Source: Pseudomonas sp. JQ170C (GTDB taxonomy: Bacteria > Pseudomonadota > Gammaproteobacteria > Pseudomonadales > Pseudomonadaceae). Taken from it: a DNA stretch of 64,000 nucleotides. Positions within the stretch are counted from its first letter, which is position 1. Each line of letters begins with the position of its first letter. Below, in pieces: positions 1 through 64,000 of the stretch. Both the position numbers and the translations under genes were made by a program. A model generated the notes under the pieces. The model worked only from the letters and a program-made list of their open reading frames with translations, made no database searches and had not been told where the DNA came from. The DNA lies in contig NZ_CP141608.1 in the NCBI RefSeq assembly GCF_035581345.1, forward strand, positions 3,192,501 to 3,256,500, in the 5' to 3' direction.

Positions 1-16
1 TTTGGCGGCGGCTACC

Positions 17-1078
17 TCAGAGCGCGTCGACGGACTTGAGCGTAGCCATGTCGATCACGAAGCGGTACTTCACGTCATTGTTTTGCAGGCGGGTAAACGC
101 CTGGTTGATGTCCTCGATGTCGATCATTTCGCAGCTAGGCAGCACCTGATGCTCGGCGCAGAAGTCCAGCAACTCCTGGGTCTGGGCCAGGCCACCGATC
201 AACGAACCTGAAATCGAGCGGTTATTGATGGCCAGCAAGGCACCGTGAATCGGCTCCAGGGGCTCCAGGGCGCCGACCAGCACGAGTTTGCCGTTGCGCG
301 CCAGCAGCATCAGGTAAGGGTTGACGTTGTGGGTGCGCGGGATGGTGTCGACCACAATGTCGAAACTGCTGGCGGCGGTTTTCATCGCCTGGGGGTCGGT
401 AGACAGCAGTACATGGTGCGCACCCAGCGCCAGGGCATCGTCGACCTTGCCGGGCGATGTGGTGATCACCGTGACCCGGGCCCCCAGCGCGACGGCCAGC
501 TTGACCGCCATGTGCCCGAGCCCGCCGAGCCCGACGACCGCCAGGCGCGTGCCCTCCTTCACACCGTACTCACGCATCGGTGCCCACACCGTGATGCCCG
601 CGCACAACAGCGGCCCGGTAAAACGCGGGTCCAGTGCCGGCGGCACTCGCAGCACAAACCGCTCGTTCACGACGATGTGCTGGGCATAGCCGCCGCGGGT
701 CACTTCGCCGCTGATGCGGTCCAGGCCGTTATAGGTGGGGGTCATGCCCTGGGTGCAATGGGCTTGCTGATGCTGCTCGCAGGCTTCACATTGCTGGCAG
801 CTGTCGACCATGCAACCGACGGCGACCCGATCGCCCACCCGGTAACGGCTGACGACCGGGCCCACGGCGCTGACCCGACCGACGATTTCGTGGCCCGGCA
901 CACAGGGAAAGCGCGTGCTTTTCCAGTCGTTGTGCACGTAATGCAGATCGGAATGGCAGACGCCGCAGTAGTCGATGTCGATGGCAACATCGTCGGCGCG
1001 CAGGGCCCGGCGCTCGAATTGCAGGGGTTGGAGTGGCGCGTTGGCTTCATGGACGCCATAGCCGATACAGGTAGTCAT
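17..1078 (-). CDS. Zinc-dependent alcohol dehydrogenase (YahK/cinnamyl-alcohol dehydrogenase type)
   Basis: This 353-residue cytoplasmic protein is a medium-chain zinc alcohol dehydrogenase that should interconvert an alcohol and its aldehyde with NAD(P). Visible motifs are the catalytic zinc region GVCHSD (Cys41-His42) and GHE (62-64), four structural-zinc cysteines (94, 97, 100, 108) and the Rossmann loop GLGGLGHMAV. The ATG at 1078 follows a GGAG; the open frame continues upstream into a REP element, so the longer start is rejected. It is the last gene of a minus-strand run after the LuxE-like and LuxC-like genes, separated from the latter by a REP doublet. Oxidation of alcohols released by the neighbouring alkyl sulfatase is an inference; aldehyde detoxification, as in YahK, is an alternative. 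Confidence 0.88.
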   Translation of the reverse strand: MTTCIGYGVHEANAPLQPLQFERRALRADDVAIDIDYCGVCHSDLHYVHNDWKSTRFPCVPGHEIVGRVSAVGPVVSRYRVGDRVAVGCMVDSCQQCEACEQHQQAHCTQGMTPTYNGLDRISGEVTRGGYAQHIVVNERFVLRVPPALDPRFTGPLLCAGITVWAPMREYGVKEGTRLAVVGLGGLGHMAVKLAVALGARVTVITTSPGKVDDALALGAHHVLLSTDPQAMKTAASSFDIVVDTIPRTHNVNPYLMLLARNGKLVLVGALEPLEPIHGALLAINNRSISGSLIGGLAQTQELLDFCAEHQVLPSCEMIDIEDINQAFTRLQNNDVKYRFVIDMATLKSVDAL

Positions 1079-1105
1079 ACAGAAGTTCTCCAAAGGTGAA
1101 TGACC

Positions 1106-1195
1106 GTAGGAGCGGGCTTGCCCCGCGAAAGCGTGCGAATGGTCAACATTGATGTTGAACATGCTGGCCTCTTCGCGGGGCAAGCCCGCTCCTAC
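1106..1195. repeat. REP doublet (REPIN) between the LuxC-like and alcohol dehydrogenase genes
   Basis: Two inverted copies of the Pseudomonas REP sequence (GTAGGAGCGGGCTTGCCCC...) lie at 1106-1129 and 1172-1195 with perfectly complementary 24-base arms. The short spacer holds a second perfect dyad, TCAACAT-TG-ATGTTGA, at 1143-1158. Transcribed, the whole would fold into a long hairpin and could stabilise or attenuate the message between the two genes. Confidence 0.92.
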
Positions 1196-1213
1196 AGGGT
1201 CCGGGGTTGTGGG

Positions 1214-2671
1214 TTAGATCGAGGGGCGCAGCCAGGGCGCGGCGCTGGTATGCGGGGCGGCGATCTGGCTGGAGATCCACTTGCCCATGCGCCGCATCGG
1301 CTCGATGGAGTCCTGAGGGGCGGCAAACTTCATGGCCGCGGCGTAGCCCAGCGAGACGATGCGCTGGGCGCCATACAGCGGCAGTACATCCTTGAGCTGA
1401 TCCTTGATGCTTTCCGGATAGACGCCGACGGTCTGGGTGTAGGCATCCACCGCCGCCATCATTTCGCTCAAGTCATCGACCGGCACCAGGTTGGCGGTGC
1501 GGTCATCCAGGCTGGCGCTGAAGGACACCGGCTCAGGCAACTGCGAACAGATGATGGCGCCCTCGCCGTCCTTGCCGCCGATGACCTTGTACCAGTCGTC
1601 ATCCAGGCGCAGCGCATCGACGTGGGCCTTGAGGCCCTGGTCGTAACGCTTGGGCGCGGTGCTGAGGGTATTGGGCAGGCCGATCATGGCGTCATAGACG
1701 TAGCGGCCGAAGGTGTTGAGCTTTTCCAGGCCCTGCTCGTCGGTGCCGCTCTGTACGTACACCACCCGGGCACAGACACAGCCCTTCTGGTTGATCGCGC
1801 CGATATCGGCGGCCAGGCGTACCGCCGCTTCGCGCATGGTTTCCTCGCTGTCGAAGGTGGCCTGGCCGATGATGCTGGCGCTGCGCTTGGGATCGAGGGA
1901 AATCAGCTCCAGGCCGGGCTGGACGTAACGGGTCACGTGCTTCATCGAGGCGAAACCGCCCCAAGCGACGATTTTCTCCAGGTTCTGCGGCTGGTACAGG
2001 CGCTGCTCGAACGCCTCGTCACCGCCCTTCCAGTAGGCCACCGAGAGGTGTTTGGTGATCGGGTGATCGGGGGCCATGTCGACCATGGTGCGGGCAATGG
2101 CCAGTGCGGTGAACGGGTCGTTGGACGGCGCCTTGATGATCGCATCGCTGCGCAGGACCATGTTGCGGATGATCGTCCACAGCGACAGCGACACCGCATT
2201 GCCGGCGACGATGTGCAGGGTCCGGGCGCCAAAGCAACGCACTTCCAGCTCGGTACCATCGCGCAGCTGTTGCGACACCCAGCCTTCCAGGTACTTGATG
2301 CCGACGGTGGTTTCGGCCATCTCGGTGATGAGCTCACGGGACAGCAGGTGCTGCAGCCCCATGTACGAGCCCTTGACGATGGTCGGCGTGGTGGGCGCGG
2401 TCAGGTACGACAGCTCGCAGGCTTCCTGCAGGTAGGGGTTCTTGTCCAGCGCCAGGCGCTCGCCGAGGGCGACGGCGTAGTCGAGAATGTCGTCGAAGCT
2501 CAAGGTGTACAGGTCGGCGAGCCTGGCCGGGTTGCCCAGCGGCAATTGGTCGATGTACCGGGTCGCGTCCGGGGTGAGGAAGCTCAGGTCGCCACCGCGG
2601 CCACCCACTTCAATCAGGTTGTCGGTAATTACCTGGCCACGGATGATCATTGGCGCAATAGGGTGGGTCAT
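1214..2671 (-). CDS. LuxC-family acyl-CoA/acyl-protein reductase
   Basis: This 485-residue protein belongs to the LuxC fatty-acid reductase family, which reduces an activated acyl group to an aldehyde with NADPH through an acyl-cysteine intermediate. The probable catalytic cysteine lies in NQKGCVCARV (Cys298, with Cys300 beside it), within an aldehyde-dehydrogenase-like fold. The ATG at 2671 has an SD-like GGAGG located inside the end of the upstream LuxE-like gene, three bases after its stop, so the two are translationally linked. No luciferase luxAB genes are present, so this is not bioluminescence. With the alcohol dehydrogenase and alkyl sulfatase beside it, it may instead connect fatty aldehyde and acyl thioester pools; direction is unknown. 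Confidence 0.85.
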   Translation of the reverse strand: MTHPIAPMIIRGQVITDNLIEVGGRGGDLSFLTPDATRYIDQLPLGNPARLADLYTLSFDDILDYAVALGERLALDKNPYLQEACELSYLTAPTTPTIVKGSYMGLQHLLSRELITEMAETTVGIKYLEGWVSQQLRDGTELEVRCFGARTLHIVAGNAVSLSLWTIIRNMVLRSDAIIKAPSNDPFTALAIARTMVDMAPDHPITKHLSVAYWKGGDEAFEQRLYQPQNLEKIVAWGGFASMKHVTRYVQPGLELISLDPKRSASIIGQATFDSEETMREAAVRLAADIGAINQKGCVCARVVYVQSGTDEQGLEKLNTFGRYVYDAMIGLPNTLSTAPKRYDQGLKAHVDALRLDDDWYKVIGGKDGEGAIICSQLPEPVSFSASLDDRTANLVPVDDLSEMMAAVDAYTQTVGVYPESIKDQLKDVLPLYGAQRIVSLGYAAAMKFAAPQDSIEPMRRMGKWISSQIAAPHTSAAPWLRPSI

Positions 2672-2674
2672 GGC

Positions 2675-4105
2675 TCAGGCCTCCAGGGTGTTGAGGAAGT
2701 CCATCGCTTCGCGATGGGACTGTTCGGATGCAGCGCAGGTGATCTTGTCGTCCCCGCCGTTCTTTTCGCTGTAGCGCTGGATGGCCCCGACCGCGTAGCG
2801 GCTGTGGCGTCCGCAACCGCAGGGCTGGTCCCACTCGATGGTGACTTCGTCGCCGCTGATAAAGCCGCCCCAGTGGATTTCGGCCCCCAGGTCGAAGAAC
2901 GCGGCACGGCCTGTCTGGCGCCCCTGCCGTGGCAGCGGCTTGCTGGTGTCGGGGTCGAGCAGGAATGGGATCGCGGTGTGCGAGAAGTGGTAGTTGCCGT
3001 TTTCACAGCGCATGGCCGAGCCACTGACCACTTCCGACATGGCATAGGACTCGTGCAGGGTCTTAACGCCAATGAAGCGCATGACGTCTTCGCGCCAGTT
3101 CTCCGGCGGCACCACGCCCTTGGCGCCGCCGGTGGTGACGATGTAGGAATCGGCATCGAACACGCCTTCCAGGCCACGTTCCAGCCCGGCCTTGGCCATG
3201 TTGTGCAGCAGGTTCCAGGTACCGCCGATGTACACGCGCTTGCCCTTCAGGCGGGTGGCGATGTCATCGAAGAAGGCCGCCAGGTGCTGGGGCATCTCGG
3301 CCTGTTGCTGGTCGAAGGTCTTTTTCTTGGCCAGCAGTTCAGGCGCGATCACCAGGCGATCCAGCGTGCCATTGGCGTGCGCCGCGCGCAGCCTTGCGCC
3401 CAGGCGCAGTACGTCGCTGGAGAGGGTCGTTGGATAGGCCGGATGAAAGTGCGAGGGATCGGGCAGCAGCACCCGAACCAGCGAGCCGATACCGCGCAGG
3501 TGGCTCAGGTAGCCTTTGCGGTAGTACGGGTAGGCGGTGTGCAGGTCCGGGTCCGGGGTATCGGCGCCGGTCATGTTCCAGGCGTACAGCTTGCGCACCT
3601 GGGAGGCCTTGTCGAACTCACGGACACTGCACGGCAGGAACGACAGCGTCCCGGAGGTGCCCGAGGTGTGGCACAGGCACAGTTCAGGGATTGCGCTGTC
3701 CATGGTCTCGAACCAGTCGTCCAGGCCCTTGCAGGCGCTGACATCGACGGCGGCGATCTTTTCCGCCAGTTCCGGGGTGACCAGCTTGCCCAGCCATTTG
3801 TTGATGGCGGCGAAGTTGTTCTTTTCCAGCAGCGATGGCGGATAGGACTTGAACATCGTGTGCTCGAACAGCAGCGGCACCACGTCATCCAGCGTCTCGA
3901 TGTGCTCGATGCCTTCGGCGTCTGCCAGCTTTTTGAGCACCGCGATACGGTCGCGCATTTGCGCAAACCGACGTTTCAAGCCAGCCAGTTGCAGTTCGTC
4001 GATCTGCGCCAAGGGCATGTGCTTCCAGTTCTGCAGGTTATGCCCGACCAAGGCCACTGGGTCGGTGAGCAGCAGCTCGACCTGCGCTTGTGTTGTTGTT
4101 TTCAC
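2675..4105 (-). CDS. LuxE-family acyl-protein synthetase-like protein
   Basis: The product resembles LuxE acyl-protein synthetase, which activates a fatty acid with ATP and passes it to the LuxC reductase. It shows an adenylate-type loop CHTSGTSGTLSFLP (about residues 145-158 from the chosen start), ESYAMSE, and a C-terminal CGCGR cluster typical of the family. At 476 residues it is about 100 longer than Photobacterium LuxE, mostly at the N-terminus. I chose GTG at 4105 because it has AGGAG eight bases upstream; another GTG at 4204 has no convincing ribosome site. The first codons contain AAAACAACAACA, a possible Hfq/Crc site. Its partner is the LuxC-like gene three bases downstream. Confidence 0.8.
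   Translation of the reverse strand: MKTTTQAQVELLLTDPVALVGHNLQNWKHMPLAQIDELQLAGLKRRFAQMRDRIAVLKKLADAEGIEHIETLDDVVPLLFEHTMFKSYPPSLLEKNNFAAINKWLGKLVTPELAEKIAAVDVSACKGLDDWFETMDSAIPELCLCHTSGTSGTLSFLPCSVREFDKASQVRKLYAWNMTGADTPDPDLHTAYPYYRKGYLSHLRGIGSLVRVLLPDPSHFHPAYPTTLSSDVLRLGARLRAAHANGTLDRLVIAPELLAKKKTFDQQQAEMPQHLAAFFDDIATRLKGKRVYIGGTWNLLHNMAKAGLERGLEGVFDADSYIVTTGGAKGVVPPENWREDVMRFIGVKTLHESYAMSEVVSGSAMRCENGNYHFSHTAIPFLLDPDTSKPLPRQGRQTGRAAFFDLGAEIHWGGFISGDEVTIEWDQPCGCGRHSRYAVGAIQRYSEKNGGDDKITCAASEQSHREAMDFLNTLEA
4093..4100 (-). promoter_or_regulatory. Candidate Hfq/Crc (CA) motif at LuxE-like start
   Basis: AACAACAA lies in codons 2-5 of the gene, within the zone where Hfq/Crc binding blocks ribosome loading in Pseudomonas (consensus AAnAAnAA). 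Binding is inferred from the motif only. Confidence 0.5.
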
Positions 4106-4319
4106 TGGACCGTCTCCTGGAATGTGCTCGATCGCGCCTGGGCCGGATGCCGGTGTGGGTGGCGCGATCACCTGGCCGTCGATGGGTAACGGCCTTGTTG
4201 GCACCGCCAGTTTAGGGCCCTTGGCGGCAAAACCATTTCCGGATTCCGCCCCCTGAAACTCAACACTAATCCATTGGTTTTATTGGCTATTTTTGCTTTT
4301 GACGGATCACACCAGGGCG

Positions 4320-4997
4320 CTATTCCGCATCCGCCGTGGTCAGCAGTGCATGGAGCATGCGCGCCAGCATCCGCACGGTGTCGTCCTGCAGCAGGTAGTC
4401 CGGTCTTTCGATCAGTAGCGCACGGGGTAGCGCGGTGACGGCCTGGTAGGCGAGAAACCCCGCCTTGTCGCGATCGCGCACCAGCACCTGGTCGGAGAAG
4501 CGTTGCACCAGTGCAGGAATCACCATCGAAATCCAGAAGCGCTCCGGCTTGACGATCTCCAGGCGCACCAGTTCGCCGTAGTAGGCAGCCTTGATGCTCA
4601 ATTGCGAGTCGATCTGCAACCAGCGGTGCAAGGCTGCAAGCCCGGTGCGCAAGACCATTTCGATGCCGTCATACAGGGTTGCCGACGCCGGCAGCGCATG
4701 GATGCTGGCGATCATCTGCAGGCGCCCATCGGCGCGGTAGTCGTCGAAAATGGCGCCGATCAGCGATTCGATGGTGGGGAAATACTCGTAGATGGAACTG
4801 ATCGCCACGCCCGAATAGTCGGAAAGTCGATAGATCGACAGCGCCTCGCGCCCTTCCCGCTCGAGGATCTCCCGCCCGGCGGTTTTCAAGGCATCGACCA
4901 GGGCCACCGAGCGTGCCTGCTTCGGTTGCTTGCGCGGCCTGGCCGGCAGTTCCACCAGCACGTTGTCGGGGCCGCGCAGCTCATCGGTACGGGCCAT
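4320..4997 (-). CDS. TetR-family transcriptional regulator
   Basis: This 225-residue protein has an N-terminal TetR helix-turn-helix (about residues 53-80, including YRLSDYSGVAISSIYEYF) followed by a helical ligand-binding region. Its ATG begins three bases after the stop of the alkyl sulfatase gene, so the two are probably cotranscribed and the regulator is likely to control this unit. A 214-bp gap then separates it from the LuxE-like gene; that gap is AT-richer than its surroundings and may carry a separate promoter. The ligand is unknown; a fatty alcohol, acyl-CoA or surfactant is plausible. I found no convincing operator. Confidence 0.88.
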   Translation of the reverse strand: MARTDELRGPDNVLVELPARPRKQPKQARSVALVDALKTAGREILEREGREALSIYRLSDYSGVAISSIYEYFPTIESLIGAIFDDYRADGRLQMIASIHALPASATLYDGIEMVLRTGLAALHRWLQIDSQLSIKAAYYGELVRLEIVKPERFWISMVIPALVQRFSDQVLVRDRDKAGFLAYQAVTALPRALLIERPDYLLQDDTVRMLARMLHALLTTADAE

Positions 4998-5000
4998 GGC

Positions 5001-6971
5001 TCAGGGCGTCACAATATTGAAGGTCGGCTGGAAGCTGGCCAGCATGCCGAGCATCGCCTTGAAGCGTTGTGCATCCCCTTCGAGCTTGATATCCCCCTGC
5101 TTGAACGCCGTCGGGAAATCCAGCTGGCGCAGGCTGATGCGGTCCATCACATCCTTGCTCATGGTCACCGTGGCATCGGCCTGGGCATGACTGGCGCGCT
5201 CGCGGTAGGTCAATACACCGTTGCGCAGGGTCAGGGCAAAGTGCTGGTCGAGGTCACTGAAGTTCCAGTTCACGGTCATGTCGTGGCCCTGGGCCTTGTC
5301 CGAGTCCATGCGCACGGCCAGCACATCCATGAACATTGCCGGGGTCGCCGCCCGGATCAGGTCGGAGGTGGCCTGGGGCGCCTGCTGTGGCTGGACCTGA
5401 CGCAACTCCTGGGCACCGGTCAGGTACATGTTGCGCCAGATCGCCGACTCGCTGCGGTAACCCAGCTGCTCCAGCGCATCGGCCTGGGCCTGGCGGGCGC
5501 GCGGGTTGCCGGGCTCGGCGAACACCAGGTGGTTGCCCAGCTGCGCCGCCCAGCGGTAATCGCCTCTGTCCATCGCCGCCTGCATCTGCGCCAGCACCTT
5601 GTCGGCCCCGCCCATCGCTTGCACATAGTGCTTGCCGGCCTCGACCGGGGGCAGCGGATCGAGGTTGGCCGGGTTGGCGTCATAGAACCCCAGGTAGCGT
5701 TGATACACCGCCCGGCTGTTGAAGCTCAGGGTGCCGTAGTAGCCCCGGGCGTACCATTTCTGGTCAAGCTGGCCGGGCAGCTTCTTCATCGCGTCGGCGA
5801 TTTCCAGCGGGGTCATGCCCTGGTTCAGCAGGTGCAAGGTGCGGTTGTTGATGAAGGCGTACATGTCGCGCTGGTCGGCCAGCAGGGTGCGGATGCCTTC
5901 ACTGCCCCAGGTCGGCCAGTTGTGCTGGGCGAACATCACCTGGGCCTTGTCGCCATAGCGAACCAGACTGTCGTCGAGGAACTGCCCCCAGGCCTTGGCA
6001 TCGCGCACTTGCGCGCCACGCGGGGTCAGCACGTTGTGCATCGACATCACCGCGTTTTCAGACATGCACAGCGCCTGCATCTGCGGCAGGTACACGTTCA
6101 TTTCCGCCGGTGCCTCGGTGCCCGGGGTGAGCTGGAACTCGAACTGCACGCCGGCAATCACCTGTTTTTGCAGCGGTTGCACAATCAGATCGGTCGGTGC
6201 AATCAGGCTGATGGTACCGCCCACCCCGGCGGCCTTGCCGATGCCGGTATCCACTTGTCCGTGCTCGTTCCTGGGCACGGCCCCGCCGCTCTGGTACGCG
6301 CCGCGGCGGAACATGGCCGTGCCTGCCAGCACGTTTTCCTGGATCGCGTGCTCCATGAAGCCTTCCGGGGCGTAGATGCGCACCTTCCCCGCCTTGACCT
6401 CGGCCTCGTCGACCACACCGCGTACCCCACCGAAGTGGTCCACATGGCTATGGCTATAGATCACCGCCACCACCGGCTTGCGCGGGCGGTGCTGGTAATA
6501 CAGCTCAAGGCCGGCCTTCGCCGTCTCGGTCATGTACAGCGGGTCGATGATGATCAGGCCGTCGTCACCTTCGATGACGGTCATGTTCGCCAGGTCAATG
6601 CCGCGAACCTGGTAGATCTTCTCGGTGACCTGGAACAGACCGGCATTGGCATTCAGCTGCGCCATGCGCCACAGGCTGGGATTGACCGAGTCCGGGGCGT
6701 CCTGCTGGTTGAGAAAGTCGTACTGGTGGGTGTTCCACACCGGCTTGCCCGCGGCATTTTTGATCTCGCCTTCGAAGGCGGCCACCAGCCCGCGGCGGGC
6801 GGCCTCGAAGTCGGCGCGATCCTGGAACGGCAGTTGATCGAGCACGGCGTGGTTGAGGGCTGCGGTGCTCGGGCTCGCGGCCTTGACATGGGTGCTTTCA
6901 CCGTCCTGCGCCCAGGCCGGGCCGCCAGCCAGGGTGATGGCCGTGACAAGAACCGCCAGGGAATTGCGCAT
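5001..6971 (-). CDS. sdsA1: Exported alkyl sulfatase, SdsA1 type (metallo-beta-lactamase fold)
   Basis: The 656-residue product closely matches the architecture of Pseudomonas SdsA1, which hydrolyses primary alkyl sulfates such as dodecyl sulfate to alcohol and sulfate. It has a Sec signal peptide (residues 1-21, ending AWA), the metal-binding motif HSHVDH at 174-179, a middle helical dimerisation region and a C-terminal SCP2-like domain. Family length is about 658 residues. The ATG at 6971 follows AAGGAG; the frame stays open upstream but that part looks non-coding. It heads the minus-strand unit with a TetR gene directly after it, divergent from a LacI gene. Secondary-alkyl sulfatases of the same superfamily are less likely because of the close length match. 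Confidence 0.93.
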   Translation of the reverse strand: MRNSLAVLVTAITLAGGPAWAQDGESTHVKAASPSTAALNHAVLDQLPFQDRADFEAARRGLVAAFEGEIKNAAGKPVWNTHQYDFLNQQDAPDSVNPSLWRMAQLNANAGLFQVTEKIYQVRGIDLANMTVIEGDDGLIIIDPLYMTETAKAGLELYYQHRPRKPVVAVIYSHSHVDHFGGVRGVVDEAEVKAGKVRIYAPEGFMEHAIQENVLAGTAMFRRGAYQSGGAVPRNEHGQVDTGIGKAAGVGGTISLIAPTDLIVQPLQKQVIAGVQFEFQLTPGTEAPAEMNVYLPQMQALCMSENAVMSMHNVLTPRGAQVRDAKAWGQFLDDSLVRYGDKAQVMFAQHNWPTWGSEGIRTLLADQRDMYAFINNRTLHLLNQGMTPLEIADAMKKLPGQLDQKWYARGYYGTLSFNSRAVYQRYLGFYDANPANLDPLPPVEAGKHYVQAMGGADKVLAQMQAAMDRGDYRWAAQLGNHLVFAEPGNPRARQAQADALEQLGYRSESAIWRNMYLTGAQELRQVQPQQAPQATSDLIRAATPAMFMDVLAVRMDSDKAQGHDMTVNWNFSDLDQHFALTLRNGVLTYRERASHAQADATVTMSKDVMDRISLRQLDFPTAFKQGDIKLEGDAQRFKAMLGMLASFQPTFNIVTP

Positions 6972-7063
6972 ATCGACTCCTTTTATGTGGAACCTGTCCA
7001 CTGATGATGTGCTGGCAAGCCTTGCTCGCCCTGTTGAACAGGCTATGCGCACGGCTGCCCACC

Positions 7064-7086
7064 CTCCCCCCTCTCTTCGGGGGGAG
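7064..7086. other. Perfect inverted repeat in the sulfatase/LacI divergent gap
   Basis: CTCCCCCC and GGGGGGAG form perfect 8-bp arms around a 7-base loop, lying in the 197-bp gap between two divergent genes. No T-run follows in either direction, so it is not a standard terminator. It could be a leader hairpin or a protein site. A second short palindrome, CCTGTTGAACAGG, lies at 7030-7042. Confidence 0.5.
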
Positions 7087-7123
7087 TTGCCTGGGCGCTG
7101 CGTCGATAGCATCTGGCTCATGA

Positions 7124-7139
7124 GTGCACACGATTGCAC
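7124..7139. promoter_or_regulatory. Candidate LacI-family operator
   Basis: GTGCACACGATTGCAC is a dyad with perfect 5-bp outer arms and a CG step exactly at its centre, which is the usual form of LacI/GalR-family operators. It lies 29 bases before the lacI-type start, a suitable place for autoregulation. No second copy was noticed before the carrier gene. Confidence 0.5.
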
Positions 7140-7168
7140 AGGTTTGAACAACGGCCGGAGCGAACCCC

Positions 7169-8215
7169 ATGAAGCACCCCAGCACTGCCCAGGATTGCGC
7201 TGCCCAGCCAGGCTGTGCGCCTGTGGTGCGTGTCACCGCCAGGGACCTGGCACAGCGCATCGGGGTCGCCACCTCCACGGTCACCCGTGCCTTCGATGCG
7301 CAGTCGCGCATCTCGGCCGGCCTGCGCGCACGCATCCTGGCCATGGCCGACGAGCTGGGCTACCGGCCCAATGCCATCGCCCGCTCCTTGAACCTGCGCA
7401 AGACCGGCATCGTCGCGGTGGTGGTCGGCGACATGGCCAACCCCTTCTACCCCGCGCTGCTTGAAGAATTCTCCCGACAATTGCGCCAGACAGGGCGGCA
7501 ACTGCTGCTCTTCGTGGTGCCGCCCGGCAGCGATGCCGACGACCTGATGCCGCAACTGCTGCAGTACCAGGTCGACGCCATTGCCGTGACGGCGGCCAAG
7601 CTGTCTTCACACATGGCCCGGCTGTGCGCCCGCCAGGGTGTCGCCGTGGTGTTCATCAACCGCCGGGTGCAGGACGAGACGGTCTGGTCGGTGTGCTGCG
7701 ACAACGAGCGCATGGCGGCCGAAGTGGCCGACTATCTGCTGGGACAGCGGCGCCAGGCCTGCGCCTTCGTGTCCGGCGATTCGAGCATCTCCACCACGGC
7801 AGACCGCCTGCGCGGCTTCGAGCGCGGGCTGGCCGCGCAGGGTCAACGCTTGGTCGCCTGCGTCGAAGGTGGATACACCTATGAAGGCGGACGCGAGGCG
7901 GCGGCCCAGCTGTTCGGCGCCGGCAAAGCCGGCATCGATGCGGTGTTCTGCGCCAACGACGTCATGGCCCTGGGCGTACTCGGCTACCTGCGCATGAACA
8001 CGTCCTTGCGCGTGCCCGAGGACGTCGCGGTGGTCGGTTTCGACGACATCCGCGCGGCGGCCTGGCCGGAAAACGGCCTGACCACCGTGCACCAGCCCCT
8101 GAGCCAGATGATCGCCTGCGCCATCGGCCTGCTCAGCGAAGGGCGCCCCGCCACCGGCCTTGCCCCGGCGCTGCACGAGGTGCCGGGGCGACTGATCATT
8201 CGCTCCACGGCCTGA
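7169..8215 (+). CDS. LacI-family transcriptional regulator
   Basis: This 348-residue protein has a LacI-type helix-turn-helix near residues 22-45 (TARDLAQRIGVATSTVTRAF) and hinge helix, then a periplasmic-binding-protein-like ligand domain ending around VGFDDI and TVHQPL motifs typical of the family. It precedes and reads with the MFS, HisD-like, thioesterase, SDR and arylsulfatase genes, so it probably represses that unit in the absence of the transported compound. A dyad with a central CG at 7124-7139 is a candidate operator. The inducer is unknown. Confidence 0.92.
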   Translation: MKHPSTAQDCAAQPGCAPVVRVTARDLAQRIGVATSTVTRAFDAQSRISAGLRARILAMADELGYRPNAIARSLNLRKTGIVAVVVGDMANPFYPALLEEFSRQLRQTGRQLLLFVVPPGSDADDLMPQLLQYQVDAIAVTAAKLSSHMARLCARQGVAVVFINRRVQDETVWSVCCDNERMAAEVADYLLGQRRQACAFVSGDSSISTTADRLRGFERGLAAQGQRLVACVEGGYTYEGGREAAAQLFGAGKAGIDAVFCANDVMALGVLGYLRMNTSLRVPEDVAVVGFDDIRAAAWPENGLTTVHQPLSQMIACAIGLLSEGRPATGLAPALHEVPGRLIIRSTA

Positions 8216-8244
8216 CCGGGCAACCCCTGCAATCTCACAACGAC

Positions 8245-8252
8245 AACAACAA
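8245..8252 (+). promoter_or_regulatory. Candidate Hfq/Crc (CA) motif before MFS gene
   Basis: AACAACAA, within a longer ACAACAACAA run (8243-8252), directly abuts the GGAG ribosome site of the carrier gene. This is the classical placement for Crc/Hfq translational repression in Pseudomonas. Confidence 0.6.
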
Positions 8253-8262
8253 GGAGACAGCC

Positions 8263-9567
8263 ATGAACGCCACAGCGTCCTGCAACGATCGTGCGATGTA
8301 TCGAAAAATCACCTGGCGCATCATGCCGATGTTGCTGGTGGCCTATGTCGTGGCGTTTCTCGACCGGATCAACATCGGCTACGCCCAATTGCAGATGAAG
8401 GAAACCCTGGCCTTCAGCGATGCGGTCTATGCCCTGGGTGCGGGGGTGTTCTTCATTGGCTACCTGCTGTTCGAGGTGCCCAGCAACCTGATGCTGGAGA
8501 GAATCGGCGTGCGCAAGACACTGCTGCGCATCATGGTCTGCTGGGGCATCGTCGCCATGGCCATGATGTTCGTGCAGACGCCCACACAGTTCTACGTGCT
8601 GCGTTTTCTGCTCGGCGCCTTCGAGGCCGGCTTCACCCCCGGCGCGCTGCTTTACCTGACCTTCTGGTACCCACCGGCCCGGCGCGCGGGGATGATCGGC
8701 ATATTCCTGCTCGGGGCGATCTTTGCCAGCCTGATCGCCGGGCCGCTGTCCGGCGCCATCATGACCTTTCTCGATGGGCTTTATGGCTGGCATGGCTGGC
8801 AGTGGCTGTTCCTGGTCCAGGGCCTGCCCGCACCGCTGCTGGGGCTGCTGGCCTGGCGCGTGCTGGTCGACCGTCCCGAGCAGGCGAGCTGGCTGAGCGA
8901 CGCAGAAAAGGCCCGGCTGCGCCAGCAGCTGGACGCCGAACGCCAGTCCTCGACCAAGGCCGGCCATGCCTCCCTGCGCGACCTGCTGGGCGATGCCAAG
9001 GTCTGGGCGTTGGCGCTGGTCTATGTGTTGATGGTGGCGGGCACCTATGCCATGGCCTTCTGGATTCCGACCCTGATCAAAAGCTGGGGCGTCACCGATC
9101 TCATGGACCTCGGCCTGTACGCCACCCTGCCGCAGCTGTGCGCCATGGTCGGGGTGATCCTGCTCGGGCGCAGTTCGGACCGCTACCGCGAACGCCGCTG
9201 GCACTTCACCGCCGGCGCCCTGCTGGCCGCCTGCGGTCTGTCGGTGATCGCCCTGGGCCAGGGCCAGCTCGGTATCTCGCTGGTCGGCCTGTGCCTGGCC
9301 ATGTCGGGTATTGCCGCTGTGCCGCCGGTGTTCTTCGCCCTGCTTTCCGAATACCTGCCCCGCGCTTCGGTGGCGGTGGGCATCGCCCTGGTCAGCAGCA
9401 TCGGCAACCTGGGCGGGGCAATCATTCCCTCGCTGACCAGCGCCATCAATACCGCCAGCGGCGGCACGACCTACAGCCTGCTGTTGGTGGTGGGCCTGTA
9501 CCTGCTGGCCAGTCTGATCATTGTGCTGGCGTCCCGCCGGCCGGCAGCGGTTCTCCAATCCGCCTGA
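8263..9567 (+). CDS. MFS transporter, anion:cation symporter-type
   Basis: The 434-residue protein is an inner-membrane carrier with about 12 transmembrane segments. The N-terminal [14 protein letters not shown] signature (around residue 30) is characteristic of the ACS subfamily that imports tartrate, glucarate, 4-hydroxyphenylacetate and related carboxylates or sulfonates. The ATG at 8263 has GGAG seven bases upstream. It lies 47 bp after the LacI gene and 34 bp before the HisD-like gene, so it likely imports the substrate of that dehydrogenase. A sulfonate such as dihydroxypropanesulfonate is one candidate; the sequence does not prove it. Confidence 0.9.
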
Positions 9568-9601
9568 AGCACTCTTCCCTGAAACCCAAAGGACAGATCC
9601 C

Positions 9602-10885
9602 GTGATCCAACAACTCAAGAAAGGTCAATCGGCCCAGGCCAAGGCCAGCAATCAAGCCCAGGTGCGCGCCACCGTGGAAGGCATCCTCGCCGACATCGAG
9701 CAACGCGGTGACGCCGCGGTGCGCGAGTACTCCGAGAAATTCGACAACTGGGCGCCGCAAGACATGCGCCTGAGCCAGGAACAGATCGACGCGTGCATCG
9801 CCAGCCTGTCCCCGCAGACGCTCGACGACATCAAGTTCGCCCAGGCCCAGATTCGCCGCTTCGCCCAGATCCAGAAAGAGTCGATGCACGATGTCGAGGT
9901 CGAAACGCTGCCGGGCGTGGTGCTGGGCCATCGCAACATTCCGGTCAACTCGGTAGGTTGCTATATCCCCGGCGGCAAGTACCCGCTGATTGCCAGCGCC
10001 CACATGAGCGTGCTCACCGCCAAGGTTGCCGGCGTCAAGCGCGTGATCGCCAGCGCACCGCCGTTCGAGGGCCGGCCGTGCCCCGAAATCGTTGCCGCCA
10101 TGCACCTGGCCGGCGCGGACGAGATCTACTGCCTGGGCGGCGTTCAGGCCGTGGCTGCCATGGCCATCGGCACCCAGAGCATCGCCGGGGTCGACATGAT
10201 CGTCGGCCCGGGCAATGCCTATGTCGCCGAGGCCAAGCGCCAGCTGTTCGGCCGCGTGGGAATCGACCTGTTCGCCGGCCCGACCGAAACCCTGGTGATC
10301 TGCGATGACAGCGTGGATGCCGAACTGGTCGCCGTCGACTTGCTCGGCCAGGCCGAACACGGCCCCACCTCCCCGGCCTATTGCGTGACCACCAGCAAGA
10401 AGATCGCCGAAGAACTGCCGGCCGCGATCGACCGGGTGCTGTCGCGCCTGGACACCGCGCCGGTGGCCAGCGTGGCCTGGAACGACTTCGGCGAGATCTA
10501 CCTGTGCGACAGCGACGAAGAAGCCCTGGAAGTCGCCGAGCGCCTGTGTTCCGAACACGTGCAGGTCATGACCACCGACCCTGCCTGGTACCACGATCGC
10601 ATGACCCGCTACGGCGCCCTGTTCCTGGGCCACCGCACCAATGTCAGCTATGGCGACAAGGTCATCGGCACCAACCACACGCTGCCGACCATGGGCGCTG
10701 GGCGCTACACCGGCGGGCTGTGGGTCGGCAAGTTCATCAAGACCCACACCTACCAGCGCGTACTGACCGATCAGGCCAGCGTGATGATTGGCGAGTACTG
10801 CTCCCGGCTGTGCGGCTACGAGCATATGTCCGGCCACAAGGAGCAGGCGGATATCCGCGTGCGCCGTTTCAAGCAGGAGGCCTGA
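9602..10885 (+). CDS. HisD-family NAD-dependent alcohol dehydrogenase (sulfopropanediol 3-dehydrogenase-like)
   Basis: This 427-residue enzyme has the histidinol dehydrogenase fold with all four expected zinc ligands in matching spacing (Gln250, His253, Asp352, His412) and the catalytic pair Glu318-His319. Its placement with a sugar-acid-type carrier, a LacI regulator and an SDR, rather than with his genes, argues for a catabolic role like HpsN, the HisD homologue that oxidises 2,3-dihydroxypropane-1-sulfonate to sulfolactate. The GTG start at 9602 has AAAGGA eight bases upstream; an in-frame upstream extension overlaps the MFS gene and is rejected. Substrate assignment is inferred; the specificity residues of HpsN could not be checked. 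Confidence 0.75.
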
Positions 10886-10888
10886 AGC

Positions 10889-11325
<437 letters not shown>

Positions 11326-11329
<4 letters not shown>

Positions 11330-12228
11330 ACGACTTCAACGGCCGCGTGGCCGTGATCACCGGCGCCGCCTCCGGCCTGGGCAAGGCCTTTGCCGAAAAG
11401 GCTGCCGCGCTGGGCATGAAACTGGTGCTGGCCGACATCCAGGCCGAGGCGCTTGATGCCGTTGTCGCCGAGCTGCGAGCCCGCGGTGCTTCGGTGACAG
11501 GCCTGCGCACCGACGTTTCGCAGTCCGCCCAGGTGCAGGCCCTGGCCGACGCGGCACTGGCGCAGTTCGGTGCCGTACACCTGCTGTTCAACAATGCCGG
11601 GGTACTCGCCGGCGGCCTGGTGTGGGAGAACAGCGAAAAGGACTGGGACTGGCTGCTGGGTGTGAACGTGCGCAGCGTAATCCATGGCGTACGCATCTTC
11701 ACCCCGCTGATGCTGGCCGCCGCTGCGCAGGACCCGGACTACGAAGGGCATATCATCAACACCGCCTCCATGGCCGGGTTGCTCAACGCACCGACCCTGG
11801 GCGCCTACAACCTCACCAAACAGGCGGTGGTGTCGCTCAGCGAGACGCTCTACCACGACCTCACCCTGGTGACCGCGCAGGTGCATTGTTCGGTGTTGTG
11901 CCCGTTCTTCGTGCCGACCGGCATCAGCCTAAGCGCCCGCAACCGTCCCAGTGAGTTGGCCAACAGCGACGCACCGACACGTTCCCAGGCAGTGGCCCAG
12001 GCGCAGAACCAGGAGGCCACCGGCGCGGCCAAGGTCAGCAGCGAGCAGATCGCCGAGCTGACCTTCGCGGCGATCAGTCAGCGCCGCTTCTACATCTATT
12101 CGCACCCCCACGCCATGTCGTCTGTGCGCGAGCGTTTCGACGCGATTGTCGAGCAACGCAACCCACCCGACCCCTATGCGAGCAAACCCGCGTTGCGGGC
12201 TCAGTTGGTCGAGCGTTTACGCGCCTGA
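11326..12228 (+). CDS. Short-chain dehydrogenase/reductase
   Basis: This 300-residue SDR has the cofactor motif TGAASGLG near residue 12, the NNAG strand, an active-site YNLTK and a serine in NTASMAG. It overlaps the thioesterase gene by four bases (ATGA), implying translational coupling. It is expected to oxidise a hydroxyl or reduce a carbonyl in the same pathway as the HisD-like enzyme. The C-terminal 50 residues extend beyond a minimal 250-residue SDR. An HpsO-like role is possible but not supported by any specific residue. Confidence 0.85.
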
Positions 12229-12271
12229 CGCCCCTGGCCCGGCATTCACATTCAAGATGAGGAGACCGTTC

Positions 12272-13870
12272 ATGATCGAGTGCATCAAGCGACTGGCCCT
12301 GGCTGGCATGGCCGTCGCCGCGCTGGCCGCACCGCTGGCACAGGCCCAGCCGGCCAAACCCAATATCCTGGTGATCTGGGGCGACGACATCGGCTGGCAG
12401 AACGTGAGTGCCTATGGCATGGGCACCATGGGCTACACCACGCCCAACATCGACCAGATCGGCATGCAAGGCATCCGCTTTACCGATCACTACGGGCAAC
12501 CGTCCTGCACGGCCGGCCGCGCGGCGTTCATTACCGGGCAGTACCCGATTCGCTCCGGGCTGACCACCGTGGGCCTGCCGGGCGACAAGCTCGGCTTGCA
12601 GGCCGCCTCGCCGAGCCTGGCCGAGGTGTTGAAACAGGCCGGTTACCGCACCGGCCAGTTTGGCAAGAACCACCTGGGCGACAACAACCCCAACCTGCCG
12701 ACGGTGCACGGCTTCGATGAATTCTTCGGCAACCTGTACCACCTCAACACCGAGGAGCAGAGTGAGTACACCGATTACCAGAACTTCGCCAAACAGTACC
12801 CCGGCGGCCCCAAGGCCTACGCCGAGAAATTCGCCACCCGGGGTGTGCTGCACAGCTTTGCCAGCGAAAGGGACGATCCAACGGTCGACCCACGTTTCGG
12901 CGTGGTCGGCAAGCAGACCATCAAGGACAGCGGCCCGCTGACCACCCAGCGGATGGAAGATTTCGACGGCGCGGAGGTGATCCCCCATGCGCTGGACTTC
13001 ATGCGCAGGGCAAAAAGCGCCGACAAGCCGTTCTTCGTCTGGCTCAACACCAGCCGCATGCACCTGTACACCCATCTCAACGAAAAATGGCAACACGCCG
13101 CCGCCCAGTACACCCACGAGGACGACACCCAGGGCAGCGGCATGATGCAGCACGACCACGACATCGGTCAGGTGCTCGATTTCCTCAAGGCGAACGGCCT
13201 GGATGAAAACACCATCGTCTGGTACTCCACCGACAATGGTCCGGAGCACTCCTCCTGGCCGCACGGTGCGACGACACCGTTTCGCGGCGAGAAGATGACC
13301 ACCTACGAAGGTGGCGTGCGCGTGCCGTCCCTGTTGCGCTGGCCCGGCACCGTCAAGCCTGGCCAGATCAAGAACGGCATCCAGGCGCACCAGGACATGT
13401 TCACCACCCTGGCCGCGGCGGCGGGCGTGCCGGATGTGGTCGAGCGCATGAAAGTGGAAAAAAAGCAGTACATCGACGGCATCAACAACCTCGACTACTG
13501 GACCGGCAAGGCCCCGCAAAGCGCGCGGACCAGCCTGCTCTACTACATAGAGAGCAAACTGACCGCCGTACGCATGGGCCCCTGGAAGCTGCACTTCTCG
13601 ACCAAGGAAGACTACTACGCCCCGATCAAGCCGCTGTTCGCGCCGCTGATGTTCAACCTGCGCAGCGACCCGTTCGAGAGCTATGACAGCAACGATTCCT
13701 ACGGCCACATGATCCAGAAATCGTCGTGGATCTCCGCGCCGATGAGCGAACTGATCGCGGCGCACCTCAAATCCCTGGCCCAGTACCCGCCGGTGCAGAC
13801 GGCCAAGTCGTTCGACCGCTCGAACCTGGTGCAGGACTTTCTCAAGAGCCAGCAAAAACCGGCCCCCTGA
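12272..13870 (+). CDS. Exported arylsulfatase, formylglycine type
   Basis: The 532-residue protein is a type I sulfatase hydrolysing sulfate esters, probably in the periplasm. It has a Sec signal peptide (about 1-26, ending AQA), metal-binding GDDIG (37-41), the cysteine to be converted to formylglycine in SCTAGR (Cys79), GKNHLG (K132, H134) and STDNGPE later on. The modification motif is C-x-A-x-R rather than the common C-x-P-x-R. The ATG at 12272 follows GAGGAGA; a longer in-frame reading overlaps the SDR gene and is rejected. It closes the LacI-led unit. No maturation enzyme is encoded here, so activation must use one elsewhere. Confidence 0.93.
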
Positions 13871-13905
13871 GTACAGAAGCGGGCTCGATCTGTAGGAGCG
13901 GGCTC

Positions 13906-14475
13906 GGTGGGAGCGGGCTTGCCCCGCGATGAGTGTCCTGAGCCATGCACATCCAGGCGCAACAGCGAAGCGGGATTACTGGCTGGCATGGGTCTTTCGG
14001 CAAGATTCAAGATCCATCGCGGGGCAAGCCCGCTCCTACATTTCGAGCTCGGTGGGAGCGGGCTTGCCCCGCGATGAGTGCCCTGAGTCATGCACATCCA
14101 GGCGCAACAGCGAAGCGGGATCACCGGCAGGCATGGGTCTTTCGGCACGATTCAAGATCCATCGCGGGGCAAGCCCGCTCCTACATTTCGAGCTCGGTGG
14201 GAGCGGGCTTGCCCCGCGATGAGGCCCTGAGTCATGCATATCCAGGCGCAACCGCGAAGCGGGATCACCGGCAGGCATGGGTCTTTCGGCAAGATTCAAG
14301 ATCCATCGCGGGGCAAGCCCGCTCCCACATTTCGGGCTCGGTGGGAGCGGGCTTGCCCCGCGACGAGGCCCTGAGTCATGCACATCCAGGCGCAACAGCA
14401 AAGCGGGATCACCGGCAGGCATGGGTCTTTCGGCAAGATTCAAGATCCATCGCGGGGCAAGCCCGCTCCTACAGA
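13906..14475. repeat. Tandem array of four ~145-bp REP doublets
   Basis: Each unit starts at GGTGGGAGCGGGCTTGCCCC (13906, 14051, 14196, 14340) and ends with the inverted REP copy, with a conserved linker of about 90 bases. Spacing is 145, 145 and 144 bp. It fills most of the 764-bp gene-free stretch between the arylsulfatase and thiolase genes. A partial REP also occurs at about 13892. Open frames in all directions here are by-products of the repeat. Confidence 0.93.
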
Positions 14476-14483
14476 TTGGGCTC

Positions 14484-14527
14484 GGAAGGGGCCGGCGGCC
14501 TCACCACATCAAATGGATAAGCCCACA
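14484..14527 (-). repeat. Solo end of the long dispersed intergenic repeat
   Basis: The reverse complement reads GCTTATCCATTTGATGTGG then the GC-rich GCCGGCCCCTTCC block. The same terminal sequence occurs at 46479, 47353 (reverse) and 63067, where it belongs to a repeat of a few hundred bases. Only the end survives here. Confidence 0.75.
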
Positions 14528-14530
14528 ACA

Positions 14531-14555
14531 CCAACCCAACCCAACCCAACCCAAC
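14531..14555. repeat. (CCAAC)5 microsatellite
   Basis: Five uninterrupted copies of the pentamer CCAAC lie in the leader 80 bases before the thiolase start. Such tracts can vary by slippage; no effect on coding is evident because it is upstream of the ribosome site. Confidence 0.85.
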
Positions 14556-14634
14556 CAAAAATCATCACCCCCGAAATTCCCAGAAGAACCTTTCCCAAAC
14601 AGGGCCAAATCTTCCAGCAACCAGGAGCACCACC

Positions 14635-15819
14635 ATGAAAGAAGCCGTCATCCTTTCCACCGCCCGTACACCCATCGGCAAAGCCTTTCGCGGCGCCTTC
14701 AACATCACCACCGCACCGACCCTGGCCAGCTTCGCGATACGCGCCGCAGTCGAACGCGCCGGCATCGAAGCCAGTGAAATCGACGACCTGGTGATGGGCA
14801 CCGGCATGCCGGCAGGCACCGCCGGCTGGAACCTGGGCCGCATGAGCGCCCTGGCCTCCGGCCTGCCGCTGAGCGTCAGCGGCCAGACCCTCGACCGCCA
14901 ATGCGCGTCAGGGCTGATGGCCATCGCCACCGCCGCCAAGCAAATCATGGTCGACGGCATGCACGTGACCCTGGGCGCGGGCCAGGAACACATCAGCCTG
15001 GTACAGAACCGCCACATGGAATGGGTCGGCAGCCAGCACGACGACAGCGTCCTGCGCAATGTGCCGCAGGCCTACATGCCAATGCTGCACACAGCGGAAC
15101 TGGTCGCCAAACGCTACGGCATCAGCCGCGAAGCCCAGGACCTCTACAGCCTGCAATCGCAACAGCGCACCGCTGCTGCCCAGCAGGCAGGTGTGTTCAG
15201 CCATGAAATCGTCCCGGTCAGCGTGACCCGGCAGGTGGTCGACAAGGCCAGTGGCGCGGTCAGCCATGAACAGGTCAGCCTGAGTCTCGACGAAGGCAAC
15301 CGCCCACAGACCCAGCTTGAAGACCTGAGCAAACTCAAACCGGTGATCGAAGGTGGCTGCATCACCGCAGGCAATGCCAGCCAGCTATCGGATGGCGCCA
15401 GCGCCTGCGTATTGATGGACGCGCGCCTGGCCGAACAGCGCAATCTGCAACCGCTGGGCCTGTACCGGGGCATCGCGGTGGCGGGCCTGGCGCCGGAAGA
15501 AATGGGCATTGGCCCAGTACTGGCCGTACCAAAGCTGCTGAAGCAGCATGGCTTGAAGGTCGACGATATCGGCCTCTGGGAGCTCAACGAAGCCTTTGCC
15601 TGCCAGGTGCTTTACTGCCGGGACACACTGGGCATCGACAACGACCGGCTCAATGTCAACGGCGGCGCGATTTCAATCGGTCACCCGTACGGCATGAGCG
15701 GTGCGCGCATGGTCGGGCATGCCTTGCTGGAAGGTAAACGCCGTGGCGTGAAGTACGTGGTGGTGACCATGTGCGTCGGCGGTGGCATGGGTGCGGCCGG
15801 TTTGTTCGAGGTGTTTTGA
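14635..15819 (+). CDS. Acetyl-CoA acyltransferase (thiolase)
   Basis: The 394-residue protein is a degradative thiolase that cleaves 3-oxoacyl-CoA with CoA. The nucleophilic cysteine is in DRQCASGL (Cys90), followed by [15 protein letters not shown] with the catalytic histidine, and the C-terminal CVGGGMG with the second cysteine. The ATG at 14635 is preceded by CAGGAG. It stands alone between a repeat array upstream and a convergent HAL-like gene downstream, so its pathway partner is unclear; other beta-oxidation genes in the window lie 20 kb away. It could equally be a biosynthetic acetoacetyl-CoA thiolase. Confidence 0.9.
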
Positions 15820-15835
15820 GGGTCGCTCCGAGCAG

Positions 15836-15861
15836 CCGGCCCGGTGCGTCCACCGGGCCGG
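15836..15861. terminator. Perfect inverted repeat between convergent genes
   Basis: Eleven-base perfect arms, CCGGCCCGGTG and CACCGGGCCGG, flank a 4-base loop in the 49-bp gap between the convergent thiolase and HAL-like genes. There is no clear T-run, so termination in both directions is likely but not certain. Confidence 0.55.
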
Positions 15862-15868
15862 TGCGCAA

Positions 15869-17416
15869 TCACTGGTTGGCCAGCACGCGGTCTACCACGG
15901 CGAGCACTTCGCCCCCGCGCAGTTGCTCGGTTACCGCGACGATATCGGGGTAGAACGCGCGGTCTTCATCGGCCACCGGCACGCGGCTGCGCACCAGGTC
16001 ATACAGCGCACGGGTGGCGCTGGAGGCCTTGCCCACCTCATGGAAATCCAGGGCCTGGCAGCCGACCAGGATTTCGATGGCCAGCACCGACTCCAGCTTG
16101 CGCGACACCTGGTACGCCTTGATCGCCGCGTTGAAGGCAAAACTCACCGGGTCTTCCTGGTTGCCGCAGGTGGAGACACTGTCGATGGTGGACGGGTGCG
16201 ACAGCACCTTCATCTCCCCCAGCAGCCCGGCGGCGGTGTACTGGATGATCATGTAGCCATTGTTGAGCCCGGGATTGCGTACCAGGAAGGCGGGCATTTC
16301 GCTGAAATGCGAATTGACCATGCGGTCGGTACGCCGCTCGGAGATCTTCGCCAGGTTGGTCATCGCGTTGCAGAGCGTGTCGGCCGCCATGCCGATGTAG
16401 GAACCATCGAAGTTCGCCCCGGAGATGGCAATACCGTCATCGTCGCTGAGCGGGTAGATCACCGGGTTGTCGCCCGAGGAGCCGATCTCGTTGTCGATGC
16501 AGGCCTGGGCGTAGGCGATGAACTGCTTGGAGGCACCGTGCACTTGGGGGATGGCGCGCAGGCTGTAGGTGTCTTGCAGGCGGTAGTCGATGTGCTCCTC
16601 GATCATCTGGCTGTCGCCCAGCAACTGCTTGATGTAGCGAGCGGTCTGCGCCTGTGCGGCGTGAGCCTTGACGGAGTGGTAGCGCGGGTCGAAGGCGCGA
16701 ATGGTGCCCTTGAGTGCCTGCAGGGAAATGGCCGCCGCCACGTCCGCCACCTGGGCGGCCTGGTTGGCGTTGTACTGCGCCAGGGTGGCGATGGCGGTGA
16801 CCGAGGTGGTGCCGTTGAGCATCGCCAGGCCTTCCTTGCACTGCAGCGCGATCGGTTGCATGCCCACCTGACGCAATGCACTCGCACCGTCCACCCACTC
16901 GCCACCGGCGACGCTGGCCTTGCCTTCGCCGATCAGCACCAGCGCCAGGTGCCCTTCGGGGCCGAGGTAACCCACCGAACCTTCGCTGGGGGCAAACGGC
17001 ACCACGTCGTTGTTGAGCAGCCCGGCGATCTGTTCAAGCAGCGCCATGCGTACGCCAGAGAAGCCCTTGCCCAGGCTGACCAGAATCATCAACTGCACGG
17101 CGCGCACCTGCTCGCGGTTCAGTGGCTCGCCCACCGACACGGCGTGGGAACGCACGATGTTCACTTGCAGGGTTTGCGCGTCCTCAGGCGAGATCACATG
17201 CCGGACGTTGTCGCCAAAGCCTGTGGTCACGCCATACACCAGGCGGTTTTCGTCGAGGAAGCGTTCGATCAGCCGACGCGAACGTGCAACGCGGGCACGG
17301 TATGCATCGGAGAAACTCACCTTTGCGCCATAACGGGCGACGGCAATGAATGCCTCGATGGAGGGCTTGGCATCGTCCAGTACAACGTTGGCGATATCTT
17401 GGGGTTGAATGCGCAT
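15869..17416 (-). CDS. HAL/PAL-fold lyase lacking the MIO tripeptide
   Basis: This 515-residue protein aligns throughout with histidine/phenylalanine ammonia-lyases: YGVTTGFG (61-68), LNGTT, QDTYSLR and PQVHG. However, where the family has GSVGASGDLAPLAH, this protein reads GSVGYLGPEGH (146-156). The Ala-Ser-Gly that cyclises to the MIO electrophile is absent and the loop is three residues shorter, with no sign of a frameshift. It should therefore not act as an ordinary ammonia-lyase. Ergothionase, a HAL relative that eliminates trimethylamine without needing MIO activation as far as I recall, is an attractive model. It ends an operon with a Rieske oxygenase pair and an amino-acid ABC importer. 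Confidence 0.72.
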   Translation of the reverse strand: MRIQPQDIANVVLDDAKPSIEAFIAVARYGAKVSFSDAYRARVARSRRLIERFLDENRLVYGVTTGFGDNVRHVISPEDAQTLQVNIVRSHAVSVGEPLNREQVRAVQLMILVSLGKGFSGVRMALLEQIAGLLNNDVVPFAPSEGSVGYLGPEGHLALVLIGEGKASVAGGEWVDGASALRQVGMQPIALQCKEGLAMLNGTTSVTAIATLAQYNANQAAQVADVAAAISLQALKGTIRAFDPRYHSVKAHAAQAQTARYIKQLLGDSQMIEEHIDYRLQDTYSLRAIPQVHGASKQFIAYAQACIDNEIGSSGDNPVIYPLSDDDGIAISGANFDGSYIGMAADTLCNAMTNLAKISERRTDRMVNSHFSEMPAFLVRNPGLNNGYMIIQYTAAGLLGEMKVLSHPSTIDSVSTCGNQEDPVSFAFNAAIKAYQVSRKLESVLAIEILVGCQALDFHEVGKASSATRALYDLVRSRVPVADEDRAFYPDIVAVTEQLRGGEVLAVVDRVLANQ

Positions 17417-17459
17417 TGCTGTGCTCTCTCTGCTCAGTGGCTTTTTTCAGGGCGTAGAA

Positions 17460-17484
17460 CGCCTGTCCCGTCATGAAACAGGCG
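17460..17484. other. Intercistronic hairpin between ABC ATPase and HAL-like genes
   Basis: CGCCTGT and ACAGGCG form 7-bp arms around an 11-base loop in the 95-bp gap. The T-run on the minus strand precedes rather than follows it, so it is not a terminator for the operon; it may affect message stability. Confidence 0.5.
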
Positions 17485-17511
17485 AAAAAATACGTGTGGT
17501 TTTTCGGGGTA

Positions 17512-18282
17512 TCAGGCGTGGCTGAGAATGAACCGGCTGAAGCGCTCGCAGTGTTGTTCGTTGAACATCTCCTGCGGGGTGCCCTGGGCTTCGATCAGCC
17601 CCTGATTCATGAACACCACGCGGTTGGAAACGTTGCGGGCAAAGCCCATTTCATGGGTGACCACCAGCATGGTCCGGCCCTCCTCGGCGAGCGAACGCAT
17701 CACCTTGAGCACCTCGCCAACCAGCTCCGGGTCGAGTGCCGAGGTCGGTTCATCGAACAGGATGACCCGCGGGCGCATCGCCAGGGTGCGGGCAATGGCC
17801 ACCCGCTGTTGCTGGCCCCCGGAGAGGAACGCCGGGTAGTGGTCGCGCTTGTCGGCCATGCCCACTTTCTCCAGCAGTGCCTCGGCTTCGTCGATGCACT
17901 CGGCGCGCGGACGCTTCTGTACATGCACCGGGCCTTCGATGACATTCTGCAGCACCGTCATGTGCGACCACAGGCCGAAGCTCTGGAACACCATGCCCAA
18001 CTCCGGGCGCATGCGATCGACCTGGCGCCGGTTGGCGGGCACCATCAGCTGATGGCGGCCACGCTTGAACGCCACCTGCTCGCCGGCGACATGGATCTCG
18101 CCGGCATCGGGAACTTCGAGCAGGTTGATGCAGCGCAGGAAGGTGCTCTTGCCCGAGCCGCTGGCACCGAGTATCGACACCACGTCGCCCTCGTGGGCAT
18201 CCAGCGAGATGCCCTTGAGCACCTCCAGGTTGCCGAAGGATTTGCGGATGTGTTTTACCTGCAACACTGGATCTGTAGTCAT
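17512..18282 (-). CDS. Polar amino-acid ABC transporter ATP-binding protein
   Basis: The 256-residue cytoplasmic ATPase is of the HisP/GlnQ type. It shows Walker [10 protein letters not shown] (about 39-47), signature [13 protein letters not shown], Walker [12 protein letters not shown] and the switch histidine in [10 protein letters not shown]. The insertion between the Walker A and signature regions ([16 protein letters not shown]) matches the HisP-like subgroup that works with two permeases for basic amino acids and their derivatives. It follows the two permease genes by five bases and is downstream of the binding protein, completing an importer. Confidence 0.95.
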
Positions 18283-18287
18283 GCCAC

Positions 18288-19025
18288 TTACCCCCTACGT
18301 ACGCTGAGTGCGTACTTTTTTGTTGTTGGACTCGCGGTGACGGGCTGCCGGGGTGACAACCGCTGTTCGACCCACGCCAGCGTGCGGACAATCAGGAAAT
18401 TCAGCACCAGGTAGATCAACGCGGCACACAGGAACACCTCAAGCGTGCGGTAGGTTTCAGCGATGATCCGCTGCGCCACGCCGGACACTTCGTAGACCGT
18501 GACCAGGCTCGCCAGCGAGGTCGCCTTCATCATCAGGATGATCTCCGTCGAATAGGCCGGCAGGCAGCTGCGCAGGGCGATGGGAATGATGATCCGACGC
18601 GCCAGCAACCCGCCCGACATGCCCGCGGCCCGCGCCGCTTCGATTTGCTGGGGCGGCACGGCCAGCAAGCCGCCACGGAAGATCTCCGCCATGTAGCCCG
18701 CCGTACACAGCGCCAGGGCAATCACCGCACAACTGAGCGGATCACGCAGCACCGGCCAGAACGGGCTCTGGCGTACCTCTGGAAACTGGCTCAGCCCGTA
18801 ATAGAGCAAGAACATCTGGATCAGCAGCGGCGAGCCGCGAAACAGGAAGATGTAGCTGCGCGCCAGGTGACGCAGCACCGCGACCTCGCACACCCGCATC
18901 CACACCAGCAGCAATGCCAGCAGCGTACCGATGGCGACCGAGGCGGCGAACAGCAGCAGCGTGGTCGGCAGCGCCCGCAGCAGTTGCAGCAGGGTGTCAC
19001 CGACAAAAGCGATATCTACAGACAT
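18288..19025 (-). CDS. Polar amino-acid ABC transporter permease (HisM-like)
   Basis: This 245-residue inner-membrane protein has about five transmembrane segments and the EAA loop ([20 protein letters not shown]) typical of HisM/HisQ permeases that contacts the ATPase. The gene lies between the other permease (12 bp upstream) and the ATPase (5 bp downstream). The two different permeases form a heterodimeric channel, as in the histidine/lysine/arginine/ornithine and octopine systems. Confidence 0.94.
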
Positions 19026-19037
19026 GGTTGGCTCCCT

Positions 19038-19739
19038 TCAGCTGCGAAAGGTTCTGCCCACGCGCAGTTCAGCGCGGGAGAACACCAGGTTGGAAATCCC
19101 CGTCAACACCAGGTAGAGCGCGCAGCCGGTCATGAAGAACAACACGAATTGCCCGGTGGAGGCCGCCGCCACGCGGCTGGCGCGCATCAGCTCCACCAGC
19201 CCGGTGACCGAGATCAGCGCCGAATCCTTCAGGGTGATCTGCCAGACGCCACCGATGCCCGGCAAGGCAAAACGCAGGATCTGGGGCGCAACGACCCGGC
19301 GAAAGCGCAGCATCAGCGGCATGCCGATGGCCTTGGCCGCCTCCAGTTCGCTGCGCGAAACCGCCTGGAACGCCCCGCGATACACCTCGGCCTGATAGGC
19401 CCCGGACACCACCCCGACCGCCAGTGCGCCCACCAGGAACGCCGGCATGCTGATAAAACCCTCGGCACCGAACAGCCCGCCCACGCTGCTCACCAAGGCC
19501 GAGCCGCCATAGAAAAACAGGTAGATCACCAACAGCTCCGGAATGCCCCGGAATACCGTGGTGTAGCCATCGCCCAGCGCCCGCAGCAGCCCGCTGGGGT
19601 GCAGCTTGGCGGCCGCGACGAGTGCGCCGAGCACCGCCCCCACCAGCAACGCCGCCAACGTCACCAGTACCGTCATGAGCGCGGCCATGAGCAGCACGCT
19701 GCCCCAGCCTTTTGCGCCGAATCCAATCAAGTCGATCAC
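19038..19739 (-). CDS. Polar amino-acid ABC transporter permease (HisQ-like)
   Basis: The 233-residue inner-membrane protein is the second permease subunit, with about five membrane spans and the EAA loop ELEAAKAIGMPLMLRFRRVV. The start is a GTG at 19739, preceded by AGGTGG seven bases upstream. It is the first permease after the binding-protein gene, from which it is separated by 100 bp carrying a strong hairpin. Confidence 0.93.
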   Translation of the reverse strand: MIDLIGFGAKGWGSVLLMAALMTVLVTLAALLVGAVLGALVAAAKLHPSGLLRALGDGYTTVFRGIPELLVIYLFFYGGSALVSSVGGLFGAEGFISMPAFLVGALAVGVVSGAYQAEVYRGAFQAVSRSELEAAKAIGMPLMLRFRRVVAPQILRFALPGIGGVWQITLKDSALISVTGLVELMRASRVAAASTGQFVLFFMTGCALYLVLTGISNLVFSRAELRVGRTFRS

Positions 19740-19805
19740 CGTAGTCCACCTATAACCGTGTCAAAGAGGCGCCGGCCCGCGCGGCTGCGCGAGCGGCCTG
19801 TCGGT

Positions 19806-19830
19806 GCCCGGCGCCGCTGGGACGCCGGGC
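19806..19830. other. Intercistronic hairpin between binding protein and permease genes
   Basis: GCCCGGCG and CGCCGGGC pair perfectly around a 9-base loop. As in hisJ-hisQ of enterics, such a structure after a binding-protein gene can protect its mRNA and reduce expression of the membrane subunits. No T-run accompanies it. Confidence 0.6.
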
Positions 19831-19839
19831 GACCCGGGG

Positions 19840-20691
19840 TTATTGGCTGGGGGGTGTGAAGTCGTGCTTGAACCATTTGCGGCTGAGCTGGCTGATCGTC
19901 CCGTCTGCAATCAGCGAGTCGATCGCCGCGTCCAGCTTGGCCTTGAGCGCCGCTTCCCCCGGACGAATGCCAAAGGCCTCCCCTTCGCCCCAGATCGGCC
20001 CATTGATGGCCGGGCCGACCAGCACCAGCCCGCTGTCGCTGCCGCGTTGCAGTTCCCCGGAGAGAAAGCCGAGGTCCTCGAACACCACGTCGACACGGCC
20101 GTTCTTCAGGTCCATCAGCGGCTCGGGCGGGGTCTTGTATTCACGGATGGTCGCCACCTGGCCGAACTGGTCGCGGATGAACTTGCTGTACACGGTGCCG
20201 GTGACGATGCCGATCAGCTTGCCCTTGAGGCGCTCGCGCAGCGCCTCCACCGCCGGTGTATCGCGCTCGGGGTTACCCTGCAGTTGCAACGTACCGCTGC
20301 CCAGGTCGATGGCGCTGGACTGCAGCGCAATGAACGTGGCCGGGGCCTTGGTGTAGGGGCGGGAGAAGTCGATCACCTTGCGCCGCTCCGGGCTGATCGC
20401 CAGGGCATCCATCACCACATCGAACTTGCCGGCCTTGAGCCCCGGGATCAGGCCGTCCCAATCCTGGGCAACGATGGTGCAGCGGGCGTTCATGCGCTCG
20501 CACAAGACCTTGGCCATCTCCGGCTCGAAGCCATCGAAAGAGCCATCGGGCAAGGTGCGGTTCCAGGGTTCGTAGACGCCCTCGGTGGCGATCTGGATGC
20601 TGTCCCACTCCTTGGCGTGGGTGATCAGCGAGACACTGGTCATCAACAACATCAGCGAGCAGGCGGCGAATCGAGTTTTATTGTTGTTCAT
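19840..20691 (-). CDS. Periplasmic amino-acid-type substrate-binding protein
   Basis: The 283-residue protein is the periplasmic receptor of the importer, SBP_bac_3 family. It has a signal peptide (1-26, ending THA) and the conserved opening IATEGVYEPWNRTLPDGSFDGFEPEMAK in which the family places ligand-contacting residues, followed by DWDGLIPGLKAGKFD and the ISPERR motif. HisJ/LAO/octopine-type receptors bind cationic amino acids and opines. The start codon region contains AACAACAA. It follows the Rieske reductase gene by 128 bp, so the imported compound is probably the substrate of the oxygenase or of the HAL-like lyase. Confidence 0.92.
   Translation of the reverse strand: MNNNKTRFAACSLMLLMTSVSLITHAKEWDSIQIATEGVYEPWNRTLPDGSFDGFEPEMAKVLCERMNARCTIVAQDWDGLIPGLKAGKFDVVMDALAISPERRKVIDFSRPYTKAPATFIALQSSAIDLGSGTLQLQGNPERDTPAVEALRERLKGKLIGIVTGTVYSKFIRDQFGQVATIREYKTPPEPLMDLKNGRVDVVFEDLGFLSGELQRGSDSGLVLVGPAINGPIWGEGEAFGIRPGEAALKAKLDAAIDSLIADGTISQLSRKWFKHDFTPPSQ
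20681..20688 (-). promoter_or_regulatory. Candidate Hfq/Crc (CA) motif at binding-protein start
   Basis: AACAACAA occupies codons 2-4 directly after the ATG. Early-codon placement is compatible with Hfq/Crc repression. Confidence 0.55.
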
Positions 20692-20819
20692 CTTTTAATT
20701 CTCCGATGCGAAGCACGGTAAGGGGCACGCGAAGCAAGGCGAGTCAGGGTTCGGGCATCAGTCGATAGGCGTCAGGTCTCTGGCGGGTTCATTTTCTGGC
20801 CGCGCGGTGCGGGCCACTC

Positions 20820-21926
20820 TCAATTGTTCAGCGCCAACACCACCGGGGAGGTCGGCCGCGCACAACACAACAACACCTGGCCAGGTTCGGGGGTGATCAG
20901 CGGCGCCTCGCTGTACTCGACGCTGCCGCTGAGCAGTGGCGTCAGGCAGCTGTTGCACAGCCCGGCGCGACAACTGAAGGGCGGCGCGAGCCCGGCCTGC
21001 TCGGCACAGTCGAGCAGCGAGGGATAGGCGCTATCCCAGGCCACGGACAACCCCGAGGGCTCGAAGCGCACGCTAAGGTCACCGCCGACCGCAGGCACCG
21101 GGGCCGCCACAGGGGGCGCAGCCGGGGCTTCGTCTTCATCGAGGATCGTCGCCGGGCCGAAGAACTCGTAGCGAATGCGTGCGCTGTCGATCCCCAGGCC
21201 GCGCAGCAGCCGCCAGTTCGCCTGCATGAACGGACGGGGCCCGCACAGGTAGGCGTCGTAGTCGTCGAGGGGCAGCATCGCCTGCAGCGTTTCCCGACTG
21301 ACCAGCCCGCTGCTGTGGTGGTCAGCACGGCGCACGTCGTCATCGGTCGGCGTCCGGTAGCAGAAGTGCACCACGATCCCGGCGCGCCGGGCGGCCAACG
21401 CCAGCACCTCTTCACGCAGGGCATGCACGGCGCCGTTCTCGCAGGCATGGATGAAGTACACCGGCCGCGTGGTACAGGCCAGCCGATGCAGCATGCTCAC
21501 CATGGGGGTCAGGCCCACCCCGCCGCTGAACAGCAGCACCGGCCGTTCGCTGCTTTCGTCCAGCACGAAGGTGCCCGACGGGCCGGCGATTTCCAGCTGC
21601 TCGCCCACCTCCACCGATTGATGCAAGAAGCTCGAGCCCACACCGGCCGGCAGGTCGGGCAAATGCGCCGGCGGCAACTCGTGCTTCACCGAGATACGCA
21701 GTTGCGAGGGGTCGCCCGGGTCGCTCGACAGGCTATAGGCACGCAGCACCTGCGGGCCCTCGGCCTGGGGTATGCGAACCACGATGAACTGGCCCGGGCG
21801 AAACGCCACACGGCCATCGTCTGCGGCAGGTTCGAGCACGAACGAGGTGATCGACGCGCTTTCTCGCACCTTCCTGGTCACCTGGAAGCGCGCGAAGCCC
21901 TTCACGGCGGGAATGGTGTCAAGCAT
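20820..21926 (-). CDS. Rieske-oxygenase reductase (FAD, NAD(P)H, C-terminal 2Fe-2S)
   Basis: The 368-residue protein passes electrons from NAD(P)H to the adjacent Rieske oxygenase. It shows an FAD-binding RAYSLSS motif (about 82-88), the nucleotide-binding GGVGLTPM and CGPRPFM, an Ala/Pro-rich linker near 268-285, and a plant-type ferredoxin domain with CRAGLCNSC and a fourth cysteine in LLCCARP. This order matches GbcB, CntB and Hcr reductases. The ATG at 21926 overlaps the oxygenase stop by eight bases, implying coupled translation. Confidence 0.9.
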   Translation of the reverse strand: MLDTIPAVKGFARFQVTRKVRESASITSFVLEPAADDGRVAFRPGQFIVVRIPQAEGPQVLRAYSLSSDPGDPSQLRISVKHELPPAHLPDLPAGVGSSFLHQSVEVGEQLEIAGPSGTFVLDESSERPVLLFSGGVGLTPMVSMLHRLACTTRPVYFIHACENGAVHALREEVLALAARRAGIVVHFCYRTPTDDDVRRADHHSSGLVSRETLQAMLPLDDYDAYLCGPRPFMQANWRLLRGLGIDSARIRYEFFGPATILDEDEAPAAPPVAAPVPAVGGDLSVRFEPSGLSVAWDSAYPSLLDCAEQAGLAPPFSCRAGLCNSCLTPLLSGSVEYSEAPLITPEPGQVLLCCARPTSPVVLALNN

Positions 21927-22983
21927 GAGCCTGGACCTCGCGGGTTGCGATCAGGTTGCCGGCGCCTGCCTGTTCTTCGCGTATCAGGCGCTCCATGGCC
22001 CGGCGAAAACGCAGCGGGCCGGAGTCGATGGCCAGGTCGATGTTGGCGCTCTGGCGGTTTTTCATGCCGGCGTGCACGGCGGCGAGGATCACCCGGTCCT
22101 CCTCGAAGGCCTTGCGCACATCGACGGCGAACTGGCGCGAGACGCTCTCGCTGTCGGCATCGAAGTTGCGCAACTGGAACCAGTAGTAACGGGTGCGGTT
22201 TTCGTCGACCGGTGTCATGAAGTTGTAGGAGTCCATCAGGAACGCTTGTTCGTGCACCGGGGCATCGTCGCCACCATGGCCGGCCGGGGTATGGACCCCC
22301 TTGATGATGGCGTGCGCCGGGAACCGTACCTCGTAGTACTGCAGGCGATCGCAACGCCCCTCGAACTTCAGGTGCTGCTGATAGAAAGGCGCAACCTCGA
22401 TGTCGTACAGCCACCGTGACACCACCACGCCATCGCCCTGCTCCACGGTCTGCAACGGCTGGGATTCGCAGGCCGAGGTACCGAAGGAGCTCTGGTGCAC
22501 CCAGGCGACGTGGGAGGGGTCGAGCAGGTTGTCGGTCATGTACAGGTAGTTACAGTCGATGGTCATCGAGTCGCCACGGTTCACGCCCCAGTTCGGGTCA
22601 TCCCACTCGGCAATCTCAAGCAGCTTGGCAGGGTCGGCCAGCGCCGCATCGCCCATCCACAGCCAGACCAGGCCGTAGCGCTCCTCTACCGGGTAGCTGC
22701 GGACCTTCGCCGCCAGGGGAATGCGCGACACGCACGCGGCCTTCACGCAGGCGCCGGCGCCGTCGAACGTCAGCCCGTGGTAGCCGCACTCGACCACGTC
22801 ACCCAGCAGGCGCCCCATCGACAGCGGCAATTTGCGGTGCGGGCACGCATCCTCCAGGGCAACCACGGCGCCATCGGTCTTGCGATACAGCACGATGGAC
22901 TCGCCAAGGAGGGTGGTCGCATGCAGGGCCTGCTTCACTTCGGTATCCCAGGCGGCGGCGTACCAGGCGTTTCTCAAGAACAT
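21919..22983 (-). CDS. Rieske non-heme iron monooxygenase, VanA-like
   Basis: This 354-residue oxygenase has the Rieske 2Fe-2S ligands Cys47, His49, Cys66 and His69 (CPHRKLPLS...CGYHGLTF) and the mononuclear iron site NLLDPSHVAWVH (Asp155, His158, His163). Size and motif spacing fit the vanillate/dicamba O-demethylase group, so a demethylation or hydroxylation of a small aromatic or heterocyclic compound is expected. It is the first gene of the minus-strand operon; SD GAGGAG and an AACAACAA motif lie just upstream. A LysR gene is divergent. The substrate is unknown; context with the amino-acid importer and HAL-like lyase suggests an amino-acid derivative. Confidence 0.9.
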   Translation of the reverse strand: MFLRNAWYAAAWDTEVKQALHATTLLGESIVLYRKTDGAVVALEDACPHRKLPLSMGRLLGDVVECGYHGLTFDGAGACVKAACVSRIPLAAKVRSYPVEERYGLVWLWMGDAALADPAKLLEIAEWDDPNWGVNRGDSMTIDCNYLYMTDNLLDPSHVAWVHQSSFGTSACESQPLQTVEQGDGVVVSRWLYDIEVAPFYQQHLKFEGRCDRLQYYEVRFPAHAIIKGVHTPAGHGGDDAPVHEQAFLMDSYNFMTPVDENRTRYYWFQLRNFDADSESVSRQFAVDVRKAFEEDRVILAAVHAGMKNRQSANIDLAIDSGPLRFRRAMERLIREEQAGAGNLIATREVQAHA

Positions 22984-22998
22984 GGCGTGTAGCTCCTC

Positions 22999-23006
22999 TT
23001 GTTGTT
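22999..23006 (-). promoter_or_regulatory. Candidate Hfq/Crc (CA) motif before Rieske oxygenase
   Basis: AACAACAA lies immediately upstream of the GAGGAG ribosome site of the oxygenase gene, the standard position for Crc/Hfq control. Confidence 0.6.
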
Positions 23007-23080
23007 ATGCGAAGCGTCGGCTTCTTGAGAAAAAGCCTAAGCGCGAGGCGAACAAAAGAATAGATGTGCTTTTCTGTTGA

Positions 23081-23098
23081 TTAGTTAAGGATTTCTAA
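23081..23098. promoter_or_regulatory. Candidate LysR operator
   Basis: TTAG-N10-CTAA is a dyad with the T-N(11-13)-A form bound by LysR regulators. It lies between the divergent oxygenase operon and the LysR gene, 38 bases before the latter's start, in a locally AT-rich stretch. Confidence 0.5.
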
Positions 23099-23136
23099 AC
23101 TACAAAGGCACACCTTCCCTCCCTTCGAGAGCACTC

Positions 23137-24069
23137 ATGAGCCACCTGCCCCCGTTACGCGCACTGGAAGTTTTTGAAGCCGTGGGTTTGTGCGGCGGTA
23201 TCACCCAGGCAGCAAAGCGCCTGGGCATTTCCGCCGGCGCAGTCAGCCAGCAAATGAAGCTTCTGGAAGAGGCCGTGGGCCTTAGCCTGACCGCCAAGGA
23301 AGGCCAGCGCCTGCGCCTGAACGCGGCCGGCCAGCGCTTTCATGAAGGGTGCAGCCAGGCCTTCGAGCGCCTGCGCGCGGCCTATGCGGAGCTGGAACGC
23401 TCCAAGAATGCGAACAACCTCTACATCAGCGCCCTGCCCTCACTGCTGTCCAAGTGGCTGGCGCCCCGGGTGGCCGACTGGCAGCTGGAGCATCCACAAC
23501 TGAGCGTCTACCTCGACGGCACCCACACCGAACCTTCGGAGGCGCAGGCCAACGGCGTGGATTTTCGTCTCAGTTACGGAGAAGGCATGCACGATGACCA
23601 GCACACCATCGAGCTGTTTCGCGATTGCGTGGTGCCCGCCTGCAGCCCGGCGCTACTGGCGGGCACGGTGGAGCCCCGCGAGTTGCTGGCCCACCCGCTG
23701 ATCACCATCGACTGGCGACCGAAGTTCGACTCACCGCCGTCCTGGGAGCAGTGGTTTGCCGATGCAGGTGTCGGCGAGGTGACCATCCGCAACTACCGGA
23801 TCTATTCCCTCTCCTCCATGGCCATACAGGCGGCGATCGAGGAGCAAGGCATCGTCCTGGCGCAGTATTCGATGATCCGCAGGGACCTGGATAGCGGCCG
23901 CCTGGTCATTCCGTGCCTGCGTGCGCTGCCCATGCCGGCGGCGTATTACCTGACCTGGAATCAGAACAGTTTTCACCGTAGCCAGTGCCGGACTTTTCAA
24001 CGCTGGCTGATCAATCAGGGGCGGGATCAGCAAGACGTGACCGACCAACTCCTGAAGCGAAATCAGTGA
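23137..24069 (+). CDS. LysR-family regulator (GcvA-like)
   Basis: The 310-residue protein has an N-terminal LysR helix-turn-helix (LRALEVFEAVGLCGGITQAAKRLGIS..., shown in part at residues 7-24) and a GcvA-type effector domain recognisable by FRLSYGEG and the late AIEEQGIVLAQYSM. It is divergent from the Rieske oxygenase operon with 153 bp between, so it is the likely activator of that operon and of the co-transcribed importer and lyase. An apparent LysR dyad lies in the gap. The inducer is probably the imported compound or a metabolite. Confidence 0.92.
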   Translation: MSHLPPLRALEVFEAVGLCGGITQAAKRLGISAGAVSQQMKLLEEAVGLSLTAKEGQRLRLNAAGQRFHEGCSQAFERLRAAYAELERSKNANNLYISALPSLLSKWLAPRVADWQLEHPQLSVYLDGTHTEPSEAQANGVDFRLSYGEGMHDDQHTIELFRDCVVPACSPALLAGTVEPRELLAHPLITIDWRPKFDSPPSWEQWFADAGVGEVTIRNYRIYSLSSMAIQAAIEEQGIVLAQYSMIRRDLDSGRLVIPCLRALPMPAAYYLTWNQNSFHRSQCRTFQRWLINQGRDQQDVTDQLLKRNQ

Positions 24070-24114
24070 GCGCGTGGCGCATGCAGAATCATTGCAGGCG
24101 CCCCGCTCCGTGTC

Positions 24115-25137
24115 CTAAAGAACCGTCAGCACACCGCCCACCACCATCAACTGCAGCGTCAAGGCGGCGGCCAGCACCAGCGGTTTGAGCCCTGCCTTGC
24201 GCAGGTCGACCAGGCGCGTACTGAAGCCCAGTGCCGCCATGGCCGTGGCCAGCAGCAGATCGTCGAAGCTGATCAACGCTTGATGCAGGCGCTGATCCAG
24301 TTCCAGGCACGAGTTGATCAGCATGCAGGCGATAAACCCCAGTACAAACAGCGGCACCTTTACCGCGGCAGCACCGTGCCCGCTGCCGGCCTTGCGGCTC
24401 AGCCAGAGGCCCAGGCCCAGCAGAAACGGCGCCAGCAGCAGCACCCGGATCAACTTGGTCACCACGGCGGCCTCGGCGGCTTGCGGGTCCATGGCCTGGG
24501 CTGCGGCAACCACCTGAGCCACCTCATGCAGGGTTGCGCCGGTAAAAATGCCGAAGCCATGGCTATCGCCGAACAGGGTCGGCATCACGCTGAACAGCCA
24601 GGGGTAGAGCAACATGCCCAGGGTGCCGAACAGCACCACGCAGGCAATCGCAATGGCCACCTGGTCGTTGCGCGCCTTGACCACGCCGGCGCTCGCCAGA
24701 ATCGCCGCAGCGCCGCAAATGGCGTGGCCGGCGCCGATCAGTACGGCAGTGCCACGCTCCATGCCCAGCACGCGAGTGCCCAGCCAGATGGCCAGGCTGA
24801 TGGTCGAGAGAATCAGCAACGCATCGGTGATGAACGCCTGGACGCCCAGGGCCTGCACCTGTTGCACGGTCAGGCGAAAGCCATACAGCGCCACGCCCAC
24901 GCGCAGTACCGGTTGCTTGCACAGCTGAACACCGGCGGCGGCCAGGCGGTGAACGTTGCCAGGCACCAGGTTGCCGACGGTCAGTCCCAGCAGCATTGCC
25001 AGGGTCAGGATGCCGATACCGCTGCCGTGCAATACTGGCGAGACGGACAGCCACATGGCCAGTGCTGCCAGGGCCAGGCTGCCGGTGATGCCGGTAAGCA
25101 GGCCGAAGGGAAGCTGAGTACGACTGAGAACAAGCAT
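24115..25137 (-). CDS. yeiH: YeiH/UPF0324-family membrane transporter (putative sulfate/sulfite exporter)
   Basis: This 340-residue protein is hydrophobic throughout, with about ten membrane spans and the family motifs LLGLTVGN, LRVGVALYGFRL and GAGHAICGAAAI, followed by TGATLHEVAQVV. YeiH-family proteins are annotated as putative sulfate exporters and have been linked to sulfite stress. The divergent LysR gene is YeiE-like, matching the enterobacterial yeiE-yeiH arrangement. In a region rich in sulfatases and a possible sulfonate pathway, an exporter of sulfite or sulfate is a sensible fit, but that is inference. Confidence 0.85.
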   Translation of the reverse strand: MLVLSRTQLPFGLLTGITGSLALAALAMWLSVSPVLHGSGIGILTLAMLLGLTVGNLVPGNVHRLAAAGVQLCKQPVLRVGVALYGFRLTVQQVQALGVQAFITDALLILSTISLAIWLGTRVLGMERGTAVLIGAGHAICGAAAILASAGVVKARNDQVAIAIACVVLFGTLGMLLYPWLFSVMPTLFGDSHGFGIFTGATLHEVAQVVAAAQAMDPQAAEAAVVTKLIRVLLLAPFLLGLGLWLSRKAGSGHGAAAVKVPLFVLGFIACMLINSCLELDQRLHQALISFDDLLLATAMAALGFSTRLVDLRKAGLKPLVLAAALTLQLMVVGGVLTVL

Positions 25138-25229
25138 AACGACACCTCGTTTGTGGTGAGGCCAGCTTGCAATCTCTTATAACCTATATGAAGCTATATA
25201 TTCTTATTGGTCATATCAGGAAAGCTGAT

Positions 25230-26117
25230 ATGCAGTGCCGAATTACCCTCAAACAACTGGCTACCTTTGTTGCCGTCGCCGATCTTGGCAGCGTCACGCG
25301 AGCCAGCAAGGACCTGAGCCTGAGCCAGGCAGCCGCGAGCATGTCGCTTCAGGACCTCGAGCATCAGCTCGGCACCCGGCTGTTCGATCGCCATGGCAAG
25401 CGCCTGGTCCTCAACGAACACGGTCGACGTTTCTACCCCCACGCCAAGTCGACGCTCGAAGGTGCCCAGGAGGCCGAAACGCTGTTCCAGCAACAGCTGA
25501 CCTGCCACCTGCGCATCGGCGCCAGCACGACCATTGGCGCCTACCTGCTGCCGGAACTGCTGGCCAGCTTCCTGGCTGCCGAGCCGCAGAGTCGCCTGGA
25601 ACTCAAGGTCGAGAACACCGAGCGCATCGTCGAGTCGCTGTGCAACTTCACCATTGATGTCGGCTTCGTCGAAGGCCCGGTACAACACCCGGATATTGAC
25701 GTGCGTCCCTGGCGCGAAGACGATCTGGTGCTGATTGCCGCGCCCGGCCATCCACTGACCCGCCTGCCCCGCCCCGATGCCCAGGCGTTGGCCAGCGCGC
25801 GCTGGATCACCCGCGAGCAAGGGTCAGGGACACGCAACATGCTCGAGCACCTGATCGGCCCGTGGCTGGGCAGCCCGCAGCAGTTGCTGGAGGTGTCCAA
25901 TGGTGAAGCCATCAAGCGCTGCGTGATCGCCGGAGCCGGCATTGCCTGTGTTTCACGGGTAATGGTGGGCGGCGAACTTGCCCTGGGCCAGTTGTGCACC
26001 CTGCCCTGCCCCAGCGGCCCGCTCAAGCGCACCCTGTACCGGGTGATCCACAAGGACAAGCAGCCGACCCGCGGCCTGGCGCGTTTTCTAGAATTCTGCC
26101 AAAGCCCGGTGGCATAA
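25230..26117 (+). CDS. yeiE: LysR-family regulator (YeiE/CysB-like)
   Basis: The 295-residue protein has an N-terminal LysR helix-turn-helix (QLATFVAVADLGSVTRASKD region) and an effector domain with the TTIGAYLLPELL opening common to CysB/Cbl/YeiE relatives. The ATG at 25230 follows CAGGAAAG; the open frame extends 21 codons upstream through AT-rich promoter-like DNA that I regard as non-coding. It is divergent from the yeiH-type exporter with a 92-bp gap that contains a repeated CTATAT element, so it most likely activates that exporter. Confidence 0.88.
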   Translation: MQCRITLKQLATFVAVADLGSVTRASKDLSLSQAAASMSLQDLEHQLGTRLFDRHGKRLVLNEHGRRFYPHAKSTLEGAQEAETLFQQQLTCHLRIGASTTIGAYLLPELLASFLAAEPQSRLELKVENTERIVESLCNFTIDVGFVEGPVQHPDIDVRPWREDDLVLIAAPGHPLTRLPRPDAQALASARWITREQGSGTRNMLEHLIGPWLGSPQQLLEVSNGEAIKRCVIAGAGIACVSRVMVGGELALGQLCTLPCPSGPLKRTLYRVIHKDKQPTRGLARFLEFCQSPVA

Positions 26118-26120
26118 CCC

Positions 26121-26190
26121 GTAGGAGCGGGCTTGCCCCGCGATGCGATGTGACTGACAGATCGCGATCGCGGGGCAAGCCCGCTCCTAC
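26121..26190. repeat. REP doublet after the yeiE-like gene
   Basis: Inverted copies of GTAGGAGCGGGCTTGCCCCG flank about 25 bases immediately after the stop codon of the LysR gene, typical of REPINs at gene 3' ends. Confidence 0.92.
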
Positions 26191-26200
26191 CGAATCACAC

Positions 26201-26748
26201 AGCAGTCGCCTCCAAGGTAGTACGACCGCTGCGCGGCCGATCGCAGGCTGTCGCCAGCGGCTACAAGCGCCGACCGGCAACCGTAGCCGCTGCCGAGGAA
26301 CGAGGCTGCGATCGACTGCACAGCAGTCGCCTCCAAGGTAGTACGACCGCTGCGCGGCCGATCGCAGGCTGTCGCCAGCGGCTACAAGCGCCGGCCGGCA
26401 ACCGTAGCCGCTGCCGAGGAACAAGGCTGCGATCGACTGCACAGCAGTCGCCTCCAAGGTAGTACGACCGCTTCGCGGCCGATCGCAGGCCGTCGCCAGC
26501 GGCTACAAGCGCCGACCGGCAACCGTAGCCGCTGCCGAGGAACGAGGCTGCGATCGACTGCACAGCAGTCGCCTCCAAGGTAGTACGACCGCTGCGCGGC
26601 CGATCGCAGGCTGTCGCCAGCGGCTACAAGCGCCGACCGACAACCGTAGCCGCTGCCGAGGAACGAGGCTGCGATCGACTGCACAGCAGTCGCCTCCAAG
26701 GTAGTACGACCGCTTCGCGGCCGATCGCAGGCTGTCGCCAGCGACTAC
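26201..26748. repeat. 121-bp tandem repeat, four complete copies and one partial
   Basis: AGCAGTCGCCTCCAAGGTAG recurs at 26201, 26322, 26443, 26564 and 26685, exactly 121 bp apart, with only a few substitutions (for example CTGCGCGG versus CTTCGCGG). The final copy breaks off near 26748. As 121 is not a multiple of three, the frames rotate and the open frames seen across it are not genes. With the REP doublet and terminator it makes up the 753-bp gene-free stretch 26118-26870. Confidence 0.95.
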
Positions 26749-26793
26749 GGGGCCAGCCAACCTGGATAGGCTTCAATGTGGCACCCACCACAC

Positions 26794-26822
26794 AAAAAAA
26801 AACCGCTGCATCAGCAGCGGTT
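26794..26822 (-). terminator. Rho-independent terminator of the AraC-controlled operon
   Basis: On the minus strand AACCGCTGC-TGAT-GCAGCGGTT forms a perfect 9-bp stem followed by a run of T residues, 50 bases after the DUF1329 stop. Confidence 0.93.
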
Positions 26823-26870
26823 GGGCAACTCGGACCCTCAAGGTGCGTCGACACGCATTCGATCTATCGC

Positions 26871-28223
26871 TTATTTGCCGTAGCGCCGCAGTGCCGCCGG
26901 GCTGTAGTCCTCTTTTTTCGCCAGGGCGTTGAAGAGCATTTTCTGCGGGTATTCATTGGTCATGAAGTTGGTGGTGTAGCGCCCGGAAATCAGGTCATAG
27001 GTGGCATCCATGGCCGGGAACGGCACCTCGATATCGGCCAGTTGCATCGGGTAGTTTTCGTACATGCGCCACAGCTCGCCACGGCTGTCGTACATTTCGG
27101 CACTTGCGATCTGCCAGGTGTCTTCGTCGATGTAGAAGCGGCGCTTGCCGTAGACGTGGCGGTTGCCTGGCTTGAGTGTCGCCTCCACCACCCAGACGCG
27201 GTGTTTCTCATAGCGCACCAGCTGTGGATCGATGCTGTTGGGCTTGAGGATGTCAGTGTACTTGAGCGACTTGCTGGCCAGTTTGTAGCTGTTGTAGGGG
27301 ATCAAGCGCTCCTGCTTGCCGAGCAACTTCCACTCATAGCGATCCGGGGCACCGTTGAAGCCGCCGACGCCGTCGCTGGTCAGTTGCCCATAGCTGTAGC
27401 GCGCACTGGTGTCGTAGGCCACGGTCGGCGCCCGACGCACACGGCGCTGGCCAGGGATGTACTGCCAGGCGCTGCGGGGCTCCAGAACCTGGTTGAGCGG
27501 TTCATGGACCATGGTGATTTCCCCGGCTACCCGCGACGGGCTCAGGGCGCGGATCACGCTGTAGTACAGGGCGTTTTCCTGCTCCGGCAGGTCGCTGACC
27601 GCCGAGCGCCAGTGCACCGACTGCTGATACGTGACCAGGGTCGCGCTGCCGTTGGCTTCCACCGTTGCCGAGGCCATCTCGCGTTGCACCGAGTGGCCGA
27701 CGTATCGCGCCAGGTGGTTCCACATCACCTCCAGCGGTTCGCTCGGCAGCGGGAACGGGATGCCGTCCTGATAACCGACCAGGCCATACCCCGACTCGGC
27801 CAGGCTGACCTTGGCGACGTTGTCACGGGTCGCGGCCGTCACCGCGGTCGGCATATGGGCGCTGCGTTCGCTCGGGTAGACGTTGAGCTGGTAGCCGGGA
27901 AAGCGCTTGAGCATCGCCTGCTGACCCGGGGTCAACAGGTCCTGGTACTGCCCGGCATTGCTTGCGCTGATCACCATCAGCGGCTTTTGCGCGGCAAACG
28001 GGTCGGCATAGTCACCGTTGCTGGCGGCCGCCAGGCTGCCGGGTTTGAGGCCCCCGGACCAGGCGGGAATGCTACCGTCGGCGTTGGCCGCACGCTCACC
28101 GCCCATGGGGTTGAGGCGGCTGTCGAGCTGGCCGGCATCGGTGCCTTTGGCATAGGCCGGTGTTTGCAGGCAGGCCGCGAGCAAGGCAAGCGCCAGGGGC
28201 AGTTTTTTCAGGGTCATAGTCAT
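26871..28223 (-). CDS. DUF1329 family exported protein
   Basis: The 450-residue protein has a Sec signal peptide (about 1-25, ending AYA) and the DUF1329 pattern: GAE/GGER then NADGSIPAWSGGL, FPLP(S) with W/FNHLARY, IPGQRRVRRAP, DRYEWKLLGKQE and HRVWVVEATLKPG. The family resembles LolB/LppX-like lipid-handling folds and usually accompanies DUF1302 barrels in hydrophobic-substrate catabolic clusters. Its ATG overlaps the DUF1302 stop by one base, so they are co-translated. A role in moving a hydrophobic substrate across the envelope is inferred. A second, unlinked copy is at 47464-48816. Confidence 0.9.
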   Translation of the reverse strand: MTMTLKKLPLALALLAACLQTPAYAKGTDAGQLDSRLNPMGGERAANADGSIPAWSGGLKPGSLAAASNGDYADPFAAQKPLMVISASNAGQYQDLLTPGQQAMLKRFPGYQLNVYPSERSAHMPTAVTAATRDNVAKVSLAESGYGLVGYQDGIPFPLPSEPLEVMWNHLARYVGHSVQREMASATVEANGSATLVTYQQSVHWRSAVSDLPEQENALYYSVIRALSPSRVAGEITMVHEPLNQVLEPRSAWQYIPGQRRVRRAPTVAYDTSARYSYGQLTSDGVGGFNGAPDRYEWKLLGKQERLIPYNSYKLASKSLKYTDILKPNSIDPQLVRYEKHRVWVVEATLKPGNRHVYGKRRFYIDEDTWQIASAEMYDSRGELWRMYENYPMQLADIEVPFPAMDATYDLISGRYTTNFMTNEYPQKMLFNALAKKEDYSPAALRRYGK

Positions 28224-30043
28224 CAGAAGCTCACCTTTAAGTTGACTGAGGCGAAGTCGCGATCGTCGAGGGTGGTGAAATCGTTCGAGCCGAAGAAGTC
28301 GTTGTAGGCGAACTCCAGCGAGTAGTCGTTGCGGTACTCGAACATCAGCGAAAGGCCGACGGCCTTTTGTCCTTCCTGGAAGTTGGGGCCATAGCCGTCC
28401 ACGTCATGGCGAAAGTTGACGCTCGGGGTGATCACGGTGGACGGCAGCACGCCCTCATAACTCAGCGCACCGCGCAGGCGATAACCCCAGGACCAGTCGG
28501 TGAAGAAGCCGCGATTGGCATTGCAGTTGTCGCTGTTGAGGTTGGCGATCTGCCCGGCATCCAGGTTGGCGGTGCCCGGCGAAACGCAGAAGCTGGCCGG
28601 GTTGGCCGGGTTGTAGGCGCCGGTGCTCAGCTCGCTGCGACCGTAGGCGCCACCGCGACCAAAGCGCTCATCGCCCAGGTCGCCGATATGGTTGACCGCC
28701 GCCTCCGCCGCCAGGGCCAGGCGGTTGGCGCCGAGCACGTTGGCGACGGTGTCGGTGGCCCCGAGGGAGAACTGGCTGACCGGCTTGCGCTCATACCCCT
28801 CGATCGGTGCCCCCAGCGCGGGTGCCACGCCCGGTGCCGTGAACGGCGTATTGGGGCTGCGCAGCAGGTACTGCACGGTATCGTTGCCGTTGAAACCCAA
28901 CGGCTGGTTGGGGCGAAAACTCAACTCACCGAATACCGCCGTGCCACCGACCACGCCGCTCAGGCTGATGCCGAACAGGCGGATATCCTCGGGGTACACC
29001 GAGTTGTAGCTGGCGGTCTTGAAATTGCTCAGGCCGGGCGCCGCGACGGCCGTGCCGTTGAACGAGGCAAAACGGCTGTGGTAGTTGGCGTAGTACAGCC
29101 CAAGCTCGGCATCGTCCAGGCTCTCCAGCACCTTGCGCACAGCCAGGCCGTACTGGCCGCCGTCATGGGGATAGTCACTCGGCCCCCGCGCAATGAAGGT
29201 ACCGCTCGCCAGGGCATTGGCCGTGGTGCGATCGCCACTGACGGCGGCAATGATCGGCCCGCAGCCTTCAGGGGCAAAATCGGCGGCCTGGAAAAACGTG
29301 CCACAGCCGTCGAGCACGGAGGGACGAAAGTTGTACTGGTAGAAGCCCTCCAGGCTCAGGGTATCGCTCAGGCCAAGGTTGAACGACAGCATCTCGACCG
29401 GCAGCTGGCCCTCCTTGAGCTCGACCCCGGGGCGGTTGAACGCCGACACGTCCAGCGGGTTGATGGCATTGATACCGTTCTGGAAGAACAGTGCCTCACC
29501 CCAGCTCAGCACCTGCTTGCCGAACTTGACGTTCAGTGCCTTGCCGGCGACATCGAAGTCTTTCCAGACATAGGCATCCAGGGTCTGAAAACCCTGGAAC
29601 TTGGCCAGGTCCGGGTAGCTGGAGTCGTCGAACTTCTTGAAGTCGCCATCGCCGGTTTCCAGGGCATGGTCATACCAGTACTTGAAGCGGATGAAGGCGC
29701 CCTGGCTACCGTCATTGAGGTCGAAATCGGTCAGCCCCTTGAACACCTGCGAGATCGGGTCGTGCTTCTTGAAGTTCAGCCGGCCATCGTCGCCGTTGGT
29801 ATCGATGCCCTCCCCGTGCTTGCCGATGCTGGCCGCATCCGGCGCGTACAACAGGCCGGGGGCGGCGTTGCGCAGGGCCCAGCTCGAACCCAGAGTCAGC
29901 GTGGTGTTGGTGGTCAGTGACCAATCGTCATTGACCTCAAAGGTCGTGCCCCAGGCCTCGGAGCACGCCGACAGTGCCAACGCCACACTCCCTGCCAGCA
30001 GGCAGCGCGGATAAGGGGCAAGGCGCAACAACGTGTTTTTCAT
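28223..30043 (-). CDS. DUF1302 family outer-membrane protein
   Basis: This 606-residue protein has an N-terminal signal region with a possible lipobox-like LSAC (24-27) or a type I site a few residues later. It contains alternating aromatic strands and ends in VNLKVSF; the terminal phenylalanine is the usual signature of an outer-membrane barrel. DUF1302 proteins are predicted porin-like channels paired with DUF1329 proteins. The gene follows the MFS gene with a 97-bp gap holding a hairpin and an AACAACAA motif next to its AAAAGG ribosome site, then overlaps the DUF1329 gene by one base. Substrate passage is inferred from context. Confidence 0.88.
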   Translation of the reverse strand: MKNTLLRLAPYPRCLLAGSVALALSACSEAWGTTFEVNDDWSLTTNTTLTLGSSWALRNAAPGLLYAPDAASIGKHGEGIDTNGDDGRLNFKKHDPISQVFKGLTDFDLNDGSQGAFIRFKYWYDHALETGDGDFKKFDDSSYPDLAKFQGFQTLDAYVWKDFDVAGKALNVKFGKQVLSWGEALFFQNGINAINPLDVSAFNRPGVELKEGQLPVEMLSFNLGLSDTLSLEGFYQYNFRPSVLDGCGTFFQAADFAPEGCGPIIAAVSGDRTTANALASGTFIARGPSDYPHDGGQYGLAVRKVLESLDDAELGLYYANYHSRFASFNGTAVAAPGLSNFKTASYNSVYPEDIRLFGISLSGVVGGTAVFGELSFRPNQPLGFNGNDTVQYLLRSPNTPFTAPGVAPALGAPIEGYERKPVSQFSLGATDTVANVLGANRLALAAEAAVNHIGDLGDERFGRGGAYGRSELSTGAYNPANPASFCVSPGTANLDAGQIANLNSDNCNANRGFFTDWSWGYRLRGALSYEGVLPSTVITPSVNFRHDVDGYGPNFQEGQKAVGLSLMFEYRNDYSLEFAYNDFFGSNDFTTLDDRDFASVNLKVSF

Positions 30044-30060
30044 GCAGATATCACCTTTTC

Positions 30061-30068
30061 TTGTTGTT
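30061..30068 (-). promoter_or_regulatory. Candidate Hfq/Crc (CA) motif before DUF1302 gene
   Basis: AACAACAA lies just upstream of the AAAAGGTGA ribosome site of the DUF1302 gene. Internal placement within an operon would allow separate control of the last two genes. Confidence 0.6.
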
Positions 30069-30088
30069 TTAAGGTCAAGCGCTCCCCG

Positions 30089-30112
30089 TGCCGGTGCAAA
30101 AAGGCACCGGCA
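30089..30112. other. Intercistronic hairpin between MFS and DUF1302 genes
   Basis: TGCCGGTGC and GCACCGGCA are perfect 9-bp arms around a 6-base loop. There is no following T-run on the minus strand; partial termination or mRNA stabilisation is possible. Confidence 0.6.
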
Positions 30113-30140
30113 TTGTCAGGAGAGTGGAGCTAGGGAGAGA

Positions 30141-31475
30141 TCAGCTACGGTGTACGCGCAGCAACCTGGCCGGGATACCCAGCAGCAGGATCAGTGAACC
30201 CAGTACCAGCAGCCCGGCGATCACATCGAAGGCGATGTACAGGCTGCCGGTACTGGCCTTGATGCTGCCCACCAGCACCGGGCTGACCATCGCCGCGATA
30301 CCGCCCAGGCTGCTGATCAGCGCGATCCCGGCAGCGGCGCCGGCACTGGACAGGTAGGACGGCGGAATGGTCCAGAACAGCGGAACCGCGGACAGGCAGG
30401 CGCCCGCCCCCAGGCTCATGAACAGCACCGAGAGCATCAGGTTGCCCTGGAATACACCCAGCAGCACGAAGCATCCAGCGCCCACCAGCATGGTCGAGGC
30501 CAGGTGCCAGCGCCGCTCCAGGTGGCGGTCGGAGCTGCGCCCCAGCAGGTACATGGCCACCAGCGCGACGATGTACGGCAGGCTGCTGATCAGGCCGATG
30601 TGGCGAATGTCGCTCAGGCCAAAGCCCTGGATCAGCGTGGGCATCCAGTACGCCACCGTGTTGGTGCCCGAGTAGATGCAGAAGAACACCATGCCCGCCA
30701 TCAGCACCCGTGGATCACGCAGCAGCTGGCGGAACGAGCCGTGGCGCGCCGCCGTATCGACCTGCTCGGCGGCCAGTTGTGCGGCGACGATGGCCTTTTC
30801 CCGGTCGCTCAGCCACTTCACCTGCTGCGGCTTGTCGTCCAGCCAGAACCAGGCGAACAGGCCCAGCAGCACCGCCGGGATGCCCTCGAAGACAAACAGG
30901 GCCTGCCAGTCACGCAGCCCGTACCAGCCGTGAAAGTGGGTCATGATCCAGCCGGCCAGCGGGCCGCTGACGATCCCGGCGAAAATCCCGGCCATGATGA
31001 AGATCGAGGTGATCCGCCCCCGCCGCGCGGCCGGAAACCAGTAGGTCAGGTACAGAATCACCCCGGGGAAGAACCCGGCTTCGGCCACCCCGAGAAAGAA
31101 CCGCGCGGCGTACAGCTGGTGCGGGCTGCTGACCAGGCTGGTGGCCATGGTCACCAGCCCCCACAGGATCATGATCCGGGTGATGGTGCGGCGCGCACCG
31201 ACGCGCTGCATGTACAGGTTGCTCGGCACCTCGAACAGCAGGTAACCGACAAAGAACGCTGCCGCACCCAGGCCGTAGGCCGCATCGCTGAGCAGCAGGT
31301 CTTCGCTCATGCGCAGCTTGGCGAAGGAGATGTTGATGCGGTCGATCGAGTTGATCACATAGGCAAGAAACAGAAACGGCAGCAGGCGCCAGATGATCTT
31401 GCGATAGGTCGTCTTCAGCGCCTGGGCTGCCGTATCGCCGGCAAGCGCCGGGTTGTGTTCGGCCACACTGGTCAT
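30141..31475 (-). CDS. MFS transporter, anion:cation symporter-type
   Basis: The 444-residue inner-membrane carrier has about 12 membrane spans and the ACS signature SIDRINISFAKLRM near residue 42, with the GxxxRR loop motif later. It is distinct from the MFS protein at 8263-9567 although of the same subfamily. It sits in the AraC-controlled unit between the double-domain decarboxylase-like gene and the DUF1302 gene, and is the probable inner-membrane importer for the carboxylate handled by BKACE and the SDR. Confidence 0.92.
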   Translation of the reverse strand: MTSVAEHNPALAGDTAAQALKTTYRKIIWRLLPFLFLAYVINSIDRINISFAKLRMSEDLLLSDAAYGLGAAAFFVGYLLFEVPSNLYMQRVGARRTITRIMILWGLVTMATSLVSSPHQLYAARFFLGVAEAGFFPGVILYLTYWFPAARRGRITSIFIMAGIFAGIVSGPLAGWIMTHFHGWYGLRDWQALFVFEGIPAVLLGLFAWFWLDDKPQQVKWLSDREKAIVAAQLAAEQVDTAARHGSFRQLLRDPRVLMAGMVFFCIYSGTNTVAYWMPTLIQGFGLSDIRHIGLISSLPYIVALVAMYLLGRSSDRHLERRWHLASTMLVGAGCFVLLGVFQGNLMLSVLFMSLGAGACLSAVPLFWTIPPSYLSSAGAAAGIALISSLGGIAAMVSPVLVGSIKASTGSLYIAFDVIAGLLVLGSLILLLGIPARLLRVHRS

Positions 31476-31538
31476 GTCTCGCTACTCCTGCTTTGGCACG
31501 GGGTGCTCATCGTTATTCTCCAGGCTGCACGTCAAGCG

Positions 31539-32273
31539 TCACTTGGCAAGGCTGTGCAACGCCTCGTCCAGCATCGGCACACCCAGCTCGCAGGCTTCGA
31601 TGCCTTGCAGGCTGACGATTTTCAGCACCTGCAGGATCTGCTCGCGGGTGGCGCCCAGCTGCAGCGCCGCCTCGATGTGCCGGCGGGTGCCGTGGCCGTA
31701 CATATGGGTCACCGTGGCATCGCCGGCGATGCACAGGAACTCGATCCACAACGGCGGCAGGATACCGTCCTGCCAGAGCCCCAGGCCCATGCCGAGAAAC
31801 TTCTCCAGGTACTGTGGATCCCAGCGATACAGGGTTTCCCACAAGGGGTTGAACATGCCGTTGGCACGTACCTGGTCGCACACCGGCGTAGCACCGGGCG
31901 AAACCGTGTCATCTTCCATGCCCGCCGCCGCCAGCGCCTCTTCAAGAATCGGTACGCCCAGCGCACAGGCATGGATACCGACGACGCTGGCGAGTTTGAA
32001 CACTTCCAGAATCTCTGCCCGGCTGGCGCCCAGGCGCAAGGCATTGCGTACATGGCGGCGCACACCCGGCGCGTACAGATGGGTGGCGGTCACGTCGATG
32101 TTCAGGCGAATCAAGGCCACGAGCTTTGGCTCGAGCACCTCGTTGGTGTGGCCGTCCTCGACCAGGTCCATGTACTGCTCGGTCCACTGCGGCGCCCACT
32201 GCGCCAGGCTGTCCAGCGACGCGTCGAAGACACCGGCGGCGCGCAGGGCATTGTATTTCGGGGTATCGGTCAT
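31539..32273 (-). CDS. Double-domain carboxymuconolactone decarboxylase-like protein
   Basis: This 244-residue protein contains two tandem CMD/AhpD-fold repeats. The halves share THLYAPGVRRH versus THMYGHGTRRH, LGASRAEILEVFK versus LGATREQILQVLK, and GIHACALGVP versus GIEACELGVP. The redox CxxC of AhpD is missing from both, so it is not a peroxidase; a decarboxylase/lactonase-like or structural role is more likely. No good SD precedes the ATG, but AACAATAACAA overlaps it. The gene lies 25 bp after the SDR gene in the BKACE operon. Exact function is unknown. Confidence 0.82.
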   Translation of the reverse strand: MTDTPKYNALRAAGVFDASLDSLAQWAPQWTEQYMDLVEDGHTNEVLEPKLVALIRLNIDVTATHLYAPGVRRHVRNALRLGASRAEILEVFKLASVVGIHACALGVPILEEALAAAGMEDDTVSPGATPVCDQVRANGMFNPLWETLYRWDPQYLEKFLGMGLGLWQDGILPPLWIEFLCIAGDATVTHMYGHGTRRHIEAALQLGATREQILQVLKIVSLQGIEACELGVPMLDEALHSLAK

Positions 32274-32283
32274 TGTTATTGTT
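32273..32283 (-). promoter_or_regulatory. Candidate Hfq/Crc (CA) motif at CMD-like start
   Basis: AACAATAACAA runs directly into the ATG (32271-32273) and takes the place where a Shine-Dalgarno would be expected, giving an AAnAAnAA match. Confidence 0.45.
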
Positions 32284-32298
32284 CTCGTAGAACGTGGC

Positions 32299-33135
32299 TC
32301 AGATTACCGAGCCACCGTTGGGGCTGATCACCTGGCCGACCAGGTAGTGTTCGCCCGCCAGGTACAGCACGGTGCTGGCGTATTCCTCGACCGTGCCGAA
32401 GCGGCCCAGCGGGCAGCCTTGCCAGAGGCGGTTGCGGGCCTCCTCGCCGACGTCGTCCAGGTAGGCGTTGAACGCCGGGGTGGCGACGCCGCCCGGGGCC
32501 ATGGCGTTGACGAAGATGTTGGCGCCGGCCACCTCGTAGGCCACCGATTTGGTAAAGGCGATCACTGCCCCTTTGGTGGCGCAGTAGTGCGGGCTGTGCA
32601 CGCTTTTGGTCGACAGGCCGGCAATGGAGGCGATGTTGACAATCCGCCCTTCGCGCTGGGGCTCCATCAGCTTGAGCGCTTCACGGGTGCAATAGAACAC
32701 GCCATGGACGTTCACGCCCCAGTAGCGATGCCACTCGTCGTCGCTGATGCTGCGGGTGAAACCCAGCGAGCGACGCGGTTCGGGGGTGGAAATGTAGCGA
32801 TAGAAGGCATTGCGCCGCTCGGTATCGACCGGGCGATTGGGGGTCAATGCGGCATTGTTGACCAACACGTGAAGGGTGCCGAACCGGGCTTTGAGCTGCT
32901 CGAACATCCCGGCGACCTCAGCGCTGGACGACACATCGCAACGCAACGCCAGGCATTCGGCGCCGTGCGCGGTGACCGCTTCACAGGCCTGGGCCAGGGC
33001 GAGCTGATTCACGTCGCAAATCACCAGCTTCGCACCGGCCTTGGCGAACGCCTCGGCACAGGCTCTGCCGAGCCCCGGGCCAACGCCGGTGACCAATACC
33101 ACTTTGTCTTTGAACTGACTGCTCTGAATCGCCAT
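32299..33135 (-). CDS. Short-chain dehydrogenase/reductase with an insertion
   Basis: The 278-residue SDR has TGVGPGLG near residue 18, NNAAL, a serine in IASIAG, the active-site YCATK and a C-terminal PNGGSVI. Compared with standard SDRs it has about 25 extra residues between the NNAA strand and the next helix (around RPVDTERRNAFYRYISTPEP). The ATG at 33135 has TGAGGTG upstream. It lies between BKACE and the CMD-like gene, so it probably makes or removes the 3-oxo group on which BKACE acts. Confidence 0.87.
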   Translation of the reverse strand: MAIQSSQFKDKVVLVTGVGPGLGRACAEAFAKAGAKLVICDVNQLALAQACEAVTAHGAECLALRCDVSSSAEVAGMFEQLKARFGTLHVLVNNAALTPNRPVDTERRNAFYRYISTPEPRRSLGFTRSISDDEWHRYWGVNVHGVFYCTREALKLMEPQREGRIVNIASIAGLSTKSVHSPHYCATKGAVIAFTKSVAYEVAGANIFVNAMAPGGVATPAFNAYLDDVGEEARNRLWQGCPLGRFGTVEEYASTVLYLAGEHYLVGQVISPNGGSVI

Positions 33136-33165
33136 CACACACCTCAAGGCGGGGCTAAGGAAGAA

Positions 33166-33188
33166 GACTGGCGGCAGCGCCGCCAGTC
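33166..33188. other. Intercistronic hairpin between BKACE and SDR genes
   Basis: GACTGGCGGC and GCCGCCAGTC are perfect 10-bp arms with a 3-base loop, placed ten bases after the BKACE stop. No T-run follows; it may protect the upstream message or attenuate read-through. Confidence 0.65.
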
Positions 33189-33198
33189 ATGCGCCTGA

Positions 33199-34254
33199 TC
33201 AGGCCAGGCCGGGCACGGTGAAACCGCGCTGACCGGGTTTGCGATTCGGCGCCATGCCCAGCCGGGCAATGGTTTCGTCGGCACTGGCGTAGTGCTCGCC
33301 AATCTTGTAGATCGCCCGCGCTTCCTTGCCGGTGGCAATTTCGCGGCCCAGCTCGCGGGACAGGCGCACGGTCTGTTCGATCTGCTGCACCGAGGTCATG
33401 CGCTCGCCTTTGCGTCCCCACAGGGTATCTTCGATACCGACCCGCACATGCAGGCCCAGGGCAATGGCCATGGCGTTCATCGGCAGCACGGCGCGCATGG
33501 CGCTTTCCATGGTCAGGATCGAGCCTGGCGGGGTGCGCTTGACGAACTCGATCATGTCGGACGGGTCCAGGCCCGCCGCACCGCCGCCGATGGCGACATA
33601 GTTGAGAATCAGCGGGCCGGTATACAGGCCTTTGCGGATCAGGCGCTCGACGGTTTCCAGCTGGTGAACATGGCCGAGCATGAAGTGCGGCTGGATGCCG
33701 GCGGCCTGCAGGCGCTTGAGGTGTTCGATGAAGAAGGACGGGCGCGCATCGGAGACCATCTCCTGATAGGCGTTGAAGTAGCCCGGCTGTTCAAGGATGG
33801 TGCCCTTGACGTCGTCCTCGGTCAGCAGCTCGCAGATGTTCATCTGGCTGGTGTTGATGGCGATGGTGACCTGGTCGGGCTTGGGGTCGAGGTCGGCCAG
33901 CATGTGCCGGGTGTCGTAGTCCAGCCACTGGGCCGCTTCACCTTCGCTTTCCGGGGCGAAGGAGATCGAACCGCCCACCTGCAAGACCATCTCGGGCACG
34001 GCTTCGCGCAGCAGGCCGAGCATCTCGTTGAACTTGCTCAGGCGCTTGGAGCCTTTGCCGGTTTCTTCCCGGACATGCACATGCAGCACCGTGGCGCCCG
34101 CGTTGTAGCAGTCGATGGCCTTCTGGATCTGGTCATCCATGCTCACCGGAATATCGTCGGAGTCGGCCGGGGTCCATTGCGGACCGTAGGGGGCCACCTG
34201 AATCACCAGTTTTTCCTGGTTTTCCGGGAACAGACTGTCGTCAAGAAAATGCAT
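33199..34254 (-). CDS. Beta-keto acid cleavage enzyme (BKACE, DUF849)
   Basis: This 351-residue enzyme belongs to the BKACE family, which condenses a 3-oxo acid with acetyl-CoA to give acetoacetyl-CoA and a new CoA ester or product. The zinc-binding HVHVRE (58-63) and the later HFMLGHVHQ histidines are present. The ATG at 34254 follows GGAG. It is the first gene of a six-gene minus-strand unit and divergent DNA between it and the AraC gene holds two tandem 20-bp repeats. Family members act on 3-oxoaminohexanoate, dehydrocarnitine and others; the substrate here is not evident. Confidence 0.9.
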   Translation of the reverse strand: MHFLDDSLFPENQEKLVIQVAPYGPQWTPADSDDIPVSMDDQIQKAIDCYNAGATVLHVHVREETGKGSKRLSKFNEMLGLLREAVPEMVLQVGGSISFAPESEGEAAQWLDYDTRHMLADLDPKPDQVTIAINTSQMNICELLTEDDVKGTILEQPGYFNAYQEMVSDARPSFFIEHLKRLQAAGIQPHFMLGHVHQLETVERLIRKGLYTGPLILNYVAIGGGAAGLDPSDMIEFVKRTPPGSILTMESAMRAVLPMNAMAIALGLHVRVGIEDTLWGRKGERMTSVQQIEQTVRLSRELGREIATGKEARAIYKIGEHYASADETIARLGMAPNRKPGQRGFTVPGLA

Positions 34255-34346
34255 GTACTTCTCCGTCCTGATTTATCGTTATTGAAGGAAACGAGCGCGC
34301 GGTGCGGCTCTGGAGTACGGAAGAAGTTACCTGTCGCCGGTACCCG

Positions 34347-34386
34347 GCTTTTATCATCCTGGCACCGCTTTTTATCATTTCGGCAC
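34347..34386 (-). promoter_or_regulatory. Tandem direct repeats, candidate AraC-family operator
   Basis: GCTTTTATCATCCTGGCAC (34347-34365) and GCTTTTTATCATTTCGGCAC (34367-34386) are direct repeats about 20 bp apart, the arrangement favoured by AraC regulators. They lie 93 bases before the BKACE start and 28 bases after the AraC gene's stop. Confidence 0.65.
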
Positions 34387-34413
34387 TTTGCCCCGGTGGC
34401 GAGCCTGGGTGGC

Positions 34414-35460
34414 TCAGAGGCGTTTTGCAGTGCGCAACACCGGCAGCCCGGCACCCTTGCGCCAGTCGCGCGGGGTACAGGCGTACCAGCGTTTGAACGC
34501 GCGGGTGAAGTTGCCTTGGGTCTCGTAACCCAGGCGGCTGGCGACCTCGGCCACCGGCAGGCTGGGGTCACCGAGCAACTTGGCGGCGAGGGTCTTGCGC
34601 GTCTGTTCCAGCAACACCTCGAAGCTGGTCTGCTGTTCGCTCAGGTGGCGATAGAGGGTGAAGCGGTGAACGGCGAAGAATTCGGCGACCTTCTCGGCAC
34701 TGCATTCACCATGCAGCAGCAGCCCCTCGATGACCTGGATGACCTGGGCCACCAGGTCCGAACTTTCCCGGGCCTTGAGCTCACTGAGGTGGCTGCGCAG
34801 AAAGTCGTCGAGTTGGCGGTCATGGCCTTCACGGCGCATGTCCAGCAACGACTGGGCGAACAGCACCTCATGCTGCGACTGGCCGAACCACACCGGGCAG
34901 CGGAAGAAGCGTTCGTACAATCCCGCCGATGCCGGCTTGCGGTAAGCGATGCGCACCAGCGCCGGGCGCCAGCTACGCCCGACAATCAGTTCCATGATGG
35001 TGACGATGGCGGCCAGGTAGGCGGTGAGCAGTTGCTCGGCGCCGGGGACATTGCCGTCGATGGACAAACGCAAGCCTGCGTAGCCTTGCTCCTGCGCCAG
35101 GCCCAGGTGCAGGCCGCGGTACCACAAACCGCAATAGCGGATCAGCGATTCGGTGGCATCGCGTACCGTCGGTGCGTTGAGCACCAGAAAGCGCAAGGGC
35201 CCGGCGTTCTGCAGATTGGCCCGCTGACCCAGCAACAGGCCCAGGTGATCACAGCCGCTCAACTGCACGGCGGCTTCCAGGACCCGTCCGTGGGTCAGCA
35301 CCGGCAGTGGCAGCATCGGTTGCTCGAAGGACTGGCGCCCGATCCCGAAACGCGCCAGCAGCGGCCAGGGGTCATGGCCCTGCTCCTGCAGGACCACCGG
35401 CAATGAGGCGAGCGCACCCAGTGGAATGGATTTCTCCGCCACATCATTCGCTCGCTTCAT
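34414..35460 (-). CDS. AraC-family regulator with Arabinose_bd-type N-terminus
   Basis: The 348-residue protein has the long N-terminal domain of the OruR/ArgR-like AraC group (opening with PLVVL-like SLPVVLQEQGHDPWPLLARFG) and a C-terminal AraC double helix-turn-helix with DPSLPVAEVASRLGYETQGN and FTRAFKRWYACTPRDWR. The ATG at 35460 follows TGAGG; the open frame upstream overlaps the dehydrogenase gene. It lies immediately upstream of the BKACE unit in the same direction, and tandem repeats in the gap are its probable target. Confidence 0.92.
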   Translation of the reverse strand: MKRANDVAEKSIPLGALASLPVVLQEQGHDPWPLLARFGIGRQSFEQPMLPLPVLTHGRVLEAAVQLSGCDHLGLLLGQRANLQNAGPLRFLVLNAPTVRDATESLIRYCGLWYRGLHLGLAQEQGYAGLRLSIDGNVPGAEQLLTAYLAAIVTIMELIVGRSWRPALVRIAYRKPASAGLYERFFRCPVWFGQSQHEVLFAQSLLDMRREGHDRQLDDFLRSHLSELKARESSDLVAQVIQVIEGLLLHGECSAEKVAEFFAVHRFTLYRHLSEQQTSFEVLLEQTRKTLAAKLLGDPSLPVAEVASRLGYETQGNFTRAFKRWYACTPRDWRKGAGLPVLRTAKRL

Positions 35461-35483
35461 GACGACCTCAGTTGACTGCAACC

Positions 35484-37262
35484 TCAGAACTGCTCGGGGT
35501 CGAAGGCGCTCAATACCTGGGCCCCGGCCCGGACTCGCTGTAAGTGTATCGCTGTCTGCGGGAGAATTCGCTCGAAGAAAAACCGCGCAGTCAGGCCCTT
35601 GGCGCGATAGAACCCGCTGCCATCCTCGCTCCGGGCCAGGTGCCGGTCGGCGATCAGGGCCATCTTCGCCCATTGCAGACCGAAGGCGACCAGGGCGGTC
35701 AGGTGCAGGTAGTCCACCGCCGCGCCGCCGCTGGTGCGCGGGTCGTCACGCTCAAGCAGGTGGCCGGTGGCCTGTTGCAAATCACCCAGTGCCTGTGCCA
35801 GCGGCCCGGTGCAGTCACCCAGTTGCTCGTGGTGCGCCTGGCAGAAATCCTCGACCAGCGCCATGAAGCGGTTCACCGCCCTGCCCTCATTGAGCCTGAG
35901 CTTGCGCGCCACCAGGTCCATGGCCTGCACGCCATTGGTGCCTTCATACAATGGCGTGATACAGGCATCGCGCAGGAACTGCTCGATACCCCATTCGCGA
36001 ATGTAGCCATGGCCGCCAAAGCACTGCATCGCCAGGCTGATGCTTTGCACCCCCTGGTCGGTGCAGTAGGCCTTGATCATCGGCGTCAGCAGGCCCAGCA
36101 GATCGTTGGCCGACTCGCGCACCTGCGGATCGGGATGCTTGTGCGCAAGATCGACCTGCAACCCGGCCCAGTACGCCAGCGCCCGCGCACCCTCGACAAA
36201 GGCGCGCTGGGTCAGGAGCATGCGCTGCACATCAGGGTGCGCGACGATAGGGTCGGCCGCCCGCTGCGGCGCAACCGCGCCCCCCGGCGCCCGCCCCTGC
36301 AAACGGTCACGGGCATAGCTGGCGGCATTCTGGTAGGCCACCGAAGCCAGGCTCAAACCCTGCACACCGACGGCCAGCCGGGCGCTGTTCATCATCACGA
36401 ACATCACCTTCAGGCCCTGGTGCGCCTCGCCCAGCAGGTACCCGGTGGCGTCGTCGTAGTTCATCACACAGGTGGGGTTGCCGTGGATGCCCATCTTCTC
36501 TTCCAGCGAGCCGCACTGCACGCCGTTGCGCGCGCCCAGCGAGCCGTCGGGGTTGACCAGGAACTTGGGGACAATGAACAGGCTGATGCCCTTGACCCCG
36601 GCCGGTGCATCCGGCAAGCGCGCCAGCACCAGGTGGATGATGTTCTCCGCCAGGTCATGCTCACCGGCGGAGATAAAGATCTTGGTGCCGCTGATCCGGT
36701 AGCTGCCGTCACCCTGCGCCTGGGCGCGGCTGCGCAGCAGGCCGAGGTCGGTGCCGCAATGGGGTTCGGTGAGGTTCATGGTGCCGGTCCAGCGCCCGGC
36801 GATCATCGGCGGCAGGAACAAAGCCTTCTGCTCGGCGCTGCCGCCATTGGCGATGGCATTGGCGGCGCCGTGGCTCAGGCCTGCGACCATGGAAAAGGCC
36901 AGGTTGGCGCTGGTCATGATCTCGCGCACCGCGATACCCAGTACGTGAGGCAAGCCCTGGCCGCCGTAGTCGGGTGACGCCGTAAGCCCGGTCCAGCCGC
37001 CCTCGGCGTACAGGCGATAAGCCTCGCGAAAGCCCGGTGCGGTGCTGACCTGGGCGTTTTCCAGGCGGCAGCCCAGGTGATCGCCTACCGCATTGAGCGG
37101 CGCCAGCACATCACCGGCCAGGCGCCCGGCCTCTTCGAGAATCGCGGTGCTGACATCCTTGGGCGCATCGGCAAAGCCTTCAAGGTCAGCGAAGTGTTCC
37201 AGCTCCAGCAGTTCATCGAGGACGAACTGCATGTCACGCAGTGGTGCGGTGTAGGTTGCCAT
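35484..37262 (-). CDS. Acyl-CoA dehydrogenase, long (DmdC/FadE-like) form
   Basis: The 592-residue flavoprotein oxidises an acyl-CoA to the 2-enoyl-CoA. Its start MATYTAPLRDMQFVLDEL is typical of the long ACAD group that includes DmdC. Flavin and substrate motifs NLTEPHCGTDLG and ISGTKIFIS are seen, with the catalytic glutamate in PLYEGTNGVQ, then a C-terminal extra helical domain of about 150 residues. It is the last gene of the crotonase-HADH-thiolase-ACAD unit, 13 bp after the thiolase. Substrate chain type is unknown. Confidence 0.92.
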   Translation of the reverse strand: MATYTAPLRDMQFVLDELLELEHFADLEGFADAPKDVSTAILEEAGRLAGDVLAPLNAVGDHLGCRLENAQVSTAPGFREAYRLYAEGGWTGLTASPDYGGQGLPHVLGIAVREIMTSANLAFSMVAGLSHGAANAIANGGSAEQKALFLPPMIAGRWTGTMNLTEPHCGTDLGLLRSRAQAQGDGSYRISGTKIFISAGEHDLAENIIHLVLARLPDAPAGVKGISLFIVPKFLVNPDGSLGARNGVQCGSLEEKMGIHGNPTCVMNYDDATGYLLGEAHQGLKVMFVMMNSARLAVGVQGLSLASVAYQNAASYARDRLQGRAPGGAVAPQRAADPIVAHPDVQRMLLTQRAFVEGARALAYWAGLQVDLAHKHPDPQVRESANDLLGLLTPMIKAYCTDQGVQSISLAMQCFGGHGYIREWGIEQFLRDACITPLYEGTNGVQAMDLVARKLRLNEGRAVNRFMALVEDFCQAHHEQLGDCTGPLAQALGDLQQATGHLLERDDPRTSGGAAVDYLHLTALVAFGLQWAKMALIADRHLARSEDGSGFYRAKGLTARFFFERILPQTAIHLQRVRAGAQVLSAFDPEQF

Positions 37263-37275
37263 GGCAATTGCCCTC

Positions 37276-38475
37276 TCAGATTCGTTCGATGACCACAGCC
37301 AGCCCCTGGCCGACGCCAATGCACAGGCTGACCACCGCATAACGGCCGCCCCTGCGCTCCAGCTCGCGCAGTGCGGTCAATACCAGACGGGCACCGGAGG
37401 CGCCCAGCGGATGGCCCAGGGCAATCGCCCCGCCATTGGGGTTGATACGCGGATCGTCGGCGCGCAGGTCCAGCAACTTCAGGCACCCCAGTACCTGGGC
37501 GGCGAAGGCTTCGTTGATTTCGATCAGGTCCATGTCGGCGAGTGTCAGCCCGGCGCGCTCCAGGGCCTTGGGAATGGCAAAGGCCGGGCCAATGCCCATC
37601 ACCCGTGGCGCGACGCCTGCCGCGGCGCCACTGAGAATCCGCCCCCGTGGCCTGGCGCCAACGCGCTCACCCAGTGCGCGGCTGCCGATCAGCAAGGCAG
37701 CAGCGCCGTCGTTGATACCCGACGCATTGCCGGCGGTGACCACACCGCCCTGGAACAGCGGATTCAGGCGCGCCAGTGCCTGGGCATCGGCCTGCGGCCG
37801 TGGGTGTTCGTCACAGGCAACGCTCACGCTGCCCTTGCGCCCGGCCGGCACCTGCACCGGCATGATCTCGGCGTCGAAAAAGCCCTCCTCCAGGGCCCGG
37901 GCATAGCGCTGTTGCGAGGCCAGGGCAAAGGCATCGGCGTCTTCGCGGCTGATGCCGTAGTCACGCGCGACGTTATCGGCGGTTTGCGGCATGGTTTCAT
38001 TGCCATGGGCCGCGCTCACCTTCAGGTTGGGAAAACGTGCGCCGATGGTGGTATCGAACAGCCCGGCTTCGCGGCTGTAGGCCGACTCGGACTTGCCCAG
38101 CACGAAGGGTGCGCGGCTCATGCTCTCGACACCACCGGCCAGGTACAGCTCGCCTTCGCCACAGCTCACCGCGCGGGCGGCATCGAGCACCGCGGCCAGG
38201 CCGCTGGCACACAGGCGATTGACCGTCTGCCCGGCCACCGTGACCGGCAGGCCTGCGGCAAGCCAGGCATTGCGCGCGACGTTGCGGCTGTCTTCGCCGG
38301 CCTGGTTGGTGCAGCCGAGGATCACGTCCTCGACCTGCTCGGCGGCAAACGGCGAGCGCTCCACCAGGGCCTTGATCACCTGGGCGGCAAGGTCGTCCGG
38401 GCGCAGGGGGGCAAGGCCGCCGGCGTGACGACCGAAGGCACTGCGCAGACCGTCATAGATGTAAGCATCAAGCAT
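37276..38475 (-). CDS. Thiolase, beta-ketoadipyl-CoA thiolase-like (PaaE/PcaF group)
   Basis: This 399-residue thiolase has the catalytic cysteine in NRLCASGL (Cys89), NEAFAAQ, GHPLGASGAR and the C-terminal CIGVGQG. Its N-terminus (DAYIYDGLRSAFGRHAGGLA) is closest to the PaaE/PcaF group that cleaves 3-oxoadipyl-CoA. The surrounding hydroxyacyl-CoA dehydrogenase and crotonase also resemble phenylacetate lower-pathway enzymes, but no paa ring-opening genes are present. The gene may therefore serve an omega-carboxyl or ring-derived acid. Confidence 0.92.
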   Translation of the reverse strand: MLDAYIYDGLRSAFGRHAGGLAPLRPDDLAAQVIKALVERSPFAAEQVEDVILGCTNQAGEDSRNVARNAWLAAGLPVTVAGQTVNRLCASGLAAVLDAARAVSCGEGELYLAGGVESMSRAPFVLGKSESAYSREAGLFDTTIGARFPNLKVSAAHGNETMPQTADNVARDYGISREDADAFALASQQRYARALEEGFFDAEIMPVQVPAGRKGSVSVACDEHPRPQADAQALARLNPLFQGGVVTAGNASGINDGAAALLIGSRALGERVGARPRGRILSGAAAGVAPRVMGIGPAFAIPKALERAGLTLADMDLIEINEAFAAQVLGCLKLLDLRADDPRINPNGGAIALGHPLGASGARLVLTALRELERRGGRYAVVSLCIGVGQGLAVVIERI

Positions 38476-38499
38476 GGTGAATCCTCAATTGGCGCGGCA

Positions 38500-40017
38500 T
38501 CAGTTATCAGCAGTGAGCAATGACAGGCCCAGGCCTGCCCGGCGCATCAGCCAGGGGCTTGGGCGATAACGGGGATCGCGGTAGTAGCGGTGCAGTTGGT
38601 CGAGCACCTCAAGCACCGTCTCGGCGCCCAGGGCGTCGCCCCAGCTCAACGGCCCGTGGGGGTAGCCCAGGCCGAGGCGGATGGCGTTGTCGATGTCCGC
38701 GGGGCTGGCCACCCGCTGCTGGGCCATGTCGCAGGCAATATTGATGATCTGCGCCAACACCCGCTGGGAGACGAAACCGGCACTGTCGCGAATGACACTG
38801 ACGGCCACGCCATCGGCGGCCAACAGCGCCCGGGCGGCCTCGCGCCATTGAGCGGTGGTGGCCACGGTGGTCATCAGTACCCGGCGACGCGCCAGCGGCA
38901 GCAAGGTATCCAGCGCCAGGGTGCGGCAGGGGTCGAGCTGCTCGGCGTGGGCGCAGAGGCTGGCATCGAGGCCCAGTGGCAATACCAGGCACAACGCCTG
39001 CGCGCTGGGCCGCACACCCGGCTCGACCGTCACGCCCAGGGCCGTCAGCAGGCTGACGACCCGCTCCCGCGCGGCAGGCCGGGCATGGCTCACCCACACC
39101 GGCACATCGGGCGCCGGCCCCGGCGGCACTTCGGCGCTCACCTGTTGCTGGCCGTCGATGTAGCGATAGAAACCCTCGCCGCTCTTGCGCCCGAGCAGCC
39201 CGGCATCCAGCCGTTGGCGGGTGATCACCGTGGGCCGGTAGCGCGGCTCCTCAAAGTACTGCTGGTAGATGGACTCGGTGACCGGGTGGGAAACATCCAG
39301 CCCGGTCAGGTCGAACAGCTCGCACGGCCCCATGCGAAAGCCGGCCTGCTCGCGCAGGATGCGGTCGAGGTCGACCGGGTCAGTCACCGCTTCGCCCAGT
39401 ACGCGCATGGCTTCGGTGCCATAGCCTCGCCCGCCGTGATTGACGATGAACCCGGGCGTGTCCTGGGCGCGTACTGCCAGATGGCCAAAACGCGTGCCCA
39501 GGTTCAACAGGGTCGGCCCGACCCAGGGGGCGCTCTGCAGGCCATCGACTACTTCGACGATTTTCATCAGCGGCACCGGGTTGAAGAAATGAAAGCCGCC
39601 GACCCGTGCCGGCAGACGGCATTGCGCGGCAATGGCGGTGACCGACAGCGACGAGGTGTTGCTGGCCAGCAGGCAGTCATCGCTGACGATGGCTTCCAGC
39701 TCGGCGAACAAGGCGCGCTTGGCCGCCAGGTCCTCGATGATCGCCTCGACCACCAACTGACACTCGGCCAATTGATGGATGTCGTTGATGGGCAGCAAGC
39801 GCTGCGCTGCGGCCAACACCTGATCGGCATTCAACTTGCCTTTGCCGGCCAGCGTCTCCAGGGTGCGCTGGATGTTTTGACGCGCCGTTTGCGCGGCGCC
39901 CTCACGCTTGTCGAACAAGTACACCGTGACCCCGGCCAATGCCGCGATCTGGGCGATACCGGCGCCCATGACCCCGGCGCCGACCACCGCCATGCAACTG
40001 ATATCCCGTGGCTGCAT
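38500..40017 (-). CDS. 3-hydroxyacyl-CoA dehydrogenase (PaaH-like)
   Basis: The 505-residue enzyme oxidises (S)-3-hydroxyacyl-CoA with NAD. It shows the dinucleotide motif VVGAGVMGAGIAQ (11-23), the catalytic histidine region FHFFNPVPLMKIVEVV, and two tandem HADH C-terminal domains as in PaaH-type proteins. It lies three bases after the crotonase stop and 24 bp before the thiolase, making a compact beta-oxidation unit. Confidence 0.94.
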   Translation of the reverse strand: MQPRDISCMAVVGAGVMGAGIAQIAALAGVTVYLFDKREGAAQTARQNIQRTLETLAGKGKLNADQVLAAAQRLLPINDIHQLAECQLVVEAIIEDLAAKRALFAELEAIVSDDCLLASNTSSLSVTAIAAQCRLPARVGGFHFFNPVPLMKIVEVVDGLQSAPWVGPTLLNLGTRFGHLAVRAQDTPGFIVNHGGRGYGTEAMRVLGEAVTDPVDLDRILREQAGFRMGPCELFDLTGLDVSHPVTESIYQQYFEEPRYRPTVITRQRLDAGLLGRKSGEGFYRYIDGQQQVSAEVPPGPAPDVPVWVSHARPAARERVVSLLTALGVTVEPGVRPSAQALCLVLPLGLDASLCAHAEQLDPCRTLALDTLLPLARRRVLMTTVATTAQWREAARALLAADGVAVSVIRDSAGFVSQRVLAQIINIACDMAQQRVASPADIDNAIRLGLGYPHGPLSWGDALGAETVLEVLDQLHRYYRDPRYRPSPWLMRRAGLGLSLLTADN

Positions 40018-40020
40018 GCT

Positions 40021-40785
40021 TCAGCTCCCCGAATAGACTGGTTTGCGTTTATCGAGGAAGGCCTGCATGCCCTCTTTCTGGTCGGCCGAATCGAACAGCA
40101 ACTGGAACGCCTTGCGCTCGAGCATCAGCGCCGCGTCCAGCGACGCGTCCTGGCCGGCCAGGAGCACCTCCTTGATCTGCATGACGGCCAGGGGCGGCAT
40201 GGCCGCGATCAGGCTTGCCAGTTCCAGCGCCCGTGCCTGGGCATCGTCCACCACCTCACTGGCCAGGCCCATGGCCAACGCCTCGTCGGCGCTGACCGCG
40301 AGCCCGGTCAGCAGCATGCGCATGGCCTGGAACTTGCCGACCGCCCGGGTCAGGCGCTGCGTGCCGCCCGCACCGGGCATGACGCCGACGCGCACTTCCG
40401 GCTGGGCGAAGCTGGCGGTGCGCCCGGCGATGATCAGGTCGGCGTGCATAGCCAGTTCACAGCCACCGCCCAGGGCGAAGCCGTCGACCGCAGCGATCAC
40501 CGGTTTCGGGCACTGGGCAATCGCCGCCCACAGGCGCTGGGTCTGGCGCAGCAGCATGTCGATGGCGCCCCGCTCGGCCATGTCGCGGATGTCGGCGCCG
40601 GCGGCAAACACCGTGTCACCACCGGTCAGGACGATGCAGCGCACGGCAGGATCACTGCCCAGTTGCTGGAAATGCCCGGCCAGCTGTTCGCGCACCGCCT
40701 GGTTCAGGGCATTGCGTGCTTCGGGCCGGTTCAGGCGCACCAGCGCCACCCCTGGCAAGGGGTGCTCTACGAGCGTTTCAGTCAT
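40021..40785 (-). CDS. Enoyl-CoA hydratase (PaaF-like crotonase)
   Basis: The 254-residue crotonase hydrates 2-enoyl-CoA. Both catalytic glutamates are in place, in ALGGGCELAMHADL and FAQPEVRVGVMPGAGG, which is not the case for the two other crotonases in the window. The ATG at 40785 is chosen because the preceding AACAAGGA gives a ribosome site; the longer frame runs into the promoter. It leads the minus-strand unit and is divergent from an IclR gene. A near-palindrome GTTTCGC-ATA-GCGGAAC lies 19 bases upstream. Confidence 0.94.
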   Translation of the reverse strand: MTETLVEHPLPGVALVRLNRPEARNALNQAVREQLAGHFQQLGSDPAVRCIVLTGGDTVFAAGADIRDMAERGAIDMLLRQTQRLWAAIAQCPKPVIAAVDGFALGGGCELAMHADLIIAGRTASFAQPEVRVGVMPGAGGTQRLTRAVGKFQAMRMLLTGLAVSADEALAMGLASEVVDDAQARALELASLIAAMPPLAVMQIKEVLLAGQDASLDAALMLERKAFQLLFDSADQKEGMQAFLDKRKPVYSGS

Positions 40786-40803
40786 GTTTTTTATCCTTGT
40801 TGT

Positions 40804-40820
40804 GTTTCGCATAGCGGAAC
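40804..40820. promoter_or_regulatory. Candidate IclR operator next to the crotonase unit
   Basis: GTTTCGC-ATA-GCGGAAC is a 17-bp dyad with one mismatch. It closely matches the perfect dyad at 40967-40981, and a further half-site TTTCGC occurs at about 40825. Its position overlaps the likely promoter of the crotonase unit. Confidence 0.6.
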
Positions 40821-40966
40821 TATATTTCGCGATACAAACCAGACTACGCAAAATCATCGGGCGTTGTAAATCGCTGTCATCGCTTGCAAGCGGGGTAAAA
40901 TGACGAAACCTGTCTGAAATGCAGGTTTCTGGCCTGTTCGACGAAAAAGTCTGCTGGATTGATGAA

Positions 40967-40981
40967 TTTCGCTGTGCGAAA
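40967..40981. promoter_or_regulatory. Candidate IclR operator next to the iclR-type gene
   Basis: TTTCGC-TGT-GCGAAA is a perfect 15-bp palindrome 90 bases before the IclR start. The repeat of the same dyad near the divergent gene suggests one regulator controls both directions. Confidence 0.65.
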
Positions 40982-41071
40982 CTTGATTTTGATTTCTTGA
41001 CTCACCGATTTTTCCTGTGCCAGCATCCGGCCGGCGATCGGTGCCCCCTACCCGATCCACGAGGAATACCC

Positions 41072-41884
41072 ATGGACAAGCGCAAACGCATCGACACCGA
41101 AATCGACCTTCAGGCCCTGGAGCCGGACCGCCAGTTCGTCACGGCCCTGGCCCGTGGCCTGGAGCTGCTGCGCTGCTTCCGGCCCGGCGAGCGCCACCTG
41201 GGCAACCAGGAGCTGGCGGCCCGCAGCGGCCTGCCCAAGGCCACGGTGTCGCGCCTGACCTACACCCTCACCCGCCTCGGTTACCTGCAGTACCTGGACA
41301 ACCTGGGCAAGTACGCCATCGACACCGGCGTGCTGGCCCTGGGTTATGCCCACCTGAGCGGCCTGGACGTGCGCCGCCAGGCACGCCCGCTGATGCAGGA
41401 ACTGGCCGATCTGAGCCAAAGCTCGGTGTCGCTGGGCGCCCGCGACCGATTGAGCATGGTCTACGTGGAGAACTGCCAGGGCCCCGGCCCGCTGACCCTG
41501 CGCCTGGACATCGGCTCGCGCATTCCGATGGCCAGCACCGCCATGGGCCGTGCCTACCTGGCCGCGCTGCCCGACCCGGAGCGCGACCTGCTGCTCGATC
41601 AACTGCGCGCCCGCGACAGCGACAACTGGCCCGCCCTGCGCACGCAACTGGACAAAGCCTTTCGTCAATATCAGGACCACGGCTACTGCCTGGCGGTCGG
41701 CGAATGGCAGAAAGACATCAACGCCGTCGGCGTGCCCCTGATCCATCCGGACGGTTCCGGTGTCGTGGCCTTCAGCTGTGGAGGACCGGCCTTCGTGCTG
41801 CGCCAGCACATGCTCGAAGACGACCTGGGACCGCGTCTCGCGCACCTGGTGCGCACTGTCGAAGCCACACTGGGCCGACAATAA
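41072..41884 (+). CDS. IclR-family regulator (PcaR/PobR-like)
   Basis: The 270-residue protein has an N-terminal winged helix (RGLELLRCFRPGERHLGNQE, then LAARSGLPKATVSRL) and a C-terminal IclR effector domain. The opening DRQFVTALARGLELL is characteristic of the PcaR/PcaU/PobR branch. The ATG at 41072 follows GAGGAA. It is divergent from the crotonase unit and leads into an acyl-CoA dehydrogenase gene 16 bp downstream. Two matching TTTCGC-N3-GCGAAA dyads in the gap are probable targets, so it likely coordinates both arms of this beta-oxidation block. Confidence 0.93.
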   Translation: MDKRKRIDTEIDLQALEPDRQFVTALARGLELLRCFRPGERHLGNQELAARSGLPKATVSRLTYTLTRLGYLQYLDNLGKYAIDTGVLALGYAHLSGLDVRRQARPLMQELADLSQSSVSLGARDRLSMVYVENCQGPGPLTLRLDIGSRIPMASTAMGRAYLAALPDPERDLLLDQLRARDSDNWPALRTQLDKAFRQYQDHGYCLAVGEWQKDINAVGVPLIHPDGSGVVAFSCGGPAFVLRQHMLEDDLGPRLAHLVRTVEATLGRQ

Positions 41885-41900
41885 CTCCAAGAGGTCTTGC

Positions 41901-43058
41901 ATGATCAACGATCAGGAAACACTTAACCTGCTGCTCGACAGCCTCTCGCGTTTCGTGCGCGAAAGGCTGGTGCCTGCCGAACATGACGTGGCGGAAAACG
42001 ACCGGATTCCACCGTCCATCATTGACGAAATGCGCGCGCTGGGCTTGTTCGGCCTGTGCATTCCCCAGGATTACGACGGCCTGGGCCTGAGCATGGAAGA
42101 GGAAGTCCTGGTGGCCTTCGAGCTGGGCAAGACCTCGCCCGCGTTCCGCTCCCTGATCGGCACCAACAACGGCATCGGCTCCCAAGGCCTGATCATCGAC
42201 GGTACCGAGGCGCAGAAGCGCCACTACCTGCCGCGCATGGCCTCGGGCGAGTTGATCGGCGCGTTCGCCTTGACTGAACCCGGCGCCGGTTCCGATGCGG
42301 CGGCGCTGCGTACCCGCGCAGAGCGCGACGGTGACAGCTACGTGCTCAACGGCACCAAGCGTTTCATCACCAACGCGCCGCACGCCGGCATCTTCACCGT
42401 CATGGCCCGCACCAACCCGCACATCAAGGGCGCAGGCGGCATCTCGGCCTTCATCGTCGAGGCCGGCACCCCCGGCCTGTCGCTGGGCAAGATCGACCAG
42501 AAAATGGGCCAGAAAGGCGCCCACACCTGCGACGTCATCTTTGAAAACTGCCGCATTCCGGCGGCCAACCTGATTGGCGGTGTCGAAGGTGTCGGCTTCA
42601 AGACCGCCATGAAGGTGCTCGACAAGGGCCGCCTGCACATTGCCGCGATCTGCGTAGGCGCCGCCGAACGCATGCTCGCCGATGCCCTGGCCTACGCCCT
42701 GGAGCGCCAGCAGTTCGGCCAGTCGCTGGCCGAGTTCCAGCTGATCCAGGCCATGCTCGCCGACAGCCAGGCAGAGCTCTATGCGGCCCGCTGCATGGTC
42801 CTGGACGCCGCGCGCAAGCGTGACCTCAAGCACGACGTCTCCATGGAAGCGTCGTGCTGCAAGATGTTCGCTTCGGAAATGTGCGGCCGTGTGGCTGACC
42901 GCGCCGTACAGATCTTTGGCGGCGCCGGCTACGTGGCCGAGTACGGCATCGAGCGCTTCTACCGTGATGTGCGCCTGTTCCGCATCTACGAAGGCACCAC
43001 GCAGATCCAGCAACTGGTGATCGCCCGCCACCTGATCCGTCGCGCGGAGAGCCGCTGA
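41901..43058 (+). CDS. Acyl-CoA dehydrogenase
   Basis: This 385-residue flavoprotein has the ACAD motifs ALTEPGAGSDAAALRT and LNGTKRFITN and the catalytic glutamate in RIYEGTTQIQ. The ATG at 41901 follows AAGAGG after the IclR stop; its own stop overlaps the next start as TGATG. With the downstream ligase it provides activation and first oxidation for the substrate that the divergent crotonase, HADH and thiolase then process. Confidence 0.93.
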   Translation: MINDQETLNLLLDSLSRFVRERLVPAEHDVAENDRIPPSIIDEMRALGLFGLCIPQDYDGLGLSMEEEVLVAFELGKTSPAFRSLIGTNNGIGSQGLIIDGTEAQKRHYLPRMASGELIGAFALTEPGAGSDAAALRTRAERDGDSYVLNGTKRFITNAPHAGIFTVMARTNPHIKGAGGISAFIVEAGTPGLSLGKIDQKMGQKGAHTCDVIFENCRIPAANLIGGVEGVGFKTAMKVLDKGRLHIAAICVGAAERMLADALAYALERQQFGQSLAEFQLIQAMLADSQAELYAARCMVLDAARKRDLKHDVSMEASCCKMFASEMCGRVADRAVQIFGGAGYVAEYGIERFYRDVRLFRIYEGTTQIQQLVIARHLIRRAESR

Positions 43059-44602
43059 TGCACGAGCGCGAAGCCATCCTTGCCGAACTGCCCGAACGCC
43101 TGCACCTGCTGCTGGACCGCCACGGCCGCGAACACGCCGCCAGCCCTGCGCTGCACGAGGGCGATATCACCCTGAGCTACGGCGAACTGCGCCTGGCCGT
43201 GGACCTGCTGCAGGCGCAACTGGTCCACGATGGTGTGCGCGCTGGCGACCGGGTCATGCTGGTGGCGGAGAACTGCCGCCTGCTGGTCGCCGCCTTGCTC
43301 GCCCTGAGCCGCCTGGATGCCTGGGCGGTGGTCGTCAACGCGCGGCTGTCGGCCAGCGAGCTGGACACCCTTGAACGCCATTGCACCCCGCGCCGGGTCC
43401 TGTTCGCCAGCGCGGCGTCCGGCAGTGCCGCGCGCCATGCCGAGCGGGTCGGCGCACAGCCGCGGGAGTCGGCCCACCTGGGCAGCTTCCATATCGGCGC
43501 GCTCAGCAGCACCTGCCAGGTCGAGCCGGTGGAGCACGACCCTGCCGCCCAGGTCGCCGCGATGATCTACACCACCGGCACCACCGGTGAACCCAAGGGC
43601 GTGATGCTGACCCATCGCAACTTGCTGTACATCGCCTGCACCGCCAGCCGACTGCGACAGCTGCGGCGCGATGACCGGGTCTACGCGGTGCTGCCGATTT
43701 CCCATGTGTTCGGCCTTACCGCCGTATGCCTGGCCAGCCTCTACAGCGGCGCCGCCCTGCAACTGCAGGCGCGCTTTGATCCTGCGCAACTGGCCCGTGC
43801 CCTGGCCGAAGACGGCATCACCCTGATGCAGGGGGTGCCGGCCATGTTTGCCCGCCTGCTGGAGTATGCCGACAGTGATGGCATCACCTTGCACGCGCCG
43901 CAGTTGCGCTTCATGTATGCCGGCGGCTCGCCCCTGGACATGAGCTTGAAGCACGCCGTCGAACAACGCTTCGGGGTGCCCTTGCACAACGGCTACGGCC
44001 TGACGGAAAGCTCGCCCACCATCAGCCAGACCCGCATCGAAGCGCCGCGTGGCGACACCTCGGTGGGCCGTCCGATTCCGGGCCTGGAGATTCTTCTGCT
44101 CGACAGCACGCGGCAACACCCGGTACCCCGCGGCGACGTCGGCGAATTGTGGGTACGCGGCCCGAATGTGATGAAAGGCTACTACCGCGCCGCCCAACAG
44201 ACCGCCCAGGTACTGACCGCCGACGGCTGGCTGAACACCGGGGACCTCGCCCGCGAGGATGACCAGGGCGCACTGTTTATCGTCGGGCGCAGCAAGGAGC
44301 TGATCATCCGTTCGGGCTTCAACGTCTACCCGCCGGAAGTCGAAGCGGTGCTCAACGCGTTTCCCGGGGTTGTGCTCTCGGCGGTGGTCGGGCGTTCGGT
44401 TCCGGGCAACGAAGAGGTGGTGGCGTTCATCCAGGTGGCGGATGCCGAGCAGTTCGACCTGGCCGCGCTCAAGGCCCACCTGGCCGAGCATTTGTCGCCG
44501 TACAAGCGTCCCGGCCATGTTCAAGTCCTGACTGCACTGCCCTGCGCCGCGACCGGCAAAGTGCTCAAGCACCAGCTCAAAGCCATGGCCGTGGCGTTGT
44601 GA
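43058..44602 (+). CDS. AMP-dependent acyl-CoA ligase
   Basis: The 514-residue ligase activates a carboxylic acid to its CoA ester. It has the canonical P-loop YTTGTTGEPKGVMLTH, the A5 motif NGYGLTESSP, WLNTGDLA and the catalytic lysine near its C-terminus in ATGKVLKHQL. Translation is coupled to the dehydrogenase by a TGATG overlap. It is different from the two ligases at 44852 and 61389, which have an altered P-loop. Aromatic or medium-chain acids are both possible substrates. Confidence 0.93.
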   Translation: MHEREAILAELPERLHLLLDRHGREHAASPALHEGDITLSYGELRLAVDLLQAQLVHDGVRAGDRVMLVAENCRLLVAALLALSRLDAWAVVVNARLSASELDTLERHCTPRRVLFASAASGSAARHAERVGAQPRESAHLGSFHIGALSSTCQVEPVEHDPAAQVAAMIYTTGTTGEPKGVMLTHRNLLYIACTASRLRQLRRDDRVYAVLPISHVFGLTAVCLASLYSGAALQLQARFDPAQLARALAEDGITLMQGVPAMFARLLEYADSDGITLHAPQLRFMYAGGSPLDMSLKHAVEQRFGVPLHNGYGLTESSPTISQTRIEAPRGDTSVGRPIPGLEILLLDSTRQHPVPRGDVGELWVRGPNVMKGYYRAAQQTAQVLTADGWLNTGDLAREDDQGALFIVGRSKELIIRSGFNVYPPEVEAVLNAFPGVVLSAVVGRSVPGNEEVVAFIQVADAEQFDLAALKAHLAEHLSPYKRPGHVQVLTALPCAATGKVLKHQLKAMAVAL

Positions 44603-44609
44603 CAGCCCT

Positions 44610-44714
44610 GTAGGAGCGGGCTTGGGTGGGAGCGGGCTTGCCCCGCGAGAGGCCCTCAGCATCCAGGCACCTGGTTGCCTGCAATGCCCATCGCGGGGCA
44701 AGCCCGCTCCTACC
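44610..44714. repeat. REP doublet after the ligase gene
   Basis: Inverted REP copies begin eight bases after the ligase stop; the left side carries an extra partial REP. The right arm ends CAAGCCCGCTCCTACC. A GC-rich hairpin (CCCCTCCCCCAAAGGGGGG region) follows near 44765-44790 before the next gene. Confidence 0.9.
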
Positions 44715-44831
44715 CCGGATCATTCGGCGAGTTGACAGCCGCCTTCAAGGCTCGAAAAGCGCGGCCCCTCCCCCAAAGGGGGGCGCGGCGTACCCTCGAC
44801 CCGTTTCTAGAATGCGATTTCCAACAGCCAT

Positions 44832-44839
44832 AACAACAA
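44832..44839 (+). promoter_or_regulatory. Candidate Hfq/Crc (CA) motif before acyl-CoA ligase
   Basis: AACAACAA lies two bases upstream of the CGGAG ribosome site of the ligase gene. Confidence 0.6.
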
Positions 44840-44851
44840 ACGGAGACCGCA

Positions 44852-46429
44852 ATGAAAATGAACTTTTCCCGCGTCATGGCGCAGGTAGCGCAACGCTATG
44901 CCGGTCAGGAAGCGCTGGTGAACGTCGAGCGCGATCGTCGCTATCGCTTCGATGAACTGCACCGGCTCACCAATCGCATCGCCAACACCCTGCGCAACCG
45001 CTTGCACTTGCAGCGCGGCGACACGGCGCTGTGCATCCTGGAGAATGACAACCTCTCGTTGCTGCATGCCTGGACGGCCTTCAAGGGCGAAGCGGCGATT
45101 ACCCACACCAATTACCGCGACTCCCTCGAAGAACACCGCTGGCAGGTGGAGTTCATCGCACCCAAGGTCATTTTCATTGAGGTCGCGCTGCTGCAACGCT
45201 ACCGCGAAATGCTCTGCGCCAGCGGCGCCGTGGTGGTCTGCATGGACGAGCCGCCGGCCGATTGCGCCTTCGCCCTGCACTTCTGGTCTCTGCTCGAGGG
45301 CATGTCGGACGAAGAACCTGACGTCGAATCCGATATCTACCAGGACCACCTGATCTACCGCTTCACCGGCGGTACCACTGGCAAGAGCAAGTGTGCCCGC
45401 TACACCATCGACAACTGGCTGGCGGCACGGGACTCGATGTACGCCGACAGCGAGCAGAGCCAGGCCCTCAACGACCGCACCCGCTACCTGCATATCGCGC
45501 CCATCAGCCATGGTTCGGGGCTGTCGCTGTTGCCCACGCTGTTCCGCGGCGGTTGCACCGTTACCCAGAATGCTGCCGACCTCAAGGCCTGGTGCCGCAA
45601 TGTCGAGGCCGAGCGGATCACCACGGCGCTGATGGTGCCGACGCTGGTGGGCTTTTTGCTGGAACTGTCGGAGGCGTCGCACTACGACCTCTCCAGTTTG
45701 CAGACCCTCTACTACGGCGCCGCGCCGATGAGCCCGGTCAAGCTGGAGCAGTCCCAGGCGCGTTTCGGCAATATTTTTTTCCAGTTGTACGGCGCCACCG
45801 AATGCGCCCAGGCGGTCTGTACCCTGACCAAGGCCGACCACCTGGACGCGGTGCAAACGGGTCGTCTGGCGTCCGCCGGCCGCCCTGCCACCGGTATCGA
45901 GCTGAAAATCGTCGATGAGGCGGGCAATCGGGTTGCCCACGGCACCACCGGCGAAATCTGGCTGCGCGGGCGCGGCACCATCAGCGGCTACCACAACAAT
46001 CCCCAGGGCACAGCCGCCGAGTTCAGCGAGGGTTTCTGGAAGTCTGGCGACCTGGGCTATGTCGATGAGGCTGGTTATGTGTTTATCGTCGACCGCAAGA
46101 AAGACGTGATCATCACGGGCGGTTTCAATGTTTATGCCGTGGAGGTGGAAGCCACGCTCAATAGCCACCCGGCGGTGTCGATGTCCGCGGTGGTGGGCAT
46201 TCCCGATGACAAGTGGGGTGAGGCGGTACACGCCGAGGTGGTGCTCAAGGCGGGCATGGTGGTCGACGAGCAAACGCTGATTGCGTTGGTCAAGGAGCGG
46301 CTGGGCGGGTTCAAGGCGCCCAAAACGGTGAAGCTGGTTGATGCCTTGCCCTTGAGTGCGGTGGGCAAGGTGTTGCGTCGGCAGGTGCGTGAGGGCTATT
46401 GGCAGCACCAGTCACGGCGGGTTTCCTGA
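44852..46429 (+). CDS. AMP-dependent acyl-CoA ligase, paralogue 1
   Basis: This 525-residue ligase has an unusual P-loop, FTGGTTGKSKCA (171-182), in which serine replaces the common proline, followed by YGATE, GFWKSGDLG, the hinge DRKKDVIITGG and the catalytic lysine in SAVGKVLRRQV. It is a close paralogue of the protein at 61389-62960 and they share most motifs. Both genes end just before a composite repeat island. The gene stands alone on the plus strand, after a REP doublet and with its own CA motif. A bulky or long-chain acid is a likely substrate given the neighbours. Confidence 0.9.
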   Translation: MKMNFSRVMAQVAQRYAGQEALVNVERDRRYRFDELHRLTNRIANTLRNRLHLQRGDTALCILENDNLSLLHAWTAFKGEAAITHTNYRDSLEEHRWQVEFIAPKVIFIEVALLQRYREMLCASGAVVVCMDEPPADCAFALHFWSLLEGMSDEEPDVESDIYQDHLIYRFTGGTTGKSKCARYTIDNWLAARDSMYADSEQSQALNDRTRYLHIAPISHGSGLSLLPTLFRGGCTVTQNAADLKAWCRNVEAERITTALMVPTLVGFLLELSEASHYDLSSLQTLYYGAAPMSPVKLEQSQARFGNIFFQLYGATECAQAVCTLTKADHLDAVQTGRLASAGRPATGIELKIVDEAGNRVAHGTTGEIWLRGRGTISGYHNNPQGTAAEFSEGFWKSGDLGYVDEAGYVFIVDRKKDVIITGGFNVYAVEVEATLNSHPAVSMSAVVGIPDDKWGEAVHAEVVLKAGMVVDEQTLIALVKERLGGFKAPKTVKLVDALPLSAVGKVLRRQVREGYWQHQSRRVS

Positions 46430-46444
46430 GGCCTGCGTTGGTTT

Positions 46445-46470
46445 GGTGCTGGTGCTGGTGCTGGTGCTGG
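46445..46470. repeat. (GGTGCT)4 hexanucleotide repeat
   Basis: Four full GGTGCT units and a partial fifth lie 15 bases after the ligase stop. Non-coding; prone to slippage. Confidence 0.85.
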
Positions 46471-46478
46471 TTTTGTAA

Positions 46479-46705
46479 GCTTATCCATTTCATGTGGCGA
46501 CGCTGCCGGCCCCTTCCGCCCTTACGGCGGCCTACTTTTCTCTTGGGAAAAGTAGGCAAAACCGCTCGCTCCTGCATCCGGCCCTACGCTGCGCTCCGGG
46601 TTCCCTCGCTACGGTGTCCTCCACTCGGCCTCCTGAAGTCGCAAAGTTACGGGCGGCGCCTGGGAGGACGCATCTTCGAGATCAACGTCCACTGCCAACA
46701 GCCAG
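46479..46705 (+). repeat. Long intergenic repeat, copy A (left arm of island 1)
   Basis: It opens with GCTTATCCATTT and a GCCGGCCCCTTCCGCC block, and contains a hairpin CCTACTTTTC-TCTTGG-GAAAAGTAGG at 46531-46556. Related copies are at 47062-47353 (inverted), 63067-63217 and 63700-64000 (inverted). The inner part next to the REPs matches copy B most closely. No coding potential is apparent. With copy C, REP units and microsatellites it accounts for the 1,034-bp gene-free stretch 46430-47463. Confidence 0.85.
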
Positions 46706-47028
46706 GTAGGAGCGGGCTCGGTGGGAGCGGGCTTGCACCCGCGATAGTCCCCTGAGCCGTGCACATCCAGGTGCAACGCCGAAGCGGGATCACCAGCAGG
46801 CATGGATCTATCGGCAAAATTCAAAATCCATCGCGGGGCAAGCCCGCTCCTACCGGCGGGTGATGCCCACAGCCTGGTATTTTGTCGATCTCGGGGTAGG
46901 AGCGGGCTTGCCCCGCGATTAAGCCCCTGAGCCGTGCACATTCAGCTACAACTGTGAAGCGGGATCACCGGCAGACATGGATCTATCGGCAAAATTCAAA
47001 ATCCATCGCGGGGCAAGCCCGCTCCCAC
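46706..47028. repeat. REP doublets of island 1
   Basis: Two REP doublets with the same internal linker as the 13.9-kb array (GCACATCCAG..., GCGGGATCACC..., ATTCAAAATCCATCGCGGGG) start near 46721 and 46896. They lie between inverted copies A and C of the long repeat. Confidence 0.88.
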
Positions 47029-47061
47029 TGGCGGGTGATGCCCACGGTCTGGCCCTGCTCT

Positions 47062-47353
47062 TGATCTTCATGCACGAACGTTCAGGCGCCGCAGAATGCG
47101 ACTTCAGGAGGCCGAGTGGAGGTGCCTGTAGGGGCAGTGCGCAGCACCTTCGGCGCAGCCGAAGACGCGAGACGTAGACTTGGCGAAGCAAGTCGTAGGC
47201 CGCGTGGCCCCGGAGGGTGCCGGAGCGAGGGGACCCGGAGCGCAGCGTAGGGCCGTATGCAGGAGCAAGCGGTTTTGGTTCCTTTTGCCAAGACAAAAGG
47301 GACCCGCCGTAAAGGCGGAAGGGGCCGGCGGCCTCGCCACAACAAATGGATAA
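47062..47353 (-). repeat. Long intergenic repeat, copy C (right arm of island 1)
   Basis: This inverted copy runs from the TGCACGAACGTTCAGGCGCC end to AAATGGATAA. It includes an imperfect hairpin around CCTTTTGCCAAGACAAAAGG (47281-47300). Its REP-proximal end matches copy D at 63067-63217 in reverse complement. Confidence 0.85.
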
Positions 47354-47396
47354 ACACGCAACACGCAACACACAGCACACAGCACACAGCACACAA
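47354..47396. repeat. CA-rich microsatellite (ACACAGC/ACACGCA, ~7 bp)
   Basis: Short units ACACGCA and ACACAGC are repeated in tandem between the long repeat and the terminator of the DUF1329 gene. Confidence 0.75.
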
Positions 47397-47405
47397 GACC
47401 AAACC

Positions 47406-47436
47406 AAAAAAGCGGAACCGACCCAGTCGGCCCCGC
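47406..47436 (-). terminator. Rho-independent terminator after the second DUF1329 gene
   Basis: On the minus strand a stem pairing GCGG and CCGAC with GTCGG and CCGC is followed by six T residues, about 28 bases after the DUF1329 stop. Confidence 0.88.
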
Positions 47437-47463
47437 CTCACCCACAGAACATACCCGGAGCCG

Positions 47464-48816
47464 CTAGCGAACCCCCGCCCCCGCCAGGCTGTCCGACGTC
47501 CAGCCATTATCCGCACTGAGCTTGTCCATAACCTGCACACCAGCCTTGCCTGGCCAAACGTTGATGTAATACGTACCGCCAATCAGGTCATAGTGCCCAG
47601 CAGTACTGTTCACAGCATCAGCGTCATACATCTGATGGACATAACTGAAGCCTGGACGCCATAGCTGACCGCGGCCGTCATACTGGTCCACCGCCAACGC
47701 AGTCCAGCTGTCTTCGTCGATATAGAAAGTACGCTTGGAGTAGATATGGCGCATCCCCGGCTTGAGGGTCGCCTCAACCACCCAGACACGGTGCCGCTCC
47801 CAGCGCACCAGGTCCGGATTGATGAACTTCTCACCAAACACCTGCTCAGGATCCTCGGCATAGGCAAAGCGGTAGGCGTTGTACGGAACGTACATCTCCT
47901 TCTTGCCGATCAGCTTCCAGTCGTAACGGTCCATCCGGCCGTTGAACAGGTTGATGTCGTCGATGGTAGACATACCCGAGGTACTGGCGTTCGGCGTGTC
48001 GTAGGCCAGGTCAGGCGCCAGGCGCACGCGGCGTTGTCCAGGCAGGTACTGATAGGCCTTGCGCCCCCGCTCGGTGGCGGTGTAGTCGAAGGTCATCACC
48101 GCTTCGCCGGCACGGCGCGCAGGGCCGCTGTAGTTGGCACGGGCACGGGTCAGCAGGGTGTCGTCGCTATTTTTCGCCGTGTTGTAGTAAGGCGTCTCGT
48201 AGGTCCAGCGGCCCAGTGTGGAGGTGACCAGCTTGCCCGCCGCGTCAACGTTGTAGGCGCCGTACTTGGGCGCGATCCAGGCCACGCCCTGGTAGCGTGC
48301 CAAGTGGTTGAACATCACTTCGTTGCCGCTCTTGGGAATCGGGAACGGTACACCGGCGTGGGCGCCTTGCAGCGTCTCGTTGTTGTTGGTCAACGTGGCG
48401 CTGGTGGCATTCTTCAGGGTGTTGTCCAGCACCGACTGCGGGAAGCCTACCGTGCGATGGGTCGGGTAAACGTCGATGCGAAAGCCCGGCAGTTTCTTGA
48501 TCAGTGCCTTGGTGCCTTCGGTGAGCTTGTCGCCGTAGGTGTCCACGTTGCTGGCGTTGATCGAGAATTGCGGTTTCTCGTTGGCGAAGGGATCGGGGCG
48601 AACACCCTTGGCCTTGTCGAAACCGGCAGGCGCGGTCTTCAGCCCGCCGGTGTACGCCGGAATGGTGCCATCGGCATTGCCGGCCATTTCCGCGCCAACC
48701 GGGGTCAATGTCGTCCCCAGTTGTTTGGCTTCCTGTTCTGTCACTGCTGCATGGAGCACGCCTGCATGCGCGGCCAGCAGGCCGGCCGCGATCAGGGTTC
48801 TTGTCAGTTTAATCAT
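47464..48816 (-). CDS. DUF1329 family exported protein, second copy
   Basis: The 450-residue protein has a signal peptide (1-23, ending LHA) and the DUF1329 pattern: GAEMAGNADGTIPAYTGGL, VMFNHLARY, YLPGQRRVRLAP, DRYDWKLIGKKE and HRVWVVEATLKPG. It is equal in length to the copy at 26871-28223 and clearly related, but no DUF1302 barrel gene is beside it. It follows the MaoC gene after 239 bp that contain two inverted repeats, so it may have its own promoter. A terminator lies just downstream. Confidence 0.9.
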   Translation of the reverse strand: MIKLTRTLIAAGLLAAHAGVLHAAVTEQEAKQLGTTLTPVGAEMAGNADGTIPAYTGGLKTAPAGFDKAKGVRPDPFANEKPQFSINASNVDTYGDKLTEGTKALIKKLPGFRIDVYPTHRTVGFPQSVLDNTLKNATSATLTNNNETLQGAHAGVPFPIPKSGNEVMFNHLARYQGVAWIAPKYGAYNVDAAGKLVTSTLGRWTYETPYYNTAKNSDDTLLTRARANYSGPARRAGEAVMTFDYTATERGRKAYQYLPGQRRVRLAPDLAYDTPNASTSGMSTIDDINLFNGRMDRYDWKLIGKKEMYVPYNAYRFAYAEDPEQVFGEKFINPDLVRWERHRVWVVEATLKPGMRHIYSKRTFYIDEDSWTALAVDQYDGRGQLWRPGFSYVHQMYDADAVNSTAGHYDLIGGTYYINVWPGKAGVQVMDKLSADNGWTSDSLAGAGVR

Positions 48817-48936
48817 GTCTCCAACCTCTAGGATGGTGGTTTGAGCGTCTTCTTGAGCACGCCCTGCACTTCAGGGAACTGCAAACTGGCGTCCCGTCCC
48901 GGCAGTGTTTTTTTAACCAACACCCCCCTCCCTTCG

Positions 48937-48966
48937 CCCCCCCCTTATTGGCGCACTAAGGGGGGG
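48937..48966. other. GC-rich inverted repeat upstream of DUF1329 copy 2
   Basis: CCCCCCCTTA and TAAGGGGGGG are perfect arms around a 9-base loop. It lies between MaoC and DUF1329 genes without an adjacent T-run. Confidence 0.6.
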
Positions 48967-48993
48967 ACGGCCTGCCTGGGGGCCGAAAACACA

Positions 48994-49026
48994 AACGCCA
49001 CGCAACCTCAGCAGGCGCGTGGCGTT
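48994..49026 (-). terminator. Terminator-like hairpin after the MaoC gene
   Basis: On the minus strand AACGCCACGC pairs with GCGTGGCGTT, followed by TGTGTTTTC, about 30 bases after the MaoC stop. The T-run is imperfect. Confidence 0.65.
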
Positions 49027-49055
49027 GGTCGAAGCGGTGGTGCCGGGCTCAGCGG

Positions 49056-49511
49056 TCAGGCAAATACCCGAAGGATGGTCTGCGCGACGCAGGCCGGTTT
49101 GCTGGCGCCCTCGATCTCGACCGTCATCTCGTAGGTCACCTGAGCTCCGTTGCCGTCCAACGGCTCGAAGGCCAGCACCTTGAAATGCCCGCGCAGCCGG
49201 CTGTCCACCGGCACAGGCTGGACGAAGCGCACTTTGTTCATGCCGTAGTTCACGCCCATCTTCACATTGCGCAGCTCGAACGCGTCGGTCATGAAAGTGG
49301 GCAGCAGGCTCAGGGTCAGAAAGCCGTGGGCGATGGTCTTGCCGAAGGGGCCGTCGGCAGCGCGCCCGGGGTCGGTGTGGATCCACTGGTGATCGCCGGT
49401 GGCCTCGGCAAAGGTGTCGATGCGTTGTTGGTCGATGGTCACCCAGTCGCTGCTGCCTACGACTTCGCCGACAAGGCCCTGCAGTTCGGCCAGGGTTTCA
49501 TAGCTTTTCAT
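49056..49511 (-). CDS. MaoC-family (R)-specific enoyl-CoA hydratase
   Basis: The 151-residue single-hotdog protein has the hydratase 2 signature FAEATGDHQWIHTDPGRA with the catalytic aspartate and histidine, then GKTIAHGFLTLSLLP. It should hydrate 2-enoyl-CoA to the (3R)-hydroxyacyl-CoA. The ATG at 49511 is overlapped by AACAACAA with a GGGAG upstream. It follows the two paired dehydrogenases by 36 bp. Together with the HSD17B4-like SDR at 60385 it defines an R-specific branch. Confidence 0.92.
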   Translation of the reverse strand: MKSYETLAELQGLVGEVVGSSDWVTIDQQRIDTFAEATGDHQWIHTDPGRAADGPFGKTIAHGFLTLSLLPTFMTDAFELRNVKMGVNYGMNKVRFVQPVPVDSRLRGHFKVLAFEPLDGNGAQVTYEMTVEIEGASKPACVAQTILRVFA

Positions 49512-49518
49512 TGTTGTT
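49511..49518 (-). promoter_or_regulatory. Candidate Hfq/Crc (CA) motif at MaoC start
   Basis: AACAACAA lies between the GGGAG ribosome site and the ATG, overlapping its first base, so a bound Hfq/Crc complex would cover the initiation region. Confidence 0.6.
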
Positions 49519-49547
49519 GTACTCCCGATGGTCTGTTCCAAGGCGGC

Positions 49548-50687
49548 TCAGGCGCGCAGTTGCGCCTGCAGCAGGGCCGCGCAGGCGGCTTCGTGGCTGT
49601 CGCTGCTACCCAGCAGCAGGTCGGCGACAATGGCCCGTTTGTAGTAGTGGCCGACCAGGTATTCCTCGGTCATGCCGATCCCGCCGTGCAACTGGATGCC
49701 CTGGCCGCAGACGAATTTCGCCGCCCGGCAGATGAGCATCTTGCAGCCCGAAACGGTCTTGTCGCGGGTGATGTCGTCATCGTTGGCCAGCGATGCCAGG
49801 GCCACGTGCAGGCTCGATCGCGCCAGCTCCAGTTCCGCCGCCATGTCGGCCATGCGGTGCTGCAGTGCCTGGAAGGTGCCGATGGGGACGCCGAACTGCT
49901 GGCGTACCTTGAGGTAGTCGGCGGTGACTTCGATGGTTTTTTCCATGCCGCCGATCAGCTCTGCGCACAACGCGACAATGCCATGGGCCAGGCCCTGGCG
50001 CAGCGCCGGCAAGCCCTGCCCCGCCTCACCCAGCAACGCCTGGGCATCGACCTCGACACCGTCGAAATGCAGCGACTGCACCCAGGTGCCGTCGTGCAAC
50101 GGCAGGGTCTGGCATTTCAGGCCCGGGCGATCGGCTTCGACCAGCAACAGGCTGATGCCCGGCTCTTGGGGTATCTGCGCCGAGACGATGAACGCCTTGG
50201 CCCCCACCGCGCCCAGCACCAGGCTCTTGTGCCCGGACAAACGAAACCCGCCCGCGTGTCGCTCGGCCCGCAAGGTGACCGGCAACGGCATGCCCCGGGA
50301 ACCGGCCTCGCTGAAAGCCAGCGCAAGACGGTAGGTACCGTCGGCCAGCTGCGGCAGCAACCGCGCTTTCTGCGCCTCGGTGCCTGCCGCCAGCAGGGTC
50401 TGCGCCGCCAGCACGGCACACCCCATGAACGGCTCCAGCACCAACCCGCGCCCCAGTTCCTGAGCGATGATCACTGTGTCTACCAGCGAGCCGCCAAGCC
50501 CGCCGTAGGCTTCCGGCAATGCGGCCATCAGCCAGCCATTGGCGGCGAACAGCGCCCAGTTGTCGGCGCCGCCCTCGGTGCCCGCATTGAGCTGGGCGGT
50601 ACGCGCCTCGAAACTGTAGGCCTTGTCCACGTAGCGTCGCAGGCTGTCCTGCAACAGTTGTTGTTCCGAAGTGAATTCGAAATCCAT
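49548..50687 (-). CDS. Acyl-CoA dehydrogenase, non-catalytic-type partner subunit
   Basis: The 379-residue protein opens MDFEFTSEQQLLQDSLRRYV, like the small subunit of pimeloyl-CoA dehydrogenase. The usual C-terminal YEGT segment carrying the catalytic glutamate is absent, with YKRAIVADLLLGSSDSHE near the end instead. It lies 15 bp after the partner dehydrogenase gene. Such pairs form alpha2beta2 heterotetramers in steroid side-chain and pimelate degradation. AACAACAA at 50658-50665 within early codons might add Crc control. Pairing is inferred from gene order and motif loss. Confidence 0.86.
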   Translation of the reverse strand: MDFEFTSEQQLLQDSLRRYVDKAYSFEARTAQLNAGTEGGADNWALFAANGWLMAALPEAYGGLGGSLVDTVIIAQELGRGLVLEPFMGCAVLAAQTLLAAGTEAQKARLLPQLADGTYRLALAFSEAGSRGMPLPVTLRAERHAGGFRLSGHKSLVLGAVGAKAFIVSAQIPQEPGISLLLVEADRPGLKCQTLPLHDGTWVQSLHFDGVEVDAQALLGEAGQGLPALRQGLAHGIVALCAELIGGMEKTIEVTADYLKVRQQFGVPIGTFQALQHRMADMAAELELARSSLHVALASLANDDDITRDKTVSGCKMLICRAAKFVCGQGIQLHGGIGMTEEYLVGHYYKRAIVADLLLGSSDSHEAACAALLQAQLRA

Positions 50688-50702
50688 ACCGGTTTCCTGA
50701 GA

Positions 50703-51899
50703 TCAGAGTTGGAACAGCATCTTGGCGATAATGCCGCGCTGCACTTCGCTGGTGCCGCCGTATATGGTCGAGGCACGGCGCAGGAACATGTCCTGGCTGA
50801 TGCCCCGCGCCAGCGCCTGCTGCGGGAAGGGTTGCTGCGGGCTTGCCTCGTGGGGATGCGGATAGGCAATCGCGCCGAAGTCGCCCAGTGCCTCGATCTG
50901 CGCCTCGGTGATGCGTTGCTGCAGCTCGGTCGCGCGGATCTTGAGGATCGAGCCCAAGGTGTGCGAAGCCGGGTTGTGCTGTTGCTCCAGGCGCGCCACC
51001 CGCTGCACGAGCATTTCGATGGCCTGCAGCTCGGCGTCCAGGCGCGCCAGCTTCAGGGCGAACTCCGGGCGTTCAAACAGCGCCTGGTCGCCACACTGCA
51101 GCGTCGTGCCAATCAACCGCAGCTCGCGCATGTAGCGCTTGAGTTCTGGCAGGTCGGCGGTGGTCGCATGTTCGTTGTTGAGCAGGAACTTGGTGATGCT
51201 CCAGCCCTGCCCTTCGCCACCGATCAGGTTGGTCACCGGCACGCGCACGTTGTCGAAGAAGGTTTCATTCAAGTGGTGGGCATCGTCGATGCTGCGGATC
51301 GGGCGCACGCTGATGCCGGGGGTACGCATGTCCACCAGTAAAAAGCTGATCCCCGCCTGCTTCTTCACATCCGGGTTGGTGCGCACCAGCAGGAAGATCC
51401 AGTCGGCATGGTGGGCGTAGCTGGTCCAGATTTTCTGGCCGTTCACCACGTAGCAGTCACCGTCGCGCACGGCACGGGTGCGCAACGAGGCCAGGTCGGA
51501 ACCGGCGCCCGGCTCCGAGAACCCCTGGCACCACAGGCGCTCGCCGCTGAACACTGCCGGCAAGTGCTCGGCCTTTTGCTCCGGCGTGGCAAACGCGTTG
51601 AGCACCGGGCCCAGCATCTTGTGCACGAAGCCATCCTGGGTGGGCGTGCCGGCGGCGCTGCACTCGTCATCGAACACCAGGATCTGCGGCACCGACCAAC
51701 CCGTGCCACCGTGCTCCTTGGGCCAGTACGGCGCCCCCCAGCCGCGCTCGGTGAGCAGCTGCTGCCAGCGCATGATCTGCTCGGGCGGCGAACGGGTGCA
51801 GCGCTGTTGGCCTTTCAGGTCCCCGGGGACCTGGTCGCGAAGAAAGGTCCGCACTTCTTCCCGGAACGCTTCAAGGCTGGCATCAGGTTGAAAATCCAT
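50703..51899 (-). CDS. Acyl-CoA dehydrogenase, large partner subunit
   Basis: This 398-residue flavoprotein resembles the large subunit of pimeloyl-CoA dehydrogenase and steroid ChsE-type enzymes. Motifs include WCQGFSEPGAGSDLASLRTR and VNGQKIWTSYAHHADW, both near the flavin. The late motif is TIYGGTSEVQ, with glycine in place of the common glutamate, as in the group that keeps its base elsewhere or in heteromeric complexes. The ATG at 51899 is preceded by AGGGGAA. It sits between the SCP2-type thiolase and its partner subunit. Confidence 0.9.
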   Translation of the reverse strand: MDFQPDASLEAFREEVRTFLRDQVPGDLKGQQRCTRSPPEQIMRWQQLLTERGWGAPYWPKEHGGTGWSVPQILVFDDECSAAGTPTQDGFVHKMLGPVLNAFATPEQKAEHLPAVFSGERLWCQGFSEPGAGSDLASLRTRAVRDGDCYVVNGQKIWTSYAHHADWIFLLVRTNPDVKKQAGISFLLVDMRTPGISVRPIRSIDDAHHLNETFFDNVRVPVTNLIGGEGQGWSITKFLLNNEHATTADLPELKRYMRELRLIGTTLQCGDQALFERPEFALKLARLDAELQAIEMLVQRVARLEQQHNPASHTLGSILKIRATELQQRITEAQIEALGDFGAIAYPHPHEASPQQPFPQQALARGISQDMFLRRASTIYGGTSEVQRGIIAKMLFQL

Positions 51900-51912
51900 T
51901 GCAGTTCCCCTG

Positions 51913-53100
51913 TCAGTCTTTGCGATACAGGGTGACGACACAGGCGCCACCGATGCCGATGTTGTGTTGCAAGGCGATGCGTGCGCCCTCGACCTGGCGC
52001 TGCTCGGCGCGGCCGCGCAGTTGCTGGACCAGCTCGGTGCACTGCGCCAGGCCCGTCGCGCCGATCGGATGACCCTTGGACAGCAGGCCGCCGGACGGGT
52101 TGACCACGTACTGGCCGCCATAGGTATTGTCGCCATCGTCGACAAACCGCTGCGCGCCGCCTTCAGGGCACAAGCCCAGGGACTCGTAGGTCAGCAGCTC
52201 GTTCTGGGCGAAGCAGTCATGCAGCTCCACCACCTGCACGTCCTCGGCACCGATACCGGCCATTTCATAGGCCTTGCGGGCTGCCGCGCGGGACATCGAA
52301 TAGCCGGCCACGTCACGCATGTCGCCCGAGGTGAAGGTTTCCGCGCCATCGGTGGTCAGTGCCTGGCCGGCAATCGACACACTGCGATCCAGGCCATGCT
52401 TGCGCGCATACGCCTCGCTGCACAGCACAACCGCGGCTGCGCCGCAGGTCGGTGGGCAGGCCATCAGGCGGGTCATGACGCCCGGCCACATGACCTGGTC
52501 GGCCATGACCTCTTCGGTGGTGACCACCTTGCGGAACACCGCCTTGGGGTTGTTGGCGGCATGACGACTGGCCTTGGCGCGAATCTTGGCGAAGGTTTCC
52601 AGCGGGGTGCCGAAGCGCTTCATGTGCTCGACCCCGGCGCTGCCGAAGATCCGCAGGGCCGCCGGAATCTGCGCAGCACCGGGCACCGCCTCGTCGCACT
52701 GGTCCAGGAACAGCTCCAGCGGGCTCGGACGGTCCGGGAACGCGCTGCCGATAGCGCCGGGAATCATCTGCTCGAAACCAAAGGCCAGGACGATGTCCAC
52801 CATGCCGCTGGCGATGGCCTGGTTGGCCAGGAACAACGCCGATGAACCACTGGCGCAGTTGTTGTTCACGTTCAGCACGGCGATACCGGTCATGCCGACG
52901 TTGTAGAGCACGCGCTGGCCGCAGGTGGAGTCACCGAAGACATAGCTGGCGTAGGCCTGCTGGATGGATTCGTAACCAACGCCGGCATCCGCCAGGGCCA
53001 GGCGTACGGCCTGCTCGCCCATGACCGCATAGGTCTCGCTCTGGCCAGGTTTTACGAAGGGGATCATACCTACACCCGCGACGACGACTTTCTGCATCAT
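51913..53100 (-). CDS. SCP2-type thiolase (lipid-transfer-protein family)
   Basis: The 395-residue protein is a thiolase of the SCPx/SCP2 group acting on branched or sterol-like 3-oxoacyl-CoA. It has the nucleophilic cysteine in NNNCASGSS (Cys82), HDCFAQNEL, GGLLSKGHPIGATG, and a C-terminal HNIGIGGACVV with a cysteine. AGGAG precedes two successive ATGs (53100 and 53097); either could be used. It lies between the crotonase and dehydrogenase genes of the second beta-oxidation block. Retention of all catalytic residues favours a true thiolase. Confidence 0.88.
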   Translation of the reverse strand: MMQKVVVAGVGMIPFVKPGQSETYAVMGEQAVRLALADAGVGYESIQQAYASYVFGDSTCGQRVLYNVGMTGIAVLNVNNNCASGSSALFLANQAIASGMVDIVLAFGFEQMIPGAIGSAFPDRPSPLELFLDQCDEAVPGAAQIPAALRIFGSAGVEHMKRFGTPLETFAKIRAKASRHAANNPKAVFRKVVTTEEVMADQVMWPGVMTRLMACPPTCGAAAVVLCSEAYARKHGLDRSVSIAGQALTTDGAETFTSGDMRDVAGYSMSRAAARKAYEMAGIGAEDVQVVELHDCFAQNELLTYESLGLCPEGGAQRFVDDGDNTYGGQYVVNPSGGLLSKGHPIGATGLAQCTELVQQLRGRAEQRQVEGARIALQHNIGIGGACVVTLYRKD

Positions 53101-53146
53101 GTCTTGCTCCTAAACAGTGGGAATCCTGCCGGCGCCTGGGCGTCTG

Positions 53147-53183
53147 CGGCACGTCGTGCCGGTGGCAGGTCTTGAGTCTCAAG
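53147..53183. other. Two short perfect inverted repeats between crotonase and thiolase genes
   Basis: CGGCACG-T-CGTGCCG (53147-53161) and CTTGAG-T-CTCAAG (53171-53183) lie in the 127-bp gap. Neither is followed by a T-run; they may be protein sites or mRNA structures. Confidence 0.45.
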
Positions 53184-53227
53184 GATAGGCAGCGTCACAG
53201 CCCTGCTGCCCCTCTCCATTTGGGTGT

Positions 53228-54034
53228 TCATGGCTGTGGCAGCTTGGCGCCCGGGTAGGGCAAGCCTTCCTTGCCGAGAAAGCGTCGTACCGCTTCGGCA
53301 TGGTAACGGCTGGCGCCGCACAGCGATTGCGCGCAGGCCTCGAACTGGGTCATGGCCTGGCGGTCGGTCTCGAACGAGCGATTGAGCAGGGTCTTGGCCA
53401 ATCCTAGCGCATCGGGCGGTGCGTCATCGAACTGGCGGGCGAACTGCAGGGCGCTGTCGAGCAGCTGCTCCGGCGCGACGACAACCTGGGCCAGGCCCAG
53501 CGCCAGCGCCTGTTGCGCATCAACTGCACGGGCGCAAAAGATCAGCTCCTTGGCCTTGGCCAGGCCGACCAGGCGCGGCAGTACGTAGAGCATCGACAGG
53601 TCCGGCACCAGGCCCAGGCTCAGGAAGGTCGGCAACAGCCGCACCCGTGGCGTCACAAACATGAAGTCCGCCGCCAGGGCCAGGGAAAAGCCGGCCCCCA
53701 CGGCTGCACCGTCGACCGCAGCGATCACCGGCTTTTGCAGGTCCACCAGGCCGGCAAACCATTCATGAAAACCCAGCACCAGCTTGCGCCCTGCGAACGT
53801 GCCGTCCTCGCCCTCCTCCAGGCTGCCCAGGTCGAAACCGGAGCAGAAGGTGCCGCCGGCACCGGTCAGCACGATGGAGCGAACCCCAGGATCATCCCGT
53901 GCCGTCATCAGCGCAGCCGGCAACGCCTGGTTGATGGCCGCCTCGAATGCGTTGCGCTTGTGCGGCCGGTTCAAGGTGATCAGCGCGGTCTTGCCGATCG
54001 TTTCATAAAGCACTGCACTGTCAGTCACGTCCAT
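53228..54034 (-). CDS. Crotonase-family protein lacking both hydratase glutamates
   Basis: The 268-residue crotonase has the oxyanion-hole elements TFCSGFDLGS and AAVGAGFSLALAADF. However, the two glutamates used by enoyl-CoA hydratase are missing (GAGFSLAL, and LLPTFLSLGLVPDL for the second). It is therefore more likely an isomerase, dehalogenase-like or hydrolase-type member. ATG at 54034 is only two bases from GGAGG; GTG at 54028 fits the ribosome site better and may be the real start. It lies between a dehydrogenase and the SCP2-type thiolase. Confidence 0.82.
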   Translation of the reverse strand: MDVTDSAVLYETIGKTALITLNRPHKRNAFEAAINQALPAALMTARDDPGVRSIVLTGAGGTFCSGFDLGSLEEGEDGTFAGRKLVLGFHEWFAGLVDLQKPVIAAVDGAAVGAGFSLALAADFMFVTPRVRLLPTFLSLGLVPDLSMLYVLPRLVGLAKAKELIFCARAVDAQQALALGLAQVVVAPEQLLDSALQFARQFDDAPPDALGLAKTLLNRSFETDRQAMTQFEACAQSLCGASRYHAEAVRRFLGKEGLPYPGAKLPQP

Positions 54035-54115
54035 TTCCTCCTGGTGCGGCAACGGTCGGGGTGATGCCCGGCCGTGCCCACGGCTCGGTTGTCCAGAAGC
54101 TTGAGCGCCGCCCGG

Positions 54116-55261
54116 TCACAGGTTGCGGGCAATGATCACTTTCTGGATGTGGCTGGTGCCTTCGTAGATCTTGGTCACCCGCACGTCGCGGCAATAGCGT
54201 TCCACCGGGAAGTCGCTCAGGTAGCCATAGCCACCATGGATCTGCAGCGCCTCGGAGCAGACCTTCTCGGCCATTTCGCTGGCGAACAGTTTGGCGATGG
54301 ACGCTTCCTTGGCGCAGGGCACGCCGGCGTAGTGCAGGCGAGCGGCGTGCAGCATGTAGTTCTGGGCCACTTCATACTGGGTAGCCATGTCGGCCAGGTC
54401 GAACGCCACGCCCTGCAACTTGATGATCGGCGCACCGTAGGCCTCGCGCTCATGGGCGTACTTCACCGCCGCTTCCAGCGCGGCCCGGGCAGCGCCTACC
54501 GCCACGGCGGCGATACCGATGCGGCCTTCGGACAGGGTAGCCATCAGGCGCTTGTAGGCGTTGCCTTCCTCTGCCAGCAAGTTATGCGCCGGGACCTTGC
54601 AGTTTTCCAGCTGGATCGCGGCGACATGGGCTGAACGCTGCCCCATCTTGCTTTCGACGCGCGCCACGATGTAGCCCGGCTCCCGTGGATCAATGATGAA
54701 CATGCTCGGGCCTTTGCGGCCTTCGGGCGTGTCAGTGACGGCGGCAATGGCAAAGGCGATCCCGGCTTCGTTGCCGTTGGAGATGAATTGCTTGCTGCCA
54801 TTGAGCAGGTAATGATCCCCTTCGCGGCGCGCCGTGGTGCGGAACGCGGCGGTATCGGAACCGGCCTGGGGCTCGGTGAGCAGGCCGGCGGCGATCAGTT
54901 CGCCGGAAATCATGCCCGCCAGGTACTGCGCCTTCTGCGCCTCGGTGCCGAAGCGATAGAGCATGTCGGCCATGCCGTTGTGCACGTGGAGGATGGTCGC
55001 AAAGCCGGCATCGGCCGCGGCGAACTCCTGGATACACAGGCAATACTCCGGGAACGACATGCCCGAACCGCCGTACGCTTCGGGGATGTGCATGCCCAGG
55101 AAGCCCAGTTCGGCCACCGCCTTGAGTTCCGCATGGGGCCAGGCGCCTGTGCGGTCGCGTTCGGCTGCCGTAGCGGCGACGATATCCTGGGCCACCTTGC
55201 GGGCGGCATCGCGAATCATGATTTCCTGCTCGCTCAGGAATGCTGCAGATGTATCGCTCAT
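54116..55261 (-). CDS. Acyl-CoA dehydrogenase
   Basis: This 381-residue flavoprotein shows LLTEPQAGSDTAAFRT, LNGSKQFISNG and the catalytic glutamate in KIYEGTSHIQ, the normal short-chain/branched ACAD pattern. The ATG at 55261 follows GAGGAAGACC. The gene follows the MalT-type regulator on the same strand after 112 bp carrying a strong hairpin, and begins the run dehydrogenase, crotonase, thiolase, dehydrogenase pair, MaoC. Confidence 0.93.
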   Translation of the reverse strand: MSDTSAAFLSEQEIMIRDAARKVAQDIVAATAAERDRTGAWPHAELKAVAELGFLGMHIPEAYGGSGMSFPEYCLCIQEFAAADAGFATILHVHNGMADMLYRFGTEAQKAQYLAGMISGELIAAGLLTEPQAGSDTAAFRTTARREGDHYLLNGSKQFISNGNEAGIAFAIAAVTDTPEGRKGPSMFIIDPREPGYIVARVESKMGQRSAHVAAIQLENCKVPAHNLLAEEGNAYKRLMATLSEGRIGIAAVAVGAARAALEAAVKYAHEREAYGAPIIKLQGVAFDLADMATQYEVAQNYMLHAARLHYAGVPCAKEASIAKLFASEMAEKVCSEALQIHGGYGYLSDFPVERYCRDVRVTKIYEGTSHIQKVIIARNL

Positions 55262-55331
55262 GGTCTTCCTCTTTATCCGGACGAAAATACGACGCTGACC
55301 TGAGGATGCAGGCCGGCCTCGCCCCCGCGCG

Positions 55332-55348
55332 CCTCCCGTCTCGGGAGG
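55332..55348. other. Hairpin between regulator and dehydrogenase genes
   Basis: CCTCCCG-TCT-CGGGAGG is perfect and flanked by further C-rich and G-rich sequence. No T-run is present in the minus direction. Confidence 0.5.
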
Positions 55349-55373
55349 GGGCGGGATCGCGGTCAACGTCCAG

Positions 55374-58085
55374 TCACTTGAGCATTCCTTGCTGGCGAGC
55401 GAGGGTGATTGCCGAATAGCGGCTCGACACACCCAATTTGGCGAGGATGTTCTTGACGTTCCACTTCACCGTGCCAAAGGTGATGTTGAGCGTCAGGGCG
55501 ATGCGCTTGTTCGACATGGCCTGGGCCACCAACCCGAGGATCTCCAGCTCGCGGGGCGTGAGGCTGGGCTTGGGGCCCTCGCTCATGCCCCGGGGCGCGG
55601 GCACCGCTGGCGCTGGCGGTGCGGGGGGCGTTTCGCGGCGCAGCAGCAGATCGAAATAGTCGGCGAGCGGGCCTTGGCCGGCGATTTCGTCTTGCCACTG
55701 GGTCAACAACGCGAGCAGCGCCGGGCCTTCGTCAAGCAGGGTGCGCACCAGCCCCATCCGCGCGGCGGCCTCCACGGCCTGTTGCAGGCAGGCGCGAACC
55801 TGCTCCGCTTGATCGAGCATGGCGTGCGCCTGTGCCTCCAGCAGCCGTGCCCGCACCAGCGAACGCCCGCGCGCCGTCTGCTCGGCATAGCTGACCACGG
55901 TCTGCAGGTGCTCCAGGACACCGAGCGGATCACGCAGCGCCAGCGCCAGGCGCGCCTTGGAAAAGGCGGTCTGGCAGGTGATTTCTTCAAGGGCTTCCGC
56001 GTGCGGGCGCTGGGACGCCAGTAGCGCCGAAAGGCGTGTCACCAGTTCGCTGGCACGGCGGTTTTCGCCTTGCAACACCAGCACCCGTACTTGCTCGGCC
56101 AGCATCTGTGCCAACAGCCGGTCCAGGCCCAGGACATGAAAATGCACGCTCTGGGTCTCGAGGAAGTTCAACGCCGCCTGGGGCGACTCGCGCTGCAGGG
56201 TGATGCGCGCACGGCAGATCGAGGCACGGCCCATCACATCGGGCATGGATGAGCGCAGGATGCCGCTGCGGTTGGCCAGCACTTGCAGCGCATCATCGAG
56301 CTGGTCCAGCTCGTAATAGGCATCGCAGAGCGTGGCGGCGCACAGATTGGCCGACACCGAGCCACGGCCATACGCCTGCTCGGCGCGTGCGGTTACGCTG
56401 GTCCCGATGCGTTGGGCCTGTTGCGCATTGCCCTCCCTGAGCCGGGTCAGCGCGCGGGTACTCTCGAACACCAGTGCCATGTCGTTGTCGCTGTGCTCAA
56501 GGACAATGGGGTGCTCCTCATGAAGCTTTCGCGCATCGTCCGGGCGCCCCACCGACAGGTACGCGGTGGCCAGGGCGGACAGGCTGATATAGCGCAAGGA
56601 GTGGTTTTCCAGCGGCGTCTGCAAGGTCGGCTCCAGCAGCCCGATGACCCGGCGCGGTTCATCCCGTTGCAGGGCGATGGCCGCATCGGTCAGCACCAGC
56701 TTCGAGGAGATCGCCGGAACACGCGACGCCTCGCTGCGGCGTATCTGCTCCAGCCAGCGCTGGGCCTTTTCCGGCCTGGCGGTGAAGGCATAGGTCAGGC
56801 AGCCCATGATGAACAGCTGCGGATGGGCGAACAGGATGTCCTGCGGCAGGCGTTCGAGCAGGTGCAGCATCGGGCTGGTGTAGGCCATGCTCCAGGTCGT
56901 CGACGCGGCTTGTTCCATGGCCTTGACGGCGTCATCGCGATCACCGCCCAGGTTGGCGTGACGCACCGCTTCCACCAGATAGTCATGCTCGGCGAACCAT
57001 TGGCTGGCCAGGCGATGCAGCGCCTGCACGGCCGCCTCGCCGCGGGTGGCCAGGCGCTGGGTAAGAAACTCGCCGAACAGCGGGTGAAACCGGTACCAGG
57101 GCGTACTGTCATCGGACTCGATGCGATGAATCAGCAGGTTCTCGTCTTCGGCGCGCTTGATCATGTCGCGGGCATGGGGGCTGCCGCTGACGAACTCGCA
57201 CACTTCGACGTTGAAGCGGCGCAGGATCGAGACTTTCTCCATGAACTCCAGCAACGGCGATGGCAGGCAGGCCACCACGTCTTCGGTCAGGAACGCCTGC
57301 AGGTCTGCCGAATTGCGCAGGATCGAGCGCAGCTGCGTACGCCGGGTCGGGCGGACCCGCAACATGGTGGCGATGGGTTGCAGGCTGGCGGGCCAGCCAT
57401 TGGTCAGGTCATGGATCAGCCGCTCCTCGTCGGCCGTCAACGCCAGGGGCATGAGGTTCTGTTTGAAGAAGTCCTGTGTCTCGTTCAGGTCGAAAGGCAG
57501 TTCGACGGTGTCGATCTCGGCCACATAGCCCTGCATGCGCAGGCGCCCCAGGCTCAGGGACGGTGTTGTGCGCGAGGCGATGGCGATGTGCAGGTTGGCC
57601 GGGCAATGGTCCAGCAGCTTCTGCATCAGGCGGTGCGCGGCCGGCGACTCCACATGGTGGAAGTCATCGAGCAGCAGGTGCAGTTCCCGCTCGATGTGCT
57701 CAGCGGCATGGGTGAGCACCGCGATCAGGGCATTGATCGACTGCTCGCTGCCGTCACTGTTGAGCCAGTCCTGTTCGACGGCAATGCCCAGGCGCTGGAA
57801 GGCGGCCAGCAGGTAGGACAGGAAACTGGCGAACTGTCGGTCGTCGAGACTGAACGACACCCAGGCCACATCCAGCCCGGCTTTCATCAATTCCAGGCGC
57901 CACTGGGCGAGCAGAATGGTTTTGCCGAAGCCGGCGCCTCCGGTAATCAGGGTGGTACTGCAGGGCTGCGACTCGCGCAAGCGCCCCAGCAACTGGGTGC
58001 GCGGAATGTGCCGGGCGTTCAGGCGCGGTGGCGAAAACTTGGTGGCGACCAACAGATCGCCGGCGTTGATGACATTTGTCTGCAT
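55374..58085 (-). CDS. MalT-type ATP-dependent LuxR-family regulator
   Basis: The 903-residue protein is a STAND regulator. It has Walker A GGAGFGKT (49-56), an aspartate-rich LLLDDFHH Walker B, a long TPR-like helical middle, an Ala/Pro-rich linker near residue 825 and a C-terminal LuxR helix-turn-helix (LTPRELEILGLVAQAMSNKR). It is related in layout to MalT and AlkS. Such activators bind an inducer and ATP. The ATG at 58085 follows GGCGGAG. It is divergent from the crotonase-thiolase-SDR-ligase unit and upstream of the dehydrogenase run, so it is well placed to control both. Confidence 0.93.
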   Translation of the reverse strand: MQTNVINAGDLLVATKFSPPRLNARHIPRTQLLGRLRESQPCSTTLITGGAGFGKTILLAQWRLELMKAGLDVAWVSFSLDDRQFASFLSYLLAAFQRLGIAVEQDWLNSDGSEQSINALIAVLTHAAEHIERELHLLLDDFHHVESPAAHRLMQKLLDHCPANLHIAIASRTTPSLSLGRLRMQGYVAEIDTVELPFDLNETQDFFKQNLMPLALTADEERLIHDLTNGWPASLQPIATMLRVRPTRRTQLRSILRNSADLQAFLTEDVVACLPSPLLEFMEKVSILRRFNVEVCEFVSGSPHARDMIKRAEDENLLIHRIESDDSTPWYRFHPLFGEFLTQRLATRGEAAVQALHRLASQWFAEHDYLVEAVRHANLGGDRDDAVKAMEQAASTTWSMAYTSPMLHLLERLPQDILFAHPQLFIMGCLTYAFTARPEKAQRWLEQIRRSEASRVPAISSKLVLTDAAIALQRDEPRRVIGLLEPTLQTPLENHSLRYISLSALATAYLSVGRPDDARKLHEEHPIVLEHSDNDMALVFESTRALTRLREGNAQQAQRIGTSVTARAEQAYGRGSVSANLCAATLCDAYYELDQLDDALQVLANRSGILRSSMPDVMGRASICRARITLQRESPQAALNFLETQSVHFHVLGLDRLLAQMLAEQVRVLVLQGENRRASELVTRLSALLASQRPHAEALEEITCQTAFSKARLALALRDPLGVLEHLQTVVSYAEQTARGRSLVRARLLEAQAHAMLDQAEQVRACLQQAVEAAARMGLVRTLLDEGPALLALLTQWQDEIAGQGPLADYFDLLLRRETPPAPPAPAVPAPRGMSEGPKPSLTPRELEILGLVAQAMSNKRIALTLNITFGTVKWNVKNILAKLGVSSRYSAITLARQQGMLK

Positions 58086-58237
58086 TATTGGATCTCCGCC
58101 GTAGGCATGTGCTGCCCATCCTGCAACAGACGAAGTGACCGGCGCCCCGTCCGCAAGGGGGGGGGAGCGCTTCGAGGGCGCTGGCGTAATTTCCAATCCA
58201 GACAGAAACGTCAATTGCATCTGATCGAGGATTGGAG

Positions 58238-59011
58238 ATGAGCGAGTCCGTATCGATTGAACTCAAGGGCCAGGTGGGCTGGATCACCCTGACCCGCCCG
58301 AAAGCCATGAATGCCCTTAACCGTGAAATGCTGGAGGCCATGACCGCCCGCCTGAACGCCTGGGAAAACGACGATCAGGTCCGCGTGGTGGTGCTGACCG
58401 CCACCGGCCCTGCGTTCTGCGCCGGTGCCGACCTCAAGGCTGGTGGCACGCCGCTGCCGGGCGAGAAGGACCTGCTGGACACCATCGTCACCTTCTTCGA
58501 TGCGCTGCGGGCCTTCCCCAAGCCGGTCATAGCCGCCGTCAACGGCCTGGCCCTGGCCGGCGGTCTGGAAACCGTATTGTGCTGCGACCTGGTGATCGCC
58601 GCGCAAAGTGCCCGTTTCGGCGATGCACACTCCAACTTCGGCGTCTTTCCAGGTGGCGGTGGCGCCGCCGTGCTGCCGCGCAAGATCCCGGAAAATATCG
58701 CCAAGTACATGCTGTTCACCGGCGATTCCCTGCCCGCCCAGGACATGAAGCACTACGGCCTGGTCAGTGAAGTGGTCGCCGATGGGCAGCTGGTCGAACA
58801 CGTCCAGGCCCTGGGCGACAAGCTGGCGCAGAAGAGCCCGCTGGTGCTGCGCAAGATGAAGAAAGTGGCCGACCAGGCCGGCGACAAGCCGCGCGCCGAT
58901 GCGCTGCGCCAGGAGCTGCTGGAGCTGCGTGACCACCAGCGCTCCTACGACATGGCCGAGGGCGTGCGTGCCTTCGCCGAAAAACGCAAGCCGGACTTCA
59001 AAGGCTACTGA
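58238..59011 (+). CDS. Crotonase-family protein, partly altered active site
   Basis: The 257-residue crotonase keeps the first catalytic glutamate position in ALAGGLETVLCCDL but the second region reads GDAHSNFGVFPGGGG with no glutamate. The oxyanion hole TGPAFCAGADL is intact. Single-glutamate members can be isomerases, thioesterases or C-C hydrolases. The ATG at 58238 follows GAGG. It is the first gene of the plus-strand unit and is divergent from the MalT-type regulator across 152 bp in which I see no clear operator. Confidence 0.88.
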   Translation: MSESVSIELKGQVGWITLTRPKAMNALNREMLEAMTARLNAWENDDQVRVVVLTATGPAFCAGADLKAGGTPLPGEKDLLDTIVTFFDALRAFPKPVIAAVNGLALAGGLETVLCCDLVIAAQSARFGDAHSNFGVFPGGGGAAVLPRKIPENIAKYMLFTGDSLPAQDMKHYGLVSEVVADGQLVEHVQALGDKLAQKSPLVLRKMKKVADQAGDKPRADALRQELLELRDHQRSYDMAEGVRAFAEKRKPDFKGY

Positions 59012-59053
59012 TCCGGGCGCCCTGCCCCTTTTTCTGAAAGATTCGAGGCAACG

Positions 59054-60298
59054 ATGGAAAACGTATACATCGTCGGCGTCGGCATGACCGCCTTCGGCCG
59101 TCACATCGACAAGACCATCAAACAACTCACCGCCTGGGCGGTGGAAGATGCCCTCAAGGACGCCGGTTGCGATCGCAAGTGGATTCAGGTCGGCTTTTTC
59201 GGCAACTGCACCCAGGGCCACTTCGATGGCCAGCACATGATCCGCGGCCAGGTGGCCCTGTTGCCGCTGGGCCTGGACAGCATCCCGATCTTCAACATCG
59301 AGGGTGCCTGCGCCTCGTCCAGCCATGCCTTCAACCTCGCCGTGACCCAGTTGCAGGCCGGTGCAGCCGACGTCGCACTGGCGGTGGGCGCCGAGAAGAT
59401 GTTCTACAGCGACAAGGCGAAGATGTTCTCGGCGTTCGAGTCCGCCTGGGACATCGAAACCTTTGAAGAAAACAAGAATTACCTCGCCAGCATGGGCAAA
59501 GGCATCGTGCCGCCTGCCGGTTCGCAATCGGAGAAGCCCTACAGCCCGTTCATGGACGTCTACGCAGCCCTGGGCCGCGGCGGCCTGATGGAGCGCTACG
59601 GCATCACCCAGCGCCAACTGGCCGCCGTGTCCTCCAAGAACCACGGCCACTCGGTACACAACGAACGCTCCCAGTACCGAAACGCCATGAGCATCGAGGA
59701 AATCCTCGCCGCGCCGCCGATCACCTACCCGATCACCCTGCCCATGTGCTCGCCGATTTCCGATGGCGCCGCGGCGGCGATCCTGTGCACCGAGTCGGCA
59801 CTGAAGAAGTACGGCTTCGACAAGCGCCGGGCGATCAAGGTGCTGGCCAGCGTCGTGCGCTCGGCCTCGGCGCGTGCCGCTGAAGACTTCGACAAAGGCT
59901 GCACCCACCTTGCCGGCAAGGCGGCGTTCGAGCAGGCCGGCATTTCTGCGCAAGACGTCGATGTGGCCGAAGTGCATGACGCCACCGCCATCGGCGAATT
60001 GCTGGCGATCGAAGCCCTGGGGCTGTGCGAGCCGGGCATGAGCGGCGTGATGGCCGAACGCGGCGACAGCGCCCTGGGTGGCCGGTTGCCGGTCAACCCG
60101 TCCGGGGGTCTTGAGTCCAAGGGGCATCCGATCGGCGCCACCGGCATCGGGCAGATCTTCGAGCTGGTCGAGCAACTGCGCGGCAACTGTGGCCCGCGCC
60201 AGGTCGAAGGCGCCCGCATCGCCCTGCAAGGCAACGGCGGCGGCCTCTGGCGCGTCGAGGAGTCCACCGAGCACGTGGGCATTTTCAGCCGCGCCTGA
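59054..60298 (+). CDS. SCP2-type thiolase/aldolase-like protein
   Basis: This 414-residue protein of the SCP2-thiolase family has the N-terminal cysteine in EGACASSSH (Cys86) and GGLESKGHPIGATG with its histidine. However, the usual C-terminal cysteine motif is replaced by GNGGGLW. That combination also occurs in Ltp2-type side-chain aldolases, which need a DUF35 partner; no DUF35 gene is seen here. It follows the crotonase by 42 bp and precedes an HSD17B4-like SDR. Thiolase activity is likely but an aldolase cannot be excluded. Confidence 0.83.
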   Translation: MENVYIVGVGMTAFGRHIDKTIKQLTAWAVEDALKDAGCDRKWIQVGFFGNCTQGHFDGQHMIRGQVALLPLGLDSIPIFNIEGACASSSHAFNLAVTQLQAGAADVALAVGAEKMFYSDKAKMFSAFESAWDIETFEENKNYLASMGKGIVPPAGSQSEKPYSPFMDVYAALGRGGLMERYGITQRQLAAVSSKNHGHSVHNERSQYRNAMSIEEILAAPPITYPITLPMCSPISDGAAAAILCTESALKKYGFDKRRAIKVLASVVRSASARAAEDFDKGCTHLAGKAAFEQAGISAQDVDVAEVHDATAIGELLAIEALGLCEPGMSGVMAERGDSALGGRLPVNPSGGLESKGHPIGATGIGQIFELVEQLRGNCGPRQVEGARIALQGNGGGLWRVEESTEHVGIFSRA

Positions 60299-60384
60299 TG
60301 TTTATGGAGAACGGCGACCCGGGGAAACCACGCATTTCCTCCGCCGCTCTCCGCCAACTACTATTTCACTGGAGGAACCCATTC

Positions 60385-61305
60385 ATGACCATTCGTTTCG
60401 ATGACCGCGTCGCTATCGTCACCGGCGCCGGCAACGGCCTGGGCCGCGTCCACGCCCTGAACCTCGCCGCCCGCGGTGCCAAGGTCGTGATCAACGACTT
60501 CGGCGGCAGCCGCGACGGCTCCGGCAGCTCCACCGATGCCGCCCTGGCGGTGGTCGAGGAAATCCGCCAGGCCGGTGGCGTCGCCATCGCCAATGGCGCC
60601 AACGTGGCCGACTACGAGCAAGTCCAGGCCATGGTCAAGCAAGCGGTCGAGGCCTTCGGCCGCGTCGACATCCTGATCAACAACGCCGGAATCCTGCGTG
60701 ACAAGTCGTTCGCCAAGATGGAAATGAGCGACATCCAGGCGGTGATCAATGTCCACCTGATGGGCTCGATCAACTGCAGCAAAGCGGTGTGGGAGCTGAT
60801 GCGCGAACAAAACTATGGCCGCATCCTGATGACCACCTCCGCGGCCGGCCTGTTCGGCAACTTCGGCCAGGCCAACTACGGTGCGGCGAAGATGGCGGTG
60901 GTGGGCCTGATGAACATGCTCGCCATCGAAGGGCGCAAGAACAACATCCTGGTCAACACCCTGGCGCCCATGGCCGCCACCCGCATGACCGAAGACGTGA
61001 TGCCGGCCGAACTGCTAGCCGCCAGCCGCCCTGAGCAGGTCACCCCGGGCGCGCTGTTCCTGGTCAGCGAGCAGGCACCGACCAAGCTGATTCTCGGTGC
61101 CGGCGCCGGCGTCTTCTCGGCCGTGCGCATGGAAGAGACAACCCCGGTGTACCTGGGCAACGAGGACCTGACGCCGGAAATCATCTTGGCTCACCTTGCG
61201 CAGATCACCGACTGGAGCAGCGCCGTCGAACGCCAGGACGCCAACCAGCAGGTCAAGGTGTTCATTGACACCGCACTGGCCGCTATCAAGGCCCAACAGG
61301 CCTGA
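60385..61305 (+). CDS. SDR, (3R)-hydroxyacyl-CoA dehydrogenase type (HSD17B4-like)
   Basis: The 306-residue SDR has TGAGNGLGRVHAL near residue 13, the VVINDFGGSRDG nucleotide loop, NNAGILRD, a TTSAAG serine and active-site YGAAKMAVVGL. The ND-x-GG and NAGILRDKSF patterns are those of the dehydrogenase domain of peroxisomal multifunctional enzyme 2. It would oxidise (3R)-hydroxyacyl-CoA made by the MaoC hydratase. The ATG at 60385 follows GGAGGAA; the longer frame overlaps the thiolase end. Confidence 0.9.
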   Translation: MTIRFDDRVAIVTGAGNGLGRVHALNLAARGAKVVINDFGGSRDGSGSSTDAALAVVEEIRQAGGVAIANGANVADYEQVQAMVKQAVEAFGRVDILINNAGILRDKSFAKMEMSDIQAVINVHLMGSINCSKAVWELMREQNYGRILMTTSAAGLFGNFGQANYGAAKMAVVGLMNMLAIEGRKNNILVNTLAPMAATRMTEDVMPAELLAASRPEQVTPGALFLVSEQAPTKLILGAGAGVFSAVRMEETTPVYLGNEDLTPEIILAHLAQITDWSSAVERQDANQQVKVFIDTALAAIKAQQA

Positions 61306-61310
61306 GTATT

Positions 61311-61328
61311 CCCGGGCCCGGGCCCGGG
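61311..61328. repeat. 18-bp perfect GC palindrome before the ligase
   Basis: CCCGGGCCCGGGCCCGGG is a self-complementary run six bases after the SDR stop. It could be a protein site or a hairpin; its function is unknown. Confidence 0.7.
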
Positions 61329-61388
61329 TTAAACTCGCGACGATGATCGCAACGGGCGTGCAGCCACACGCCCGGACGGAGAATAACC

Positions 61389-62960
61389 ATGACAATAATG
61401 AACTTCGCACACACGGTCGGTAACCTGGCCGTGCGCTTTGGCGACCGGGAAGCCCTGGTCAACATCGAGCGCAATCGCCGCTACAACTTCCGCGAGCTCC
61501 ACCTACTGACCAACCGCATCGTCAACATGCTGCGCGGGCGCCTTGGACTTCGCCGCGGGGATGTCTACCTGTGCATCCTGGAAAACGATAACATCTCGCT
61601 GTTCCATGCCTGGACAGCGCTCAAGGGTGACGCCGCCGCGGCCTATACCAACTACCGCGACGCCTTCGAGGAGCACCGCTGGCAGGTGGAGTTTCTCGGC
61701 CCCAAAGTGGTGTTCATCGAGAACGCGTTGATCGACCGCTACTTCGACCTGCTTCACGGCCAGGGCATCACCGTGGTGTGCATGGACCGGCCGGACACCC
61801 CGCGCGAGGGGCTGCTGTATTTCTGGGACCTGCTCGAGGGCGTGCCGGATCACAATCCCGGGGTCGACAACGACACGCAGAAGGACGCCCTGGTCTACCG
61901 CTTCACCGGTGGCACCACCGGTCAGAGCAAGTGCGCCGCCTACACCATCGACAATTGGATGGCACTGCGCGACTCGATGTACCTGGAGGCCGAGCAACCC
62001 TACCAGCCCGACACCCGCTTCCTGCACATGGCGCCCATCAGCCACGGCTCGGGGCTGGGCCTGTTGCCGACGCTGTTTCGCGGCGGCTGCACCCTGACCC
62101 AGAACATCCCGGACCTGGCGCGCCTGTGCCGCAACATCGAAGCAGAGAAGGTCACCATGACCCTGCTCGTGCCCACCATGATCTATCGCCTGCTGGAAAT
62201 GCCCGAAGCACGGGACTACGACCTGACCTCGTTGCAGACCATGGCCTATGGGGCGGCGCCGATGAGCCCGGCAAAACTGCGCCAGGCCCAGCAACGCTTC
62301 GGCAATATCTTCATGCAGATCTACGGCGCGACCGAAAGCCTGCACGCCGTGGCCTTGATGAGCAAGGCCGATCACCTGACCGAAAACGAAAAACAGCTGT
62401 CTTCGGCCGGCCGCATTGCCGTGGGTGCGGAGATCCTGATCGTCGATGACAAGGGTCAGGAAGTGCCCCTGGGCACGACCGGGGAACTGTGGGTACGTTC
62501 CCGGGGCACCATTGCCGGCTACTACAAGAATCCCGAGGGCACGGCGCAGGAGTTCCAGAACGGTTACTGGAAATCCGGCGACCTGGGTTATATCGATCAG
62601 GACGGTTTCCTGTTCCTGGTCGACCGCAAGAAAGACATGATCATCACCGGTGGTTTCAACGTGTACGCCATCGAGGTGGAGGCGGCGCTCAATGCGCACC
62701 CTGCGGTGCTGAACTCGGCGGTCGTTGGTATTCCTCATGAGGAATGGGGTGAGGCGGTGCATGCCGAGGTGATGCTCAAGGACGGCCAGAGCGTGACGGT
62801 CGATGCCCTGATCGAGCATGTCAAAAGTCGCCTGGGGCGCTTCAAGGCACCCAAGTCCATTCTGTTTGTCGAGGCGTTGCCGCTCAGTGTGGTGGGCAAG
62901 GTGCTGCGCCGTCAGGTGCGTGAGAAGTACTGGAAAGACAAGGTGCGTTGCGTGTCCTGA
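61389..62960 (+). CDS. AMP-dependent acyl-CoA ligase, paralogue 2
   Basis: The 523-residue ligase is a paralogue of the protein at 44852-46429. They share the altered P-loop FTGGTTGQSKCA, HMAPISHGSGLGLLPTLFRGG, YGAAPMSPAKL, GYWKSGDLG and VVGKVLRRQVR with the catalytic lysine. The ATG at 61389 follows CGGAGAATAACC; an in-frame ATG at 61398 is an alternative. It ends the crotonase-thiolase-SDR-ligase unit and is followed by a good terminator and a repeat island. It probably activates the acid fed to this beta-oxidation set. Confidence 0.92.
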   Translation: MTIMNFAHTVGNLAVRFGDREALVNIERNRRYNFRELHLLTNRIVNMLRGRLGLRRGDVYLCILENDNISLFHAWTALKGDAAAAYTNYRDAFEEHRWQVEFLGPKVVFIENALIDRYFDLLHGQGITVVCMDRPDTPREGLLYFWDLLEGVPDHNPGVDNDTQKDALVYRFTGGTTGQSKCAAYTIDNWMALRDSMYLEAEQPYQPDTRFLHMAPISHGSGLGLLPTLFRGGCTLTQNIPDLARLCRNIEAEKVTMTLLVPTMIYRLLEMPEARDYDLTSLQTMAYGAAPMSPAKLRQAQQRFGNIFMQIYGATESLHAVALMSKADHLTENEKQLSSAGRIAVGAEILIVDDKGQEVPLGTTGELWVRSRGTIAGYYKNPEGTAQEFQNGYWKSGDLGYIDQDGFLFLVDRKKDMIITGGFNVYAIEVEAALNAHPAVLNSAVVGIPHEEWGEAVHAEVMLKDGQSVTVDALIEHVKSRLGRFKAPKSILFVEALPLSVVGKVLRRQVREKYWKDKVRCVS

Positions 62961-63016
62961 CCTGTTTCGCGAGCTGAATTTCTACTGTTTCGACTTTCGC
63001 CCTGATGTCCTTAAGC

Positions 63017-63050
63017 GCCCTTGGTCAGGCTGAGGTGTCAGGGCTTTTTT
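63017..63050 (+). terminator. Rho-independent terminator after ligase paralogue 2
   Basis: GCCCT and AGGGC pair at the base of a hairpin that is followed by six T residues, about 60 bases after the stop. Confidence 0.8.
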
Positions 63051-63066
63051 ATGGGTGGTGTTGTGG

Positions 63067-63217
63067 GCTTATCCATTTGTTGTGGCGAGGCTGCCGGCCC
63101 CTTCCGCCCTTACGGCGGCCTACTTTTCTCATGGGAAAAGTAGGCAAAACCGCTCGCTCCTGCATACGGCCTCCTGAAGTCGCACTCTGCGGCGCTTGAA
63201 CGTTCGTGCATGAAGAT
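63067..63217 (+). repeat. Long intergenic repeat, copy D (left arm of island 2, internally deleted)
   Basis: It begins GCTTATCCATTTGTTGTGG and contains the hairpin CCTACTTTTC-TCATGG-GAAAAGTAGG. Compared with copy C about 150 bases are missing between GCATACGGC and CTCCTGAAGTCGC. Its inner end matches copy C in reverse complement. A short (ATCAAG)n tract follows at about 63216-63233. Confidence 0.85.
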
Positions 63218-63247
63218 CAAGATCAAGATCAAGAGCGGGCTCCCGCC

Positions 63248-63699
63248 AGTGGGAACGGGCCCAATCTGTGGGAGCTTGCCCCGCGATCGATTTTGAATTT
63301 TGCCGATAGATTCATGCCTGCCGGTGATCCCACTTCGCCGTTGCAGCTGGATGTGCACGGCTCACGGGCCAATCGCGGGGCAAGCCCGCTCCTACCGAAT
63401 GCCTGCCGTGGGAGCGGGCTTGACCCGCGATGGATTTTGAATTTTGCCGACAGATTCATGCCTGCCGCTGATCCCGCTTCAGCGTTGCAGCTGGATGTGC
63501 ATGGCTCAGGGGCCTATCGCGGGGCAAGCCCGCTCCTACAGAATGCCTGCCGTGGGAGCGAGCTTGCCCCGCGATCGGTTTTGAATTTTGCCGATAGATT
63601 CATGCCTGCCGGTGATCCCGCTTCAGCGTTGCAGCTGGATGTGCACGGCTCAGGGGCCTATCGCGGGGCAAGCCCGCTCCCACCGAGCCCGCTCCTACC
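63248..63699. repeat. REP doublets of island 2
   Basis: Three units of about 140-145 bp begin near 63269, 63409 and 63552. Their linkers are the reverse complement of those in island 1 and at 13.9 kb. The first has lost three bases in GTGGGAGC(GGG)CTTGCC. Confidence 0.88.
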
Positions 63700-64000
63700 T
63701 GGTTGTTGGCAGTGGACGTTGATCTCGAAGATGCGTCCTCCCAGGCGCCGCCCGTAACTTCGCGACTTCAGGAGGCCGAGTGGAGGTGTCTGGAGGGGGC
63801 AGGTGCGCAGCACCCTTCGGCGTAGCCGAAGTCGCGAGCCGTAGACTTGGCGCAGCAAGTTGTAGGCCGCGAGGCCCCTGGAGGACACCGGAGGGAGGGA
63901 ACCCGGAGCGCAGCGTAGGGCCGTATGTAGGAGCGAGCGGTTTTGGTTCCTTTTGCCAAGACAAAAGGGACCCGCCGTAAGGGCGGAAGGGGCCGTCAGC
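63700..64000 (-). repeat. Long intergenic repeat, copy B (right arm of island 2, cut by window end)
   Basis: It starts TGGTTGTTGGCAGTGGACG, the reverse complement of the end of copy A, and ends at the window edge inside the GGAAGGGGCC block. The 1,040 bp 62961-64000 contain only the terminator, copies D and B and REP units; no gene was seen. Confidence 0.85.

Follow-up and report, generated by a model that had tools for sequence, protein, structure and literature searches.

What can a lyase of the histidine ammonia-lyase (HAL) fold do once it has lost the Ala-Ser-Gly tripeptide from which its relatives form the MIO group? The question is posed by a gene in the window, by which we mean the whole 64,000-nucleotide stretch of the Pseudomonas sp. 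JQ170C genome analysed here. The gene reads on the minus strand from 17416 to 15869, starts with ATG and encodes a 515-aa product, P0002, with zero internal stops. From its sequence, its relatives and their gene neighbourhoods, we propose with a probability of about 0.6 that P0002 is a MIO-independent trimethylamine-lyase, which would convert hercynine (histidine betaine, Nalpha-trimethylhistidine) to urocanate and trimethylamine. Hercynine is known mainly as an intermediate of ergothioneine synthesis.

15869..17416, minus strand: MIO-less HAL-family lyase, clade A (P0002); PF00221 match of 536 bits, tree, alignment, AlphaFold2 model

A HAL-fold protein without the MIO tripeptide

P0002 matches Pfam PF00221 over its full length (536 bits, cut-off 27.3), and AlphaFold2 models it with a pLDDT of 92.1 and a pTM of 0.93. 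The original prediction had proposed superposition on HAL and on Treponema ergothionase; the model fits P. putida HAL (1b8f) closely, with TM-scores of 0.91/0.92 at 36% identity, while identity to T. denticola ergothionase (6s7j) is 25%. P0002 scores 531 bits against NF006871, the broader histidine ammonia-lyase subfamily model of NCBIfam (cut-off 524), and stays below the cut-off of the hutH equivalog model TIGR01225 (526 bits vs 539.15).

Residues 146-156 read GSVGYLGPEGH, and the MIO-type HutH encoded in the same genome (locus L001) has GSVGASGDLAPLAH at this place. The loop described in the original prediction, three residues shorter and with the reading frame intact, is thus exactly what the sequence and the comparison with the genome's own HutH give. 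Gap placement in the loop is ambiguous, and one way of writing the alignment leaves Ala-Ser-Gly absent and Asp145 read as Tyr. Because the tripeptide is absent, no MIO is expected in P0002, and neither X-Ser-Gly nor X-Tyr-Gly is left in the loop to build a MIO-like group. A sequencing error that hid the tripeptide, named at the outset as a refuting possibility, is ruled out by the recurrence of the same loop in the genomes of relatives; dN/dS of the gene against four orthologues is 0.06, 0.09, 0.10 and 0.11.

16949..16981, minus strand: codons of loop residues 146-156, GSVGYLGPEGH (the MIO-forming loop in HutH); translation, alignment
16967-16969, minus strand: Tyr150 codon, invariant in clade A; alignment
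16955-16957, minus strand: Glu154 codon, invariant in clade A; alignment
16406..16408, minus strand: Asp337 codon, invariant in clade A, at the position of HutH His330; alignment

The pattern GS[VL][GA]YLxxE[GA]H is common to 29 aligned relatives from Proteobacteria, Bacillota and Actinomycetota, the group that we call clade A. Across these 29 proteins from 28 genomes, Gly146, Ser147, Tyr150, Leu151, Glu154 and His156 are invariant, partly by construction, as the rows were chosen by their loop; in a tree calculated without the loop columns, no row with a different loop falls inside the clade. The position of HutH His330, which played no role in the choice of rows, is Asp in 33/33 different clade-A sequences. 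For these residue counts, clade A was defined by the loop pattern including Glu154, whose constancy there is by construction, and rows that were truncated by the locus end (three of clade B), cut (one MIO-type) or broken (one of clade B) were excluded. Among 80 MIO-type rows, HutH Asp145 is found in 80, Leu149 in 77 and His330 in 79.

The remainder of the pocket is that of a histidase. Clade A retains HutH residues 53, 83, 277, 283, 382, 413 and 414, with Tyr53, Gln277, Arg283 and Glu414 invariant, Met382 and Gln413 each in 33/33 sequences and Asn195 in 27/33 (HutH numbering throughout); in HAL, these residues bind the imidazole and the carboxylate and supply the base. HutH-type pocket residues without MIO are thus present in all 33 sequences. 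The original prediction that the active-site framework is kept therefore stands for the pocket residues and not for HutH Asp145, Leu149 and His330, which are replaced in clade A. It had been silent on these replacements, on the operon and on a second MIO-less paralogue in the same genome.

Distribution and phylogeny

In the family of the host, 7/298 genomes, counting its own, give a match with an E-value of at most 1e-120, the six others at 78-94% identity. A scan of genome contigs confirmed at least 553 relatives, of which the best 80 loci were retained. A clade-A protein is the main match in 25 of these, and further ones occur in Eubacterium (L034) and Neobittarella (L071). The hosts comprise Pseudomonas, Paraburkholderia, Bacillus/Gottfriedia, Streptomyces, Microbacteriaceae including Curtobacterium, Acidaminococcus, Eubacterium and Neobittarella. 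Among the best 60 of 742 records of a plasmid search, one further member was found in Smac51, a cockroach-gut deltaproteobacterium (49.5% identity; next match 42.7%), and a scan of viral contigs gave no relative. Within the Curtobacterium family (249 genomes), only the query genome itself reaches a clade-A-like score (732 bits, next 489).

In a quick tree without the loop columns, 23 clade-A proteins form one group separate from MIO-type HutH, nine clade-B proteins including the paralogue P0003 form a second, and T. denticola ergothionase and a Clostridium relative a third (E), each with support 100. AU tests with a quick tree reject neither a single A+B clade (p 0.55) nor a single clade of all MIO-less rows (p 0.46).

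The genome of the host (one contig, 5.94 Mb) holds four PF00221 genes: the ordinary HutH, P0002, the MIO-less P0003 and a more distant member with Ala-Ser-Gly. P0003 belongs to clade B and has the loop GSVGYLTHMAH. Genes for a HalD-like 2OG oxygenase, a PAAT importer and an OprD porin lie in the same run, as does a urocanase gene whose product shares 98.5% identity with the main urocanase.

L127 (own genome, C1:4624000-4643900), 5727-17009: clade-B lyase genes with HalD-like 2OG oxygenase, OprD porin and hutU

Close to these genes lies one for a formaldehyde-glutathione dehydrogenase, which would fit N-demethylation. A clade-B gene stands directly beside hutH in three other Pseudomonas genomes (L099, L106, L113), and in Sinorhizobium one follows a glycine betaine/proline-type ABC transporter and hutF. 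We take HutH1, as described in P. fluorescens SBW25, to be a candidate counterpart; judging by gene position, clade B may be this dispensable protein. A review (PMC8871633) reports a Pseudomonas hut gene as unneeded for growth on histidine.

Further MIO-less HAL relatives have the loops GSLGESDLAPLAH or GSIGESDLAPLAH in Pseudomonas and GSVGTGDIA in Streptomyces (L134, 3137-5622; L135, 3913-5463; L133, 2927-4486; L136, 3678-5150). That of L134, a Pseudomonas locus, adjoins an OpuAC glycine-betaine binding protein and an ornithine cyclodeaminase-like gene; that of L133, from Streptomyces, adjoins an ABC transporter with a permease that, on visual inspection, resembles the betaine type.

The window operon and its counterparts

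In the window, the lyase gene is the last of seven genes running in one direction, with a LysR-type regulator diverging from them:

17512..18282, minus strand: ABC transporter ATPase, HisP-like polar amino-acid type (best model HisP, 317.6 bits, below the cut-off of 466)
18288..19025, minus strand: ABC transporter permease
19038..19739, minus strand: ABC transporter permease
19840..20691, minus strand: substrate-binding protein, SBP_bac_3; nearest solved relatives are octopine-/nopaline-binding proteins
20820..21926, minus strand: FAD/NAD/[2Fe-2S] reductase, likely partner of the Rieske oxygenase
21919..22983, minus strand: Rieske monooxygenase alpha subunit, VanA_C type, dicamba O-demethylase relative
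23137..24069, plus strand: divergent LysR-type regulator, whose relatives adjoin the lyase in Pseudomonas and Paraburkholderia

The importer is thus of the PAAT type with an opine-like binding protein, not a classical betaine system. The operon has neither urocanase nor BCCT; three urocanases are encoded elsewhere in the genome. Elsewhere in the window, a tandem array with 4.1 copies of a 144-bp unit (13899-14485, 95% matches) lies between a sulfatase-like gene and a thiolase. A second Rieske cluster of the same genome (L138, C1:4609000-4626000, at 5029-16376) has no lyase; its oxygenase, reductase and LysR regulator are 65%, 59% and 55% identical to those of the window, and besides an ABC importer it encodes a HutC-type repressor, a CaiB/oxalate-type CoA-transferase and another copy of hutU. 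This content suggests that Rieske enzymes of the window type act on imidazole compounds feeding the hut pathway.

How stable is this arrangement in other genomes? All seven genes and the regulator recur in Pseudomonas sp. BN417 (L012) and 14P_8.1 (L013). In Paraburkholderia their order differs and the reductase is a distant one (24-27% identical), and in other pseudomonads (L014, L016) the regulator, the lyase, the transporter and one further enzyme remain. The further enzyme of TH31 and TH41 is a urocanase sharing about 95% identity with HutU of the window genome, that of P. brassicacearum a clade-B lyase. In Curtobacterium, an IclR regulator is followed by the lyase and an MFS transporter, facing hutU, hutF and hutI, and the MIO-type hutH is on a different contig. 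Acidaminococcus has a BCCT directly before the lyase and hutH, hutU and hutI further on, a Eubacterium MAG has a BCCT between two clade-A lyases, and in Smac51 a sodium:solute symporter (SSF) precedes the lyase. Directly upstream of the Eubacterium genes (L128, 132-13629) is an ethanolamine-utilisation microcompartment cluster, named by eye from its open reading frames. A BCCT also occurs in Clostridium bowmanii (L089, 11619-18469); there an ergothionase-type lyase separates it from xanthine-dehydrogenase-like subunits, and an ordinary hut cluster adjoins.

For counting, we used 27 clade-A loci (L012-L035, L071, L072, L122), one of which, L018, ends soon after the lyase. Transporters accompany the lyase in 22: PAAT in 13, MFS in 5, an adjacent BCCT in 3 and SSF in 1; the Streptomyces loci L028-L030 and Neobittarella L071 have none of these types. 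At the 55 loci with a MIO-type HAL as main match, PAAT and MFS were each found in 0, SSF in 1 and BCCT in 1, the latter being L089 with its ergothionase-type lyase; the transporter queries came from clade-A loci, so that taxonomically close loci score more easily. Sorted by content, a BCCT is present in 5/27 loci with a MIO-less lyase vs 0/53 without (Fisher p 0.0034, with rows that are not phylogenetically independent), the five including one in Paraburkholderia, at a distance of about 4.7 kb from the lyase, and the one beside the ergothionase-type lyase. Urocanase lies in the fetched stretch at 7/26 clade-A loci (L122 excluded), with none nearby in 19/26; at the MIO-type loci it is found in 33 of 55, as expected of hut clusters.

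Which product, which substrate?

A MIO-type HutH was also found in 19/19 clade-A genomes examined, so that histidine itself is already covered. With this separate HutH and no tripeptide of its own, P0002 is ruled out as an ordinary HutH. What the genomes offer downstream bears on the product. Urocanase (PF01175) was found in 17/19 clade-A genomes, all but two Paraburkholderia assemblies. When five genomes were re-examined, P. sacchari and P. brassicacearum gave full copies and the three other Paraburkholderia partial ones: in P. silviterrae an end piece of 97 residues where two contigs begin, in P. caffeinitolerans pieces of 36 residues, again at the start of two contigs, and in P. oxyphila only a weak match of 32 residues. 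The full copy in P. sacchari contradicts a general lack of urocanase in Paraburkholderia, although P. caffeinitolerans and P. oxyphila may lack it. Three neighbouring urocanases score as canonical hutU, with 1018 (TH31 clade-A operon), 911 (Curtobacterium cluster) and 1026 bits (own-genome clade-B operon) against a cut-off of 375, and reach 688, 653 and 693 bits against the thiourocanate hydratase model NF058530 (cut-off 930). This model was passed in 0/21 clade-A genomes, two of which gave no match at all, a result that tests the pathway, not the enzyme. Since the urocanases score as canonical and none of the 21 genomes passes the thiourocanate hydratase cut-off, the likely product of clade-A lyases is urocanate.

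The original prediction had suggested the elimination of a pre-activated leaving group, such as trimethylamine from ergothioneine or hercynine. The betaine-transporter context, with BCCTs beside clade-A genes in Acidaminococcus and the Eubacterium MAG and beside the ergothionase-type lyase of C. bowmanii, supports this direction; as for the substrate, the canonical urocanases, the thiourocanate hydratase result and the retained Met382, Gln413 and Glu414 favour hercynine over ergothioneine. That P0002 is nonetheless an ergothionase, which would produce thiourocanate by taking trimethylamine off ergothioneine (or off its S-methyl or sulfonate form), appears quite unlikely to us. The T. denticola enzyme likewise combines the HAL fold with the lack of Ala-Ser-Gly and an acidic residue, Glu, at HutH His330, a single loss of MIO is not rejected, and the pairing of BCCT with lyase in Clostridium involves an ergothionase-type protein. 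However, clade A is a fully supported group of its own, and the two ergothionase-type proteins have Gly at 382, Ile or Met at 413 and Ser at 195, where clade A has the histidase residues. Together with the lack of a thiourocanate hydratase over the cut-off, this argues against a true ergothionase. The missing match to an ergothionase-named NCBIfam model is uninformative, since the L089 ergothionase-type protein gives none either.

Could the leaving group be another amine? The opine-like binding protein of the window and the canonical urocanase near some clade-A genes would fit a MIO-independent lyase that forms urocanate from another histidine derivative, for instance an N-(carboxyalkyl)histidine resembling an opine or an incompletely methylated histidine. 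We consider this unlikely: by general chemistry, a secondary or tertiary amine leaves poorly when MIO is absent, and in other lineages the lyase is accompanied by BCCT betaine transporters. Betaine transporters near some clade-A genes would also fit betaines of other aromatic amino acids, e.g. those of tyrosine or tryptophan, but the HutH-type pocket in every clade-A sequence and the urocanase recurring beside the lyase in several lineages make these highly improbable substrates. Loss of MIO and coexistence with HutH would also be expected of a catalytically dead paralogue with a regulatory or binding role; the invariance of HutH Tyr53, Arg283, Gln277 and Glu414, a dN/dS of 0.06-0.11 and the accompanying transporter genes in three phyla render this very unlikely.

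The hercynine reading itself has evidence against it. The window operon lacks a urocanase and imports through a PAAT system with an opine-like binding protein, the lyases of Acidaminococcus and Neobittarella lie in ordinary hut clusters, an arrangement that a simple duplication of hutH could also give, and most clade-A loci (19/26) have no urocanase nearby, with BCCT adjacent in 3/27 only. Two Paraburkholderia genomes gave no urocanase match at first and then only pieces of 32 to 36 residues, and the role of the Rieske pair is not explained by this reading.

Proposed chemistry

Hercynine suggests itself as the substrate because it is a histidine derivative with a built-in leaving group and because betaine transporters accompany the lyase in some lineages. 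As trimethylammonium is already a good leaving group, no electrophile should be needed. Tyr61 (HutH Tyr53) would remove the beta proton while the imidazole-binding residues hold the ring of the substrate, and Tyr150, Glu154 and Asp337 near the former MIO site would stabilise the quaternary ammonium until its departure. The urocanate formed would enter the ordinary hut pathway. In the window operon, the Rieske oxygenase and its reductase would probably carry out oxidative N-demethylation of the released trimethylamine or of another methylated imidazole.

Beyond this one protein, losing the MIO tripeptide could quite generally turn ammonia-lyases of the histidase family into quaternary-amine lyases. 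Clades A and B would then be hercynine trimethylamine-lyases that channel histidine betaine into the hut pathway of bacteria from soil, plants and the gut. We put this forward tentatively, at slightly less than even odds.

If the hercynine reading is true, a set of proteins named histidine ammonia-lyase is something else: all five annotated MIO-less records examined carry this name. Three of the eight clade A/B proteins scanned pass NF006871 (P0002, P0003 and the clade-B protein of L016), the latter two also TIGR01225, and the other five pass neither model. Hercynine would gain a catabolic route, and a previously unrecognised source of trimethylamine would come into view, including a candidate trimethylamine-forming enzyme in Acidaminococcus besides the known routes from choline, carnitine and ergothioneine. 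There would be a possible explanation for HutH1 of fluorescent pseudomonads, which is dispensable on histidine, and the clade would let one study in nature what takes the place of MIO once the substrate brings a good leaving group of its own. Among the matches listed for open-access literature on hercynine breakdown, ergothionase and MIO-less histidases, no title or abstract concerns a hercynine lyase.

Comparison with known systems

Finally, we would like to place clade A among its known relatives. With HutH (EC 4.3.1.3; P. putida HAL, 1b8f), P0002 shares the PF00221 fold and residues 53, 83, 277, 283, 382, 413 and 414; HutH has Ala-Ser-Gly, Asp145, Leu149 and His330, whereas clade A lacks the tripeptide and has all three residues changed. 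Clade B is likewise MIO-less, HutH-like at the same seven positions and found beside ABC transporters and hut genes, but differs in having His or Val at 330, Leu at 280 and Pro or Ala at 329. MIO-less trimethylamine-lyases of the HAL fold are already known from ergothionase, which PMC13405746 describes as lacking MIO. The T. denticola enzyme (6s7j/6s7q) resembles clade A in its MIO-less fold and the acidic residue at HutH position 330, and is set apart by its loop, SSIGEGDITTLSH, by other residues at 382 and 413 and by its place in a separate clade. What seems new here is a separate clade spread over three phyla, with an unmodified histidine pocket and, in several lineages, a urocanase nearby.
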